Assembly: GCF_018873765.1 (NCBI RefSeq)
Contig: NC_057920.1
Coordinates: forward strand, 16,257,307-16,321,306
DNA: 64,000 nucleotides
From: Telopea speciosissima
Lineage: Eukaryota; Streptophyta; Magnoliopsida; Proteales; Proteaceae
Direction of reading: 5' to 3'
Every line of letters begins with the position of its first letter. The first letter of the stretch is position 1. This document shows, one piece after another, positions 1 to 64,000 of this stretch. The notes beneath the pieces are model-generated. The model searched no databases. It had not been told where the DNA came from and worked only from the letters and a program-made list of their open reading frames with translations. The position numbers and the translations under genes were made by a program.

Positions 1-129
1 ACAAAACTCTAGTTGTTAGGTTTGATAGTTATGTATATATTAGTTAGGTCTCTCTCTCTCTCTCTCTCTGTAATTCCTGATAGAAACAAAACTCTAGTTG
101 TTAGGTTTGATAGTTATGTATATATATAT

Positions 130-268
130 GGGAGAATGTTCTCTGTGCCGGAGGCGTAGGCTGCGCCCAGATACATAGGGGTGGGCGCAATAACCACCCT
201 ATCCTCCTGAGTGGCAGGCCTATGTGTCTGGGTGCAGCCTGCGCTGCGGCACAAAGAACATGAGCCCC
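130..268. repeat. Fold-back MITE, family A, copy 1
   Basis: The ends are inverted repeats: the left end reads GGGAGAATGTTCTCTGTGCC and the right end CGGCACAAAGAACA followed by a C-run. The inner arms (TAGGCTGCGCCCAGA and TCTGGGTGCAGCCTG) also pair, so the whole element folds on itself. It sits inside a TA microsatellite, so its target duplication cannot be read here. The related copy at 46030-46167 has a clean 9-bp duplication, which places the family with Mutator-type MITEs. It has no coding capacity. Confidence 0.8.
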
Positions 269-284
269 ATATATATATATATAT

Positions 285-453
285 GGAGAAAGTTTCTCTA
301 TCCGGGAGTATGGCCTATGCCAGCACTCCCATGAGTCTATCTCTCTCTTTCTCATATGAAAAGACACCTCTATCCCCTTATTTTGAGGAGGAAAGAGATA
401 GACACATAGAAGTACTGGCGTAGGCCACACTCCTGAACAGGAAACTACTTCCC
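285..453. repeat. Fold-back MITE, family B, copy 1
   Basis: The left end GGAGAAAGTTTCTCTATCC and the right end GGAAACTACTTCCC are inverted relatives, and inner segments such as GTATGGCCTATGCCAGCACT and AGTACTGGCGTAGGCCACAC pair. Copies of the family lie at 32407-32579, 48449-48601 and 54772-54907, and a diverged relative at about 8533-8705. This copy lies 16 bp from the family A element, both in one TA microsatellite. Confidence 0.8.
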
Positions 454-469
454 ATATATATATATATGA

Positions 470-872
470 TCCATAGTTGTTTCTCATAAGCCAAACGGTA
501 AAACAACAATATTTTAATGCATTTGCATGCTCACCACACGCTGCACATCTTGAAACTAATTAAAAAAACACATAAACATATAAAAGGGGTGAAAGAAACA
601 CAAGTGGTTCATATAATTAATGTATTTCAATCTCTATCAGAGTATCAGTTATATATCTATGCGTATAAATTAGGATGTGGTCTTCGATCTTTCTTTGCTT
701 CTTTATTTTCAATTCGTGTCAAATGAAAGATATTGCAGCGGAGACACATCCAATAAACATGCTGGCAAGAGCATATTCAAGGATAGTTTTTGGATACATT
801 GATTCAACAATTCAGGTCAACCCCTTCCGTGCGTAAAAAGCCAATTTGGATTCTACACAAGGTTCAAGAATA
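470..872. other. AT-rich spacer, nothing recognised
   Basis: No coding region, RNA gene or clear repeat was seen. The short open frames here lack codon structure and do not resemble known proteins. Confidence 0.6.
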
Positions 873-1059
873 AGCTCCGTTTGTTTCGACGTAAAATTTT
901 ACTTGAAAATTTTCACTTCAAAATCTAAAATTTTAAATGCTGAAAAGTGTTCCAATGTTTTTTTTTAAATGGAAACAAACATTAAAAAAATTTTCACTAT
1001 GTAAAATTTACTGTGACAAAATTTTCAGGTAAAATTTTACATTGAAACAAACGGAACCT
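873..1059. repeat. MITE with CCGTTTGTTTC ends, copy 1
   Basis: The left end AGCTCCGTTTGTTTCGACG is matched in inverted orientation by the right end TTGAAACAAACGGAACCT. The inside is made of AAAATTTTAC-type words on both strands. A second copy lies at 6560-6751. I could not read a convincing target duplication for either, so the superfamily is left open. Confidence 0.7.
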
Positions 1060-1424
1060 GGAATCGGGTATGTGATCAGTCTGGAATTGATAGGGACCAA
1101 AGAAATTAGAAACGGGAAGAAAAAATAAAGAATTTCCTAAAATTTATTACATTTTTTTTTTTAAATTTATTGACTAAAAGAAAGAAACAAAGACATGAAG
1201 ATCAAACATGAATAATGGGTGATTAATCAAAAAACGGTTGCAGGAATCAAGATCAGACTTAGTCGATTACAATTCAAATTGAGTGATTCACTTGATATGA
1301 TTTCGATCCCTCAAACCATGATTCTAAAGCCCATGATCACTTTTAATTATTTTTTTTTTCCAGGGGTTTTGTTTGATGTAACCATGGTTGGTTATACTAA
1401 GGTTGTAGTCAGACTGGTATTGTA

Positions 1425-1715
1425 CTCTTTCGTACAATAGATGACAGTCATTTTGTCCAATAAGAAGTATAATATGAAAAAAAGTTGATGTATACTCACT
1501 GGTAACGACTTTATCATTATATTTTATCTTATATGATCCACATAAGATGGTAACAACTTATGTTACATTTGCTCCTTCGTACAATAGAGGTGAGTCATTT
1601 TTGTCCAGTCAAAAATATAATTAATATAAGAAAAAAAATTGATGCATATGATATCGATTATATTATATTTTATTTTATTTTATATGATCTACGTAGGATG
1701 GTAACAATTTATATT
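1425..1715. repeat. Imperfect tandem duplication, about 145 bp x2
   Basis: Two adjacent units share CTTTCGTACAATAGA, GTCATTTTGTCCA and ATAAGATGGTAACAA-type blocks in the same order (1425-1568 and 1570-1715). They differ by many substitutions and small indels, so the duplication is old. The unit has no coding capacity. Confidence 0.75.
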
Positions 1716-1719
1716 ATCT

Positions 1720-2311
1720 TTTATTTTATATTTTATAATTAAAATAAATTTTATATTGTATAATGAATCTAAGCTTAAAAAATCCTACCTAAGATCATCT
1801 GCTCTTTTTTTTTTTTTTTTGTCGATAGAAGATCATCTGCTAAATACCAACAAAGTTGGACAGATATCATTGACAGAGACAACAAAGGAGAGAGAAAGAT
1901 ATTATTTCTGTCATCTATATGAAATGGATAAAGAAAGCAATGGCAAAGATGTGGATGAGGATGTGGTTGAGAATGGAACTATAAAAAAATTTCATGTTAG
2001 GGAAGAAGATATTATCAATTGATTATATATCATCACTATTGTCTATAAAGTCACGTGCATGATGTATCATCATCCACACCCAGAAATATAATGGACTTTG
2101 CTATGGCATATGGAAACAACCTCTGTCTTCCTCATTTTTCAGAATTTGGATTCTCCATACGTTCACTTCCACGTATAGGTTAGTACCAACACCTATCTGT
2201 CCAAATAGGTAGGAGGAATTCACTGTGACCCGCTGACCCGGTCACTATGATAGGACACTAACCGACCCAATAAATGTATACAATAATAACTGATTACATA
2301 TGCCCAACCTT
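1720..2311. other. AT-rich spacer, nothing recognised
   Basis: This stretch contains a T-run at 1807-1821 and A/T-rich sequence. A short open frame (1756-2022, +) has no recognisable domain, and I do not support it as a gene. Confidence 0.5.
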
Positions 2312-2740
2312 TAGAATTGATAACTGTCTTAGTGGTATGCTTACACGCGTACACTTTATTGATCATGAGATTGTCGGGTTTGGATGAGTAGTCTTTTAAC
2401 CGAACCCGCAACAAACCTTAACGCTTGAACTTCAGCAGTGTTTGGTATGCATTTTTGGAATGCATTCTTAGTCAATTTCGTATTTTTGAATGATAAAAAT
2501 AATTATTTTTATTGTTCAAAAATACGAAATCGACTTTTTAGAATTGATAACTGTCTTAGTGGTATGCTTACACGCGTACACTTTATTGATCATGAGATTG
2601 TCGGGTTTGGATGAGTAGTCTTTTAACCAACCGCAACAAACCTAACGCTTGAACTCAGCATTTAGTCAATTCGTATTTGAATGATAAAATAATTGTTTTA
2701 AAATACGAACATATGCATTCTAAAATACATAACACTTGAT
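2312..2740. repeat. Direct duplication that breaks up a fold-back MITE
   Basis: Bases 2312-2538 are repeated from 2539. The first 90 or so bases are identical in both copies. The block includes half of a MITE whose ends are AGTGTTTGGTATGCAT (about 2437) and ATGCATTCTAAAATACATAA near 2714-2733. The centre of the first copy is a near-perfect hairpin with arms of about 30 bp (2473-2538). In the second copy almost every difference is a shortened homopolymer run, which is suspicious for an assembly or read error. Confidence 0.7.
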
Positions 2741-3086
2741 TGTTTTTTCACCATGCATAGAAGACGGTTCACCAACCATCCTATCGTTCACTAACCTTTA
2801 TAGGATTTTAGTATGTTTTAAAAATATCCTTTGGATGCCTTTTTCTACCCTTTGCTATTCCATTCACCGTGGGTGGAGAAAAATCCGGTCCAATCATTTT
2901 TATGAATTCTGTTAGGTCTCATGATTTCATGGAATTGTTTTGTTGTAACCTTGATTCAGTTTTAATGAAATTTTCATTAAAAAAAAAGTCGGTATTCTTT
3001 CTAGGAGCATGGTCCCTGCACCCGTACGTGGACCAATGAGAATGTGCATGTTGGCATCATCATGGCAGGATTTCCACCTTTTATGG

Positions 3087-3250
3087 GACTCGGCTCCTGT
3101 CCAGCACCCTACCAGGGCTGCATGTGCAGTGCCGGGGCACAATGAGGTGTGAAAAGACAGCCTCATGCAGGGGTGAGGTAGTCTTTTCACGCCTTACCAA
3201 GTCTAGCGCTGCACATGCAGCCCGGGCAGGATGCTGGATATAATCCTTTT
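3087..3250. repeat. Fold-back element with ~10-bp direct flanks
   Basis: Inverted arms centre on GGGCTGCATGTGCAG and CTGCACATGCAGCCC, with a second inner pair (GGTGTGAAAAGACAGCCTC and GAGGTAGTCTTTTCACGCC). The flanks CACCTTTTATGG occur on both sides, consistent with a target duplication of 9-11 bp. It is likely another Mutator-type MITE. Confidence 0.65.
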
Positions 3251-3604
3251 CACCTTTTATGGGGTGGGACGATCATTTCATCCACTCTGTGTTTAGGCGT
3301 GGACGATATACTCACTAACTCAATCAATTTTTTGTTTTCTTTTTGTGGAGAGTGAATCCAATGTTTTTGGGTCCATGGAAAAGATAATCCACTAATTCCC
3401 TGTTGGAAGTGGATTCCCTATACAGGGGAGCACTAAACGACATCACACCAACTACAATAAAATGGCTCACGATGACACAGAGTTGACGAGAGAGAGAGTG
3501 ATTGCATGGTTGTTGGGAGTAGCGCAAGCTGAGCAATGTTACGTATATGCATGGCCGCGACTCTGCGTGGATGTCTGTGGATCCCACCATAGAGAGTAAA
3601 TCAT

Positions 3605-4040
3605 CTGCACGTACGTGTTAGTGAACATATCTCAAAGCCAATCACATGTATATTTTATTTTCATAAATATTCTTCCTCCGGTCCCCTTATAAATGGCAAA
3701 AATAAGACGATGATTGCCTCTAACATGTATGTGTACATGTGCATACACGTTGAGGAAGCCCCTTTGAAATACAGGTATCCCGTATAAGAATGGATCATCT
3801 ACACGTGCAGGTGAATATACATCTCAGAGCTAATCACATATTTAGTTTGTTTCCATAAATACCCTTCTTCCTCTTGTAAGTGGTAAAAATAGGAAAATAA
3901 ATACATACATGCAGGTGAACGTACATCTCAGAGTCAATCACATGTTTATTTTGTTTTCATAAATACCCTCTTCCCCTAGTAAATGGTAAAAATAAGACAG
4001 GTGGTTGCCTCTCACATGTATGTACGTGTGGGTACAGAGG
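3605..4040. repeat. Three imperfect tandem repeats, 110-180 bp
   Basis: Three consecutive units (about 3608-3790, 3791-3900 and 3901-4040) share the order ACATCTCAGAG, CAATCACAT, TTTCATAAATA, AAATGGTAAAAATA. Units 1 and 3 also share GGTTGCCTCTCACATGTATG-like ends, while unit 2 is shorter. No function is apparent. Confidence 0.75.
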
Positions 4041-4827
4041 AACTGAACTCATCCCTTATCCCCTTGGCCAGTGAGAGTGAGAGATGCTGATGCAACTATA
4101 GGCCTTGAGACACGTGTTCTTAGAAATTATTTTGATAAGAAAAACGACAGCCATGGCATAAAATGCCCATGCAGATCAGATCCTTGGTCGTGTATCAATA
4201 TCTGACCATGAATCCCAACAACCCTGTTATGGATCAGAATCAGATTGTGATGTTTAATTAAAGCTTTATTTTAGTTCATTCATTTGTTTGTGAGGATTGG
4301 TTCGAGCATTTATTATGAAGAATTAGAGATGCTATATGGATGATGGGTGAGAAACTGATAAGTCAAAAGTGAAGGTCGATTCAGATGTGGATGAGAATTG
4401 AGGAAACTTCCTTTAATTCCTTCATCTTTACCCTACTAAACACGATAGTGATCGAAATATATATATTAAAAATAAAACCCTTAATCCTCTCCTGCTTAAT
4501 CCTTAATCTTCTCTTAGCCCACTTTTCTTATTAGCCTTTTTTCGTCTTCGACCCTTCACATTTCTCTTTTCTTAATTTGGAATATTTCTATACCAACAAA
4601 TGTTGTATGATAAAATTAAAAAAAAAAGAGAAGAAATTATGCCACTAAAAAAAGAATAGAAACACATATGGGATGCATATAATAAAAGTATATCTTATGT
4701 TCTATGGTGGTGGTGGTGGTGGTGGTGGTGGTGGTGGACTGGGGTTCCACGTCAAAGGCGGAAATAGTCTCAAATCGAATAGGAATGGAGAAAGTAGGGG
4801 ATTTATAGGTATCTGGACACCCTCTCT
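4041..4827. other. Spacer with a (TGG)n microsatellite
   Basis: The only marked feature is a perfect TGG trinucleotide run at about 4705-4737. The rest is AT-rich with no recognised gene or repeat. Confidence 0.6.
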
Positions 4828-4990
4828 TTAACGACTAGCTTTTGAGGATGAATTATACCCAACTCCGTAACAAGTGGTATCAAAACCAAAGTTGTGGCAG
4901 AACCAAACTAGCTTTTGAGGGTGAGTTCTACCCAAGTTCCTAACATATGGAGAGTCGAGATTCATATAAGTTGGGCGAATACATGTAATG
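4828..4990. mobile_element. Possible LTR retrotransposon scrap (LTR/primer-site area)
   Basis: The phrase CTAGCTTTTGAGG(A/G)TGA is present twice (about 4836 and 4909). A TGGTATCAAAACC stretch at 4875-4887 resembles the initiator-Met tRNA primer site of plant LTR elements. No coding part is present. It is an old, broken fragment, and the assignment is tentative. Confidence 0.3.
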
Positions 4991-6559
4991 TTCCAAATGT
5001 ATTCCAAAAAAAGCACAAAAACCTCATAAATGAATTTTTATTTCTGTGCCATACACTCTCTAAACCACTTACTCTTTTAGAGGTTACCATGTCTTGCTTA
5101 AAAATTCCTAGTTCAACTTTCTATATTGCCCTTGCAGGCACGCATGCTCAACAGTCCATGGAAGGATATAAGAACAACAACACCATCACCATCACCATCA
5201 CCACCACCACCAACAATAATAGTAAGGTAAGCTTGAAACGTATTAGTTGGGTATGGCTATTTAGGGATCCAAGGGGCATTTGGATATATATGTGGACAAA
5301 AGTAATCTAAATTAATCTTGTACCTTGATGGCAAATCTCCCATCCCTCCCACCACCCCCCACAACTCACAAAAAAACAATCCAATTAATTCAAAGGGATT
5401 GTATGAACTGCATCGATTCCAACCATTCAAAAATTGGAGCATTCAAACTGATGGTTACATGCATTGATATTGACTGAAGTGCAACTCTCACAGCACAGGG
5501 ACCTTTAAATCAGCCTTCGTCTCATAAACAAAGGACAAGATTAAAATACCTGGAATTCTTGCCAGTCGATTTTTTATCCGATCTGATGGAATCTTTTGAT
5601 TTTAACAACCGATCCCGTAAGTCTGGCTCAAATTTGTCTTAACTTCCACCCTTTACTTCTTTTTCCCCCCCTCAAATCTGCCTGTTGTCCTCCCTTGTCC
5701 TCCCCCTCCACCACCATTGCCACTGTTAGTCGAACCTGGGCAGACCCGGTTTGGTTTGGCACCAACCTATGGGATAGTCGATTGGATCAGTTGAGTTGGC
5801 TACTTAAGGAGGTGGCCTTCTCCCTTTGGGTCTCTTCCCTCTCTGTGTTTCTTATTTAGAGTGAAAGATTGTGAGGAAGTGAGGATTGATTATATATAGA
5901 CATAATAAAGTCACCCCAAAACCTAATTGCATTCTTGCAACATTAATTCTCTCTCTCTCTCTCGTTCTCAATCTTGTTCACCAAGTTACTAGTGTGTTGT
6001 TTGTTAGTGTGGGGTTTTTCGTGAAGAAACCTTTCAAGATATCTAGAGATTGAAGAAGATCGTTCGAATTCGTAACGCTTGTAACCAAATCCATACGAGA
6101 TCCTTTCGCTATGTTCTCATCTCCATTCAGATAACACTCTGGCTGATGATGATTAGTTTACAACCACCACCAGCTTCCTCATCTAGGCATAACAATTTGA
6201 TGTATTCCATGTAGCCCGATAACACCTAATTCGGTATGTGTGTTGGGCAATCACCAACATCCGCTTCAATGGTGACACCTTGGGCTCTTTGTCAAAGTCG
6301 TCATTCGATAATAACCCTACAATCAATCAACACCATCTGCTTCAATTGGGACGCCTTGGACTCTTTCTTGAAGTTGTCATTCAATAATAGTGCTACTATT
6401 TCAATGTCAATGCTTCATCTATGCAACCTATCTCACAGAAGAAGACAACAAGGTCTTCACAAACAAGCCAAGGCAAATCCAATCGAAAATCCAAACCATT
6501 AGCCAAATTTTACACCAGAATTTGTTGTTTTTGCTAGCCCATTTTCTCCAGCTTTCTTG
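4991..6559. other. Spacer with simple repeats and promoter-like/LTR-like sequence
   Basis: It contains a CAT/CAC/CAA trinucleotide tract (about 5178-5220) and a CT run near 5949-5963. From about 5750 to 6150 a transcribed-leader-like stretch has ACTTAAGGAGG, TATATATAGAC and GTTCACCAAG-type words resembling plant LTRs, but I found no paired LTR or coding region. No gene is supported. Confidence 0.35.
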
Positions 6560-6751
6560 AGGCTCCGTTTGTTTCGGCGTAAATTTTACTTCGTAAATGT
6601 AAAGTTTTACATATTGGAAAAAAATTATAATGTTTGTTTCCACTGAAAAAAAAAAGAAAAGAGATACTTTTCAACATCTATAATTTTTTGAAGTGTAAAT
6701 TTTCAAGTGAAAATTTTCCAGTAAAATTTTATACCAAAACAAATAGAACCT
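6560..6751. repeat. MITE with CCGTTTGTTTC ends, copy 2
   Basis: The left end AGGCTCCGTTTGTTTCGGCG pairs with the right end CCAAAACAAATAGAACCT. It is the same family as 873-1059 and is diverged from it in the A/T-rich centre. Confidence 0.7.
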
Positions 6752-8053
6752 AATAAAAACCTTTTTTTTTTTTGTAAAGTAATAAAAAATTAAGTCAAAG
6801 TAAATAATCAGTATCCTTTCCTGGCATTAAGAAGTAATAAGGAGCAACCACAAGCATATGGACAAGTGTTGACTAATAAAGATTCAATTGGAAGATCATT
6901 TACAAGCTCGAATAATAAAATACATGAAGTGATGGAAACATCAAATGGAAGACCAACCTTCAAGAACACGTCATGAGCCACAACGTCTCTAAAGCAAGAT
7001 TGGCAATGAACATCATCAAGAATGTTCTACATTGGCGTGAATACTTAGGAATAGTTTCTATTTTGTAAAAATTTTGAAATTCTATTTGATTCTAAAATTT
7101 GTCTAAGAACCCTAAGGACTTAGCCTTAAGTCCCCCCATTGACCAAATGGATTAAGCTTTATTTGTGCAACTAACAGATGACCAAAGGGGAATATAATAG
7201 GTTATAAAAATTAGTAATTTAAGATTTCTTACACTCATTCTTGGCCAATTCTCAAATATAAGTTTCAACAACAATCTATCTAATCTAATAATACGATAAA
7301 TGCCTAGTGAAATATAACGTTTCACTATTTGCCACATGATAGTACATGAATTAGTTCATGTGATGGAGGATCAATCAAGCATCTCATCGGTACAATTTCA
7401 ACATAAAATTAGCAGAGGAAGTAGTTAAAATCACAAAAAAATCTTCATTTTGTAGTTTATATTTATCTTTATTTAATGACATACTTTAAACTAAACTTTG
7501 GCTATTGAGAGGTATATGGGGTCTTCTATCACATGGACTAACTCATTTACTGCCAAGTAACATATAATGAAGCGTTATACTTCACTCGGTATAGTGGCCT
7601 ACAAGGACCACCCCAACAACAAAAAAAAAAAACACTACCCAGAGAATGACCAAAAGTGTCATACAAAATATCAAAGGGAGAATGATATTTAATTGACCAT
7701 ATGCCATGTTTTGATTATGGTTAACTAGTTTTGGACAATTGCTTTTCAAAGTGAACCTTTTGGGGGTCCATGATTTTAATGCATAGTCTATCACAAGGCA
7801 CGTTTTTTGTGAACCCTATGCCTAGTCGAATCACCATTAGAGCAACAAATCAAATTCTAATTTCATGTGTTCCATGTGGTGAGGATGAACATTTCATTTG
7901 ACATATAAAAAATAATTTTTGAAAAATAAAAAATAAAAAATTGATATTGTAATGAGTGGCAAGGAGAAAATAATGCTTTTTGCATTTGGATCATATTCAA
8001 TAATTTCATGAAAAATATTTAATGATTCTGTGTGATGCCATGACTATGGTAAA
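6752..8053. other. AT-rich spacer, nothing recognised
   Basis: No gene, RNA or repeat is recognised. The short open frames here (for example near 7152-7337 and 7582-7794, minus) look random. Confidence 0.55.
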
Positions 8054-8062
8054 TATATAATA

Positions 8063-8191
8063 GGGAAAAAGATCTCTACTTGGTGGTATTTTCTATGCCT
8101 CTCCCCCCCTGGGTAGATACCTAAGGCGTGTTGACCCATTGGCCCAAATATTTGTGTAGAGACCGTGTGACCAAGTAGAGATCTCTTGCCC
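8063..8191. repeat. Small fold-back MITE with 9-bp target duplication
   Basis: The ends GGGAAAAAGATCTCTACTTG and CAAGTAGAGATCTCTTGCCC are inverted repeats of about 20 bp. The flanks TATATAATA (8054-8062) and TATTTAATA (8192-8200) match at 8 of 9 positions, the size expected of Mutator-type insertion. Confidence 0.8.
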
Positions 8192-8532
8192 TATTTAATA
8201 TAATTGATATAACAACATTAATTTGGTTGTATGATATTGTTAGCTTTAGTAAGTTGTAATAATTTGTAATTAACTGAAGATTTTAATATTCTCTCCTAAT
8301 ATTTTCTTGTTATATATGTGTTCATTCTCTGTGACATATTCATATTCTATAATGAAATACACAAGACGTTTTACCGGATTGCCTTGTTCTCAGATATAAC
8401 CATCAAATGTGTGTAAAATTTTCTTTACACAAAAAAGTTTTATGAACGGGTCCTTCCATAAGATATCCAATGAGTGGTCCATTAATTATGCAATGTGAAA
8501 GGGTGATGTGGTAATTTAAAAAAAAATAAAGC

Positions 8533-8705
8533 TACGGGACTTAGTTCCTCGTTCGACTGTGTAGTATATGCTAGTGTCTCCCTATTTTTATCTCTCTTCT
8601 CACATAATAGAATATAGATATGTCATTTCATGGGAGGTAGGAGAGAGAGATAGACACTGGGAAGCACCAACTTATGCTATGCATCCTGACAACGTTCTTT
8701 CTCCT
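8533..8705. repeat. Diverged relative of fold-back family B
   Basis: The arms CTAGTGTCTCCCTATTTTTA and GATAGACACTGGGAAGCACC pair, and the outer part GGAGAAAGAACGTTGTCAGG (read on minus) recalls family B ends. The boundaries are approximate. Confidence 0.5.
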
Positions 8706-9965
8706 TAAAGTTACAAACACAGACATCCCATCACACACTTACTTTTTAACTATTATAAAAATCTGGTTACAAATTTTGTTTCTAACAAATAGCCGCACCC
8801 ACTAACTATTAGGAAAATTTGGCATTAGAACTTAAAAGAAGAAAGAAAAATAAAATAAATAAATAAAGACTTTTTAGAGTGAGTGGGATGGTGGGATGGT
8901 GGGATGGTGAGATGTTAGGGATAGACATGAGGAGAGAGAGAGAAACAACAATGAGGGGTGTCAAAAGTTACTCCGCATTGGTAGGTTTGACATGAACCGA
9001 TTGGTTTGAAGCTTGAAACCGGCCTGACTAATTACTAAACATGTTGGGTTCAAGCACCAAATAATTAATAATCGACATTTTTAATACAAAGTAATGGCTA
9101 GATGGTCCCTGATTAGGATTGACAAAAAACTATTATCGACCATAACTAACCATTTATAGCCTGATTAGTCAGTTTAAGCCCATTTAGCCTGCTTAAGAAC
9201 ATAAAATATAAATACGAATTGAATTCTTATATGTATTTTTTAAATAATTATTTATTTATACCATTATATATTTAGTAATTATTAATTATTGTTTCCATTA
9301 ATGCTTTATTATTATCATTACACAGTACTCATATTATTTTTTCCCTATTTAAACGGTTCAATTCGATTTAAACCATTTAATTATACAATCTCAATTTTAT
9401 AATCAAAATCAAACCATTTATTAAACGGTTTTATGATTACTATGTAAATGACTTGGTTCGGTTTCCACAAACGGTTTTGGTTTGATTTTGATACCCTTTG
9501 AGATGATCACGTGGAAAAGAGGAATTTTTAAAAAAAATAGTGACATGGATGGAGAGAGAGAGAGAGAGAGATTTCAGGAGAAGAGGAGGGGGATAAGAGA
9601 ATAAAAAAAAGGAAAGAAGAGCAAGCCACAGTCTTTATAATATATTTATTTTCCTTCAAGTGGATTTTTTTTTGTTTTGCTTTTTAATGTTTGATGCAAC
9701 AACCTACGGTCCTACACTCATTTTAATATACATATATATCATTCAAGTGGATTTTTTTTATATAAATTTTTAAATGTTGGATGAGTATGGATTTACAAAT
9801 ATACATAAAAATATTTTATTATATAATTGACACAGAGACGAATTACATGAAAATCCTGGTAAGCAGGTGATACACCGTCATTGGGGATACTTTTTGATTT
9901 CAGATCTCATCTATTTCTTCCACTTAGGTGAGTTGCTGTGACCGATCCATGATTCTAGAGTTTTA
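8706..9965. other. AT-rich spacer with simple repeats
   Basis: It contains a GGTGGGAT minisatellite (about 8882-8908) and GA runs near 8933 and 9552-9570. A stretch near 9340-9500 is rich in AACGGTT/AACCATTT words, as in subterminal parts of DNA transposons, but ends could not be defined. Confidence 0.4.
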
Positions 9966-9974
9966 CAGTTGATC

Positions 9975-10134
9975 AGCATCTTTATCCGGCCTAGTTCCTC
10001 AGTTTCTCTAACAAGGGGGGATTGGAATGACCACCCTACCTTTGCCCAAATACTTTGCCCGAGTGGGATCCACCACCTTTTTTAGAGGAACTGGGGAACT
10101 GGACCGGACAGAAAATTGGAGGAGATAATTTTTC
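9975..10134. repeat. MITE family C, copy 1
   Basis: The left arm CCGGCCTAGTTCCTCAGTT pairs with the right arm AACTGGGGAACTGGACCGG, around a conserved core containing GTGGGATCCACCACC. The flanks CAGTTGATC (9966-9974) and CAGTTGACC (10135-10143) match at 8 of 9 bases. The family recurs at 61951-62122 and, more diverged, at about 37585-37722. Confidence 0.75.
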
Positions 10135-10143
10135 CAGTTGACC

Positions 10144-10900
10144 ATCTACCCAAATGAGCAGTAACAATTCAACCGACCCAGACTAAAAAAGGAAAGATAA
10201 CAATCGGGGTTAAGATAATCATATTTATTATTCTTACTGAATTTCACTCTTCATATTAACTATTACTTGAATCCAACTTTATCATCCGAGATTAACCTCA
10301 ATTTATCTCGGGTTTCAGCACTCTATAATCTATTCATCTTTATAGGACATCCACATCAGCAAGATCGGATTCTAACCGCAACAATAGTCTTTTAGAATTA
10401 ACATGTGACTTGTGGTTCATGTATAATGGGTTTGGATGGAACCTATGTTACACATTTCTTGTAAAGAACTAGCATGTTTGGATGAAGTTTAACTTTAACC
10501 ATCTCATTGCATTACTTTTCTTCTTTTTGTTTTTTTTGTCTTTTCTTTTAAAGCCTTTCAAAATTTTATTTTGCACTGGTACCCACAAAATCAATTATTA
10601 AGAGTTGACTATACAGGTGATGTTTAGGGTTCTCTAGTCTTGAAAATGTAGCCCAAAACATTCGGCCCTGGTTCAACCCAAGCACGGTCTAAGATTAAGA
10701 CAGGATCCAACAATGGAGATCAGTTGGATTGGTGTTGCAGCAGAGATAAATTTCTGTCTCTGTTCACACAGGATAAAAAACCAAATAGGATTCGATTTGT
10801 ACGGATGAGAACATAGATTACCATCAGGAGTGTACACGTGTCAAAAAAGTCAAAAAGGAAAAGGACATTTCAGTAATTTTAAACTTATGATTGGGGCAAA
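10144..10900. other. Spacer upstream of the kinase gene
   Basis: No repeat or gene is recognised. The distal promoter of the inositol kinase gene presumably lies in the last few hundred bases. Confidence 0.4.
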
Positions 10901-10948
10901 ATCAGGAATCAGGAATCCAGATTATTTCCAAACCTTTCGTCTGCAACT

Positions 10949-10956
10949 ATATATAT
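10949..10956 (+). promoter_or_regulatory. Candidate TATA box of the inositol kinase gene
   Basis: TATATATA lies about 480 bases ahead of the first coding ATG, followed by CT-rich sequence typical of plant 5' leaders. It implies a leader of about 450 bases, possibly with its own intron. The assignment rests on position only. Confidence 0.4.
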
Positions 10957-11429
10957 TTGGGGTCCCAGGTCTGTTCCCACTTCCCAGTTCCCACACGCTC
11001 TTCTCCGTGTTGTTTCGAATAATAAATCTGCGGTTTCTCTCCCGTTCATCACTGCTAACCACCTTCTCCTTCCATTTCGCCTATCTCGAAGTTCTTGTTC
11101 CGCTAAACTCTTGTTTTTGCTCAAGTGCTGTGGTCTTCTTCTTCTTCCACTTCCGCTAATTCAGAGTAGAAAACATCAAAGTCTTTAACAGTGAAGGAGA
11201 AAGAAGACTTTGAGAGAGATCCAGGGATTCGTCTTTCTGATTCTTCATGTTTTCTTCCTTTCTACCCTCTTCCATTTGTAATTCCTCACAGGTAGAGGGT
11301 TTTCCGTGCTGTGAAATACCAGGCATTCCGCATCTCAGTTAATCAGTTTCATGAGATTTGATTGAATAATAAGGAGGAACGTTTGATATAATCTGTGGTT
11401 TAGGGTTTTATTTTGAACAACTACCTTGT

Positions 11430-11704
11430 ATGCCGCCTCCTTGTTCCTATTCTGCTGGGATTTCGAAGGGCATGAGGTTAAACGGAGAGATCTCTTCGTA
11501 TCTTAATGAAGAGGAGAATGAAAACGAGATCAATTCACTGTCATATTCGATTGGTCCGGGATTTCCGCATCCACAGAAACTCGTGGTTGGATACGCTCTA
11601 ACTTCCAAGAAGACTAAGAGCTTTTTGCAGCCCAAGCTTCAAGGACTGGCTTGGTAATAGATGAATCTAATCAATCTCCCTAACCTTCCTGGTCGTTTAC
11701 TTCA

Positions 11705-11737
<33 letters not shown>

Positions 11738-14700
11738 GCTACCCTCTTCGGGTGCAGAGAACCATTTCAAAAGATACATTTTGTGATGCATCTTCATGGT
11801 GAACTGATTTTCTATTTTTGGGGCTTTGATTTTACTCTGAACTTACACTTTTTTTTTGGTCACGAAGTGTTTACTGCCGGAGATTCTTTTGGGTTGCTTG
11901 TTTAAACCAATGTTTTATCCCCATCCATGAAACCCGCGTTGTTATTGTCATCATCGTCGGGGTGAAGTGATTTGGCCTGTACTCTCACCGATTTCTAGCA
12001 GTCTTGATTTTTGGGTACTAATATTCTCGGTTTCTAGTAGTCTGAAATGATTTTCCCCCCTTTTAACAGAATGGTTAAGGAAGCCTATGCTCCTCTTTTG
12101 TAACAACTGCGTTGACATTGTTTGAGTTTCACCTCCCACCCTGAGAGATTAGATCTTATCTATGGAATCAAATATGTGGAAAATACTTTAGCAAATCCAT
12201 TTGAAGACGCATTTTTAAGTTATTCTTCTAAGTATCATTCTCGGAATCTGAAAATTGATGTCTTTATCAGTCTGCGGTGGGAATATTCTGCAATTTATGC
12301 CCTTAAAGATTGGAACACAAGAAGGAAAAAGGGGCCCGGGAGGGTGGAGAAGTTGATTCAGCCCATACTCATAGTATCTTTTCTAAAGAATATGCATATT
12401 CTTCTGTTTTTTTTTATATAATCTTAATCCAATTTTCCTTGGTCTTCTCAGCTTTCTGTCTCTGATGTCAATAAGTGGCTTTGAAGTATCAGCTCGAATA
12501 TTGAAAATGATGCACGTCCAGTTTTGCGTTTTGTCTGGTGCATCATTGTCCCGTGCATCACTAATGCAAGAAGTCCTCCCAACCCCCTTCAAACGAATCT
12601 ATTATGTTATATCTGTGTCTATTTCTAAAGAAGATTATTTGTGTCTCAGATTTTTTTAATTGGTTTTGTTTTTAGTGATTGTTTTCAGTCAGGAGTTTAC
12701 AGGGTCTTGAAACCCTCAATGACTGGCCATACGAACATTCTCCTGCAAAACCACTATCCGCACTATTTATTTTAGCATGATTTACTATACATATTTGCAT
12801 ATAGGTGTGGTTAACATAGATCCATATCTAACTTATTCATATTTGTGGCTCTTCGTCTGGCTTTCGAACCGTGATAGTAAAATTAATGAGTTTTTCTTGT
12901 TTATCCTCTGGTGTCTTTAGAACCTGCCTATTTTCTTTTACATTCATTGCCTCTTTGTTGTCATTTCCTGCCCCTCTGTTTGGTGGTATGTCTAACAATA
13001 ACCAATTAACATAAATTGTGCAGGAATAAGGGGATACTATTTGTTGCAATTGACCAAAGCAGATCACTTTCAGACCAAGGTCCTTTCGACATTGTTCTAC
13101 ATAAGGTTTGTGGAGATTTTGAAGTTCTTTCTTTTCTACCTCCTTATTTTCTAAAACCATATCATGGTCGGTTAGAGTCACATTTTTTTTTCGCATTGAT
13201 CTCTTTGTCTTGTCTTTGTTGGATGTAAGTAGCGGTTCTTTCTTTGAATAAATAATTTCTCTTTCAATTACTGGTTGTTTCCTGCATCTCCCTGGGAAAA
13301 AAAGTTGAAACTCACTGATTATGGATGTTTGCTATAGCTGACGAAGTCTGTATGTTTTTTTTTATTTTGTTTTGGTTTCAGTTATTAGGAAAGGAGTGGC
13401 GCCATATCATTGAGGTTAGTCTTTAAACTTCTGTGCATTTTCTATGTTTTTGAAACCCTTGTTTTTTAAGTTGTGAAGGCGATTGCTTTCAGAGCCATTG
13501 TCAACTTGCTTGTTCTATACACTACTTTCATGGGATCCAATGAGCAATGACAATGGCTGGTTGGATGACTAGATATCTTAAGGCTTAAAACTTATTTCTG
13601 TCTGGCATAATTTGCAGAATACTTGTTCTTTTCTTTATCATGAATCATGATCAGAGAGTCGATGTCAAAGCCTCCTACTGAGAATTTTTATTATTTATTT
13701 ACTTTTTGTTCTTTAATCAGTTTAATTAATTTAATCAGGTGTTGCTAATCATCTTTGTGAGCAAAATCTGTTGTCCTTTAAGTCAGTTTGCTGAGTACCA
13801 TCTTGTTCGCTATGATCAGATGAATGTGGGACAATTTAGTAAATTCTGCATAAATCAAGTCTGATGTTGGGTTACATGCTTTCAGGGCAATTTGATCTCA
13901 ACATAGTTCTTAAGTTATATATATTTTTTTTAGAATTAATTACCTCCAATGTTGAAATAAGTTGGGTTGCCTGCTCTGATTATGTCGATGTGAACAGCAT
14001 GTAGCTCTCATCTGTTGTATATATCTAAATCATATCCCAATGTTGCTGCCATGGTTCTAGAGAGAAAGTTATTATCGTGTTTGCCAACATACAGATGTTT
14101 GCTACCTCTTGCCAGGATTTACAGTTGAGACCTATGTGAAGTGGGACATAGAAGTTCCAAGTCCCCCATCTCTTTTTCAACTGAGTCGGAAAACAGAGTG
14201 GCCCATAAATTTATGAAACTCGTTTGTACTAGAGTACTAATTTTATATTGCATGTCTGGCTTCATACTTCATTGAAAGGATCTCTTGCAAGACTTTGTTG
14301 GGGATGGTGTAGTTTCATCTTGATAGGTGAGAACATTGATTTTTCAGTTTTGACATACAAAACACTAACAACAAAAATCAAGTCATGTCCCCAATACTTA
14401 TGGAAATGTGATGCTAGATATTTGAGGTGTTGTTCTGCCCAAGATTTTGTTTCCTGGTCAGGTAATTTTAGTTTTCCTTTCTATTATTTAAATTTACTGT
14501 TTCTTCCTTGTATTGCCTTAAATGCTATATGGCCTATCAACATAAGGAAAAAGTTTGTGTGATATTTCACATTTCTGTTTGATATCTGATCTTGTTTCTT
14601 CTCCCCTCTCTCACGGCTTCTGTTTCTTAACGAGTAGGTATCATTAAATGTTCATAATTTTCTGACTTCCAGTCATCATATCTCATCTGACATTTTATAG

Positions 14701-17700
14701 TTTAGCTGAATCATAGTTATTTCTTTTGATTGGCATATATTATTAATTTTTATTACTGTAAAAATTTCCATTTGGTGCTGATGGTCCTTAATACCCCTTA
14801 TGTTCTCTTATGAAGGATTATAGGCTCACACATCCTGAAGTTACCGTCCTTGATCCTCCTGATGCCATACAACATGTACACAATCGCCAATCCATGCTTC
14901 AGGATGTAGCCGATCTTAACCTGTCTGACTGCCATGGTAATTCTTAAACCATTTTTCTAAACAAAAAGATGTCTCGGGTTATATCATTTGCTAAAAGGTT
15001 AATAAGTGCAGTCTCAGAATTATTGTGCTTGTGTTAAAGGTCAAGTCTGTTAGGTTAAGTATCTGTCCTAAAAAATTTGTGAGATTTTCTCATACTACAT
15101 CTTGCATACATTTAACAATGCTTACAAACCCTGAATTGATTGTTGACTAATCTTGTAGGCAAAGTTGATGTTCCAAGGCAGTTGGTTGTTAAAAAAGATC
15201 CATCATCCATCCCTGATGCAGTTACTAAAGCTGGGTTGATGCTGCCTCTAGGTGAGTTTGTATATTGTAGTTGCCCATCCCCAGCTATTGTCTGTCATTG
15301 GCTTGTGCTTTAGAACTGGTTTCAATGTTTCATATTACCAGAACCCAGTATCTTCAAAAGATAAGTGGTACAATGAGGCCAAAAGAGAGAATTAAGTTGC
15401 TGGTCAGTAGTCTAAAGGTAACACAGAATGGGTCTCAGACTGCTAGCATATGCTGGTTTTTGTCTTGATTTTATGTTACTCTTATGCAGTAACATTCTGG
15501 AATAGGCAGGATTACTTGGGTGATTTTTTTGTTATTTGCTTTCTGGTAATTCTTCTTAATTGAGAACCTTTTGTCTGTACTTGATTCCTATATCAGTTGC
15601 CAAGCCACTTGTTGTTGATGGAAGTGCAAAGTCTCATGAACTATCTCTTGCATATGATCAATTTTCCCTCTCAAAACTTGAACCTCCTCTTGTTCTGCAG
15701 GAGTTTGTTAATCATGGTATGTGTTTGCTACTAATCCAGTGAGTTCATCTCCTTCAGTGTAACCATAACTTTTAGGTATACTCAGTAGATATTGTTTTAT
15801 TTGTCTTGTTACAGGAGGTGTTCTCTTTAAGGTTTATATTGTAGGTGAAGCTATAAAAGTGGTCCGGCGTTACTCTTTACCTGATATCAACAAATGTGAA
15901 CTCTTAAACAGTGCTGGTGTGTACCGTTTCCCTAGGGTTTCTTGTGCTGCTGCTTCAGCAGATGAGGCAGATCTGGACCCAGGGGTTGCTGGTGAGGCCA
16001 CTGAGACTCTTTGTTTGACATTTATTACTTCTTATCACCCTAGGAACATTTAGGTCATCATTGGATGTGGTTTAGGTTTGGTAGGGCTGAGCCAAAAAAT
16101 TTCCAATTTCTTGCCTATTCTTGACTACCCCCAACATAAGGTGCTAGTTTCTTGCTTATTTGTGGTCCTCTTCTTTTTGGTAAATCAATAGAGTTCTCCG
16201 TCCTGCAGTTTACTCACCTGGGCATTAGATTCTAAAGAAAGGGTTTAGTGAAAGGCCAGGGTTGAGTAACAGTACCAAAATTGGAAGTGACAAATAAGGA
16301 GAAAAAGAAGCTCCAAAGCACTTAATAGGAGGACCAGAGAATATTTCAACTAATGAAGAAAGGGTATTTACATTATCATTATTCCTGCAGAGCTTCCCCC
16401 ACGACCTTTACTTGAGAGGCTTGCAAGAGAGCTCCGACGTCGGCTGGTAACATTATTTCCTTTTTGACATTGAACTAATTTTCATGTCTGTGGTTGATAT
16501 GTAATTCTTGGTTATTTTTTGTGTTTTACTTGCAGGGTCTCCGGCTGTTCAACATAGATATAATCCGAGAGCATGGCACCAAAGACCATTTTTATGTTAT
16601 TGACATAAACTACTTCCCTGGCAAGTGAAAATCAATTCCTTTTTTATACCCTGCTAGTCATTGCTCATTTTATCCATGTCTTGAGACTTGACTATATGTA
16701 ATCCATCCTTCGAGATTCTTGAGTCTATTATAGTCTATACTAGCAAACGGATTTCATCCGACTTTGGTTTGGGTTCGGTGCTTCATTAACGTGTGTGCAG
16801 ATTATCATAATTGACCTACAATTTAGTCTTTGACTGTTCAAATCCTTAGCTGCACTTATGTTACCCCCCCCCCCCCCAAAAAAAAAAAAAAGTAAAAAAA
16901 ACTTTTTCAGATTAGCATACTGTAATATATTCAATTGAAAGCAAAGAAATGGATTTTGAATGTCTATATCTGCTCCTTGGCATTTGAACTTACTCATTGC
17001 ACCTTCTCTACCCTGAAAATATTTGGGAAAACTACATGATTATCTACTATTGGGGTTCCCTTTAAAAAACTGTCCACCTTGGGTTTGAGTTTACAAAAAT
17101 ACCCAATTTTGGGTTTCGGTTTACAAAATGTACATTTTTTACCGTTTTACCCCCAACCTCCCCTTCCCCTCCTCTGCTCAGGCTCTGCCTCTCCCTTCCC
17201 CAACCTCGCCAGCTCCCTTGCCCCACCCCCACCCCCTCCCCCTCCTCCACTGTCCTGCTCTACTCAGTCCCCACCCACTCTGTATTTCCCCAACCACCCC
17301 CCACCTTCGACCTCCAACAGCCTCACTCCCATCTCTGCTCTGCAACCCATATCTGCCCATACCCTTTCCTCCCACTGCCACTGCAGACTACTCCTACCAC
17401 CACCCTTTGATGCAGATCAAAGCTCGAAGAAGAGGACAAACATAAAAGTCAGAAAATACTGTTCACGAATTACTGTTCACACAAACAGTGATTTGGGTTG
17501 ATATGGACTTCTGTGTGAAGATTAGGTGCTGATTGGTGGAATATTCTGGTGTTAGTTTCTATTTTCTTAGTTATTTGTTTCTAAATTAGAGTTTCTATTT
17601 TAGTTGTTAGATTTTATTTAGAAGTTCTATTTCAGTTGTTTCTAATTTAGTTTCATTGTTTGTAATCCAAGTCTCAGCCTTATAAGAGACTTGCTATTTT

Positions 17701-20184
17701 ATTGATTCTATATTTATAGTTTCCAATTTTAGGACTTGTCAAGTTTAACTTCTAATTGTTGTAATTTGAGGAGCAAGTCAAAAATTGCTTTGAAGCAAAA
17801 GATTCTCTTGTCCAATGGTTGTGACATGAAGGGCTGGGGGCCTGGCTGAGAAAGCCAAAATCCTAGGGCAGAGAGAGCCTGGTTGGTGAGAGCCGAATCT
17901 CCTTAGCCCCTTCTCTCTTCTTCTCCTATCCTCTACTTCTCTTATTTGATTCCCTACTGTTCCTGCTGTTGTGTGACTGCAATCAAGTGCTGCAACCTGC
18001 TACTACATCTGTGAAGATCTAGAGAGCATCCTTAAAAAGCAACCGAATCTGCTGTTGCTGTCCAATGGCAAAGAAGGTCACTTTCCTCACTTGCGACTGC
18101 ATCAGTTCCTTATTCATTGCTGCTGATTCAAAGGTCTTGATCTCAACACTCTTCCGCCCAATCAGAGCGATACTTGGAGGACTGCTTCATGCCCCTAAGG
18201 AGCCCACAAGACCTCAGTCTTGAACCCTGCTACTGTTCCTTTCATTGTATCGATCCTGCTGCAATTGATCTCCCGCTGGTTTCCCTGGTTCGAGGTCAAG
18301 TTTTGCATTACCCTTGCAGCCCCACGTCGCTGATTCTCTACCAGAGGGATACATCCCACTTGACTGGGAACAAAAAGGGCCTCTGCCCCTCTATCCTTCC
18401 GGTCGAAAAACAGGGAATCCCATATCTTCAGTTTAAGGTCATCCGTCTTCTCTGACAACCAAGCTGTTCTCTGCATTTCTCAACCCCCACCTCTGCTCTG
18501 TAACCCATTTCCGTAACTCTAAGATGAATCAAACCCAAGTCTGTGTGTCTCTCGCATTGCACTGAAGAGGGCAACCATCTTCAATCTTGATCCCTCTCTT
18601 CAACCACTACTATATCCCTTGCAACCCCTCTTTGGCAATGGAAGCAGCAGAAGAGGTGTAACATTCATGTCGCTTCGTGTTTGGTGCACCATACAGGCAG
18701 AAGCCTCTTATATTTGGTCCGTGTGAATGCGTCAAAAACCGGGTGAGTGCTCTGAGATTAAAGAGAGGGGTAGGGAGGTTGCAGGGGCTAGGCTGGGTGC
18801 AGTAAAGCGGTAGTTGCAAGTTGGGGCGGGATTACATGGGGTGGGGTAGCAGGGAATGGTGGGGTGGCAAGGCAGGGAGGTGGGGATGTGGGGATGTGGG
18901 GCTGCGCAGGGGAGTGGTGGTCGCGCAGGGGTGGGGGGCATGAATGGCAGGGGCAGTGTATGTGCGAAGGAGGTACGCGGAGGTGGTGTGCGGTGGACTT
19001 GGTTGTGAGATGTTGAAGGGATGGATTGTGAGATGTTGCAAGGTGGAGCGGGGAAGCAGGGGGGGTGGGAGTTCGGAGAAGACGACGGGGTCGGTTGGTG
19101 GCGGTGGCGGAGGCAGCTCCAATGGTATGGGGAAGGCGATAGGATTGGCTATACAAGGCTGGTAGGGGAAATTAGGGGCAAAAATGCCAAAATATGTGGG
19201 AAAATGAAGGTGATTCACTGTTTGGGTTACTCATGTAAACCGAAACCCAACATTATATATTTTTGTCAAATGAAACAATAATTAGATACTTTTTTAAAGA
19301 CAAACTTGATTTTGTTGAATCTTGTGCATTCTAAAAATAGAAGTAATACAAGGTTGCAAATTGCCACTTGAGTATGATAGAACCATTCATATGCCATGAT
19401 AAGTTTTCAAGAATTTTACTAGGATAATAGTGGGCCAAGTTTGTTTGTGAGTCCCAGTGACTTGGTAGCATCCTCGGACAATTTTGAAACATGATAGCTG
19501 AGGCAGCAACCCAAAATGGATGCACATATTTTTTTTCCCTTGAATTACGTTCCTTCCTCTTTGGCAAGTTCATCATTATAGTCAGCTGCCCCATTGGCGG
19601 CAGAGCCCCTATTTTAGAACATTTTATATTCAAGTAGTTTAAGAGAACATTTGAGGAATATTAAGGATGCTATTATTTGTATGTGGTGGCTGATCTGTTG
19701 CTGTAGGCCCATAGCTTGCAAGTTTTATAGCCTGTTGTGTCACTAGAGAGAACTTTGGAATTTTGCTTTTTTCTTCTATATATATGGGAGAAAGAACGCC
19801 ACCCGGTTGCACCAGACACGCTGCCCCTGCACCCTGACATGGATGTGAAATGATTGCCGCACCCCCTGGAAATGACCTGGGGTGTGGCGGTCAATTTGCC
19901 CGCCCGTGTCAGGGTGCAGGGGCAGCGTGCGCTGCGCAACCGGGTGGCGTTCTCTTTCCCCCCCTTCCCCCCCCCCCTCCCTTCACAAACACACACACAC
20001 GTTTCAGGCCTGCACTTGATTGTGTGCTTGTGTTCCTCACTCTTTCCTCCTAGCATGTGCTGAGAAGATTTTGAAACCTATTGCAGGGTATGGGAAAATG
20101 CCAGAATATGAGCACATATTTACAGATTTCCTCCTGAGTCTGGTACAGTGCAAGTACAAGAAGCGTCTTGTGAATAATTGTTGA
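11430..20184 (+). CDS. ITPK: Inositol-tetrakisphosphate 1-kinase (ITPK2/3-type), 10 exons
   Basis: A cytosolic/nuclear ATP-grasp kinase of the ITPK family (inositol 1,3,4-trisphosphate 5/6-kinase, inositol tetrakisphosphate 1-kinase) in phytate and inositol pyrophosphate metabolism. My splicing gives 362 residues, close to plant ITPK2/3. Exons: 11430-11653, 13024-13105, 13382-13414, 14816-14936, 15159-15251, 15597-15716, 15815-15991, 16391-16446, 16536-16620, 20087-20184; phases agree at all nine junctions. Recognised blocks in order: [10 protein letters not shown] (52-61), [113 protein letters not shown]. Metal ligands expected from the human enzyme correspond to Asp310, Asp325 and Asn327, all present. 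The start could instead be the second Met (residue 15). No broken residue is seen, so the gene looks functional. The final intron uses a GC donor. Confidence 0.95.
11703..11730. repeat. (CT)n microsatellite in intron 1 of the kinase gene
   Basis: A CT dinucleotide run lies about 50 bases downstream of the exon 1 donor. It is a simple sequence repeat likely to vary between individuals. Confidence 0.8.
17040..19310. repeat. Composite insertion with inverted ends inside the ITPK intron
   Basis: Both edges carry GGGTTTCGGTTTACA in opposite orientation (about 17113-17127 on plus and about 19227-19241 on minus), next to ATCTA(C/A)TATTG-like outer words. Inside each edge the strand composition is mirrored: C-rich and purine-poor at 17150-17400, G-rich at 18730-19160. 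It is probably one DNA transposon with long degenerate inverted ends. The middle (about 17540-18150), with TTTCTATTTTAGTTGTT-like runs and CTTATAAG, resembles an old LTR of a retroelement; it has no coding region and looks like a broken fossil. Boundaries are approximate. Confidence 0.45.
19786..19960. repeat. Fold-back MITE, family A, copy in the ITPK intron
   Basis: Long GC-rich arms pair: AACGCCACCCGGTTGCACCA with GCGCAACCGGGTGGCGTT, and GCTGCCCCTGCACCCTGACA with TGTCAGGGTGCAGGGGCAGC. It ends about 125 bases before the last exon of the kinase, within the intron. The target duplication is not readable because poly-C follows the right end. Confidence 0.75.
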
Positions 20185-21054
20185 AGGCATCCATGAAAAA
20201 AGAAAGGAGACATGTTATATTTGATGTTTGAATGTGTATTCACGAGAATATATGTATTTTTCCTCTTATCCTTCAGTTTGATGTACAGCATCCTGTATGA
20301 TCTGTGCTTGCAGCTGGGAGGTTTCCACAGGAAAAAGTGGAAGAAGGTAAACCCCTCCCCTCCCCTCTTTTTTTGACTTGTGTAATTACTTGGCTCTAAT
20401 GATGACAATGTCCTTTCCAAAAGCCTCTGTCATGTACATAAGTTCTTTCAATTAAAATGTAATTTTCTTTGATTGCTCAAACTGGTGTCCCAATCTCTAT
20501 TTTTCCTGTCTTTGTTTTGATTGCCACTGTGGTCAATTCCATATGGATGGCTGGCCTTTGCTGGGTTTTGTTAAATTTACATGATTCAATCGCTTGAGTC
20601 TCCTAGTTTTGGTGATGGCTTTTGTGCGGTGTTTACTAATACGGTGCCGAGCTTGACTCTTGCAAATGGTGGTGGAGAGACGGTGATGGTCATCTCTGTT
20701 TGTGGCACGGAAGACTGTGTGTGTGTGTGGACGTGGTGAGAAGGTTGCCAATTTTAATTTCACTCTCGAGCTGGTATATGGTGCAAATTATAATAAAATA
20801 GTTTCATTTTTTGAATTGAATTGAGAAATCACATTATTAGGTGGTGATAATAAAGGGTTCGGTGTAATAGCTGGTACTTTGGCAAATTTCAGCCTAAAAC
20901 ATAGGAAGTGCAAGGAATGATTGAAAAATGAGTTTAGAATTACAAGAACGTCGTTTCATTAGTTACTTCACGCCAAATTGAATTAACTTCTGTGCTACCT
21001 TTTCAACTTGCTTGGTGTTGAAATTTGACCACTGCGGGAGGGCATGGTCTTTTG
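20185..21054. other. 3' region of ITPK and spacer
   Basis: The kinase 3' untranslated region begins here. Splice-like borders are seen after the stop (for example AAGAAG before GTAAAC at about 20347), so the 3' leader may be spliced. A GT run lies near 20719-20730. Nothing else is recognised. Confidence 0.35.
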
Positions 21055-21285
21055 AAATATATGGATGGTATCGGTATCGTATCAGGTAATATGTATCGGT
21101 TTTTGCAAGTAACCAATCCTGATACTGTATCAGTGATACAGTATGGATAAGGGGTAAAATAATCAACAAATCATGTTCAAAGGAGATTCAGTGGCAGATT
21201 TTTCCGATGCGACTGCTACTGATCCGATATTGTATCAGTTTCCAGGTTGATCGATACCACAAATTTCGATCCGATTCTTTGAATG
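21055..21285. repeat. Dispersed GTATCGGTATCG-type repeat, degenerate
   Basis: It is rich in TATCGGTATCG, CTGATAC and GATCGATACC words on both strands, like the intact hAT-type MITE at 35347-35605, but its ends are eroded. Further relatives are at about 29165-29390 and 60465-60545. Confidence 0.5.
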
Positions 21286-21559
21286 ATGCATGTACTTGTC
21301 CTATGATCGATGTTTGAGTCTGTTTATTACTTAAAAGTAGAGCTTAGCCTGCTTTATAGTCAATAATATTAATCCAAGACTAAATTTTCTTTTATATTTA
21401 TAATGAATGGATGAAGTCTTTGTTCATGCATGCCTACAAGTTCATTACAAAATTGAGAATTCTAATGAGATTTTGTGATTAAGGAAACCTTGTGCATATA
21501 TGTCAATGGCATGAAAGCTTCTACCATGAAGCATCCTAACAAGATGGATCAGCGTTAAT

Positions 21560-21980
21560 CTTTGAGATGGGCATCTAGCATTTTGTTAGATGGCAATCTC
21601 CTTTTATTCACTGCAGGTCCTATAAGAGGATGTAATAACAAGGAGCCTGAATTGGTCGCAATTATTAGTGGTTTAATTTGGGCAAACAAGAGGGCTGAAG
21701 CTAAAAGAAGTCTGATGCTCAAATACTCTGTTGCCTGGACTTCTTCCAACTCCATCCCGTTCTCCTTGGCCTTTTGAACTGTTGACCTATTTTTTACAGA
21801 TCTCTAACCTTTCTAGGGATTTGATTTTCCGACATATTGAGGACAATTTTTTGCTAACTAAACTCAACTCAATGGCCTTTGAAGTATATAATTCAAAATA
21901 TCCCTATATGTATGATTCGTGTAAAAAATTGCCGTCTAATTAATATATTTTCTTTCTTTCCATCAAAAAAAAAAAAAAAA
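21560..21980 (+). mobile_element. 5'-truncated L1-type LINE with poly(A) and 19-bp target duplication
   Basis: AAGATGGATCAGCGTTAAT occurs at 21541-21559 and again at 21981-21999, bracketing about 420 bp that end in an A-run of about 17. The body reads as the C-terminal RNase H-like region of plant L1 elements (CNNKEPELVAI, then SNLSRDLIFRHI and a short tail), with a frame change between the two parts, so it is dead. Poly(A), 5' truncation and a long direct flank are hallmarks of target-primed reverse transcription. The flanks are identical, so the insertion is fairly young. Confidence 0.88.
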
Positions 21981-21999
21981 AAGATGGATCAGCGTTAAT

Positions 22000-23834
22000 G
22001 GTTGCAAGGGTCAATTGATGGTCCCCAAGTGCTCAGTCTCTATATAAGAGCCTAAGCAAGAGGTGCCTAAGGCAAGAAAATATCACTCAACAAAATCTTA
22101 GAAAGTTGTAGACTTGCAGTAACTCAGAGCTACAAGGGCAGAAGTGAAGATGTTCGGCACATGAGCAAGTCCTTTCAAGTTGCAGAGTAGAGCTAACTCT
22201 AAACCTGAAGGGTGTCTCTTATGAATACATCGAAGAAGATTTCACTCATAGAAGTTCTTTGCTTCTCAAATATAACCCAATTCATAAGAAAATACATGTG
22301 CTCCTACACGGCGAAAATCGTGGAAACCATCATCATACTCGAATACATAGATGAGACATGGGAGAGCTATAACATAATGCTTGAAGATCCTTAAGAGGTA
22401 GTACTTTTTGCATTTGTATAGCTTTATGTTTGTTCACTTCAGTAGGTTATTTATTTACAAAAAAGGAAAAAAGTTTCCTACATGGACATTCTGAGAGATT
22501 TTTCCACAAAGGCAGTTGGTTCTGCCATGTGGACAAATACTGATTTAGTTATTTTAACCATTGGATAGATGGGGAGGGCCTCATGCCTGTTGGTTGATCT
22601 AGACATGGAACCGTGGTGTTTCATAGAGATGAAGGGTGCAAGAAGTGAATTACCAGAGGTGCTGCAAAGAAGGGTAAAACAAAGGAAGAGGGAATAGAAT
22701 TTTGTGGTGACTAGCAATTTGCTTTTCAGGGGTGAGATTTAGGCCATATGAAACTCTATTATTTAGGTTGAGGATGATGACTAGGTTAGACCACTGTAAT
22801 GTTGATACTTGACAATAGGAGAGTTGAGCTCCTTGATGACATTGAGAAGCTGTGTTTCTTTCATTTATTACAAACAGTAATGCAGGGGGGGGGTACATTT
22901 TTCTTGGTGCAACAGTGGGTGGGTGATAACTGTGAACAGATTATGTGAAGTGTTTTGAGTTTACCCATCGCTAAGGACATTTGTCTTCTTCAGGGATTTC
23001 GGATCAAACACTCATGGTGGTAGTCGCAGGTAAAGCTAAGCCCTACAGTTTTTTTAGTCATTAGACATTTCACGAGGGGTTCATGGAGTTGTCAACTAGG
23101 CATGGGTTTTTCACTTGCTGGGTTCCCTGTGTACAATTCTTGGTGGCTGCAGAGTGAAGGTAATGTAAACTTTGGGTTCCTTCTTCAGGGAGTTTGCTGT
23201 ATCAGTGCAAACAGTACAGGGCTTTGGATGGCGTATTAGAGATGGGAGAGACATTAAGTTACTAATATCTAAGATTCAACTTCCAGCACTCCATGTAGCT
23301 CTACATGTTGCATAGAATATTTGATTAATTATTAGAAGAATCAAAGGGTAGTAGCTTCTGTCAATGTTATATTGGACGTTTCAAGGACTTGACTACACAT
23401 GAATCCTGTGTTTCAGACTCAGATCGAATGAGCAGGAGTCTTGTAATCAGTAACTAAGATGTAGCATTTAAAAATTTTCAACATTCTCAAAATAATACAG
23501 TACGGTGTCCATACCGTCCAAGTAGAGCTGAGAAACACCGACTTGAAACTTTCAATACTCATCCATTTCATAACTTAAAAGGAACAGCCTCCTGGAGACG
23601 CTGCGACTTGCGAGGGGTTGTAAGGGGAAAAACATCAAACAGTTGGTAGGTATTGCGGATAGGCACTGAGAACAGCAATTAATTGAAAGCAAGCTAAATG
23701 TGACACAAGCGCGAAAGAAGTCCCGAACGAGAAGGAATTAAATTTCATTGTGTACCAAAAACAACAACAGAGGAAGACCAAATAAAGAAGGAAAGAAAAT
23801 AACTAACATGAAGATGAAGATGTTCGGTCCTTCC
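22000..23834. other. Spacer with splice-like and promoter-like sequence, no supported gene
   Basis: A TCTATATAAGAGCC box at about 22038-22051 looks like a promoter (from a transposable element or a lost gene). Around 22994-23030 and 23189-23460, sequence bounded by CTTCAG and GCAG/GTAA-like borders could be untranslated exons of the upstream kinase gene. No coding region is recognised. Confidence 0.3.
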
Positions 23835-24152
23835 TCAAGGATTCTCGATTGATTGTGGAGTGGGAGAAGTGAGAACAGTGGCGGCAGGTTCATCAGCAGT
23901 GAGGAGACTCCAATCAGGAGGGAGAGCAGGGAGAGGTGGGTAGACTGTGGGGCGACGCTTGATGTCCCAAGGCTGAGTTTTCTTGGGCCTAGTCTTCATG
24001 TGGTGCGCCGTCCCCTTCTTCTGTGGCCGAGACGAGCACTCTATCACCAAATCCCTTCTTCTTCCAACGCTGGTTGGAGCTGCCTTCGTTACAAGACCAG
24101 TGGAATTGTTGGGTAACACGATTCTTGACCCAAACACCGCTGAAATCGACAT
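23835..24152 (-). CDS. PSRP6: 50S ribosomal protein 6, chloroplastic (plastid-specific)
   Basis: Intronless, 105 residues, close to Arabidopsis PSRP6 (about 106). It is a small plastid-specific protein of the chloroplast large ribosomal subunit. Residues 1 to about 37 are Ser/Ala/Val-rich with basic residues and no acidic cluster until the end, as in a chloroplast transit peptide. The mature part begins near ECSSRPQKKGTAHHMKTRPK (38-57) and continues with KKTQPWDIKRRPTVYPPLP, the diagnostic family block. The C-terminal tail (81-105) is variable in the family. An in-frame ATG lies 147 bases upstream, but the family start MS(I/V)SA(V/I)FG(S/T)R fixes the start used here. The gene looks intact. 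Confidence 0.93.
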   Translation of the reverse strand: MSISAVFGSRIVLPNNSTGLVTKAAPTSVGRRRDLVIECSSRPQKKGTAHHMKTRPKKTQPWDIKRRPTVYPPLPALPPDWSLLTADEPAATVLTSPTPQSIENP

Positions 24153-24729
24153 TTTTCGCTCCTTCCTTCTATACTTCTTCACTTTCCCTTTGCAATTTGC
24201 TCTCTCCCCTTCGCTCAACTTTTCATTATCCAGTACCGTAAGGTATAATTGTATACCAACGAAGATGATAAATGGGTGTTTCTGGTCCTTCCATTTCAAT
24301 TTGACTACGTGTGCTGCAGCTCCAACGTGGCAGGTAAGGTTGTGGTTTATGGATTTTTGGTAGATTTTTAAATGGGATTTAAATAGAAAAATCTATTTAG
24401 GAAAATAAAACACTTAGAAATTGACACCTGGCAGGCGCAACATGCACCGGTCCCAGGTTAATTCAGTCAGTTTTTTGTTTTCCGAGCTCGGCACCATTGG
24501 ATTTTACGCCTGTCAAGTGTTGAACTCTCAGCCCCGAACTCCACCATACTACACGTTTAGAGAATTGAAGAGGATTTTTTTGCAACACGTTGCTTGATCC
24601 ATTCAATGATCAAACAAATTTTCTTTGAATACTCAAGGGGATTTAGAGGACTAGCGAGGCATTCCTACATAACTGACCAAGCATAACAACCATAGAAGGT
24701 ATGACCGGAGAATTCATTTCCAAGTCAAG
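24153..24729. other. Upstream region of PSRP6
   Basis: The 5' leader of the ribosomal protein gene reads purine-rich on the minus strand just ahead of the ATG. No clear TATA box was seen. No repeat is recognised before the hairpin element at 24730. Confidence 0.4.
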
Positions 24730-24985
24730 AGTACGTCTAGCATGATGCAATGGAATCTTACACAATAGCATCCCTCTCTCCACAGCTGTTCAACCCATCT
24801 ATTGTTGCAATCGTATTTTTTCCACCGCTACTACACATGCACGCACATTCTCTCATGCTTTCGTAGGAAGAAAAAATACGATTGCAACAATAGACGGGTT
24901 AAATGGCTAAGATGCGGAGAGAGGGATCCAACAATTGATAAGATGCTAGAGTGTAAGATTCTTTACATCATGCTAGTATGTACAT
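24730..24985. repeat. Long hairpin (fold-back element), arms ~95-120 bp
   Basis: The inner arms CTATTGTTGCAATCGTATTT and AAATACGATTGCAACAATAG are a perfect match. The outer arms continue with AGCATCCCTCTCTCC paired to GGAGAGAGGGAT, and CTAGCATGATG paired to CATCATGCTAG. The loop is about 40 bases. It lies between the PSRP6 promoter and the 3' end of the membrane-protein gene. Transcribed, it would form long double-stranded RNA. The family is not determined. Confidence 0.8.
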
Positions 24986-24989
24986 CATT

Positions 24990-26190
24990 TTCCCTTAATT
25001 CACTTTTGGTTCACTAAAAAAAATTTGGGCAAGAGATCATTGTCTAGTCGTGTAGCACCAGCACGTGGGGACATCAACATAGATTTTATTTTTTATTTCA
25101 TAAGGGCAAGGCGGTACTTTAGCGTGCTCTTGTGTCTGTTTACTTCAGAATTTCCTAGACATATGAATCACTCTTCAGCGGGAAAACTCTCTCTCACCTT
25201 GCCAGCATGCACTTTGGCTGAAATCTAGAAGTGTAGACAATTCACACTTAATGATATCAAATCCTAAGACCTAAGATGATTATCAATTCACATTTAGACA
25301 GTTTCCCAAGAGGGAACTACGCTTGACCTGAACTCTTACAAACCTAAGGGTACATAGGTAGTTTGGTGTAATAACATCAAGTTTGGTCACAAAATAAAGA
25401 AAAAATAAAAAGTTCAAAACAAAAGGAAATTCAAGTGTCTCAAATATTAAGATGTTCAAATTCATTGTTAGATAATTATCATATCTCCATCCAATAATCA
25501 GCCTCAAGGCCTTCAATAGATGGGGGCCAAATTCAAAACTCATCAACCCACTTATTAATGCAACTACCTACCATGAACAAACATTACAGAACATGAAGAG
25601 TTAATAAGGCCATTCATTACACTCTCCAGGTTCCAACAAGATTTAAATTGGTTGAAAACTGTTTTTGAATGAACAATTATACAGCCATTCAATACTCTTG
25701 GACTTGTGACTTCTTAATCTGGTCCACTAGCACTGAATATGAACTTGGCCTCTCTGTTTCAATATCCATAGAAGCATAAAATCATTAACTAAAACAAGCA
25801 TCTGTTACTCTTTTTGTTGTCACTAAACATGTTATTTCCTGTCACCCATTTTAACATAGGAGAACATTAAAAACTGTGGAACCAACCCATTAAGAGTGAG
25901 ACTAAGATCCTATTAGTCTCATAGAGAAAAGGGATCGAAGCTGTGAGTCTAAACAGAAAAATTTTCCAACTAAACTGATGCTTAAGCAAGATGATATATA
26001 AAGATGAAAATGGGATCACAATAGATTTGAGAGAATGAATGGAAACCATGAAAAACAGCAGAATGCTGTTCTCATATATTTTCTTAATAGATTGTTTCAC
26101 ATTACATCCAAATGCACCAAAATAACACAAATGAGACGTTGTGGGACAGAGAAACCTCAAACTAGACAAGGATAAATGTAGAAATAATCT
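24990..26190. other. Spacer; 3' side of the membrane-protein gene
   Basis: No gene or repeat is recognised. The 3' untranslated region of the minus-strand membrane-protein gene should lie in the upper part. Confidence 0.45.
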
Positions 26191-28757
26191 TCATGGGGAA
26201 GTGATCTGATTCCTGATCCTGCTTGAACGCCTGACTGGTGTCACTGTTCCTTCATCTCCAGATACCTGCAATGCAAAAACTCTTAAAGCATTAGACCTTG
26301 TTATATTACATGTTTGCTTGCAAGGCATTAATTAAATAAGAAGGATGAAATTGAGCAATTACATGTTTGCTCTGGAATTTCTCATATGTAGTAAAGCTTC
26401 CATAAGAAGGAGATCCAGCAGAGAACTCTGATGAAGAGGCCAAGGACTCCCTTTTGGCACTCTTCCTCTGCTTTCTTTCATGGCTCTGTACTTCATTAGC
26501 TCTATCTGAAGTCTTCTTCCCACAGTTTAAACTCCCCTGTAAGGAGCTACTTACCTCCGATGGACATGACTCACCCACTTTCTCAACCTCTGCTGGCCAA
26601 ATCCTTAAGGATGTTGTCTCATGATTTAAATGGTCACTGCTACCTGATACTGAGCACAAGCTGGACTTCTTCTTCGCCACTTGCTCTACCGGTACAACCA
26701 CCTTAGGATCAGAAGCCTTGTTTTGTTTGAGATAGAGAAGAGCTGCTACCAACAGTGCCAGAACAATCAAAGAAATTCCCAGCACATTTTGTTCTGGAAA
26801 CCTGAAAGTTGATCCTTGAAGTGAAGACTCTGGTGGTTCTAGCCCATGAGAACTTCCATGCAAATAATCTGAACCCGAACTTTTGGCCATGGGTTCTGCA
26901 TTAGTCGGCTCAATGTTGGTAAATAAATCATTATCATTTTCACCCTGAGAGTCCGCTTCTGAAATTTCAGATTCCACATCCAGAACCTGTGGAAGTAGAG
27001 GTGATTGTTCTTCAATCTCTGTGTTGCTACATTTCTCTGCAACCTCAGCGTTGGGTGGTGTTTCTGAATTTTCAGGTTTTATATCTGAAGCCTGTACAAG
27101 TAGCTGTGGTTGTTCTCCAAACTCCACATTAGTTTGTTTCTCTGCAATCTCTTCTTCCACGTTCTCCATTGTTTCAACATCTTGCCTTTTTTCTGTTTGA
27201 TTGTCATCATAATCTACTGTTCGGCACAGGTCAGCCAAATATTCCTCATGCAGAGAAGTGGAATTAACGAATTCCAGAGGACCAATTTGTTCCACTTGGT
27301 TTGGAATGGAAATCAGCTTGGAAAGATATGATACGGAGTTGATTGACCAAAGCATTACATCATAGGATAACACAACAAGCTTTGTTTTTGGAAGTTCAGT
27401 GATTTTTGCAGAGGAGTCAAATCTAGAGAAGGTCTGAGTTTTAAACAGGGAGGGGTAGTTCATGGGAGTATCAATTACTGGAAAGCATAAGCATGCAACC
27501 ACAAGAATCAAAAGTAGAGGGATGGATTTGGATCTCGCCAAGAAATGTAACTTTCGAGTCTTAGTAACCCGGAAAACGTCGTTATGGTTTTGACTAGTGT
27601 TCAGTTCAGGCTCAGAAAAACGGTTCTCATTCTCTTCTTCAGATATAATTTCAGAGGCCTGAGGGCTAAGAGATTGGGATTCTTCAGTGTTTTCAGTTTC
27701 CGAACTACTCTCCGAGGAGAATTGTTCTAAAAGTTGCTTTCCCTCTCCGGTATCAAACCCTCGTTCTTTGTTGAGGTAAACGTCAATTCTTGGATTAGGC
27801 TTGTAATGAAGGAACAGTGGCCGTGGGAAGAGGTAGTTAGTTTTTGGGTCGTAAGGAGGAAGAGATGGATCAACTTCCAAAGGAGCTAAAACAGGGGATG
27901 GTGAAAGAGAACCCAGAGAACCCTTAACCTCAGACCCCAGATCTGCGTTATTGCATCTGGAGTCCGCAGTTCTAGGTTCTGGAGAAAGTAATAAGAGGTC
28001 AGGGGTTTCTGTGGGTACCTCAGAATTGACAAGGGCACCTGCGATTGAAGACCAATCGCCTTTAGGGTTTGCAGAGCTCTTCAAAACGTCAGGAGGAGGA
28101 GAGACCAAAGTCGCATATGAGTTTTTGGGCCCTTCTGTGGAAGCCTTAGAATCGAAAATCGTTTCTGACTTCGAACTGACTTCTTCGGTTACGTCAGAGG
28201 GATTAATAGCCATGAAGGGAGATTTTCCAGCAGAAAATGAAGTTCTGACAGCTTCATTCCTCTCCGTTAACACTTTCTTTCTCGGTGATGGATTGATTTT
28301 TGAAGCAGCAGAAATCGTAGGAGCCATGAAACTCTTCGTTCCCGTTGAAAGAGCTGATGATCTTACTTTCGCTGGCTTCAGATTCTGGTCTTTTTCATTC
28401 TCTTTTTGCTCGTCGGAAATTCGCAGGGATGCTAACCCTTCTCTGTGTCCTGTGTTCCTTTGTGAGAAATCTGCATTCCATGATCCAAGTGAATGTTAAG
28501 AAACAACTCCAAAAACATAGGTTGAAACAAGATATACAGAGAAAAAGATTAAAAACGTGGGAAATTCTTGAACCTGCAGGGCTGTTGGTTGGGGTGACTG
28601 GATTGAAACCTCTGGGGTATGATACGATAGAAGGTCTGGTGAAGGGATCACCACTGAAACTCTTTCTAATGCAAATACTTTCTTGGGTTCTTGAATTAGG
28701 GTTCGTTCTGCTTGAATTAGGAGACGGCGATCTGTTTGAATTTGAGGAGATCGCCAT
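26191..28757 (-). CDS. Plant-specific two-pass membrane protein, function unknown, 3 exons
   Basis: Exons on the minus strand: 28757-28574, 28470-26363 and 26265-26191; phases agree and the product is 788 residues. Exon 1 ends NPVTPTNSPA and exon 2 resumes DFSQRNTGHREG...KDQNLKPAKVRSS, an order I recall from Arabidopsis homologues (At1g16630-like, from memory). Two hydrophobic segments are clear: 377-394 (SIPLLLILVVACLCFPVI) and 623-643 (VLGISLIVLALLVAALLYL). The region between them is acidic, Glu/Asn-rich and probably luminal or cytosolic linker. The C terminus has SPSYGSFTTYEKF and ends TPVRRSSRIRNQITSP, a basic tail conserved in the family. Reading through the last donor gives a different 18-residue tail, so a retained-intron form is possible. 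No function is known to me. Confidence 0.88.
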
Positions 28758-29467
28758 GATTTTTTCGAGAATCACTCAGCAACGAGGAACAGGAGAAAAA
28801 AAGGAAATTTTTTCGTCTTGCTCTGAAGATGGAAAGATCAAATCTCTGAACTGAAGAAGTAAAGAAGGATTGAGGATATCTCGGGATAGATAAGAGGTAT
28901 CAAGATTGCTTCTTACTCTCTTACGAGCGCGGCTACTGTTTTTGAAAGCAAAGAACCGTTGGACAAGTATGAATTTAAAACTAATTTTTTTGACCGTTGG
29001 TGGATGCTTTTTTACTGTTATCCTTTTCTCAATTATTTTTTCATCTTTTTTCCAATGTAGTCTAATCATATAGGAATGGCCGGGACGTCCAATCACATGA
29101 AAAACAGAAGCATATAAGGGTTGTCTTTGGAGATATAGACCCCAGATGCGCACTCAAACCAGTTAGGGTTCAAGCAGGGTTTCAAGAATCGGGAACCGGA
29201 TCGATGTAGTGGACATGTTCGATCCCAATTTCCACCGATCAAATACGGCCGATTCACATCCGAAAACCCTAAAAAAGTTTCCTGTTTTTGGATTTGAGAA
29301 CCGATTATAGGGTTCCTAAGTACCGATTTGGGGAATGGCCAATGACCGATTCCGTGTTTTATAATCCTTGGTTCAAGGCCACAATTTCAAAAACGGGAAT
29401 TGAATCTATCGATCCTATTGTCACTGGATCTAGCTTATTTGAACATTTGTAAGGTGGACACGTAGTA
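28758..29467. other. Upstream region of the membrane-protein gene
   Basis: It contains the promoter and leader of the minus-strand gene. From about 29165 to 29390 it carries a degenerate member of the GATCGG/ATCGG-rich dispersed repeat. No gene is recognised. Confidence 0.4.
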
Positions 29468-29639
29468 GGGGATCGAGCTTCTCTCCAGGGAGCCTAGCAC
29501 ACCTAGGGTGTATCTAGCCATTGGGTTGCGCTGCACACATCCCTAGGTGTGCACCGAGATATGTGTGGCACAGCCCAACCCTTGGATGACCCCTAGCCGC
29601 TCCCTGGGCGCAGAGCTCCCTAGAGAGGAGCCGGATCCC
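29468..29639. repeat. Fold-back MITE, family E2, copy 1
   Basis: The ends GGGATCGAGCTTCTCTCC and GAGAGGAGCCGGATCCC pair, and inner arms such as GCTGCACACATCCCTAGG recur in the copy at 30721-30892. No convincing target duplication was found for this copy. Confidence 0.65.
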
Positions 29640-29873
29640 ATGGTAGGCATCTAACAATTTAAAGAAGAGTAAATTACGTGAACCACCCCTGGAACTAGCC
29701 CATAACTCAAGAAGACTCCACAATTTGGAAAAATATAATCGCATCCCTCTTCACTATTGGTGTTAACTTGAAACTAAAAAAAGAAAAGAAAAACATCCTT
29801 TTTACCCTATTGTATTCTTACATATAAACTCATCCCATTAGGTTTGAAACCCCATTTTATTATAGTTGAAGAC

Positions 29874-30059
29874 GGATCCGACTCCTCTACTTCCGCCTAC
29901 CGGTACTGTCGTGCGCCCCTACACACAAGCGTGGTGGAAAGTACCACCTTACCCCTCGGACAAGGCGCTCGGGCAGGGGTAAGGCGGTACATTCCGCCTT
30001 GCTTGTGTGTGAGGCGCACACGGTAGTAGGGGCAGGCAAAAGTAGAGGAGTCGAATTGA
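29874..30059. repeat. Fold-back MITE, family E1, copy 1, 9-bp target duplication
   Basis: The left arm GACTCCTCTACTTCCGCC pairs with the right arm GGCAAAAGTAGAGGAGTC, and an inner CCTTACCCCT/AGGGGTAAGG pair is shared with the copy at 34332-34520. The flank GTTGAAGAC is exact on both sides (29865-29873 and 30060-30068), which is Mutator-type. Confidence 0.85.
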
Positions 30060-30720
30060 GTTGAAGACTAGCAAGGAAGCCTTGAAGACCTGCAACTAGG
30101 CCATCCTCTCCCCACCTCCCATCATTCTCTCACCATCCTCCCAACTACTCACCTCTGCTTCCATCGAAACTTATTTCTCTTTCACCATCCCAGGCAATGT
30201 TCCCTCCCCAGTTGTAGGGAACTCGTCATCTTTCATTGCTTCAGCCTGTCTCTATGCAATCCTTGCCTCCAACTCCAACAGCTTCTATCTGGCAACCTTT
30301 TTCCTCCTTTCTTCCTTCATAAAAATCCTTTGTTTCTCCTATTCTCTAGCGATCTTTTGTTCTTCAGCCATTTGCATAGTCTCCACACACTCTTATTCTG
30401 CTCTCCACACAGTCTCTCTGGCTTCTTCTTCAAGCCTTATACGTCGCTCTTCCTCTTCCCTAGCTAGCCTCTCTCTCTCATCCTCTTCTTTCCTAGCTAA
30501 CTCCAATGCTCTAGCCTATTCCTCCATGATATGATGCCTTTCTTGCTCTTGCATCTTTTGTACCCTCTCAAGTTCTGCTTCAAAAGATTCTCTAACAGGG
30601 TCATGGAAATCAGTCTGTTTCAACATATCCTTCTTCTTCTTAAACACCCCAAGAAGACCACTAGAGAAAGGATACTTTCCATCAAACCTAGGGCCATTGC
30701 CAAAATCTTTCAAGAAAATA

Positions 30721-30892
30721 GGAATTTAGCTCGTCTCCAGGGAGCCCCGCGCACCCAGTGTGCTGCCAGCCGTTGGGCTGTGCAGCACACATCCCTAGGC
30801 GTGCATCGAGATGTGTGCGACACAAGCTCAACTGCTGGATGCTCCCTGGCAGCAACCTGGGCGCTGAGCTCCTTGGAGACGATCCTGATCCC
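30721..30892. repeat. Fold-back MITE, family E2, inserted in the pseudogene
   Basis: The left end AGCTCGTCTCCAGGGAG pairs with the right end TTGGAGACGATCCTGATCCC. The flanks AAGAAAATA (30712-30720) and AAGAACAAA (30893-30901) match at 7 of 9. The host reading continues sensibly across it (GNPFHED before, FLKDFG after on the minus strand), so the edges are well fixed. Confidence 0.85.
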
Positions 30893-31009
30893 AAGAACAA
30901 ATCCTCATGAAATGGGTTTCCATTATTTGAGAATGAATGCTATTCTCTACCCACATAAGCAATGGATCAATCATAGAGAGCCCCTTAGTGGTGCAAGTTT
31001 GGACCTGAC

Positions 31010-31440
31010 AGCCCGAGCCCACCCTCAACCCGAACAGGGCCTAGGTTGAGATACTCTGGCCCTGAGGGCATGTCAGGGTTTGATATTTTTGGCCCTGTGT
31101 TAGGGTCGAGCTGGGGTCAGGATTTGATATTTTTGGCCCTGTGTTAGGGCTGGGCCAGGGTTGAGGCATCAGATTGAGCCCGGCCCAACCCAACTCGTCC
31201 TTGTCTACATCTTCTGTCTTTCTTCTTCTTCTTCTTCTTCTTCTTTATTTAATCCCAGCCTGGCCAGACCATGCATCTCTTTTCTCCCCCATTGTCAAGG
31301 CCAATCAGGGTCAGCTCGGCCCAACCCTAAGGCCGGGTTAGGGTTGAATTTTTCTAGCCCGAGTCAATCTTTGGCCAAGTCGGCCCAACTAAGGGGATTG
31401 AGTTGGGGGTTTAAAGGCCTAGGGACCATGTTGCAACCTA
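31010..31440. repeat. GGCCCAACCC-rich insert with an internal tandem repeat
   Basis: The insert is rich in GGCCCAACC/GGTTGGGCC words on both strands. Two tandem copies of a 50-60-bp unit containing TTTGATATTTTTGGCCCTGT lie at about 31078-31160, and a CTT run lies near 31218-31242. It interrupts the pseudogene and is probably a non-autonomous DNA transposon, but its ends and target duplication could not be fixed. Confidence 0.45.
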
Positions 31441-31889
31441 GGCCCAACTCTTGAAGAAAATGACGTTTCAGGGACCAAGCTGTTTTGGAATACATGCATC
31501 ACCTCTGCATCGATTGGAGATATCACCACAGTAACGATCCCTCATTTTCTGCTCAACTGCTCTACTAGAAAATGATTCCACTGTATGATTCCCATTCTGT
31601 CTATTCCATTGCCCATTACCCAAATCCCTCCTTCCAAACCTTGAATCCTAAGTTCCCATGATTCCATTGCTAAAATTATGGTAATTGTTTGCAAACGGTG
31701 ATTGATTGTATTTTTTCTCGCTGTTCATGTCACGATTGAGGTTGAAAGGCCTTGCACTAACACCATTTCTTTCAATCCTAATTTCACAGGCAGTGTATCC
31801 ATCCTTCGTAAGGGGTGAAGCTCTCCAGTATGTTTTCGTCGGAGAAGAAAGGACTTGCTGAGAAGAACCTCAACCCTATATTGTATTCC

Positions 31890-32406
31890 TTGTGATTTTG
31901 GGGTTTTTGCATAAAGGGTAATATAGTAAGTTAGACTTTCTTTAAGAATAGTTTGGCCATTTAGAAAAATCTAACCTGATGACATCATCATTTAACAGGA
32001 ATCAACTAACAAAGTGGTATGTCATCATTTAACAGGAATCAACTAACAAAGTGGACCGCTCTGATATTAGCTTGTAAAAATGGGGAAGGTACATGTATTT
32101 TTTTTTTTTGCAAATTGTGGGGTTACGTGAGTTACAAGCTAGTTCCAGGGGTACACGTAATTTACTCTTTAAAAAAAATGGCAGAACCAAGGGAGAGAGA
32201 GAGATGGAGTGCCAAAGTCAAAGACACAAAGTGCCACCACCACCACTACAAAATAGAAAATATAATTATGTTAATATGCAATTTATGTGTTTCTGTTCTT
32301 TGTTAGAAACAGAAATATTATTGTTTTTTTAGTTTTATCACACAATACTAGTGTTTAAAAAAAAAAAAAAAGACATCATCATCGATAAATAAGTGTTTCA
32401 AAATTA
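31890..32406. other. Spacer with a short tandem repeat
   Basis: GTCATCATTTAACAGGAATC is duplicated in tandem at about 31983-32050 (with AACTAACAAAGTGG). There are homopolymer runs near 32098 and 32358. No gene is recognised. Confidence 0.5.
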
Positions 32407-32579
32407 GGGAAAAAGTATGTCCGAAAATGTGGCCTATGCCAACACTCAATGAGTATCTTTCTCTCCTCCATATATAAAAAGACACTTATGCAGTTATGCC
32501 TCCTTATTCTGAAGAGGAGAGAGACAGATATATGAAAGTACTGACATAAACCACACTCGGAGAAAGAAAACTACTTGCC
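32407..32579. repeat. Fold-back MITE, family B, old copy
   Basis: It shares GGCCTATGCCAACACT, AAAAGACACTTATG and GAAAACTACTTG blocks with the other family B copies and is more diverged than those at 48449 and 54772. It lies about 580 bases upstream of the SUKH-like gene start. Confidence 0.7.
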
Positions 32580-33069
32580 ATATTTTTAACACTAATTTGA
32601 TATAGAAACACTACCATATAAAGCCTAGTCAAAATCTGATCTTCAACTATGGTGGTTTCTAGTTTCTAGTACTTTCTACCACAATTAATCCAACTCTCGT
32701 TTCGTGAGAGAGATACAAAAGTCATGTAATATGAGCCCACACGAACGAACGGTAGGTGATTGGTGATCCAAATTCCAGACTCGCCAAGCCACGCGACGTT
32801 AACGTATCCTTTGACAAATAAGGTTTGACGACGTAATAAGGTTCGAACTTCGAAGTAGTACCACCTTCGTCCTCTCCTTCTTCGGTCCTTCCTATCTTAT
32901 CAAAAAACGAACAAATTTGACGAATCTTTGTTAAAATTCCACGACTTCTTCTGGTCTAAGCGATCCTCAGAAGAAGAAGCCTTAACAGTAATCAGTTTGC
33001 TTTGCTTTGCCACGAGGACCTAAAACGATCTCTTTATCCTTCAAATACGCGTTTCTCGTAACCGACCTC

Positions 33070-33070
<1 letters not shown>

Positions 33071-33105
<35 letters not shown>
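33071..33105 (+). repeat. (CT)n microsatellite in the 5' leader of the SUKH-like gene
   Basis: A perfect TC/CT run of about 35 bases ends 57 bases before the ATG. CT-rich leaders of this kind are common in plant genes. The run would be translated as Ser-Leu repeats if a non-ATG start upstream were used, which I do not favour. Confidence 0.85.
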
Positions 33106-33106
<1 letters not shown>

Positions 33107-33162
33107 AAGCCTCTTCGCTCTCGCTGAAGCTCTCTTCTTTTCAAGATCACTCTTTAATTATA

Positions 33163-34290
33163 ATGGCTTCAGCAACAACGATCACCACCACAACAACGAC
33201 GATTAATAAGCCAGCTTCTCAATCCACGCCCAGACGAGTTTGTTTCTCCTTCGCAGCCTATGCCAAGAACGTGATCGATCACCTCAAGAAATGCAAAATT
33301 CCTATCTCCGATGGTCTCACCGACGAAGAATTCTCATCGATCGAGACCACCTTCCGCTTCACTTTCCCTCCCGATCTCCGTTCTATCCTTCGCGAAGGAC
33401 TTCCAGTGGGTCCCGGTTTCCCCAACTGGCGATCAGATTCGCCTCAGCAGTTACAGATTCTCATGAATCTCCCCCTCATGGGACTCCAACAAGAAATTAT
33501 CAAAAACAAATTTTGGTGTCCTTCTTGGGGAGATGAACCTCCAAACCCTAAGGAAGCCTTAATTATGGCCAAACGTCTCATGAAGAAAGCTCCTCTTCTC
33601 GTTCCCATTTATAGACAATACTACATTCCTTCACACCCCAATCTTGCCGGAAATCCGGTCTTTTTCGTGCAACGTATAGAATTCTATTACTCAGGTTGCG
33701 ACGTTGCCGGTTTTTTCCAAAACGTTGAATTCCGTCGGAAAAGCACAGTTCCGAGACTATTTGACTTGTCAGAATCGTCTACGACGATGGAAGCTCCGGC
33801 ATGGGCGGCGAAAGCCGCTAGGAGGATCGAATTCTGGTCTGACTTGGTGGAGAGTGGCGGCGGCGGCGGTGGCGGTGGCGGTGGCGGTGGGAGTAGTAGG
33901 AAGAAGAGAGAGGCGGCGAAGTTGAATAGTTTTTTGGGAGAGATGAGCCGGAAACTCAAGGAAGGTGGATGGCGGGTGGAAGAGGTGAAAGAGATGATGA
34001 TGATGACAAATGATTCAATGGACGGTCAGGATGATGAGAATAGAAGTCAATTGGTGTTGGCAAATCCAGCGAATCTAACGAAGCACATGCGTTTATTGTC
34101 GCTAACGTTGCTTCGAGCCGGTTGGACCATTGATGACGTGTCCTACTCTCTTGGCTTGCCTCCAGACGACCGGTTCTCCTCCTCTTCTTCTGTTTCTCCT
34201 CCTGATGCTCAAATCTCAACCGTCAACAACAATGTGATCAGACGGAGAAGAAGAACTACAGAATCTACACACAAACACAGTGTACAATGA
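33163..34290 (+). CDS. SMI1/KNR4 (SUKH)-like plant protein, intronless
   Basis: A product of 375 residues. Residues 4-20 are Thr-rich. Residues 51-190 form the recognisable core: LTDEEFSSIETTFRFTFPPD, LREGLPVGPGFPNWR, LNLPL-like helix, FWCPSWGDEPPNPKEA, APLLVPIYRQYYIPSHPNLA, GNPVFFV and SGCDVAGFF, which I associate with the SMI1/KNR4 (SUKH) fold as found in plants. In other organisms such proteins act as regulatory scaffolds; no biochemical role is known to me for the plant branch. A run of 12 Gly encoded by GGC/GGT repeats (232-243) and a basic patch (246-249) link to a C-terminal helical part (252-332), ending in Ser-rich and Arg-rich tails. The start is the first ATG in frame. A MITE begins 42 bases after the stop codon. 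Confidence 0.85.
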   Translation: MASATTITTTTTTINKPASQSTPRRVCFSFAAYAKNVIDHLKKCKIPISDGLTDEEFSSIETTFRFTFPPDLRSILREGLPVGPGFPNWRSDSPQQLQILMNLPLMGLQQEIIKNKFWCPSWGDEPPNPKEALIMAKRLMKKAPLLVPIYRQYYIPSHPNLAGNPVFFVQRIEFYYSGCDVAGFFQNVEFRRKSTVPRLFDLSESSTTMEAPAWAAKAARRIEFWSDLVESGGGGGGGGGGGGSSRKKREAAKLNSFLGEMSRKLKEGGWRVEEVKEMMMMTNDSMDGQDDENRSQLVLANPANLTKHMRLLSLTLLRAGWTIDDVSYSLGLPPDDRFSSSSSVSPPDAQISTVNNNVIRRRRRTTESTHKHSVQ

Positions 34291-34331
34291 CATGTAGGTT
34301 AAGAAAAGAAAATTAGAACCGACCCAACTTT

Positions 34332-34520
34332 CAATTTGGATCCTCTACTGCCGAGCTGCCCGGCAAGACCGTGCTGCCTAGACACGATGAGGCTTGTAAT
34401 GACTGCCTTACCGCTGCCCGAATGCCTTACCCGAGTAGGGGTAAGGCAATCATTATACGTCTCACCATGTCTGGGCAGCACGATCCGTTCGGACAGCTCG
34501 ACAGTAGAAGATCTGAATCC
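34332..34520. repeat. Fold-back MITE, family E1, in the 3' region of the SUKH-like gene
   Basis: The arms CTCTACTGCCGAGCTG and CAGCTCGACAGTAGAAG pair, as do CCTTACCCG/GGGGTAAGG in the centre. The flanks CCCAACTTT (34323-34331) and ACCAACTTT (34521-34529) match at 8 of 9. Since it starts 42 bases after the stop codon, it most likely lies in the transcript. Confidence 0.8.
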
Positions 34521-34529
34521 ACCAACTTT

Positions 34530-35338
34530 TCACGACATTGATCGAAAGTTAGTTGGTTTAATTATTTTTGGGCCACTTTGAAATCAATGCGAATGTTTGG
34601 TGGGTGGGTAAAACACTTAGAAAAAATAGGGCTAATTTTAAATTCAATTTACATCCACTAATAAAGACCGAAATAGTTTTAAGAAACATTTAGAATTGAA
34701 GAGGTTTGAAATCAGTGTACCATTGTGTTTGTAAAGAATTAACATCTCATTGTCATTGTCTTCCAAAAACAAAATATCTCATTTTCATTGTTGAAAGAAA
34801 GAGAGATAGATTTGTCTGAAAAAAAGAGGTTTTGCCTCCATTGAGAAATTCATTTCTGTTTTTGTCATTGTTATGATCTTTCTAGAAGTTTTTTGACACA
34901 GCAACTTGTCTTCGAGGATGACCTGCAAGGACTATGATCAGATGACTACGTGGAAGTTTTTCAACTTCTCCTAAGCATGATTTTAGTAATCTTTATCGAT
35001 TAATATTGATCGATACCAAATGATTAATATTAATTTGGGAAAGAGATTATTGTCTACGCCTTAAAGCTTGTATGAGTGTGCAAGAACGGTCTTAAATGGA
35101 ATTTTTATCTTTTCATGGGGCGATGCAGTATTTTTACTGTGTATAGACGTAGAAGCCACGTGACCTAATAACCTTTTTTTTTCTTTCTATTTTTATTATT
35201 TTGTAAATATTAATACCACATGCTGTTACTCTATTGGGCATATCAATGCGGATTAGTATACTGATGTGACCTGACTGTACGGCCGAATTAGAGACCCGTC
35301 CCAGGACAATACTTGATTGTGTGAGTTGGCTGGGCTGC
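34530..35338. other. Spacer, nothing recognised
   Basis: AT-rich sequence with no recognised gene, RNA or repeat. Confidence 0.5.
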
Positions 35339-35346
35339 ATTTAGTT

Positions 35347-35605
35347 CATGGTTCTAATGAACGGTATCGAATGGGTATCAGTGAACTCGGAAACTGATAC
35401 ATTATTGGATCGGTATCGGTAAGGATTGATTGTATCGGACAAATTTGCCCCTTATCCTCCTTTAAAACTATGTTTTTTAATCATTTTACTTCATGTCTGT
35501 ATCATATCACTGATACAATATCGATACGATATCAAGATCGACAAGCTGTAAAACCGATACAGATCACCCGATATAATCGATCTGATACCAATACTTAGAA
35601 CCATG
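35347..35605. repeat. hAT-type MITE with exact 8-bp target duplication
   Basis: The ends CATGGTTCTAA and TTAGAACCATG are perfect 11-bp inverted repeats. Inside, GGTATCG/CGATACC and CTGATAC/GTATCAG words recur on both strands, as in hAT subterminal regions. ATTTAGTT flanks it exactly (35339-35346 and 35606-35613), the 8 bp expected for hAT elements. It has no coding capacity. This intact copy defines the family whose eroded members are at 21055-21285 and about 60465-60545. Confidence 0.88.
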
Positions 35606-35613
35606 ATTTAGTT

Positions 35614-37584
35614 TGGGCTTCTCGCCCCATTGGAGCTGACTAGCTCTATTAAGTATCATATGGGAGTTTAGCTTTTTTTTTTTTTTATATATATAATATA
35701 TCACACAAACCACACATCAATCCCAAAAGGTTAACCGACTTTCATATTGGTGGTGAACATTGTTTTCTTATTTGATGAGTTTCAGCCCCCCCTCGCCCCT
35801 CCACCAAAAAACAAATCAATTTGTATGTGAAAAAATCATTGAAATTGAGATTTAGGTATTTTGGGAGTGGGTTCTCTACACTAACAGTGTAAGAATGAAA
35901 CTACACACTACAAGCAATGCGTGGATAGAAAATTGTATCATCCTTATGGGGCCCACATAGAGATGTAAACGGATCTGAATATTTCATGACCGAATTAGGA
36001 TATCTCTAAACGGATACAGATGTGAACCGAATTTGGATTTTTGACTATCCGTTTACATCCCTGACTTGTATAACCTAGACCTTCCTCCCTCTGCAAATAC
36101 GATTCACTCTCAATCCATGTCTCTTAATTGTCATAGTCTCATGATTCTCATTTCCTCATTCCTTAGGACTTGTTGAATCTTCAAAACCCTCAAGATCATT
36201 AGTTATTTAATTTAATTTTATTAATTGGATACCTATCTAGATCCGAATTTTTTTTTTCTTTGAATTATTTGAATTTTTTTTTTCGAATATCTCTAAACTG
36301 ATACGGATGCAAATTGAATTCGGATGTACGAATATCCATTTACAACCCTAGGCCCACACAATCAAAATAGGAGAGAGCAATGTTAGTATGTGGCCCCACT
36401 ATTTATTATTTGAGAACGATATTCCTATCCTTGTGTACCAATCTCTTGCCAATTCTTTTAATGAAAACAAATATCCTCAAGCTTGGCACTTTTTTAAATA
36501 GTTAACAATCAAATTTGCCACATCATTCTTTCTTGTGGCAGAAACCAACCATGGTTAATTTTCTAACTGTATATCATATGATACTATGGTATTACTATTA
36601 TAAAAGTTGTGGCAACTTTTCTACTTGACAAAAATGTCATTAAATTCCTTACTATTTTTCATTCTTTGGAATATAATTGGGAAAAATAAAGCTGCGAGGT
36701 TGCATGGCGCCCGTGCAGGCATAGGAAGGGTGAAATGTTTACTTCGCCTCCCATGAAATGAAATAAATCCCACCGCTGATGGATGCCCCAAAGCACTCTC
36801 ACTAACCGCCTCATTGGTGTAGGGCCACACAGCATGGCAACGATCCTCCCCTTAATCTAACTAAATAGTCTTAATTCCTTATTTCAACGAAATAGGACTC
36901 CTTCATAATGTCTTTACTATCGTAGATTTTGGCAGATTTTTACAATCCTCCAAGGAGATCTTTTACAAATCATAAGTTTTGCAGTGCTACATTGTTCTAT
37001 GGTTTTGCGGGGAACGCATACGAGTCCAAAGAAAGAGCAATCCTTCTTGAAATGCAAAGAGCTCGGGAGAAGTAGATTATTCAAGATATCGCAGTTTAGA
37101 CTGATTGTTAAGATGTGGTGAATTGGATTATGGGTGAAATGATTATCTAAAGTTTTTGATACTGTAAATGTTAAAAAGAAAGATAAGACTACGACTTTTT
37201 TTTGGCTTACTCATTGACTCATAGAGCTCGAGCAAAGCGAATTAAACAAACTTTCTTAGATATTATTTGTTTTTATGCTTGTTAGTTTAATATAATTCTA
37301 TTTTTCTTAAAAAAAAAAACAAAACAAAACAAATTAGGACTTTCATCTACCTAACTCAATCTCTCTCTTCTCTTTTCTTCCTCTGTCTCTCTTTCTTAGA
37401 TGTTTGGTAGAGAGGCAGTTGCCATCTCTCTCTTTGACAATTTGCAAAGTAGTGACAATTTAGGCAGAGAGAAAACTAACAAGAAGGAATCTCGAGAAGA
37501 ATTTAGAATCGTTCAAGAAAAAAAAATGTAGACAAACTGATTATTAAAAGGATATACCAACTATGAATCGTTATTCCCTTCAAT
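35614..37584. other. AT-rich spacer, nothing supported
   Basis: It contains GGATACGGATGC/TCGGATATCC-like words around 35965-36060 and 36280-36350, suggesting an eroded DNA element. No coding gene is recognised. Confidence 0.4.
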
Positions 37585-37722
37585 TCGCTGTCCCTTCAAT
37601 ACCTCTAATTTCTGGCAGAAATGACCACCCTACCCCCTGCCTGAAAACACTGTCCAAGGTGGGATCCACTCCCCCCTATCAGAGGAATTGGAAGTGCCCG
37701 TGAATTGGAGGTGATAATTATA
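37585..37722. repeat. MITE family C, diverged copy
   Basis: It shares AATGACCACCCTACC and GGTGGGATCCACTCCCC with the copies at 9975 and 61951, with degenerate arms (CTTCAATACCTC and GAGGAATTGGAAG). The target duplication is not readable. Confidence 0.6.
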
Positions 37723-38285
37723 CTAACAACTACTCTTGAAGAGATCGGTTTTATTTATTTATTTTTCTTTTGTTTGTGTGGAGGTGTTTTGGAGGTGAGA
37801 TTGCAGCTTCAACGAATTAGAATCCAAATCGTTGGACATGTTATCTACATCATTATCTGATTATATCTTAAATATTAAATTAAATCAACATCTACACATG
37901 TCATTAAAAGAGTTTAAAATATATATATATACATATATAACTATGATCCACATAAACTAACCAGAAAACAAGGATAAAACCCCATATATTAATGGTTGGT
38001 AGGTGACATATCAATGGCACCACCAGTCTAGCCAATGGTTAGAATGTCAGTTCCTTAGTCCTAGTGGTGGATAAATGTAGGTAATGATGTGGAAGGCGAG
38101 TGATGTAAAGTTATATAACCAATGGTCAATTGCATAACTTATTTCTTCCCTATAAAAAGCTTCAAATTTTAAAAGGGCGAAAGTTTTCCTTCACCAGTTC
38201 TTTATTGGCGCAGTTATCACTTGATTGCACTCTTAAATTAGCATTACAATCCTACCCTTATTCATGAAGTCGAAACTATTTCTCT
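37723..38285. other. AT-rich spacer, nothing recognised
   Basis: A short TA-rich run lies near 37920-37940. No gene or defined repeat was seen. Confidence 0.5.
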
Positions 38286-38456
38286 CGGATCCAACTCTTC
38301 TCTGATGAGCCCGTCGCCCAGTGAGTGCCCAATGAGGCATTCGATGGCTAGACTGGCTGGCAAACATCTTCGAGAACATACCAGGATGTGTGCCAGCCAG
38401 CCCAGCCGTCGGATGCCTCATTGGAAAGACGCCTGACACATCTGAGGTTCCCAGTC
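38286..38456. repeat. Fold-back element with CAATGAGGCATTCGA arms
   Basis: The left arm CCCAATGAGGCATTCGATGG pairs with the right arm CCGTCGGATGCCTCATTGG, and GACTGGCTGGCAAACAT pairs with ATGTGTGCCAGCCAGC. The outer tips GGATCCAACTCTTC and TCTGAGGTTCCC are weaker. It is probably a MITE. Confidence 0.7.
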
Positions 38457-38641
38457 ACATTTCTATCACTATATACACCAGTCTTGTTAGTTCAAGGAAA
38501 CCTTTTGATTTCCCCATTGTTACTATTCTACTTCAAGTGGACTACTTGTGTAGACTATCTTGTGTTGAGCACTATCAGTACTGCAACTCTCCCTGCGGAT
38601 CCATTTATTTTTATTTTTATTTTTTATTATTATTTACTTTA

Positions 38642-38796
38642 GGGGGAAGTTTTCATACACGGCCTAAGCATGCATGGTTGTGTCACCTTGCACAAAGAGT
38701 TGGAAAAGTCATAAACCCCCACCCATTAATTAATGCCTTGAAACTCCCACCTTCTCACATACACGGCTTACACAGCCGTATATGAAAACTTTCCCC
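38642..38796. repeat. Fold-back MITE with exact 9-bp target duplication
   Basis: The ends GGGGAAGTTTTCATACACGG and CCGTATATGAAAACTTTCCC are inverted repeats of about 20 bp. TTTACTTTA flanks the element exactly (38633-38641 and 38797-38805). It is of Mutator type by target size. Confidence 0.88.
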
Positions 38797-39491
38797 TTTA
38801 CTTTATTATGTTATTTGTGCTTGTATGCCTCATCTTCTCCGGCCACCATGACAAGTTCAAATTCAAGTTCCACAACCTCCTCCTTAACCTATAGGATTCA
38901 CCCTTTTGTCTTCATCATTGCTGTTGCAACTCTATCATTTTTTTTTTTAAAGCAAGGAAATTATGGCGTATGATACATTTCTACTTGTTTAATACTTCAA
39001 CTTATAAAAATCATATTTTTTGTTGTTTCTGAAGTTTAATATGTAAAGTTGTAAACACACATTTTTTTATTCAAACGTTTGGATATGCATATTATACACG
39101 TATTTACTATGTGTTTGACATAACAAACACACATCTGAGAGTAAGAGTAGGGTGTACTGCAACTGAAGAGAAGTTTTTAGGATATAAATGGATCGATTTG
39201 CTCTTTTCATGGTAGCTCCATTTTTTTGTGAAAGCTTGTTCATTGGCCAGCTAATTTGAACGGCTTGCTTGAGTAGGCTAGCAGTGTATGCACTGTGGTT
39301 GAAACTTGGAAGGACAGGAGATGTCCCCATGTTTACAGTGTCTGAGGTTGGTTTGTGTGGGGTGCGTGTGTGATTGAATGCAGGACCTCACATGACAAGA
39401 CCACATGCCAAGGCATGAAAGGAGAAGAAAAGACATGAAAATAATAAGAACTTTCAAGAATATGATTCAAACGAATAGGTGGAAGAACTTA

Positions 39492-39746
39492 GGATTTGGA
39501 TCCTCTACCGTCGGGGTTGAGTGGCCATCGTGCTGCACTCAACTCCCAGGTTGCCACGTTGGATTTCATATTGATCCACTGGTTAAAAGACGAGCTCAAT
39601 TCAAAATTCAAAACTATCACTCACAATTGCAAATGATTGGAGCTCATCTATCAACCATTGGATCTGCATGGAATCCGATGTGGTGGCTTGGGAGTTGAGC
39701 GCAGCAAGATGGCCACTAAACCCTAGGCTGCAAAGGATCCAAATCC
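39492..39746. repeat. Fold-back MITE, family D, copy 1, exact 9-bp target duplication
   Basis: The ends GGATTTGGATCCTCTACCG and GCAAAGGATCCAAATCC pair, with inner GTTGAGTGGCCATC / GATGGCCACTAAACCC and CTCAACTCCCAGG / GGGAGTTGAG. AAGAACTTA flanks it exactly (39483-39491 and 39747-39755). Relatives are at 49230-49484 and 60707-60946. Confidence 0.88.
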
Positions 39747-40123
39747 AAGAACTTAACTTTATTGGGCAAATAGTCAATTAATAAGCCACCTTGCCGCGTA
39801 AATTTCCAATCGTTTCAATACTGGCCTCCCCAATATATGGATACCAACATCTATATGGACTGAGTATGAGAATCCATTCACCGAGGAGGATTCATATGCA
39901 CGCAGAGGGTATGGGAAGGTATTTTGGAGAACATACTGAAACCTAGGAGGGGTTTGTGAACTCTAGGAGAGGGGGAATCCATTCACTTAGTGGTGGGGAG
40001 AAAGCCCTATATTTGTTGTAGTTCTGCCCCACAGTCTCAATTCATAATGGTTTTATTGTTTCTGATCATCGATGGAATCCATGCCATCCATAGTGATTCT
40101 TGTAAAACAAAATGTAGCATTTC

Positions 40124-40260
40124 AACAACTACCTAGTGCAATTGGTGATGTTATAGTGCGCTAAGCCCACACTCACCAGGAAGTCTCGAATCCGAACCTC
40201 CTAGCTGTTACCTTCTCCCCCCCCCTTCTACAAAGTAGGTACCTATCAAAAAAAAAAAAA
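40124..40260 (+). mobile_element. SINE with poly(A) tail, copy 1
   Basis: The sequence runs from AACTACCTAGTGCAATTGG through a TCTCGAATCCGAACCTCC segment (B-box-like) and a C-run to CCTATC plus an A-run of about 13. TAGCATTTC precedes it (40115-40123). The second copy (49873-50004) has the same word on both sides. No coding capacity. It is a short tRNA-related SINE by structure. Confidence 0.65.
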
Positions 40261-40836
40261 GAATTTCTCAATTGCGCTTCAGCCCTTGTAGATTTGATGA
40301 ACAAAACACCCTACGAAGCAAACTGGGTGTGTGTGCTACTCCTGTGCCAGACGTAAGAATGCATAAACTAATCGTCATGCCGCCTTGAAAATTCTGCCAT
40401 TCCATGGGATGCAGATATCATTTTGCGCAGACCTATGTCTGGGTGTAGGGGTAGCACACAGTACTCGGCTACCTATTTGAATGCAAATGATGTTTACGGG
40501 ATACCTACAAAAAGAGAGAGAGAGAGAGGACAAAGAAAAAATAATAATAGCGATAACAGAGGTTTCTCTCCGTGAATGGATAGGAAACAGAGTGAGAGAG
40601 AGAGAGAGAGAGAGAAAAGAAAAAAAAAAAATAATAGATAGAACAGAGGTTTCTCTTCGTAAATGGATAGGAAACAAAGTGTGTGAGAGAGAGAGAGAGA
40701 GATAGAGATAGGAAAAAGAAACAAAATAATAATAGATAGAACGGAGGAGGAGAAGGTAGTCGAAGAGGAATCCTTTTCAATGGCCTAAACAAATATCATA
40801 ACATATAATATATTTTTTTCAGCAAATAAAATATGA

Positions 40837-40911
40837 GCGTCTGTGGCCAATCACACGATTGTGTTGAAGGCTTAAGCCTTGGTATTGTAGGTTCGACTCC
40901 CACCAGGCGCA
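40837..40911 (+). repeat. tRNA-like module 1 (75 nt)
   Basis: The 5' GCGTCTG pairs with 3' CAGGCGC (one G-T pair). The T arm region GTAGG TTCGACT CCCAC is nearly intact, with a B-box GGTTCGACTCC. The D and anticodon arms are not tRNA-like. Confidence 0.6.
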
Positions 40912-41282
40912 TAATTTTTAGTGGTTATACACAAAACGGGTACTTCTAGAATATGGGCCTTGTCCTTGCAGGAATCGACAGTTCGGCCTGTGTCCTCTCC
41001 TTGGTCACAGGATCTATGTTTTCCTATAGCTGAGGCAAATTTTCTTGTTTGCAATAAATTTCGCTTTACTATAAAATAAAATAAAAAGAATATTTTCATT
41101 ACCACTATTATTTTTTTCCCTCCCCCTCTCTCCCTCTATTATAGAAATCCTTTAAACATCTCATTAAATTAAACCACCTAGTAATTAAATGGTGATTTAA
41201 GTTAACGATTTTTAGTGCAAGCTTTAAATAATTTGAGCACGATTATAGTTGGGACTCGTTAGCTACCTATTTAAGTGAAAAT

Positions 41283-41760
41283 GATGTTTAATGGATTTGT
41301 TGGTGGGATTAATAAAAAAATAAGGAAACCAATCTCTTTCCATAATCACATGGGGAAAAAGGAAACCATACCCTACCCAAATGCACAAAGGATTAGATCG
41401 ATTTGGGCTTTTCACATCCCATGGTTGCCATTTGCCAAACAAAATTAACTATAACAGAGTTAGTTAGATTTGCTAACCAGAAGAGCCTTAAGTATTGTTC
41501 CTCCTCCAGATATAACGGTTCTACATCCAATGAGCACGCAATGAAGAATGCTCTTGAATCATTTTGGTGCAGACTGGGTTCTCCAAGTCAAAAACTCCGA
41601 TCTTCAAAAACCAAGGTTTCACCAAATCCAAATTCCCCAACTCATGATGTCAAGCAAGGGAACAAAAAAAGAGAGAGAATCGACCATTAGAGGGAAACTA
41701 GATGATTCGTCCCTGGCCCCTCCCCTCTGGTGTCAATTTATATGGAAACTCTAAAAGAAC
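41283..41760 (-). promoter_or_regulatory. Array block with minus-strand promoter and ORF start, copy 1
   Basis: On the minus strand an ATATAAATTGACACC box (about 41733-41747) is followed by ATGGTCGATTC and Ser/Leu-rich codons, then sequence related to the longer ORF at 54023-54532. Here the frame is short and broken. Part of the repeated array. Confidence 0.4.
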
Positions 41761-42225
41761 CCCCTCTTCAGTCCTTGTGAGAGTCTGACACTCTCTATCC
41801 TTCCAGTTGACTCAAATTCCGATTTCCTGTCCTAATGTGCTTCTAATTATTGAAGACGTAGAATCTCAAAGGCAAATAAAACAATTATTTATTTTTCTTT
41901 TAATGGACAAATAAAATGGTGCACCAAATCCTTTAAATAAAATAAATTAATTACTTTAATTAGCAAACCAATCCCAACATAAAATTATATGATAACCCTT
42001 TATAATGTACCAACCCTCCACTAATCAACATCATCATTATAGAATATAGGGCATGTATTTAAAAACTACCAAACCTAATTCCATAGCACATGTTCATATT
42101 AGAAGTTTGGTGTATGTGTTTGGAATCGCAAAATTCGATTAAAAACTTTAATCAAAAGCATACATGCAATTAATATTTTATGTGAAAATAATATTTGCAA
42201 ACCATTTCATAAACTGAACAGGATC

Positions 42226-42408
42226 CTAATCCTCATTCGACCATCCATAGACAATTTCTCTCTTGATATTGCCAATGGAGTAGTGGAAACCTTGTTGGAC
42301 AACTCTTTCACTCACCAGATGATTACTCGCACCTAGCATTTCAGCTTTGGCCCTTAGGACCTTAGTCACTGATATACCAAAGACCACATTCGTATCTCGC
42401 AGTGACAA
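42226..42408 (-). pseudogene. Array ORF block C, copy 1 (unknown protein fragment)
   Basis: Minus-strand translation includes VLRAKAEMLGASNHLVSERV and QQGFHYSIGNIKREIVYGWS. The same frame is readable in the blocks near 46460-46675, 52850-53000 and 55140-55330, suggesting descent from a real exon. I do not recognise the parent protein. The fragment has no proper start. Confidence 0.45.
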
Positions 42409-43663
42409 GGCCCTCTTAGGTGTAGGGTCTCAGTGACAAATGTCTATCCCTTACCAACAACTGACAATAACACAAGCGGGAATTGAAACGAAAATATTCT
42501 TCACCAACTCACACATGTATGTGCTCGCATTCGAACTCAGACATCAAAAAAGTAGGAACACCCAATGCGACAACCATATGATAAGGGTGTCCAGCCCAAA
42601 CCCTAATCATAACTCCAATTTAAAGTCAAAATTGTAGCTTACTGCCACGATTGTCTTGCGGGCTTAAGCCATGGTATCCAGCTGACTCGAATTCTAACTT
42701 CCTGTCCAAGGGTACATATAATTAATATTTTATGTGAAAATAATATTTGCAAACCATTTCTTAAACGGAACAAGATCATGATTCTCATCTGACCAATTTC
42801 AGGCATTTTTTCTCTTGTTGTCCACAAGATGATTGCCTACACCCAACATAATAGTTGTGGCCCTTAGGACCTTAGTCATTGATACCAAAATACGCATTCG
42901 TATCTCGCAGTAATAAGGATCTCTCAGGTGTAGGGTCTCGGTAACAAATGTCTATCCCTTACCAACAACTAGCAGTAACACATGCAAGAATTGAAACGAA
43001 AATATTTTTCACCAACTCAAAGATGTATGTGCTTGCATTCAAACTCTAACATCAACATACTTAGGAATACCCAATGCGACAACCATCTGATAAGGGTATC
43101 CAATCCAAACCCTAATTGTGACTCCAATTTAAAGTCAAAACTGTAGCTCATTGCCACAAATTTCTTGTGGGCATAAGCCTTAGTATCGTGGGTTCAACTA
43201 CCACTGGGGTTCTAATTTTTAGTGGTTATACCCAAAACAAGTACTTCTACAATCCAGTCGGATTTTTTCTTTATCACTATTATTTTCTCCCCCCAGCACT
43301 CTCTCTCTCTCTTTCTCTCCCTTTTAGAAATTCACTAAACATCTCGTTAACTTAAATAACCTTGTACTTAAACGATGATTTAAGTTAACGATTTGTAGGT
43401 GAAGCTTTAAAAAGTTTGGACACGATTATAGTTAGAACTCATTAGCTACCTATTTGAGTGCAAACGATGTTTAATGGATTCCTATAAAAGAGGGAGACAG
43501 TGAAAAAAAGAAAAAATAATAATAATAGATAGAACGGAGGTTTCTCTCCGTGAATGGATAGGAAACGTAGCATAAGGAGAAGGTAGTCGGAGAGGAATCC
43601 TTTTCAATGGCATAGACAAATATCATAACATATAATATTTTTTTTCTAGCAAAGAAAATATGA

Positions 43664-43738
43664 GTGCCTGTAGCCAATCCCACGATTGTGTTGAAGGCTT
43701 AAGCCTTGGTATTGTGGGTTCAACTCCCACCAGCCGCA
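43664..43738 (+). repeat. tRNA-like module 2 (75 nt)
   Basis: GTGCCTG and CAGCCGC pair imperfectly. The T-arm stem GTGGG/CCCAC is intact with loop TTCAACT, so the B-box is altered. Confidence 0.55.
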
Positions 43739-44372
43739 AAATTTTTAGTGGTTATACACAAAACAGGAACTTCTACAATCCAATAGAATATTTTCATTAC
43801 CACTACTAGTTTTTTTCCCTCCCCCCTCTCTCCCTCCACTATAGAAATCCATTAAACATCTCATTAACTTAAATAACCTTGTAATTAACTAGTGATTTAA
43901 GTTAACAATTTTCAGTGCAAGCTTTAAATAGTTTGGACACATTTATAGTTGGGACTCGTTAGCTACCTATTTGAGTGAAAATGAAGTTTAATGGATTTGT
44001 TGGTGGGACTAATAAAAAAAAGAGGAAACCAATCTCTTTCCATAATCATTTGGGGAGAAAGGAAACCATCTCATACCCGAATGCGCAAAGGATTAGATAG
44101 ATTAGGGCTTTTCACATCCCATGGTTGCCAAACAAAATTAACAATAACAACGTTAGTTAGATTTGCTAACTTGAAGAGCCTCAAGTGTTGCTCCTCCTCC
44201 AGATATAATGGTTATACCTTCAATGAGCACACAGAAAACTAATATTGAACCCTTTTGGTGCATCCTAAGTTCTCCAAGTCAAAAACTCCAATCTTCAAAA
44301 CTAGGGTTTCACCAAATCCAAATTCTCCAACTCTTGATGTTGAGCTAGGGAACAAAAGAAAAAAAAAAAAGA

Positions 44373-44376
<4 letters not shown>

Positions 44377-44419
<43 letters not shown>

Positions 44420-44420
44420 A
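44377..44420. repeat. (TA)n-(GA)n microsatellite
   Basis: A TA run passes directly into a GA run inside the array block. The corresponding place in other units has only a GA run. Confidence 0.85.
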
Positions 44421-45051
44421 TCGACCATGGGAACAGAGCCAAAAAATTCGTCCTTGTAATTAAACTGTGATATAAGTTATCGATTTTTAGATGAAGCTTT
44501 AAAAAGTTTTTTTTTTTTTTGATAATAGGAAATAAATTAAAGATTAAAATATACAGAGTTTGTTATACATAAAAGAGTGCCTATATAGGAGTAACTTGTT
44601 ACTTTATTTGGTGTCATCGAAACAAAGTGATTCATGGAATTATTAAGATTGATCCACTTTGGGTCATTGACAGTGTCTCCAAATGGTTGACGAACTTAAG
44701 GGTTTATCCTCCCACCCAAATCTTGTTTAAATAATATTGATCCTATTTATGTAGAGCCCAAATTGCATGTATGTGTGTTTAACACAATACCATCTTCAAA
44801 AAGTTGGGACATGATAATAGTTGGAAATCGTTAGCTACCGATTTGAGTGCAAATGATGTTTAATGAATTCCTACAAAAGAGGGAGAGAGACAGAGGAAAA
44901 AGAAAAAAATAATAATTGAGATAACGGAGGTTTCTCTCCGTGAATGGATAGGAAACGTGCCACAAGGAGAAGGCAGTTGGAGAGGAATCCTTTTTAATGG
45001 CCTAGACAAATATCATAGAATATAATATTTTTTTCAGCAAAGAAAATATGA

Positions 45052-45126
45052 GCGCCTGTAGCCAATCCCTCGGTTGTGTTGAAGGCTTAAGCCTTGGTAT
45101 TGTGGGTTCGACTCCCACCAGGCGCA
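45052..45126 (+). repeat. tRNA-like module 3 (75 nt)
   Basis: Perfect 7-bp acceptor-type stem GCGCCTG/CAGGCGC, perfect T arm GTGGG TTCGACT CCCAC and a terminal A. This is the best-preserved ends-plus-T-arm copy. A C-run of about 14 follows at 45209-45222. Confidence 0.65.
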
Positions 45127-46029
45127 TAATTTTTAGTGGTTATACACAAAATAGGTACTTCTACAATCCAGTAGAATATTTTCATTACCACTATTATTTT
45201 CTCCCTTCCTCCCCCCCCCCCCACTCTCTCCCTCTATTATAGAAATCCATTAAACATTTAATTAACTTAAATCACCTTGTAATTAAACGGTGATTGAAGT
45301 TAACTATTTTTAGTACAAGCATTAAAATGTTTGGACACAATTATATTTGGGACTTGTTAGCTATCTATTTGAGTGAAAATGATGTTTAATGGATATGTTG
45401 GTGGGAATAATAAAATATAAGGAAATTGACCTCTTTCCATAATCACATAGGAAGAAATGAAACCATCCCATATGCGAATGCACAAAGGAATAGATCAATT
45501 CTGGCTACTTGCATCCCATGGTTGTTAAACAAAATTAACCAGAACAGAGTTAGTTAGATTTGATAACCTGAAGAGCCTCAAGTGTTGGTCCTCCTCCAAA
45601 TATAATGGTTCTACCTCCAATGAGCACGCAAGGAAAAATGTTTTTTTTTTTTTTTGGATAGGTAAGCAGAGAAGAATGTTCTTGAATCTTTCTTAGTGCA
45701 GCCTGGGTTCTCCAAGTCAAAAACTTCAATCTTCAAAAGCTAGGGTTTCACCAAATCCAAATTCTCTAACTCTTGATGTTGAGTAAGGGAACAAAAGAAG
45801 AGAGAGAGAGAGCGAATCGGCCATGGAGGGGAGCCAGAAAATTCGTCCCTGGCCCCTTCCTCTCTAGTGTCTATTTATATAGGAGCTCTAAGAGAGCCCC
45901 CTCTTCAGTCCTTGTGACAGTCTGACACTCTCTAATCTCTATACTTCTAGCTGACTCGAATTCTAACTTCGTGTCGTAGCGTGCCTCTAATTAGGGTAGA
46001 AGCAGAATCTCAAAGGGAAAATAAAATAA

Positions 46030-46167
46030 GGGAGAATGTTCTCTGTGCCGAAGCGCAGGCTGCGCTGAGGCACATGGGCCTGCCACTCAGGGGGGGCAGG
46101 GTGGTCATTGCGCCCACCCCCATGTGCCTAGGCACAGCCTACACTGCGGCACAAAGAACAACGCCCC
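46030..46167. repeat. Fold-back MITE, family A, exact 9-bp target duplication and known empty site
   Basis: The ends GGGAGAATGTTCTCTGTGCC and GCGGCACAAAGAACAACGCC pair. ATAAAATAA flanks it exactly (46021-46029 and 46168-46176). The equivalent places in other array units (about 48330 and 54655) read AAAATAAAATAATTATTA without an insert, so they are empty sites that confirm both ends. Confidence 0.95.
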
Positions 46168-46459
46168 ATAAAATAATTATTTATGTTTCTTTTAATGGAC
46201 AAATAAAAAGTTCACCATATCCATCAAATAAAATAAACTAATTATTTTAATTAACAAACCAATCCCAAAATAAAATTATATAATAACCCTTTATTAATTA
46301 TCACCCTCCACTAATCAACATCATCATTATGGAATCTAGGGCATGTATTTAAATACTGTCAATCCCCATACCATAGCACATGATTAGAATTTCTGCGTAC
46401 GTGTTCGAAATTGTAAAATTCAATTAAAAAATTTAATCAAAAGACATATAATTAATATT

Positions 46460-46675
46460 TTATGTGAAAATAATATTTGCAATCCATTTCTTAAACGAAA
46501 CAGGATCATGATTCTCAAATGACCAATTACAAGCATTTTCTCTCTTAATGTTCCCAATCGGGTAGTGGAAACCTTGTTGGGCGACTCTTTCGCTCACAAG
46601 ATGATTTCCTGCACCCAGCATATCAGTTAGGACCTTAGTCATTGAGATACCAAAGTACGCATTCATACTTTGCAA
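46460..46675 (-). pseudogene. Array ORF block C, longest readable copy
   Basis: A 71-codon open frame on the minus strand contains NAYFGISMTKVLTDMLGAGN, HLVSERVAQQGFHYPIGNIK and WSFENHDPVSFKKWIANIIF then stop. Four other copies preserve the same frame to differing degrees. It may be a terminal exon of an ancestral gene captured by the array. No family was recognised, and no splice-linked partner was identified. Confidence 0.45.
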
Positions 46676-47409
46676 TAATAAAGCTCTCTCAGGTGTAGGG
46701 TCTTGGTGACAAGTGTCTATCCCTTACCAACAACTAACAGTAACACATGCGGGACTTGAAACGAAAATATTTTTCCTCAAGTCACACATGTATGTGTGCT
46801 AGCATTTGAACTCTAACATCAACATACCTAGGAACACCCTATGCATCGACCATATGATAAGGATGTCCAGCCCAAACCCTAATCGTGACTCCAATTTAAA
46901 GTCAAAATTGTAGCTCACTACCAACATTGTCTTGTGGGCATAAGCCTTGGTATCGTAGATTCGAATACCACCGGGGTTATAATTATTAGTGTTTATACCC
47001 ACAAGAAGTACTTATACAATCAGGTACTTTTTTCTTTACCATTATTATTTTCTTCCCCCCCCCCTTTATCTATTATAAAAATCCACTAAATATCTCGTTA
47101 ACTTGAATCACCTTGTAATTAAACGGTGACTTAAGTTAACAATTTTTTGGTGACGCTTTAAAAAGTTTGGACATGATTATAATTGGAACTTGTTAACTAC
47201 CTATTTGAGTGCAAATGATGTCTAATGGATTCCTACAAAAGAGGGAGAGAGAGGAAAAAGAAAAAATAATAATAAAGAGGAGGTAGGTTTCTCTTCGTGA
47301 ATGGATAGGATACGTGGCATACGGAGAAGGTAGTCGGAGAGGAATCCTTTTCAATGCATAGACAAATATCATAACATATAATATTTTTTTTCTAGCAAAG
47401 AAAATATGA

Positions 47410-47484
47410 GTGCCAGTAGCCAATCCCACGATTGTGTTGAAGGCTTGAGCCTTGGTATTGTGGGTTCGACTCCCACCAAGCACA
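47410..47484 (+). repeat. tRNA-like module 4 (75 nt)
   Basis: The stem GTGCCAG/CAAGCAC keeps five of seven pairs. The second pair has changed from C-G to T-A on both sides. The T arm is intact with GGTTCGACTCC. Confidence 0.55.
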
Positions 47485-48448
47485 AAATTTTTAGTGGTTA
47501 TACACAAAACAGGTACTTCTACAATCCAATAGAATATTTTCATTACCACTATTAGTTTTTTTCCCTCCCCCTCTCTCCCTCCATTATAGAAATCCATTAA
47601 ATATCTCATTAACTTAAATCACCTTGTAATTAACTAGTGATTTAAGTTACCGCTTTTTAGTGCAAACTTTAAAATGTTTGGACAAGATTATAGTTGGGAC
47701 GCATTAACTACCTATTTGATTGAAAATGATATTTAATGGATTTGTTGTTTGGAATAATCCAAAATAAGGAAACCGATCTCTTTCTATAATCACATGGGGA
47801 GAAAGGAAACCAGCCCATACGTGAATGCATAAAGGAATAGACCGATTCCAATTTTTCGCATCCCATGGTTGCCAAATAAAATTAACCATAACAAAGTTAA
47901 TTAGATTCACTAACCTAAAAAGCCTAAAGTGTTGTTCCTCTTCCAGATATAATGGTTCTACCTCGAATGAGCATGCAAGGATGAATGTTCTTGAACCTTC
48001 TTGGTGCAGCTTGGGTTCTACAAGTCAAAAACTCCAATCTTAAAAATCCATGGTTTCACCAAATGCAAATTCTCCAACTCTTGATGTTTTAGCATGGGAA
48101 CAAAAGAAGAGAGGGAGAGAGAGAGAGAGAGAAAGAGTCGGCAATGGGAGGGGAACCAGAAAATTCGTCTTAGCTCCACCCCTCTGGTGTCTATTTATAT
48201 GGGAGTTCAAAAAGAGCCCCCTCTAAGGTCCTTGTGAGAGTCTGACACTCTCTATCCTCCCAGTGGACTCAAATTCCAACTCTCTATCCTAACGTGTTTT
48301 TCTAGTTAGGGAAGAAGCAAAATCTCATAGGCAAAATAAAATAATTATTAATTTTTCTTTTAACAGACAAATAAAATATTGCACCATATCCATTAAAGAA
48401 AATAAATTCTTTATTCTAATTAGCAATAGAATCCCAATATAAAATTAT

Positions 48449-48601
48449 GGGAGAAAGTTCTCTGTCCGGGAGTATTGCCTATGCCAACACTCCCATGAGT
48501 CTCTCTCTCCCCTCCCCATTTGAAAAAACACCTCTACCCCCTTGTTTTGAGGAGGAGAGAGATAGACCCTGCGCCACACTCCCGGACAAAAACTACTTCC
48601 C
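48449..48601. repeat. Fold-back MITE, family B, exact 9-bp target duplication
   Basis: The ends GGGAGAAAGTTCTCTGTCCG and CGGACAAAAACTACTTCCC pair. TAAAATTAT flanks it exactly (48440-48448 and 48602-48610). The unit near 46270 has the uninterrupted AATAAAATTATATAATAACC, an empty site. Confidence 0.95.
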
Positions 48602-49229
48602 TAAAATTATATAATAACGCTTTATTATGTACCGACCTTCCACTAATCAACATCATCATTATGGAATCTAGGGCATGTATTTAAATACTGTTAATCCTCA
48701 TTCCATAGCATATGTTCAATTAGTATTTTTGTGTACGTGTTATGAATCACCAAATTCGATTAAAAACTTTAACCAAAATTGTACATATAATTAATATTTT
48801 ATGTGAAAACAATATTTGCAAACTATTTCTTGGATCATGATTCTCATCCAACTATCCACAAGCAATTTCTTTCTTGATGTTCCCAATCGGGTAGTGGAAA
48901 CCTTGTTGGGCAACTCTTTCACTCACACGATGATTGCCTGCACCCAACATATCAGCTTTGGTCCTTTGGACCTTAGTCATTGATATACAAAAGTAGATTC
49001 CGTATGCCCTGTGGTTGAAACTTGGAAGGACAGGAGTTGTCTCCTTGTTTAAAGTGTCTGAGGTTGTTTATGGAGATTTTGTGTGGGATGCGTGTGTAAT
49101 TGAATGCAGGACCTCACATGACAAGACCACATGCCAAGGCATGAAAGGAGAAGAAGAGGGAGGAGAAGAAAAGGCATGAAAATAAGAACTTTCAAGAATA
49201 TGATTCAAACGAATAGGTAGAAGAACTTG

Positions 49230-49484
49230 GGATTTGGATCCTCTGCGGTCTGGGGTTGAGCGGCCATCATGTTGCGCTCAACTCCCAGGTAGCCATGTCA
49301 GATTCCATTTCGATCCAATGGTTATAGACGAACTTAATTCAAAATTCCAAATTTTCACTCAAAATTGAAAATGGTTAGAGCTCATCTATCAACCATTGGA
49401 TCTGCATGGAATCCGATGTGGCTGCCTGGGAGTTGAGCATAGCATGATGGCCACTAAACCCCAGGCCGCAAAGGATGCAAATCT
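49230..49484. repeat. Fold-back MITE, family D, copy 2
   Basis: It is 255 bp, the same length as the copy at 39492-39746, with flanks AAGAACTTG and AAGAACTTA. It is the same insertion event carried along by the segmental duplication. Confidence 0.88.
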
Positions 49485-49872
49485 AAGAACTTAACTTCTT
49501 GGGCAAATAGTCAATTAATAAGCCACTTTGCCGAGTAAATTTCCAATCATAATAGTACTGGATTCCCAAGATATGGATAGCAACATCTATGTGGACCGAG
49601 TTTTCCTTCAGCCATAGTGAATGAGAATCCATTCACCAAGGCTGGTTCACACGCAGAGGGTATTGGAGGGTATTTTGGAGAACATATTGAAACCTAGGAG
49701 GAGTTTGTGAACCCAAGGAGGGTGGGAATCCAATCACCCAGTGGTGGGAAGAAAGTCCTATATTTATTGTAGTTTTGCCCCGGTCTCAATTTATAATGGT
49801 TTTATTGTTTTTTATCATTGATGGAATCCATGCCATCCATAGTGATTCTTGTAAAACAAAATGTAGCATTTC

Positions 49873-50004
49873 AACAACTACCTAGTGCAATTGGTGATGC
49901 TGTGGTGCGCTAAACCCACACTCAACCAGAGGTCTCGAATTCGAACCTCCTAGTTGTTGGCTTCCCCCCCCCCTTCTACAGAGTAGGTACCTATCAAAAA
50001 AAAT
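49873..50004 (+). mobile_element. SINE with poly(A) tail, copy 2, 9-bp direct flanks
   Basis: The same sequence as 40124-40260. TAGCATTTC lies on both sides (49864-49872 and 50005-50013). The A-run here is shorter, about 8. Confidence 0.68.
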
Positions 50005-50260
50005 TAGCATTTCTTAGTTGCGCTTCAGCCCTTGTAGATTTGATCAACAAAACATCCTACGAAGCCAACTGGGTGCATGCACTACTCCTGTGCCAAACAC
50101 AGGAATGCGTAAACTAATCGTCGTGCCACCTCAAAATTTTCGTCGTTCCATGGGATGTAGAGATCATTTCGCGCACCCTTGTGTTTAGGCATAGGGCTAG
50201 CACACAATACTCGACTACCTATTTGAATGCAACTGATGTTTAATGGATACCTACAAAAGT

Positions 50261-50265
<5 letters not shown>

Positions 50266-50291
<26 letters not shown>

Positions 50292-50400
50292 GAAATAATA
50301 ATAATAATAATAATAGTAGCGATAACAAAGGTTTCTCTCCGTGAATGGATAGGAAACAGAGAGAGAGAGAGAGAGAGGAAAAAGAAAATAATAATAATAG
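50266..50400. repeat. GT/GA and AAT microsatellite cluster
   Basis: GTGTGT, GAGAGA and ATAATA runs lie ahead of duplicated AGGTTTCTCTCC segments (about 50329 and 50410). The matching place in copy 1 (40510-40700) has a similar but differently expanded cluster. Confidence 0.8.
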
Positions 50401-50535
50401 ATAGAACAGAGGTTTCTCTCCATGAATGGATAGGAAACGTGGCATAAGGAGAGGGTAGTCGGAGAGGAATCCTTTTTAATGACCTAGACAAATATCATAA
50501 CATATAATATTTTTTTTCTAGCAAAGAAAATATGA

Positions 50536-50610
50536 GCGCCTATAGCCAATGCCACGATTGTGTTGAAGGCTTAAGCCTTGATATTGTGGGTTCGACTCCC
50601 ACCAGGCGCA
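50536..50610 (+). repeat. tRNA-like module 5 (75 nt)
   Basis: GCGCCTA/CAGGCGC stem with one mismatch; T arm intact with B-box GGTTCGACTCC; terminal A. Confidence 0.6.
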
Positions 50611-51887
50611 TAATTTTTAGTGGTTATACACAAAACTAGAACTTCTACAATCCAATAGAATATTTTCATTACCACTATTATTTTTTCCCTCCCCCCTCTC
50701 TCCCTCTATTATATAAATACATTAAACATTTTATTAACTTAAATCACCTTGTAATTTAACAGTGATTTAAGTTAACGATTTTTAGTGCAAGCTTTAAAAA
50801 GTTTGGACAAGATTATAGTTGGGACTCGTTAGCTACCTATTTGAGTGAAAATGATTTTTAATGGATTTGTTGGTGGGACTAATAAAAAATAAGGAAACCA
50901 ATCTCTTTCCATAATCACTTGGGGAGAAAGGAAACCATCCCATACCTAAATGCGCAAAGGATTAGATCGATTTGGGTTTTTCACATCCGATGGTTGCCAA
51001 ACAAAATTATTAACAATAGAGTTAGTCAGATTTGCTAACTTGAAGAGCCTCAAGTGTTGCTCCTCCTCCAGATATAATGGTTCTACCTCCAATGAGCACA
51101 CATGGAAGAATAACATTGAACCCTTCTGGTGCATCTTAGGTTCTCCAAGTCAAAAACTCCAATCATCAAAATCTAGGGTTTCACCAAATCCAAATTCTCC
51201 AACTCTTGATGTTGAACTAGGGAACAAAAGAAAAGAGAGAGAGAGAGAGAATGGACAATGGGAGTGGAGCCAGAAAATTTGTCCTTGTAATTAAACGGTA
51301 TCTTAAGTTATCGATTTTTAGGTGAAGCTTTAAAAAGTTTTTTATTTCTTATTTGTTATTTTTTATAATAGGAAATAAATTAAAGATTAAAATATACAAA
51401 GTGTGTTATACACAAAAGAGTGCCTATATAGGAGTATGCTTTTACATAACATATTACTTTATTTGGTGTCATCGAAAGACCATTCAAGGAGTTGCTAAGA
51501 TAGATCCACTCTAGGTAATTTACAGATGGTTGATGGACTTAAGGGTTTATCCTCCCACCCAAATCTTGTTTAAATAATATTGATCCTATTTATGTAGATC
51601 CCAAATTGCCTGTATGTGTGTTTAACAAAATACCAACTTCAAAAAGTTGAGAGATGATTATAGTTGGAAATCGTTAGCTACCTATTTGAGTGCAAATGAT
51701 GTTTAATGAATTCCTATAAAAGAGAGAGAGACAAAGGGAAAAAAAATAATTATTAAGATAACAGAGGTTTCTCTCCGTAAATGGATAGGAAACGTGGCAT
51801 AAGGAGAAGGCAGTTAGAGAGGAATCCCTTTCAATGGCCTAGACAAATATCATAACATATAATATTTTTTTCAGCAAAGAAATATGA

Positions 51888-51962
51888 GCGCCTGTAGCCA
51901 ATCCCACAGTTGTGTTGAAGGCTTAAGCCTTCGTATTGTGGGTTCGACTCCCACCAGGCACA
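51888..51962 (+). repeat. tRNA-like module 6 (75 nt)
   Basis: GCGCCTG/CAGGCAC stem with one C-A mismatch; T arm intact; terminal A. Confidence 0.6.
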
Positions 51963-52400
51963 TAATTTTTAGTGGTTATACACAAAATAGGTACTTCTAC
52001 AATCCAGTAGAATATTTTCATTACCACTATTATTTTCTTCCCCCCCCCCCTCCCTCCCTCCCTCCCTCCATTATAGAAATCCATTAAACATCTAATTAAC
52101 TTAAAACACCTTGTAATTAAACGGTGATTGAAGTTAACTATTTTTAGTACAAGCTTTAAAAAGTTTGGACACGATTATATTTGAGACTCGTTAGCTACTA
52201 ATTGAGTGAAAAGGATGTTTAATGGATATGTTGGTGGGAATAATCAAAAATAAGAAAATCGATCTCTTTCCATAATCACATGGGAAGAAATGACACCATC
52301 CCATACGCGAATGCGTAAAGGAATAGATAGATTCTGGCTTTTCGCATCCCATGGTTGTCAAACAAAATTAACCATAACAAAGTTAATTAGATTTGATAAC

Positions 52401-52720
52401 CTAGAGAGCCTCGAGTGTTGTTCCTTCTTCAGATATAATGGTTCTACCTCCAATTAGCACGCAGGAATTTTTTTTTTTTTGATAGGTAAGCAGGGAAGAA
52501 TGTTCTTGAACCCTTCTTGGTGCAGCATGTGTTCTCCAATTCAAAAACTTCGATAGCTTCACCAAATCCAAATTCTCTAACTCTTGATGTTGAGCAAGGA
52601 AAAAAAGAAGAGAGAGAGAGAGAGAATTGGCCATGGGAGGGGAGCTAGAAAATTTGTCCCTAGCCCCTCCTCTTTGGTTTCTATTTATATGGGAGCTCTA
52701 AGAGAGCCCCTCTTCAGTCC
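52401..52720 (-). promoter_or_regulatory. Array block with minus-strand TATA box and ORF start
   Basis: On the minus strand CCCATATAAATAGAAACC (about 52680-52697) lies 50-60 bases ahead of CCATGGCC, a good plant start context. The frame reads MANSLSLSLLFFLAQHQELE then NLDLVKL and is soon lost, partly because of a T-run near 52470-52480. Equivalent boxes lie at about 45875, 48199 and 54518 (minus). Confidence 0.45.
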
Positions 52721-53726
52721 TTGTGAGAGTTTGACACTCTCTAGTTTCTATACTTCCAGTTGACTCAAATTCTAACTTCCTGTCCAAGGGTACATATAAT
52801 TAATATTTTGTGTGAAAATAATATTTCCAAACCATTTCTTAAACGGAACAGGATCATGATTCTCATCTGACCAATTTCAGGCATTTTCTCCCTTAACGTT
52901 CCCAATCGGGTAGTGGAAACCTTGTCGGGCGACTCTTTCACTCACAAGATGATTGCCTACACCCAACATAATAGTTGTAGCCCTTAGGACCTTAGTCATT
53001 GATATACCAAAGTACGCATTCGTATCTCATAGTAATAAGGATCTCTCAAGTGTAGGGTCTCGGTGACAAATGTCTAGCCCTTACCAACAACTAGCAATAA
53101 CACATGCAGAAATTGAAACGAAAACATTTTTCGCCAATTCACACATTTATGTGCTCACATTCGAACTCTAACATCAACACACCTAGGACTACCCAATGCG
53201 ACGACCATATGATAAGGGTGTCCAGTCCAAACCCTAATCATGACTCCAATTTAAAGTCAAAATTGTAGCTCATTGCCACAACTTTCTTGTGGTTTATAAG
53301 CCTTAGTATTGTGGGTTCGACTTCCACTGGGGTTATAATTTTTCGCGGTTATACCCAAAACAAGTACTTTTACAATCCATTACACTTTTTTCCTTACCAC
53401 TATTATTTTCTCCCCCCCCCTATCTGTTATAAAAATCCACTAAATATCTCGTTAACATAAATCACCTAGTAATTAAACAGCGACTTACGTTAACGATATT
53501 TAGGTGAACCTTTAAAAAGTAGGGAGATGATTATAGTTAGAACTTGTTAGCTACCTATTTTGAGTGCAAACGATGTGTAATGGATAATAATAGAGAGAAG
53601 GGAGGTATCTCTCCGTGAATGGATAGGATACATGGCATAAAGAGAAGGTACTTGAAGATGAATCCTTTTCTATGCCATAAACAAATATCATAACATATAA
53701 TATTTTTTCCAGCAAAGAAGATATGA

Positions 53727-53801
53727 GCGCCTGTAGCCAATCCCACGATTGTGTTGAAGGCTTAAGCCTTGGTATTGTGGGTTCGACTCCCACCAAGCGC
53801 A
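53727..53801 (+). repeat. tRNA-like module 7 (75 nt)
   Basis: GCGCCTG/CAAGCGC stem with one mismatch; T arm intact with GGTTCGACTCC; terminal A. Confidence 0.6.
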
Positions 53802-54022
53802 AAATTTTTAGTGGTTATACACAAAACAGGTACTTCTACAATCCAATAGAATATTTTTATTACCACTATTAGTTTTTTTCCCTCCCCCCCTCTCTCCCTC
53901 CATTATAGAAATCCATTAAACATCTCATTAACTTAAATAACCTTGTATTTAACTAGTGATTTAAGTTACCGCTTTTTAGTGCAAACTTTAACATGTTTGG
54001 ACAAGATTATAGTTGGGACTCA

Positions 54023-54532
54023 TTAACTACCTATTTGATTGAAAATGATGTTTAATGGATTTGTTGTTGGGAATAATCCAAAATAAGGAAACCGATCTCT
54101 TTCTATAATCACATGGGGAGAAAGGAAACCAACCCATACCCGAATGTGCAAAAGATTAGATAGATTAGGGCTTTTTACATCCCATGGTTGCCAAACAAAA
54201 TTAACCATAACAAAGTTACTTAGATTTGCTAACCTAAAAAGCCTAAAGTGTTGTTCCTCTTCTAGATATAATGATTCTACCTCGAATGAACACGCAAGGA
54301 AGAATGTTCTTGAACCCTTCTTGGTGCAGCCTGGGTTCTCCAAGTCAAAAACTCCAATCTTAAAAAACCATGGTTTCACCAAATCCAAATTCTCCAACTC
54401 TTGATGTTGAGCATAGGAACAAAAGGAGAGAGAGAGTGATGAATCTACATTAGAGAGAGAGAGAGAGAAAGAGTCGGACATGGAAGGGGAGCAAGAAAAT
54501 TCATCCCTGGCGTCTATTATATGGGAGTTCAA
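54023..54532 (-). CDS. Longest open frame of the array, unknown protein, doubtful gene
   Basis: A 169-codon open frame on the minus strand. An in-frame ATG at CCATGTCCGACTC gives MSDSFSLSLSNVDSSLSLSF, then QHQELENLDLVKPWFFKIGV, FDLENPGCTKKGS, YLEEEQHFRLFRLANLSNF, VMVNFVWQPWDVKSPN and a tail ending NIIFNQIGS. A degenerate TATA-like box (CATATAATAGACG) lies about 45 bases upstream of that ATG. The second half is also open in the copies near 47704-47910 and 50946-51134, which argues for an ancestral coding region. The Ser/Leu start comes from a GA microsatellite. I recognise no domain. It is more likely a repeat-borne gene fragment than an active gene. Confidence 0.35.
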   Translation of the reverse strand: MNSHIIDARDEFSCSPSMSDSFSLSLSNVDSSLSLSFCSYAQHQELENLDLVKPWFFKIGVFDLENPGCTKKGSRTFFLACSFEVESLYLEEEQHFRLFRLANLSNFVMVNFVWQPWDVKSPNLSNLLHIRVWVGFLSPHVIIERDRFPYFGLFPTTNPLNIIFNQIGS

Positions 54533-54771
54533 AAAGAACCCCCTCTAAGATCCTTGTCAGAGTCTGACACTGTCTATCCTCCCAGCGGACTCAAATTCCA
54601 ACTCTTTGTCCTAGCGTGCTTTTCTAGTTACGGAAGAAGCATAATCTCCAAGGCAAAATAAAATAATTATTAATTTTTCTTTTAACGGACAAATAAAATA
54701 TTGCACCATATCCATTAAAGAAAAGAAATTTATTTATTCTAATTAGCAATACAATCCCAATATAAAATTAT

Positions 54772-54907
54772 GGGAGAAAGTTCTCTGTCCCATGAGTCTA
54801 TCTCTCTCCTCCCCATTTGAAAAGACACCTCTACTCCCTTGTTTTAAGGAGGAGAGAGATACATTGGAGTAATGACGTAGGCCACTCCCGGACAGAAACT
54901 ACTTCCC
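54772..54907. repeat. Fold-back MITE, family B, duplicated insertion
   Basis: It lies at the same array position as 48449-48601, with flanks TAAAATTAT and TAAACTTAT. It has lost an internal segment of the left arm. The insertion therefore predates the duplication that produced these two units. Confidence 0.92.
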
Positions 54908-55757
54908 TAAACTTATATAATAACCCTTTATTATGTACCAATTCTCCACTAATCAACATCATCATTATAGAATGTAGGCCATGTATTTAAATACTATCAA
55001 TCCCCATTCCATAGCACATGATCAATTAGAATTTTTGTGTACGTGTTCGGAATCGCCAAATTCAATTAGAAACTATAATCAAAATCATACATATAATTAA
55101 TATTTTGTGTGAAAATAATATTTGCAACCTATTTCTTGGAAGGAACAGGATCATGATTCTCATCCGACCATCCATAAACAATTTCTCTCTTGATGTTCCC
55201 AATCGGGTAGTGGAAACTTTGTTGGGCGACTCTTTAACTCACAAGATGATTGGCTACACCCAGCATATCAGCTTTGGCCCTTCGGACCTTAATCATTGAT
55301 ATACAAAAGTATGCATTCGTATCTCGCAGTGAACGCTCTCTCAAGTGTTGGGTCTCGATGACAAGTGTTTGTCCCTTACCAACAACTAGCAGTAACACAT
55401 ACGAGAATTGAAATGAAAATATTTTTCTCCAATTCACACATGTATGTGTGCTCGCATTCGAACTCTAACATCAACATACCTAGGAATACCCAATGCGACG
55501 ACTATATGATAAGGGTGTCTAGCCCAAACCTTACTCGTGACTCCAATTTAAAGTCAAAATTGTAGCTCACTGCCACGATTGTCTTGCGGGCTTAAGTCTT
55601 GGTATCGTGGGTTCTACTCCCATCGGGCATAAAATTTTTAGTGGTTACACCCAAAACAGGTACTTCTCCTATCTAGTAGACTTTTTTCTTTATCACTAGT
55701 ATTTTCTCCCCCCCCCCCTTCTCTTCCTCTATTTATAGAAATCCATTAAACAATTCA

Positions 55758-55799
55758 TTAACTTAAATCACCGTTTAATTACAAGGTGATTTAAGTTAA
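55758..55799. repeat. Palindrome with inverted 12-nt spacer
   Basis: The arms TTAACTTAAATCACC and GGTGATTTAAGTTAA are perfect. The spacer is GTTTAATTACAA. In all other copies (near 41160, 43345, 43870, 45255, 47100, 47610, 50735, 52095, 53450, 53930 and 57200) it is TTGTAATTAAAC or a close variant, the exact reverse complement. Confidence 0.9.
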
Positions 55800-56246
55800 C
55801 AATTTTTAGGTGAAGCTTTAAAAAGTTGGGACATGATTATAGTTTGAACTCATTAGCTACCTATTTGAGTTCAAATGATGTTTAATGGATTCCTATAAAT
55901 GAGGGAGAGAGAGGAGAAAGAGGAAAAAAATTTTAGGAAATGTGGCATAAAGAGAAGGTACTTAGAGAGGAATCCTTTTCAATGGCCTAGACAAATATCA
56001 TAACATAAAATATTTTTCCCAGCAAAAAAAATATGAGACGATTGTGTTGAAGGCTTAAGCCTCGGTATTTCTCTCCGTTAATGGATAGGAAACATGACAC
56101 AAATAGAAGGTAGTTGGAGAGGTATCCTCTTCAATGGCCTAGACAAATATATGTTATCTTATAATATTTTCCAGTAAATAAGAATATGAGCGCTTGTAGC
56201 TCAATGCCACGATTGTCTCGAGAGCTAAGCCTAAACAGGTACTTCT

Positions 56247-57068
56247 TAAGGGTGTCAATTTGGGACCAGAACTGGGAACCGTCCCTACACCGTCCTGCAA
56301 AAACCCGGTACCGGACCGTCCCATTAGTAAATGGGACGGTACTAGTATCTGATTTTGGTACCAAATGATAAATGGGACGGGACGGTTCTGGGACGGGATT
56401 CCCAATGGTACCAGTACCGAAATACCAATTAGGTACCGGATGGTACCGAAACTACTAGTACCGTTTAAAAAGAAAAGAGTATATAAGATCATTTTTTTTA
56501 TAAAAAAAAAAAGGGTATAAGAATTACGACTCATTAGGGTTTCACTAATTGCCTTTTGAATACGACGAGGAACAACAGGTCAACAGCCATAGTTTGAAGT
56601 CTCTCCTCACAGAACCTGCTACAGTGCTACTCCCTCAACCAACTACATCTACCAGGTTCTTCCTTTTAGAACAACGAGATTCTTCCATTTTGTAGGACTT
56701 CTCTAGATTTAAAAAAATGAGAAGTTTATTACATGTGATCTTAGGGAGTTTGAAGAAGTAAAACTATGATTTCATAATTTAAGTTACTTTATAAAAAACA
56801 GTAGACAACTTAGATTTCATGATAGTGAAAAAATTCCACAACACTAATAAACCCATCTCGTTAGAAACAATTAAACTTCTTCTCCCTTTTTCTACAGTGC
56901 CTAAAACCGTTTAAGAACCTGTACCATTCCGTCCCGCTAGTAATCGGGATTGGGATCTAGGTTTGGTCCCGTTAACTAAATGGGACGGTACTGGGATTGG
57001 CACTTTTGGTACCGGTACCGGTACCGTCCCAACCCTAATACCGGGAACTGTCCCAATTGACACCCTTA
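56247..57068. mobile_element. Non-autonomous hAT-type element in the array
   Basis: The ends TAAGGGTGTCAATTTGGGAC and GTCCCAATTGACACCCTTA are inverted repeats. Near both ends GGTACCG, GGGACGG and CCGTCCC words are packed on both strands, as in Ac/Ds-like subterminal regions. The flanks GTACTTCT (56239-56246) and GTACTCAC (57069-57076) start alike, and the array consensus GGTACTTCTACAATCC is the empty site. It has no transposase reading frame; the AT-rich centre (56470-56880) is non-coding. Confidence 0.85.
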
Positions 57069-57889
57069 GTACTCACAATCCAGTAAACTTTTTTATACCA
57101 CTATTATTTTCTTTTCCCCTCCCCCCCCCCCCCCCCTCTCTCTCCCTCTATCCCTCTATCCCTCTATCACAGAAACTCATTAAATATCTTGTTAACTTAA
57201 ATCACCTTGTAATTAAACGGTGATTTACGTTAACAATTTTTAGGTGAAACTTTAAATGTTGGAACTTGTTAGCTACCAATTTGACTGGAAATGACGTTTA
57301 ATGGATTAAAGCGGGAGACAAGGAAAGATGAAAAAGGGAACAAAAAAAAAGAATAGAGAAGGGAGGTTTCTCTGTGTGAATGGATAAGAAATGTGACATA
57401 AAGAGAAGGTAGTTGGAGAGGTATCGTCTTCAATGGCCTAGACAAATATATGTTATCTTATAATATTTTTTCCAGCAAATAAGAATATTAGCGCCTGTAG
57501 CTCAATGCCACAATTTTTCCTTTCCCTACCCCATCTCCCTATCACAATCAATTCACTCAGTCTTTCCCAAATGATCACTACATAGGCCAACTATAAGCTA
57601 AGAGGGAAGGCAAAGACAAGCCAACAATCGGGAGAGAGGGGTGCCTTTTTTGCACAATATGCAATCCAAGAGAGTCGATTCCTTAACCTCCTTTTTGGCA
57701 CAATATGCAATCCAGGAGAGTCGATCCCTACATTCAACTTGCAACCAACAACCAACCGAGCTAATGGTTGTCTGCTACTTAAAATTCATTCACTAAAATG
57801 ATTGCAGTAATACCTGAAATAATGTTTCCAAATATCATAATTGAAAGAGCAAGAAAAAAAAAGAAAAAGAAAATTACCTTGTTTCCATC

Positions 57890-58315
57890 AATCCCAAACT
57901 GGAAAAGCTTGATATTATATTATCATGACTTCGAAGAAACTAAAAGTTAACTTCCGAGTAGGGTTCGGGAGTCAGGACACAAGCACCTGCAACAAAAACT
58001 AAAAAAGAACAAGAAGAATGGCGAATACATCTAAATGTCAAGAACTTAAAATTTTGCAGAAAAAACCAATTAAACTCAGACCAAAAACCCTAATCGCTAC
58101 CTTTTACTCAAGAATTAAATAAGAAAATATAAACAGAAAAGGTAGAGAGAGAGAGAGTTACATGATTGATTGAAGATTTAGGGTTTCGAGGAAGAGTCAT
58201 TGGGGAGACCAGATCTGTAGATCCCTCTCTCAACCATAGCGAAATTAGAGGGAGGAACCAACATGCCCTCCTCCTCCACCACCTCCTCAGCTTCAACCTT
58301 CTTCAGAATCACCAT
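57890..58315 (-). pseudogene. Truncated PFA-DSP (atypical dual-specificity phosphatase) gene
   Basis: On the minus strand an ATG at 58315 opens MVILKKVEAEEVVEEEG, then LVPPSNFAMVERGIYRSGLP, the signature start of the plant and fungal atypical dual-specificity phosphatase domain, and soon stops at 58178. A second block after a TTGTTGCAG acceptor (about 57985 down to 57890) has decayed pieces of the next exons: CLCP, PEPYSEVNF and NIKLFQFGIDGNK, in different frames, with stops, followed by a GTAATT donor-like border. The catalytic HCKRGKHRTG region is absent downstream, where the array ends. It is not functional as a phosphatase. Confidence 0.8.
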
Positions 58316-59951
58316 CTGTACTTCTTCACGTCCTTCTGTCGCCGACACCACCAGTGTCGCTTTCTTTCTTTCTGTTCAACTGCTCCGAGGCTTCTCTTCT
58401 TCGAAATTTAAAACAGAACGAAATAAGAACAATACTTGAAAAAATCGATTGGGAGATGATCAGGATTTATAAGAAGTTTTAGGGTCGGGCTGAGCCCAAG
58501 ACATCAACACAGGCCCGGCCCAGCCCAGCCTTGCCAGAATAAGAGTGGGAACTCCATAGTATGATTTATTACATTCATGAGCATGATATGAACTTTTACT
58601 ACCTCCTAAAAAAAACATGATATGAATTGCATTCTTTCTCACTTAGCTAGTTAGCTCACCCCATAGTTATGATTGTTTTATAGAGCATGCACATGTGGAG
58701 AGCTAGTGTACTGACTGTGTAAGGAGAGTCAGAGAGAAGGGCATAAGTCCTTCTGAGTAGATGACAGAGATCCTAAGAGTAGAGGCATTTTGATGTTTTG
58801 ATATACTTTAGGTGAATATTGACAGATGGTATTTTGATCTAAAGTACAGTTATAGTTTCAAAGTTGTAATAACAGACATATGTTTAAAGTAAAATGGTTG
58901 ATACTTATGTATAGAAATGTTTATAGTTGTTCCATTGTGATATTCTGATGTCTCTGATATATTTATAGATTTCGCATTTAAAAAATAACTAAAGCGAAAA
59001 AACTAGTCATTACTTAACGACGGCCCGTGAGGACTGACACTCATATTTTTTACCTGAATTTGGGGACGCTACATTCTCTAAAAGACTATAATTAGCTATC
59101 ACGTGGCAATAGGATAACCTTATTCCATAGACATGTATCCACATTACAACGTAGTCATATGTCAAATTTTGGAAAAAGATTTCCTACACTCGTAGTGTAG
59201 GGTTCAGCCACCACCCCTAGGATCCTAAGACATTTCCCTCCTATCCCCCCCAATTGGACGAAGTCAATAATACCCTTCCCCTATTGCACTATTCCTTCTC
59301 CTGTTCATCTGCCGTCAAGGGATGCCTCTTGACCTGTGGCTGAAGGAAATCTTTGTCTTTAAATTTTAGACCAACTTGGCTTCTCCACCTATTGTTATGA
59401 TACTATAAAAATTATTTGATAAGGTAGAATGGTATGAACAAAATTTTAGTTGGACAGACAAGGAAAAAACTTGAGATGAGCTATAGAATTTGATCGTGTG
59501 ACCTATCTAGGAAATTCTATATATGATTAGAATACCAAATCATCTATTCCACATTGCCAAAAATAGTGGGCATATAGAAACCCTCTAGGCGAGCATTTTT
59601 CACAATATTAATTTATCGAAGAGTACCAACTACCAAAAAGAAAAAGTTAGCGAAGGACTGCAATCTAATTTTTAGGACCATGGCCCAAAACCAATGCATG
59701 AACCATCCTGGCGTCATTGGGCTGGGTTTATCGAACGATTTGGAGTTTCGACTACTTCTTGGTGGGCCTTCAGAAGCCCAGTCATTTTCTTAAAAGCTTT
59801 GGTTTCATAGTATTACTTTTGAATCCATAGGGTTCTGATCTCATCGGTATGGAGCCATGTCTCATACTATCAGTCTCAATTTAATTTCTCAATGGAAATG
59901 TTAGGATTTCTATCTCTTCTTTCTTTTTTTATTTTTTGGGAGGGCGGTAGT
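58316..59951. other. Spacer with GGCCCAGCCC-type scrap, no gene
   Basis: 58480-58530 carries GGCCCGGCCCAGCCCAGCC words like the insert at 31010-31440. The rest shows no coding region, RNA gene or clear repeat. Confidence 0.4.
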
Positions 59952-60305
59952 GTTGGGGTTACGATATCTTATATCCCGTCACTTGGTTTGTAGGTTGATT
60001 TCGAAGGACTGTTAAGTAGCCATAGGCCTCTAGGAAATTATTTTAAGGAAATTATTAACAGGAAAGTGTGAAATGGGTATTTCGGTAAAATTCATGTTTA
60101 GGGTTTCGCTATAAAGATGTAGTGAGGATTATTTCTCTGTAACGCAATCTGAAAGAGGTGTGAGGACGAGCGGAGTGAAAACAGATCTCATCTCACCGTG
60201 AACGTAGACATTTGTGCCGACCACGTAAATCCTTGTATTCATTGTGTGATTGTTGTTTAAGAGTTCCATTCCTTTCTGCATCGTTTTAGGATTCATTTTT
60301 TAATA
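59952..60305 (+). mobile_element. LTR remnant (Copia-type by appearance)
   Basis: It begins TGTTGGGGTTACGATATC and contains AGGGTTTCGCTATAAAGATG (promoter-like), CTCTGTAACGCAATC and, near its end, GTGCCGACCACGTAAATCC, an order common in plant Copia-type LTRs. No internal region or second LTR is visible, so it is a solo or partial LTR, old and without coding capacity. Confidence 0.5.
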
Positions 60306-60706
60306 GGTAGAAAAGGGGTTCGAGAAAAGTACATGCAAACATCATTTGTGAAACATAGATTAGGCGTAGCAGTTCTATCTCTTCTCTTGAAGTTCACCGA
60401 ACGCCCCTCCTCCTCCATAAAAGTGGTTTTTTAACAAAACAAACAAAAAAAAAGTAATCTTTTGATCTGGAATCGGACTAATGCAGTCAATTCGTACCAT
60501 TATCGGTATTGACAATGATCGATATGGTACCCGATACTATGATTTAAAATATTTTTCATGGCTCCTATTGGTGGAAAATTAACTGCAATATTGCACTCTA
60601 GCATAAAGAAGAAATCTCTTCCCTAAAAGGAATTAATTTTGATAAGTGAATGCAATAAACATGTCGGACTAAGAGAGTACACTAATCAGATATGACATGG
60701 ATTTCT
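60306..60706. other. Spacer with eroded hAT-type repeat
   Basis: Bases 60465-60545 hold TATCGGTATTGACAATGATC and GGTACCCGATACTATG words of the family defined at 35347-35605. Nothing else is recognised. Confidence 0.4.
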
Positions 60707-60946
60707 GGATTCGGCTCGTCTACGGTCTGGGGTTGAGCGGTCATGCTACGCTCAACTCACAGGCCGCCACATGGATTTCATGTCGATCCAATGGTTAATA
60801 GATGAGCTAAATTCAAAATTCAAAATTACCACTCAAAATTTCAAAAATGTTGGGCCGTCGATGACCTCGTCTACCAAAAATGGTGGCCTGTGAGTTAAGC
60901 GCAGAACGATAGCCGCTCAACCCCAGGCCACAGACGAGCTCGATCC
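60707..60946. repeat. Fold-back MITE, family D, copy 3
   Basis: The arms CTACGGTCTGGGGTTGAGCG and CGCTCAACCCCAGGCCACAG pair, and the centre TCGATCCAATGGTTAATAGA matches the other copies. The tips are GGATTCGGCTCGTC and GACGAGCTCGATCC. The target duplication is not clear. It ends about 380 bases upstream of the MADS-box gene. Confidence 0.75.
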
Positions 60947-61207
60947 ACGATTTTCCTTGTAGTCAATGTTCCCTTATGAAATGCCTAACTTGGAAATCCA
61001 ATGATTATCAATGTACTAAATGTAAGACAACTAATCCTAGCCCATATAAGCTGGTCATAGTCTCAAGTAATATCAGATTTTTTACCTTAAATGGCGCTTC
61101 GGTTTTAGTACCAATTAGGAAGTACAACCAATACATTGGAAAGATTTGATAAAAATTCTGACAGCTCTGAGCCTTGGAGGAAGTAAATCTTGAAGGTAGG
61201 AAAGTCC

Positions 61208-61214
61208 TATAAAT
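61208..61214 (+). promoter_or_regulatory. Candidate TATA box of the MADS-box gene
   Basis: TATAAAT lies 123 bases upstream of the ATG in an otherwise AT/CT-rich leader, a usual distance for a compact plant gene. Confidence 0.5.
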
Positions 61215-61330
61215 CTGTGTTTTTCACTACTAAATCTTTATCTCACTTCAGTTCAAAGAAACTTACAATTTCTCTGGTTCTTTCTTTATAATTGTTGTTT
61301 CAGTGAGATAGAGAGAGGAAGAAGGGCATG

Positions 61331-61927
61331 ATGGGTCGCCGAAGGATAGAGATGAAGAAGATAGATAACGAGAATTATCTACACGTTACCTTCTCAAAAC
61401 GCCGACCTGTACTTTTCAATATGGCAAGCGAGCTCAGTATTGTGTGTGGTGCTGAGATAGCCATTCTCGTCTTCTCACCTTGGGGCAATCTCTACTCCTT
61501 TGGAAGCCCTAGTGTGACCTCCGTCGTAGATAAGTTTCTGAACCAACATGGTCAGCCATCGGTAGCCACCAGTGCCACCCATAGGGCTAGAATTAATGAG
61601 CTATACGGACAGAACGTGGACCTGGTGAATGATCTGGAAAAGGCGAAGGAGCGATCCGAGGAAGTCAAGAAATGGTTAGAAGAAGTGAAGCAAGGTGAAG
61701 CATGGTGGGAAGCACCTATCCAAGATATGGGATTGCTTGAGCTTCAGCGCTTGGAGGTGTGTATGGAGGTGTTTAAGAAGAATGTGGTCAAACGGGCTGA
61801 TGAGCTACTGGCCAAATATGCTGTTGTTCCCTCGCCTTCCTTAACCATGAATCCAGTGGGTGTGGTGGAACCTTTGGCAACTGCTAGGCCAAACCTCAAT
61901 CCAAAGGAATGGCGGTTATGGTTTTAG
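61331..61927 (+). CDS. Type I (M-alpha, AGL62-like) MADS-box transcription factor
   Basis: Intronless, 198 residues, as usual for M-alpha genes, which act mainly in female gametophyte and endosperm. The MADS domain covers 1-60: MGRRRIEMKKIDNENYLHVT, FSKRRPVLFNMASELSIVCG, AEIAILVFSPWGNLYSFGSP. Residues 85-125 are a coiled coil, and QGEAWWEAPIQDMGLLELQR (121-140) is the family's second-half signature. Canonical M-alpha proteins read KRRSGLFKKASEL where this one has KRRPVLFNMASEL, so Gly27, Lys30 and Lys31 are replaced by Val, Asn and Met. Those residues lie at the start of the DNA-binding helix, so DNA affinity may be reduced or changed. I chose the second of two adjacent ATGs, since MGR begins the family; an MMGR start is equally possible. 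A MITE begins 24 bases after the stop codon. Confidence 0.9.
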   Translation: MGRRRIEMKKIDNENYLHVTFSKRRPVLFNMASELSIVCGAEIAILVFSPWGNLYSFGSPSVTSVVDKFLNQHGQPSVATSATHRARINELYGQNVDLVNDLEKAKERSEEVKKWLEEVKQGEAWWEAPIQDMGLLELQRLEVCMEVFKKNVVKRADELLAKYAVVPSPSLTMNPVGVVEPLATARPNLNPKEWRLWF

Positions 61928-61950
61928 TTTGGGTTGTAGCTTTTTCTGAT

Positions 61951-62122
61951 GAGATCTGTTTGGATCGATCTTTGTCCCCTCCAGTTTTCTGCCCGGTCCA
62001 ATTCCCCTAGTGTCTGTAATAAGGAGGACACAATGACCATCTTACCCCTGTCCAGGTGGGATCCACCACCCCTTATTACAGATACTGGGGAACTGGGCCG
62101 GGTAGGGAACCCGAAGAGATAA
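61951..62122. repeat. MITE family C in the 3' region of the MADS gene, exact 9-bp target duplication
   Basis: The arms GCCCGGTCCAATTCCCCTAG and TGGGGAACTGGGCCGGGTAG pair, as do GTCTGTAATAAGG and CCTTATTACAGA, around GGTGGGATCCACCACC. TTTTCTGAT flanks it exactly (61942-61950 and 62123-62131). Confidence 0.85.
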
Positions 62123-62131
62123 TTTTCTGAT

Positions 62132-64000
62132 ATGTTCTGGCATTTTCTGCAAGATTGCGAACACAATCGTCTCTCTATTTCTCTATCTTAATTTCTTTTG
62201 TTTCAGAAATGTTTGTCAGTCATTATTTCAATTGGTCTTTTAATAAGTATTGTCTTTCAGTCTTTGGAAGAAAAGCAATTTTTGAGAAGTGATGGCTTGA
62301 GACTAGAAAGCAATGTTTCTATGAGACTTTTTGCGGTGGTAAATTTTTTTATCGATACTAAAAATATATTTTTAGCACCGGTAAAATCTTACCGCAACTA
62401 TAGAGATCGTCACAAAATGGGCATATGTAGAGGTGGTTTAAGCGAAACGCCACTAATAGATATGTTTTTTAATTAAACAAATGCAAATTTATATAACCTT
62501 TTAGGGGTAGTAGCTAGTTTTTCCCGCAGCTAAAGGTTATGTGTTGTGGGGTTTAATCAAAGGGCAACAACTTGTTTTCATCAAAGTGGTGAACTAACAA
62601 GTTGACACCGTACTTTTTTTTATCCCTTGTTTAATTCACGAAAGTTATTTAATGCAAGCATAAAAAAAGGTTTTCAAACAAATGAATATCATTTAATGTC
62701 GATTTCATGTAAAATGAGAGGATTTACTTTCGTTGAAAAATGAATGTGCTACTAGAAAGGCAAAATAAAAACCTTAGAACCTTGTTATAACTAATGTTTG
62801 TAATAACAATAATGCCTTTTAATTAAAACGCTACAAATAAATGAATTTGTTGCTAAATAAATTCAAGCTATATTTAATAGAGGGGTATGAGTAGAGGCGA
62901 TTTAATAGTATCACTAGTTCTCCAACTGGATTTTTGGAGAGATGAGGGAGTTTCACAGAATAGGGGAGGGGGAGGGGGAGGGGTGGGATATGGAAAGAGG
63001 AAGGAGGGGAAGTAGGTAGAGACAGCTAGCTTTTGGTCTTTACAATCTGCAGACGTCGATGTAGAGCAGAGCCATCCTATATATTAATTCAGGAAGATAT
63101 GAAAATAATAGAGGTGCAAGAATAAGTTTTTAATTATTGGTTGCTTGAGCATCATCTCCCTCAGCATTTTCTAATTTTTTGCCAATATTGCAAAAGGTTC
63201 AATGCTCTCCCACTCAACCCCTTTTTTTCGTCTCTTTCTCCGACCTTTCCTCCTACATTTTTACACAAGATTTCGGTGGCGTGGGAGTAGGGTTTTGCTA
63301 AAGGGAGGGGGCGGAAGAGTATTTTTTCTCCTATTCTAAATATGTTTGGGTTCTAAACATTCATTTGTGTGGTGTGCAGATTCTTCCTCACACTCACAAA
63401 GTGGGAAACCCTTTCCCTAAAATAAACTAGTGGCATATAGTAACCCTTAATGCAAGCATTTCACTACTCCGAGGATCAGTTATGCCAAAGCAGAAGGTCT
63501 AGGGTTTTGGGGACCTGATTGGCTTAAATTTGGCCCTTTTTGCTAGACAATAATGGAGAATCTTACATAATATAGATTTCCTATGGGTTAGGGTGCTTAA
63601 AGGGATGTAATTTTCCCATAGCTCTTTTCTGGAAGCCTCTAATAGACCATAAGGGTCTTGGGCTTGTGAAAGTCTCTTGAAAGGGAGATCCATATTGCTA
63701 AGGGGTTTAAGGAGAATAGTTGGTGATGGCTCAGAAACTTCCATTTAAAGTGATTTATGCATTCCAACTTTTCCAAGGGGTAAAATTGTAAGTCATCCGC
63801 TTAATTTTAGAGTTTCAAAGGCAGGTAACCGCATTCTCCAACCTTCTCATCAATGGAATGTCACTCCAATTAGATGATTTTTTTTTTCTGCTTTTGAATT
63901 TCAAATCATTCTTTTTACCACAATGCATAAAGACAATTGGATTTAGGTGTTTGCCAATTCTGATAAGTTTTCATTAAAGTTTGCTTATTACACTGCTCTC
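62132..64000. other. Spacer; possible CACTA-like scrap, no gene
   Basis: 62330-62580 has GCGGTGGTAAAT, CACCGGTAAAATCTTACCGC and GAGGTGGTTTAAGCG words like the subterminal repeats of plant CACTA elements, but no CACTA terminus was found. A G-rich GGGGGAGGGGGAGG run lies near 62965-62985. No coding region is recognised to the end of the window. Confidence 0.35.

Follow-up and report, generated by a model that had tools for sequence, protein, structure and literature searches.

Tandem tRNA units and the Telopea array

In the available part of its report, the tRNA-Cys cluster on chromosome 5 of Arabidopsis thaliana is made up of 0.4 kb units and includes a pseudogene and putative Helitrons (PMC10701932). 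Tandem clusters of tRNA-Pro, tRNA-Tyr-Ser and tRNA-Ile are recorded for many plants in excerpts of two angiosperm tDNA surveys (PMC11700998, PMC12652284); these surveys used predicted tRNA genes, so that modules of the kind described below would probably escape them, and no match to such a module is described in the excerpts. A tRNA-like sequence also accompanies the LTRs of Helenus TRIMs, for which arrays are on record; in the accessible sections of that paper (PMC10886601) it lies within the LTR, whereas in the locus studied here it lies outside and is absent from 20 dispersed LTRs.

The window, i.e., the whole stretch analysed, comprises 64,000 nucleotides of Telopea speciosissima (NC_057920.1, 16,257,307-16,321,306, forward strand), and all coordinates below are positions in it. 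An nhmmer search of the window identified seven full tRNA-like modules of 75 nt (F1-F7), four degenerate copies (d1-d4) and three fragments (Table 1), arranged in an array for which the literature searched contains no description. All seven starts and ends agree with those of the original prediction, made from the sequence alone. As far as the partial report of the A. thaliana cluster (PMC10701932) allows comparison, the two loci have in common short tandem tRNA units (about 0.5 kb, as inferred here), a pseudogene, transposon marks and copy-number variation by local duplication. They differ in the bulk of the unit (Copia LTR and TIR-transposon sequence here, putative Helitrons there) and in that none of the copies here is recognised as a functional tRNA; of the hallmarks of plant tandem tRNA clusters, tandem tRNA-bearing units are found and functional tRNA genes are not.

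With a probability of about 80%, we consider the locus an old local tandem array, in which a repeat of about 0.5 kb, combining a tRNA-like relic with a fragment of a TIR transposon, was split by a Copia LTR and re-amplified as units of about 2.3 kb.

Table 1. Features of the array (positions in the window).
Feature	Position	Strand	Remarks
Module F1, 75 nt	40837..40911	+	nhmmer; under Rfam gathering score; acceptor fully paired
Module F2, 75 nt	43664..43738	+	nhmmer; B box changed to GGTTCAACTCC
Module F3, 75 nt	45052..45126	+	top Rfam tRNA match, 35.2 bits; acceptor fully paired
Module F4, 75 nt	47410..47484	+	nhmmer; absent from Rfam tRNA matches
Module F5, 75 nt	50536..50610	+	nhmmer; Rfam tRNA match
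Module F6, 75 nt	51888..51962	+	nhmmer; Rfam tRNA match
Module F7, 75 nt	53727..53801	+	nhmmer; Rfam tRNA match
Degenerate copy d1, 76 nt	43137..43212	+	joined to truncated LTR end near module position 6
Degenerate copy d2, 76 nt	46904..46979	+	nhmmer
Degenerate copy d3, 76 nt	53260..53335	+	nhmmer
Degenerate copy d4, 76 nt	55556..55631	+	nhmmer
Module fragments (3)	42641, 56036, 56190		nhmmer
Slow core of F3 (-42..+69 around module)	45010..45195	+	counterparts at other six full modules
Block duplicated from 39286-40675	49002..50438	+	84% identity; larger duplication including the array's left flank
Copia LTR, truncated, 3' of F1	41297..42637	-	matched by dispersed LTR copies
Copia LTR fragment	42712..43146	-	as matched to dispersed LTR copies
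Copia LTR fragment 3' of F2	43997..44357	-	
Copia LTR 3' of F3	45396..46927	-	45396-46029 + 46168-46927
Copia LTR 3' of F4	47742..48995	-	47742-48448 + 48604-48995
Copia LTR fragment 3' of F5	50867..51270	-	
Copia LTR 3' of F6	52229..53268	-	52229-52742 + 52790-53268
Copia LTR 3' of F7	54061..55565	-	54061-54771 + 54910-55565
TIR transposon arm between d1 and F2	43387..43609	.	palindrome right half + region x
TIR transposon arm 5' of F3	44830..44999	.	
TIR transposon arm 5' of F4	47138..47356	.	
TIR transposon arm 5' of F5	50216..50481	.	tandem double
TIR transposon arm 5' of F6	51673..51821	.	
TIR transposon arm 5' of F7	53490..53678	.	

The modules and the make-up of the array

The full modules score 86.7-91.6 bits with nhmmer (E <= 3.4e-26). 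The covariance tRNA model on which the original prediction wished to see them folded (Rfam RF00005) matches four at the gathering score and two below it, and leaves 47410 without a match (E up to 0.5). Under the bacterial code, ARAGORN predicts no tRNA in the window. The middle arms are unpaired or carry insertions in the three RF00005 alignments shown, and F7 folds differently from the others among the three full modules folded. As read from the alignment, with G-U pairs allowed, the acceptor stem is fully paired in 40837 and 45052, so that the GCGCCTG/CAGGCGC-type stem predicted for the modules is complete in only these two of the seven. The B box GGTTCGANNCC is intact in six of seven F modules and in none of the four d copies, and a T5 run directly follows all seven F modules and three of four d copies. 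Neither a recognised cloverleaf with D and anticodon arms nor a consistently intact acceptor stem, both expected of a functional tRNA gene, was found; judged by its sequence, the module looks tRNA-derived and unable to work as a tRNA. In a tree of the eleven F and d copies, the F/d split is supported 100/100, and F4 pairs with F7 and F3 with F6.

Self-alignment yields tandem and higher-order repeats, with pieces of at least 800 bp at 77-87% identity, and together with the four Rfam matches it bears out the view that a tRNA-derived module lies in a tandem duplication. The full modules are spaced by 1.35 to 3.13 kb and the best-supported period is about 2.3 kb (offsets 2297, 2331 and 2362), at variance with the 2.4-2.6-kb unit proposed before. 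Direct matches to transposable elements (TEs), together with the tRNA-like cores, cover 70% of 40470-57515; the remaining approximately 30%, including 48996-50215 and 56137-57266, is without a direct match, which counts against the array model.

The modules are followed in constant order by a C-tract and an inverted repeat (palindrome), as had been predicted, F1 having about 131 additional bp ahead of the C-tract. When the genome was searched with this post-module block, 20 of 23 rows fell inside the array, and the other three, short rows at two sites on C3 and C8, are TIR-transposon sequence; these short matches aside, the search found no dispersed copies, the absence of a match in it being no proof of rarity.

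Transposon components

The element on C3 has inverted arms of 169 bp that are 82% identical, i.e., long terminal inverted repeats, and paired opposite arms are also present on C8. With the C3 arm as query (132 candidates, 40 scored), at least 44 rows were obtained, and at least 34 of these, spread over C1-C8, C10 and C11, do not belong to the array. On sequence similarity, the palindrome is identifiable as the inner part of this dispersed long-TIR DNA transposon (L028, L030), the source also of region x; the left arm is truncated in the array. The transposon appears MULE-like, its superfamily being putative. The target duplication of MULEs is about 9 bp long, and a candidate duplication at the C3 element agrees in 7 of 9 bases (one copy, by eye).

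The region 5' of d3, used as query, gave 1231 first-look candidates, of which 40 were scored; among the 41 rows, 36 are from outside the array. Twenty of these 36 were fetched (L008-L027): all align to the LTR part of the window and none matches the module past its first ~9 nt. The family has TG..CA ends, a polypurine tract, an RVT_2 polymerase beside its LTRs and, in L025 only, a primer-site-like sequence. There, TGTGGTATCAGAGCCA, presumably the initiator-Met primer site, comes after the TGTTGG/CCAACA edge on the minus strand; in L015, RVT_2 (7.1e-21) and Pol_BBD (5.8e-6) adjoin such an LTR. Most copies read ATCCAACA at the opposite edge, and in 6 of 20 a shared purine-rich continuation (other strand) comes next. 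The TGTTGG edge is clean in two of 12 copies inspected (L023, L025), given the coordinates used, which counts against the model. From these alignments, the LTRs of the array are recognisable as those of a high-copy Copia retrotransposon, in truncated form, and it is in them that the minus-strand promoter-like box and reading frames lie which the original prediction attributed to the unit. The LTR at 54061..55565 contains a minus-strand TATA-like box and is overlapped by the ORF at 54023-54544.

The junctions fit an LTR insertion. Downstream of d1, d2 and d4, the palindrome continues as TAATGGATTCCTA[CT]AAA; at the same point, all seven F copies read TAATGGAT[AT]TGTTG, which is LTR sequence. 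The d3 junction is unlike the other three, which counts against the array model. The outer LTR end, beside which a TRIM would carry its polypurine tract, is deleted in the array (missing at the five junctions inspected), and because one end is missing the 5-bp target duplication expected of a Copia LTR is invisible there, a further point against the model.

Proposed origin of the array

The alignments identify the parts and separate the F and d lineages; how the steps followed one another, and that they took place by unequal exchange, we infer. The initial unit, about 0.5 kb long, would have contained some 185 bp of decayed tRNA-derived sequence (module and flanks) and, beside it, a truncated long-TIR transposon, the inner arms of which became the palindrome and the C/T-rich side. 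A Copia LTR in minus orientation would then have inserted in the right arm of the transposon after TAATGGAT(T). The degenerate d lineage would have been founded when roughly 100-130 bp at the outer end of the LTR was lost, together with the spacer after it and ~5 nt from the start of the adjoining tRNA-like copy. The resulting block of LTR, d copy, spacer and F copy, about 2.3 kb, would have been re-amplified via unequal exchange, and at least one larger step probably also copied 39286-40675 to 49002-50438. The order of the duplications is blurred because of recombination, shown by partly conflicting trees of core, palindrome and LTR: F2 and F5 are joined in the LTR tree and apart in the core tree, which also counts against the model.

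A tandem array with co-travelling units, as originally proposed and with no description in the literature searched, is what we see; a new composite non-autonomous element is not, most of the sequence other than the tRNA-like part being ordinary Copia LTR and TIR transposon, each dispersed elsewhere. The array consists mostly of normal genome debris, in which the tRNA-like part has evolved at a slower pace than the sequence around it.

Slow change around the full modules

Among the seven F copies, a core of about 185 bp shows roughly half the divergence of its flanks: the mean difference is 0.067 (183 columns) versus 0.138 in 516 flanking TE columns, the means being weighted from segment means with the C-tract left out, and the core limits (-42..+69) having been picked after the profile had been seen. 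None of 10000 column shuffles was as low as the core (1 of 10000 for transversions alone), and p is 0.004 against the palindrome alone. The core lies under both the LTR and the TIR-transposon part in 21 of 21 F pairs, which are not independent of each other (core/LTR ratio 0.23-0.70). The d copies (n = 4) rank the other way round, with 0.189 for the module, 0.169 for the 67 columns after it, 0.146 for the TIR-transposon part and 0.122 for the LTR. Judged from these differences, the slow F core is not what simple decay would lead one to expect, and this counts against the array model. Two explanations compatible with that model can be considered.

The first, gene conversion among the F copies, would have homogenised the cores, the d copies being too diverged and escaping it. 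F4 and F7 are most similar around the module and the palindrome, and the F4-F7 and F3-F6 pairing and the partial disagreement of the segment trees are in line with this; the reduction in all 21 pairs, rather than in a few, is not. We regard conversion as possible, though short of probable, and as the chief rival to a Pol III reading of the core.

According to that Pol III reading, the F cores are genes for a tRNA-like RNA (the acceptor/T-arm top half with an altered middle) kept by purifying selection. The low difference of the core, its reversal in the d copies, the B box and T run of the F modules and the conservation of the module ends at other loci (see below) speak for it. On the other side, the module itself (0.079) is no slower than its AT-rich flanks (0.056, 0.059), seven of 14 acceptor positions vary among F modules, and the imperfect acceptor stems, the deviant fold of F7, the dependence among pairs and the late choice of core limits weigh against selection, as do the modules of 12 C7 array units, which show no slowdown against background (p 0.24 together, 0.13 and 0.57 apart; for the 3' 40 nt, type-1 p 0.026 and type-2 p 0.51, both uncorrected). 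The slow core allows such an RNA without demonstrating it, and we hold its existence here to be rather doubtful.

Relatives of the module elsewhere in the genome

The 5' 11 nt and 3' 40 nt of the module are common to tandem arrays on C7 and C10, the units of which are otherwise unrelated; across loci, 9-11 of the 11 and 31-40 of the 40 positions are conserved. This sharing of ends is unexplained by the array model. The first 100 of the 193 matches that the 31-nt 3' core has in the genome comprise 95 from the C7 and C10 arrays, four from the present array and one from elsewhere.

These data bear on the idea of an ordinary tRNA-headed SINE family with one member trapped by a tandem duplication. 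In its favour would be the A/B-box-like segments of the tRNA-like head, relatives of 94 nt and 93 nt (L005, L006) from two sites that lie outside the arrays, and the gapped similarity of the window to the C7 arrays, which extends around the module from about -26 to +17. The listed matches, however, are tandem arrays plus a single site rather than copies scattered over the genome; the 94-nt relative has no second full-length match in the genome search, and a 181-bp query around L005 (50 rows) finds itself in full and otherwise the 3' part of the module in the same arrays. No body common to the window and other loci was found beyond the short flanks of the module, and inspection by eye revealed neither a tail nor a target duplication at the edges of the F and d copies, although these are old and decay could hide such traces. 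A SINE origin is hence improbable.

Least credible is a Helenus-like TRIM amplified as LTR-internal-LTR arrays: LTRs do alternate with tRNA-bearing blocks, and the portions at hand of two reports record tandem arrays for zebrafish LTR-11_DR (PMC10886601) and Cassandra (PMC7215508), but the module lies outside the LTR, the genome search finds the inter-LTR block at the array locus only, and the primer-site edge meets the palindrome rather than a primer-site-like sequence (minus-strand CCAACA, then AATCCATTAAA, in most F copies; seven by eye).

The array model thus stands as the preferred reading, and it means that tandem duplication of three ordinary components, namely a relic tRNA sequence, a TIR transposon and a Copia LTR, can produce a modular array resembling a new element. 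More speculatively, and in our opinion unlikely, the modules could belong to a plant family of Pol III tRNA-like RNAs, retaining only an acceptor/T-arm top half, a 5' TGTAGC segment and a downstream T run around a free middle of variable length (72-94 nt), tandemly amplified in several places with otherwise unrelated units (C5, C7, C10) and still selected in the C5 array, the cores outlasting the transposons. Should the slow core be due to genuine selection, it would indicate that plants have tRNA-like RNAs which escape tRNA predictors, their middle arms being unlike those of tRNA.

Composition of the array

The window (C5:16257307-16321306, in a genome of 823 Mb and 1287 contigs) carries an array that is real but, against one of the two readings in the original prediction, is not a new composite element, its ingredients being ordinary: a tRNA relic, a TIR transposon and a Copia LTR. 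The MADS-like and DUF5323 frames in the window's flanks (Table), together with the retroelements, point to a plant genome. Self-alignment bore out the tandem organisation, with pieces of at least 800 bp that are 77-87% identical and unit offsets of 2297, 2331 and 2362 bp; one block recurs (Table). The seven tRNA-like modules (F1-F7) lie at the positions first assigned to them, each 75 nt long, and a profile built from them also finds four degenerate copies (d1-d4) and module fragments in the window. Direct matches cover 70.3% of the array: 43.5% is Copia LTR, 15.8% TIR transposon and 11.0% tRNA-like cores. A 281-bp genome query that starts within the 3'-terminal bases of the F3 module is confined to the array (20 of 23 rows), bar three short rows that are transposon sequence at two outside sites. 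The unit thus behaves unlike a dispersed element, with the proviso that an absent match in this search is no proof of rarity. No description of the array was found in the accessible parts of the open-access literature searched, including PMC10886601, PMC11700998, PMC12652284, PMC10701932 and PMC7215508.

Table. Features of the window and its array (positions of the window)
Feature	Position	Strand	Basis and remarks
Array	40470-57515		Self-alignment
Full modules F1-F7, 75 nt	40837, 43664, 45052, 47410, 50536, 51888, 53727	+	Seven-module profile, 86.7-91.6 bits
Degenerate copies d1-d4, 76 nt	43137, 46904, 53260, 55556		Same profile
Module fragments	42641, 56036, 56190		Same profile
Matches to RF04354 (Plastid-ycf2 5' UTR RNA)	45052-45127, 50536-50611	-	Rfam, sub-threshold: 23.7 and 25.7 bits, cut-off 65.7; whole 75-nt model spanned, antisense of module
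Folding stretch directly after F3 module	45127-45200		z -3.2
Stretch of ~131 bp between module and C-tract	40953-41083		Present in F1 only
Duplicated block	39286-40675, recurring at 49002-50438		Self-alignment
Imperfect inverted repeat inside the duplicated block	49231-49483; similar one at 39492-39746		Sub-threshold Rfam matches to MIR5070, MIR5565 and MIR2863 precursors in 49231-49483
Largest array pieces without direct match	48996-50215, 56137-57266
Stretches opening with long T runs, interrupting the repeat	44510-44793, ~45639-45673		Perhaps retroposed insertions
Open reading frames	54023-54544, 47193-47618, 56154-56579	-	No convincing Pfam match
Open reading frame	50950-51294	+	No convincing Pfam match
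MADS-like frame, window flank	61307-61927	+	Pfam SRF-TF, 2.8e-19
DUF5323 frame, window flank	23835-24392	-	Pfam, 4e-35
MITE-like self-complementary stretches, outside array	271-467, 876-1055, 19786-19960, 24770-24927, 29876-30056		Self-alignment; 160-200 bp, two strands 73-77% identical

Four of the seven F modules reach the gathering score of the Rfam tRNA model, and ARAGORN, run with the bacterial code, called no tRNA in the window. A parent tRNA gene joining a canonical D arm to this T arm was rejected, there being 0 genome matches to the exact pattern TAGCTCAGTTGG..GTGGGTTCGANTCCCAC, in which the D arm has its canonical form. The antisense RF04354 matches probably reflect chance or a common tRNA-like shape. 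A hairpin RNA 3' of the module was set aside, the stem being weaker in some d copies on our reading of the alignment.

The Copia LTR and the long-TIR transposon

The 472 bp before d3 are a very common dispersed repeat, with 1231 first-look genome candidates; when 40 of these were scored, 36 of 41 rows lay outside the array, and 20 of the 36 were taken with their flanks as a sample. All 20 match the LTR part in the window (around 54061-55565). The family edge is ATCCAACA in most of the aligned copies, and beyond it six of the 20 have a common continuation, purine-rich on the other strand. The opposite edge, TGTTGG, is clean in 2 of 12 copies inspected; in one dispersed copy (L025) its minus-strand continuation is primer-site-like, and in another (L015) a Copia-type reverse transcriptase (RVT_2, 7.1e-21) adjoins such an LTR. 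From these edges and the reverse transcriptase it follows that the array carries, at 12 intervals on the minus strand, truncated LTRs of a Copia element. A Helenus/TRIM origin is disfavoured, since in none of the 20 dispersed copies does the alignment extend past the module's first ~9 nt, the block between the LTRs was found at this locus only, and the LTR edge meets the palindrome.

Of the minus-strand promoter-like box and the reading frames first noted in most units, the box falls in the Copia LTR, and the frame at 54023-54544 is among those overlapping such LTRs. One frame match, FilE_C (0.017; 15.2 bits, cut-off 27), was taken as chance. With frames lacking a credible Pfam match and a promoter box inside an LTR, a minus-strand tandem gene family was dismissed.

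The palindrome and the stretch before each F module (x) belong to a DNA transposon with long TIRs, probably of MULE-like type. Its right half and x were found together on C3 and C8 (L028 and L029). The C3 copy measures 1.16 kb end to end, with inverted-repeat arms of 169 bp that are 82% identical and a candidate target duplication in which 7 of 9 bases agree, as read by eye in this one copy. When 40 of the 132 genome candidates for an arm query were scored, 44 rows resulted; 34 of these rows come from sites beyond the array, spread over C1-C8, C10 and C11.

History of the array

After d1, d2 and d4 the palindrome continues as TAATGGATTCCTA[CT]AAA, resembling TAATGGATTTCTGTAAA of the C3 copy, whereas downstream of the F copies the palindrome abuts the LTR edge TGTTG; the LTR therefore lies within the transposon arm in the F lineage, and the uninterrupted state is so retained by most d copies (the d3 junction is shorter and unlike the other three). 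In the printed junctions the outer end of the LTR is missing, and the LTR runs straight into d close to position 6 of the module. Because the seven F and the four d copies form separate groups in a tree of the ~330-bp block, with 100/100 support, the F/d split is older than the re-amplification; the LTR tree and the core tree partially disagree. In the three intact pairs d and F lie 467, 506 and 527 bp apart. Judging from this spacing and from the junctions, the array may have started as a ~0.5-kb tandem repeat. In the order and by the mechanism that we infer, an LTR insertion and a deletion would have come next, and lastly amplification of the ~2.3-kb unit.

The tRNA-like family elsewhere in the genome

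A 31-nt core, allowing at most two mismatches, occurs 193 times in the genome, 149 times on the forward and 44 times on the reverse strand, against 0 for the control. Among the 100 listed, four lie in this array, 95 in arrays on C7 (49.69-51.44 Mb) and C10 (27.43-27.91 Mb), and one elsewhere, at C10:59.55 Mb. The C7 (L001, L002, L004) and C10 (L003, L007) units are ~1.7-kb tandem repeats with two tRNA-like sequences each, of 75 and 72 nt; compared with one unit, C7 units are 93-95% identical in 10 of 11 comparisons and 86% in one. In the fetched loci ARAGORN called the 72-nt form a tRNA 15 times (13 tRNA-Pro, one Thr, one Ser), and such tRNA-Pro (AGG) calls could inflate annotated tRNA counts.

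Among family members the middle varies in length, the whole being 72-94 nt. A query around the 94-nt relative at locus L005 (3201-3294) found only itself at full length among 50 rows (40 of 66 candidates scored), the other rows being the module's 3' part in the window and in the C7 and C10 arrays. Just upstream of this relative lies a degenerate tRNA-like 3' half (3043-3117, 15.0 bits), and the pair is outside any array seen.

From locus to locus, the 5' 11 nt agree at 9-11 positions and the 3' 40 nt at 31-40. Flanking 25-nt stretches, aligned ungapped, match at 7-16 positions in most comparisons, at up to 23 for the C7 against the C10 arrays and at 19 for L005 against another relative, L006. 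Once gaps are allowed, the window and C7 resemble each other from about -26 to +17 with respect to the module, and no further. Seven forms were folded. Acceptor and T arm appear in L005, in F3 and in the 75-nt form from C7 (z between -3.2 and -3.9), as well as in F5 with six acceptor pairs (z -3.2); the fold is weak in the C7 72-nt form (z -1.4), and F7 and L006 fold otherwise. Over 19 distinct rows 94.3% of cells are paired; at acceptor pair 3, GC, GU, AU and UA occur and 4 rows are unpaired. All this fits common descent with the top half kept. A further covariation count, which included the d copies, is left out of account, because their first acceptor bases are LTR sequence. The SINE in a tandem duplication that had been proposed is disfavoured: the listed matches are clustered, apart from short flanks no common body was found, and inspection by eye showed neither a tail nor a target duplication, marks that decay could have hidden in copies this old.

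Slow change of the core

In the seven F copies, the core (-42 to +69 around the module) has a weighted mean difference of 0.067 vs 0.138 in the flanking transposon columns, a value reached by 0 of 10000 column shuffles (1 of 10000 for transversions). In all 21 pairs the core differs less than the LTR and less than the TIR-transposon part, these pairs being of common ancestry and the core boundaries having been chosen after the profiles were seen. In the d copies the pattern is reversed: the module stands at 0.189, above the TIR-transposon part at 0.146 and the LTR at 0.122.

Gene conversion among the F copies, keeping their cores alike, is at least as likely an explanation as selection on genes. 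That the F cores may be genes is suggested by their slow change, which the d copies do not share, and by a B box intact in six of seven F and none of four d copies; however, other stretches of the core change more slowly than the module, half of the module's acceptor positions differ between copies, and in 12 C7 units there was no clear signal of constraint and no general slowdown.

What is left is modestly interesting: tandem arrays whose units are unrelated in other respects have a tRNA-like top half in common, and in the better copies the core is slow to change.
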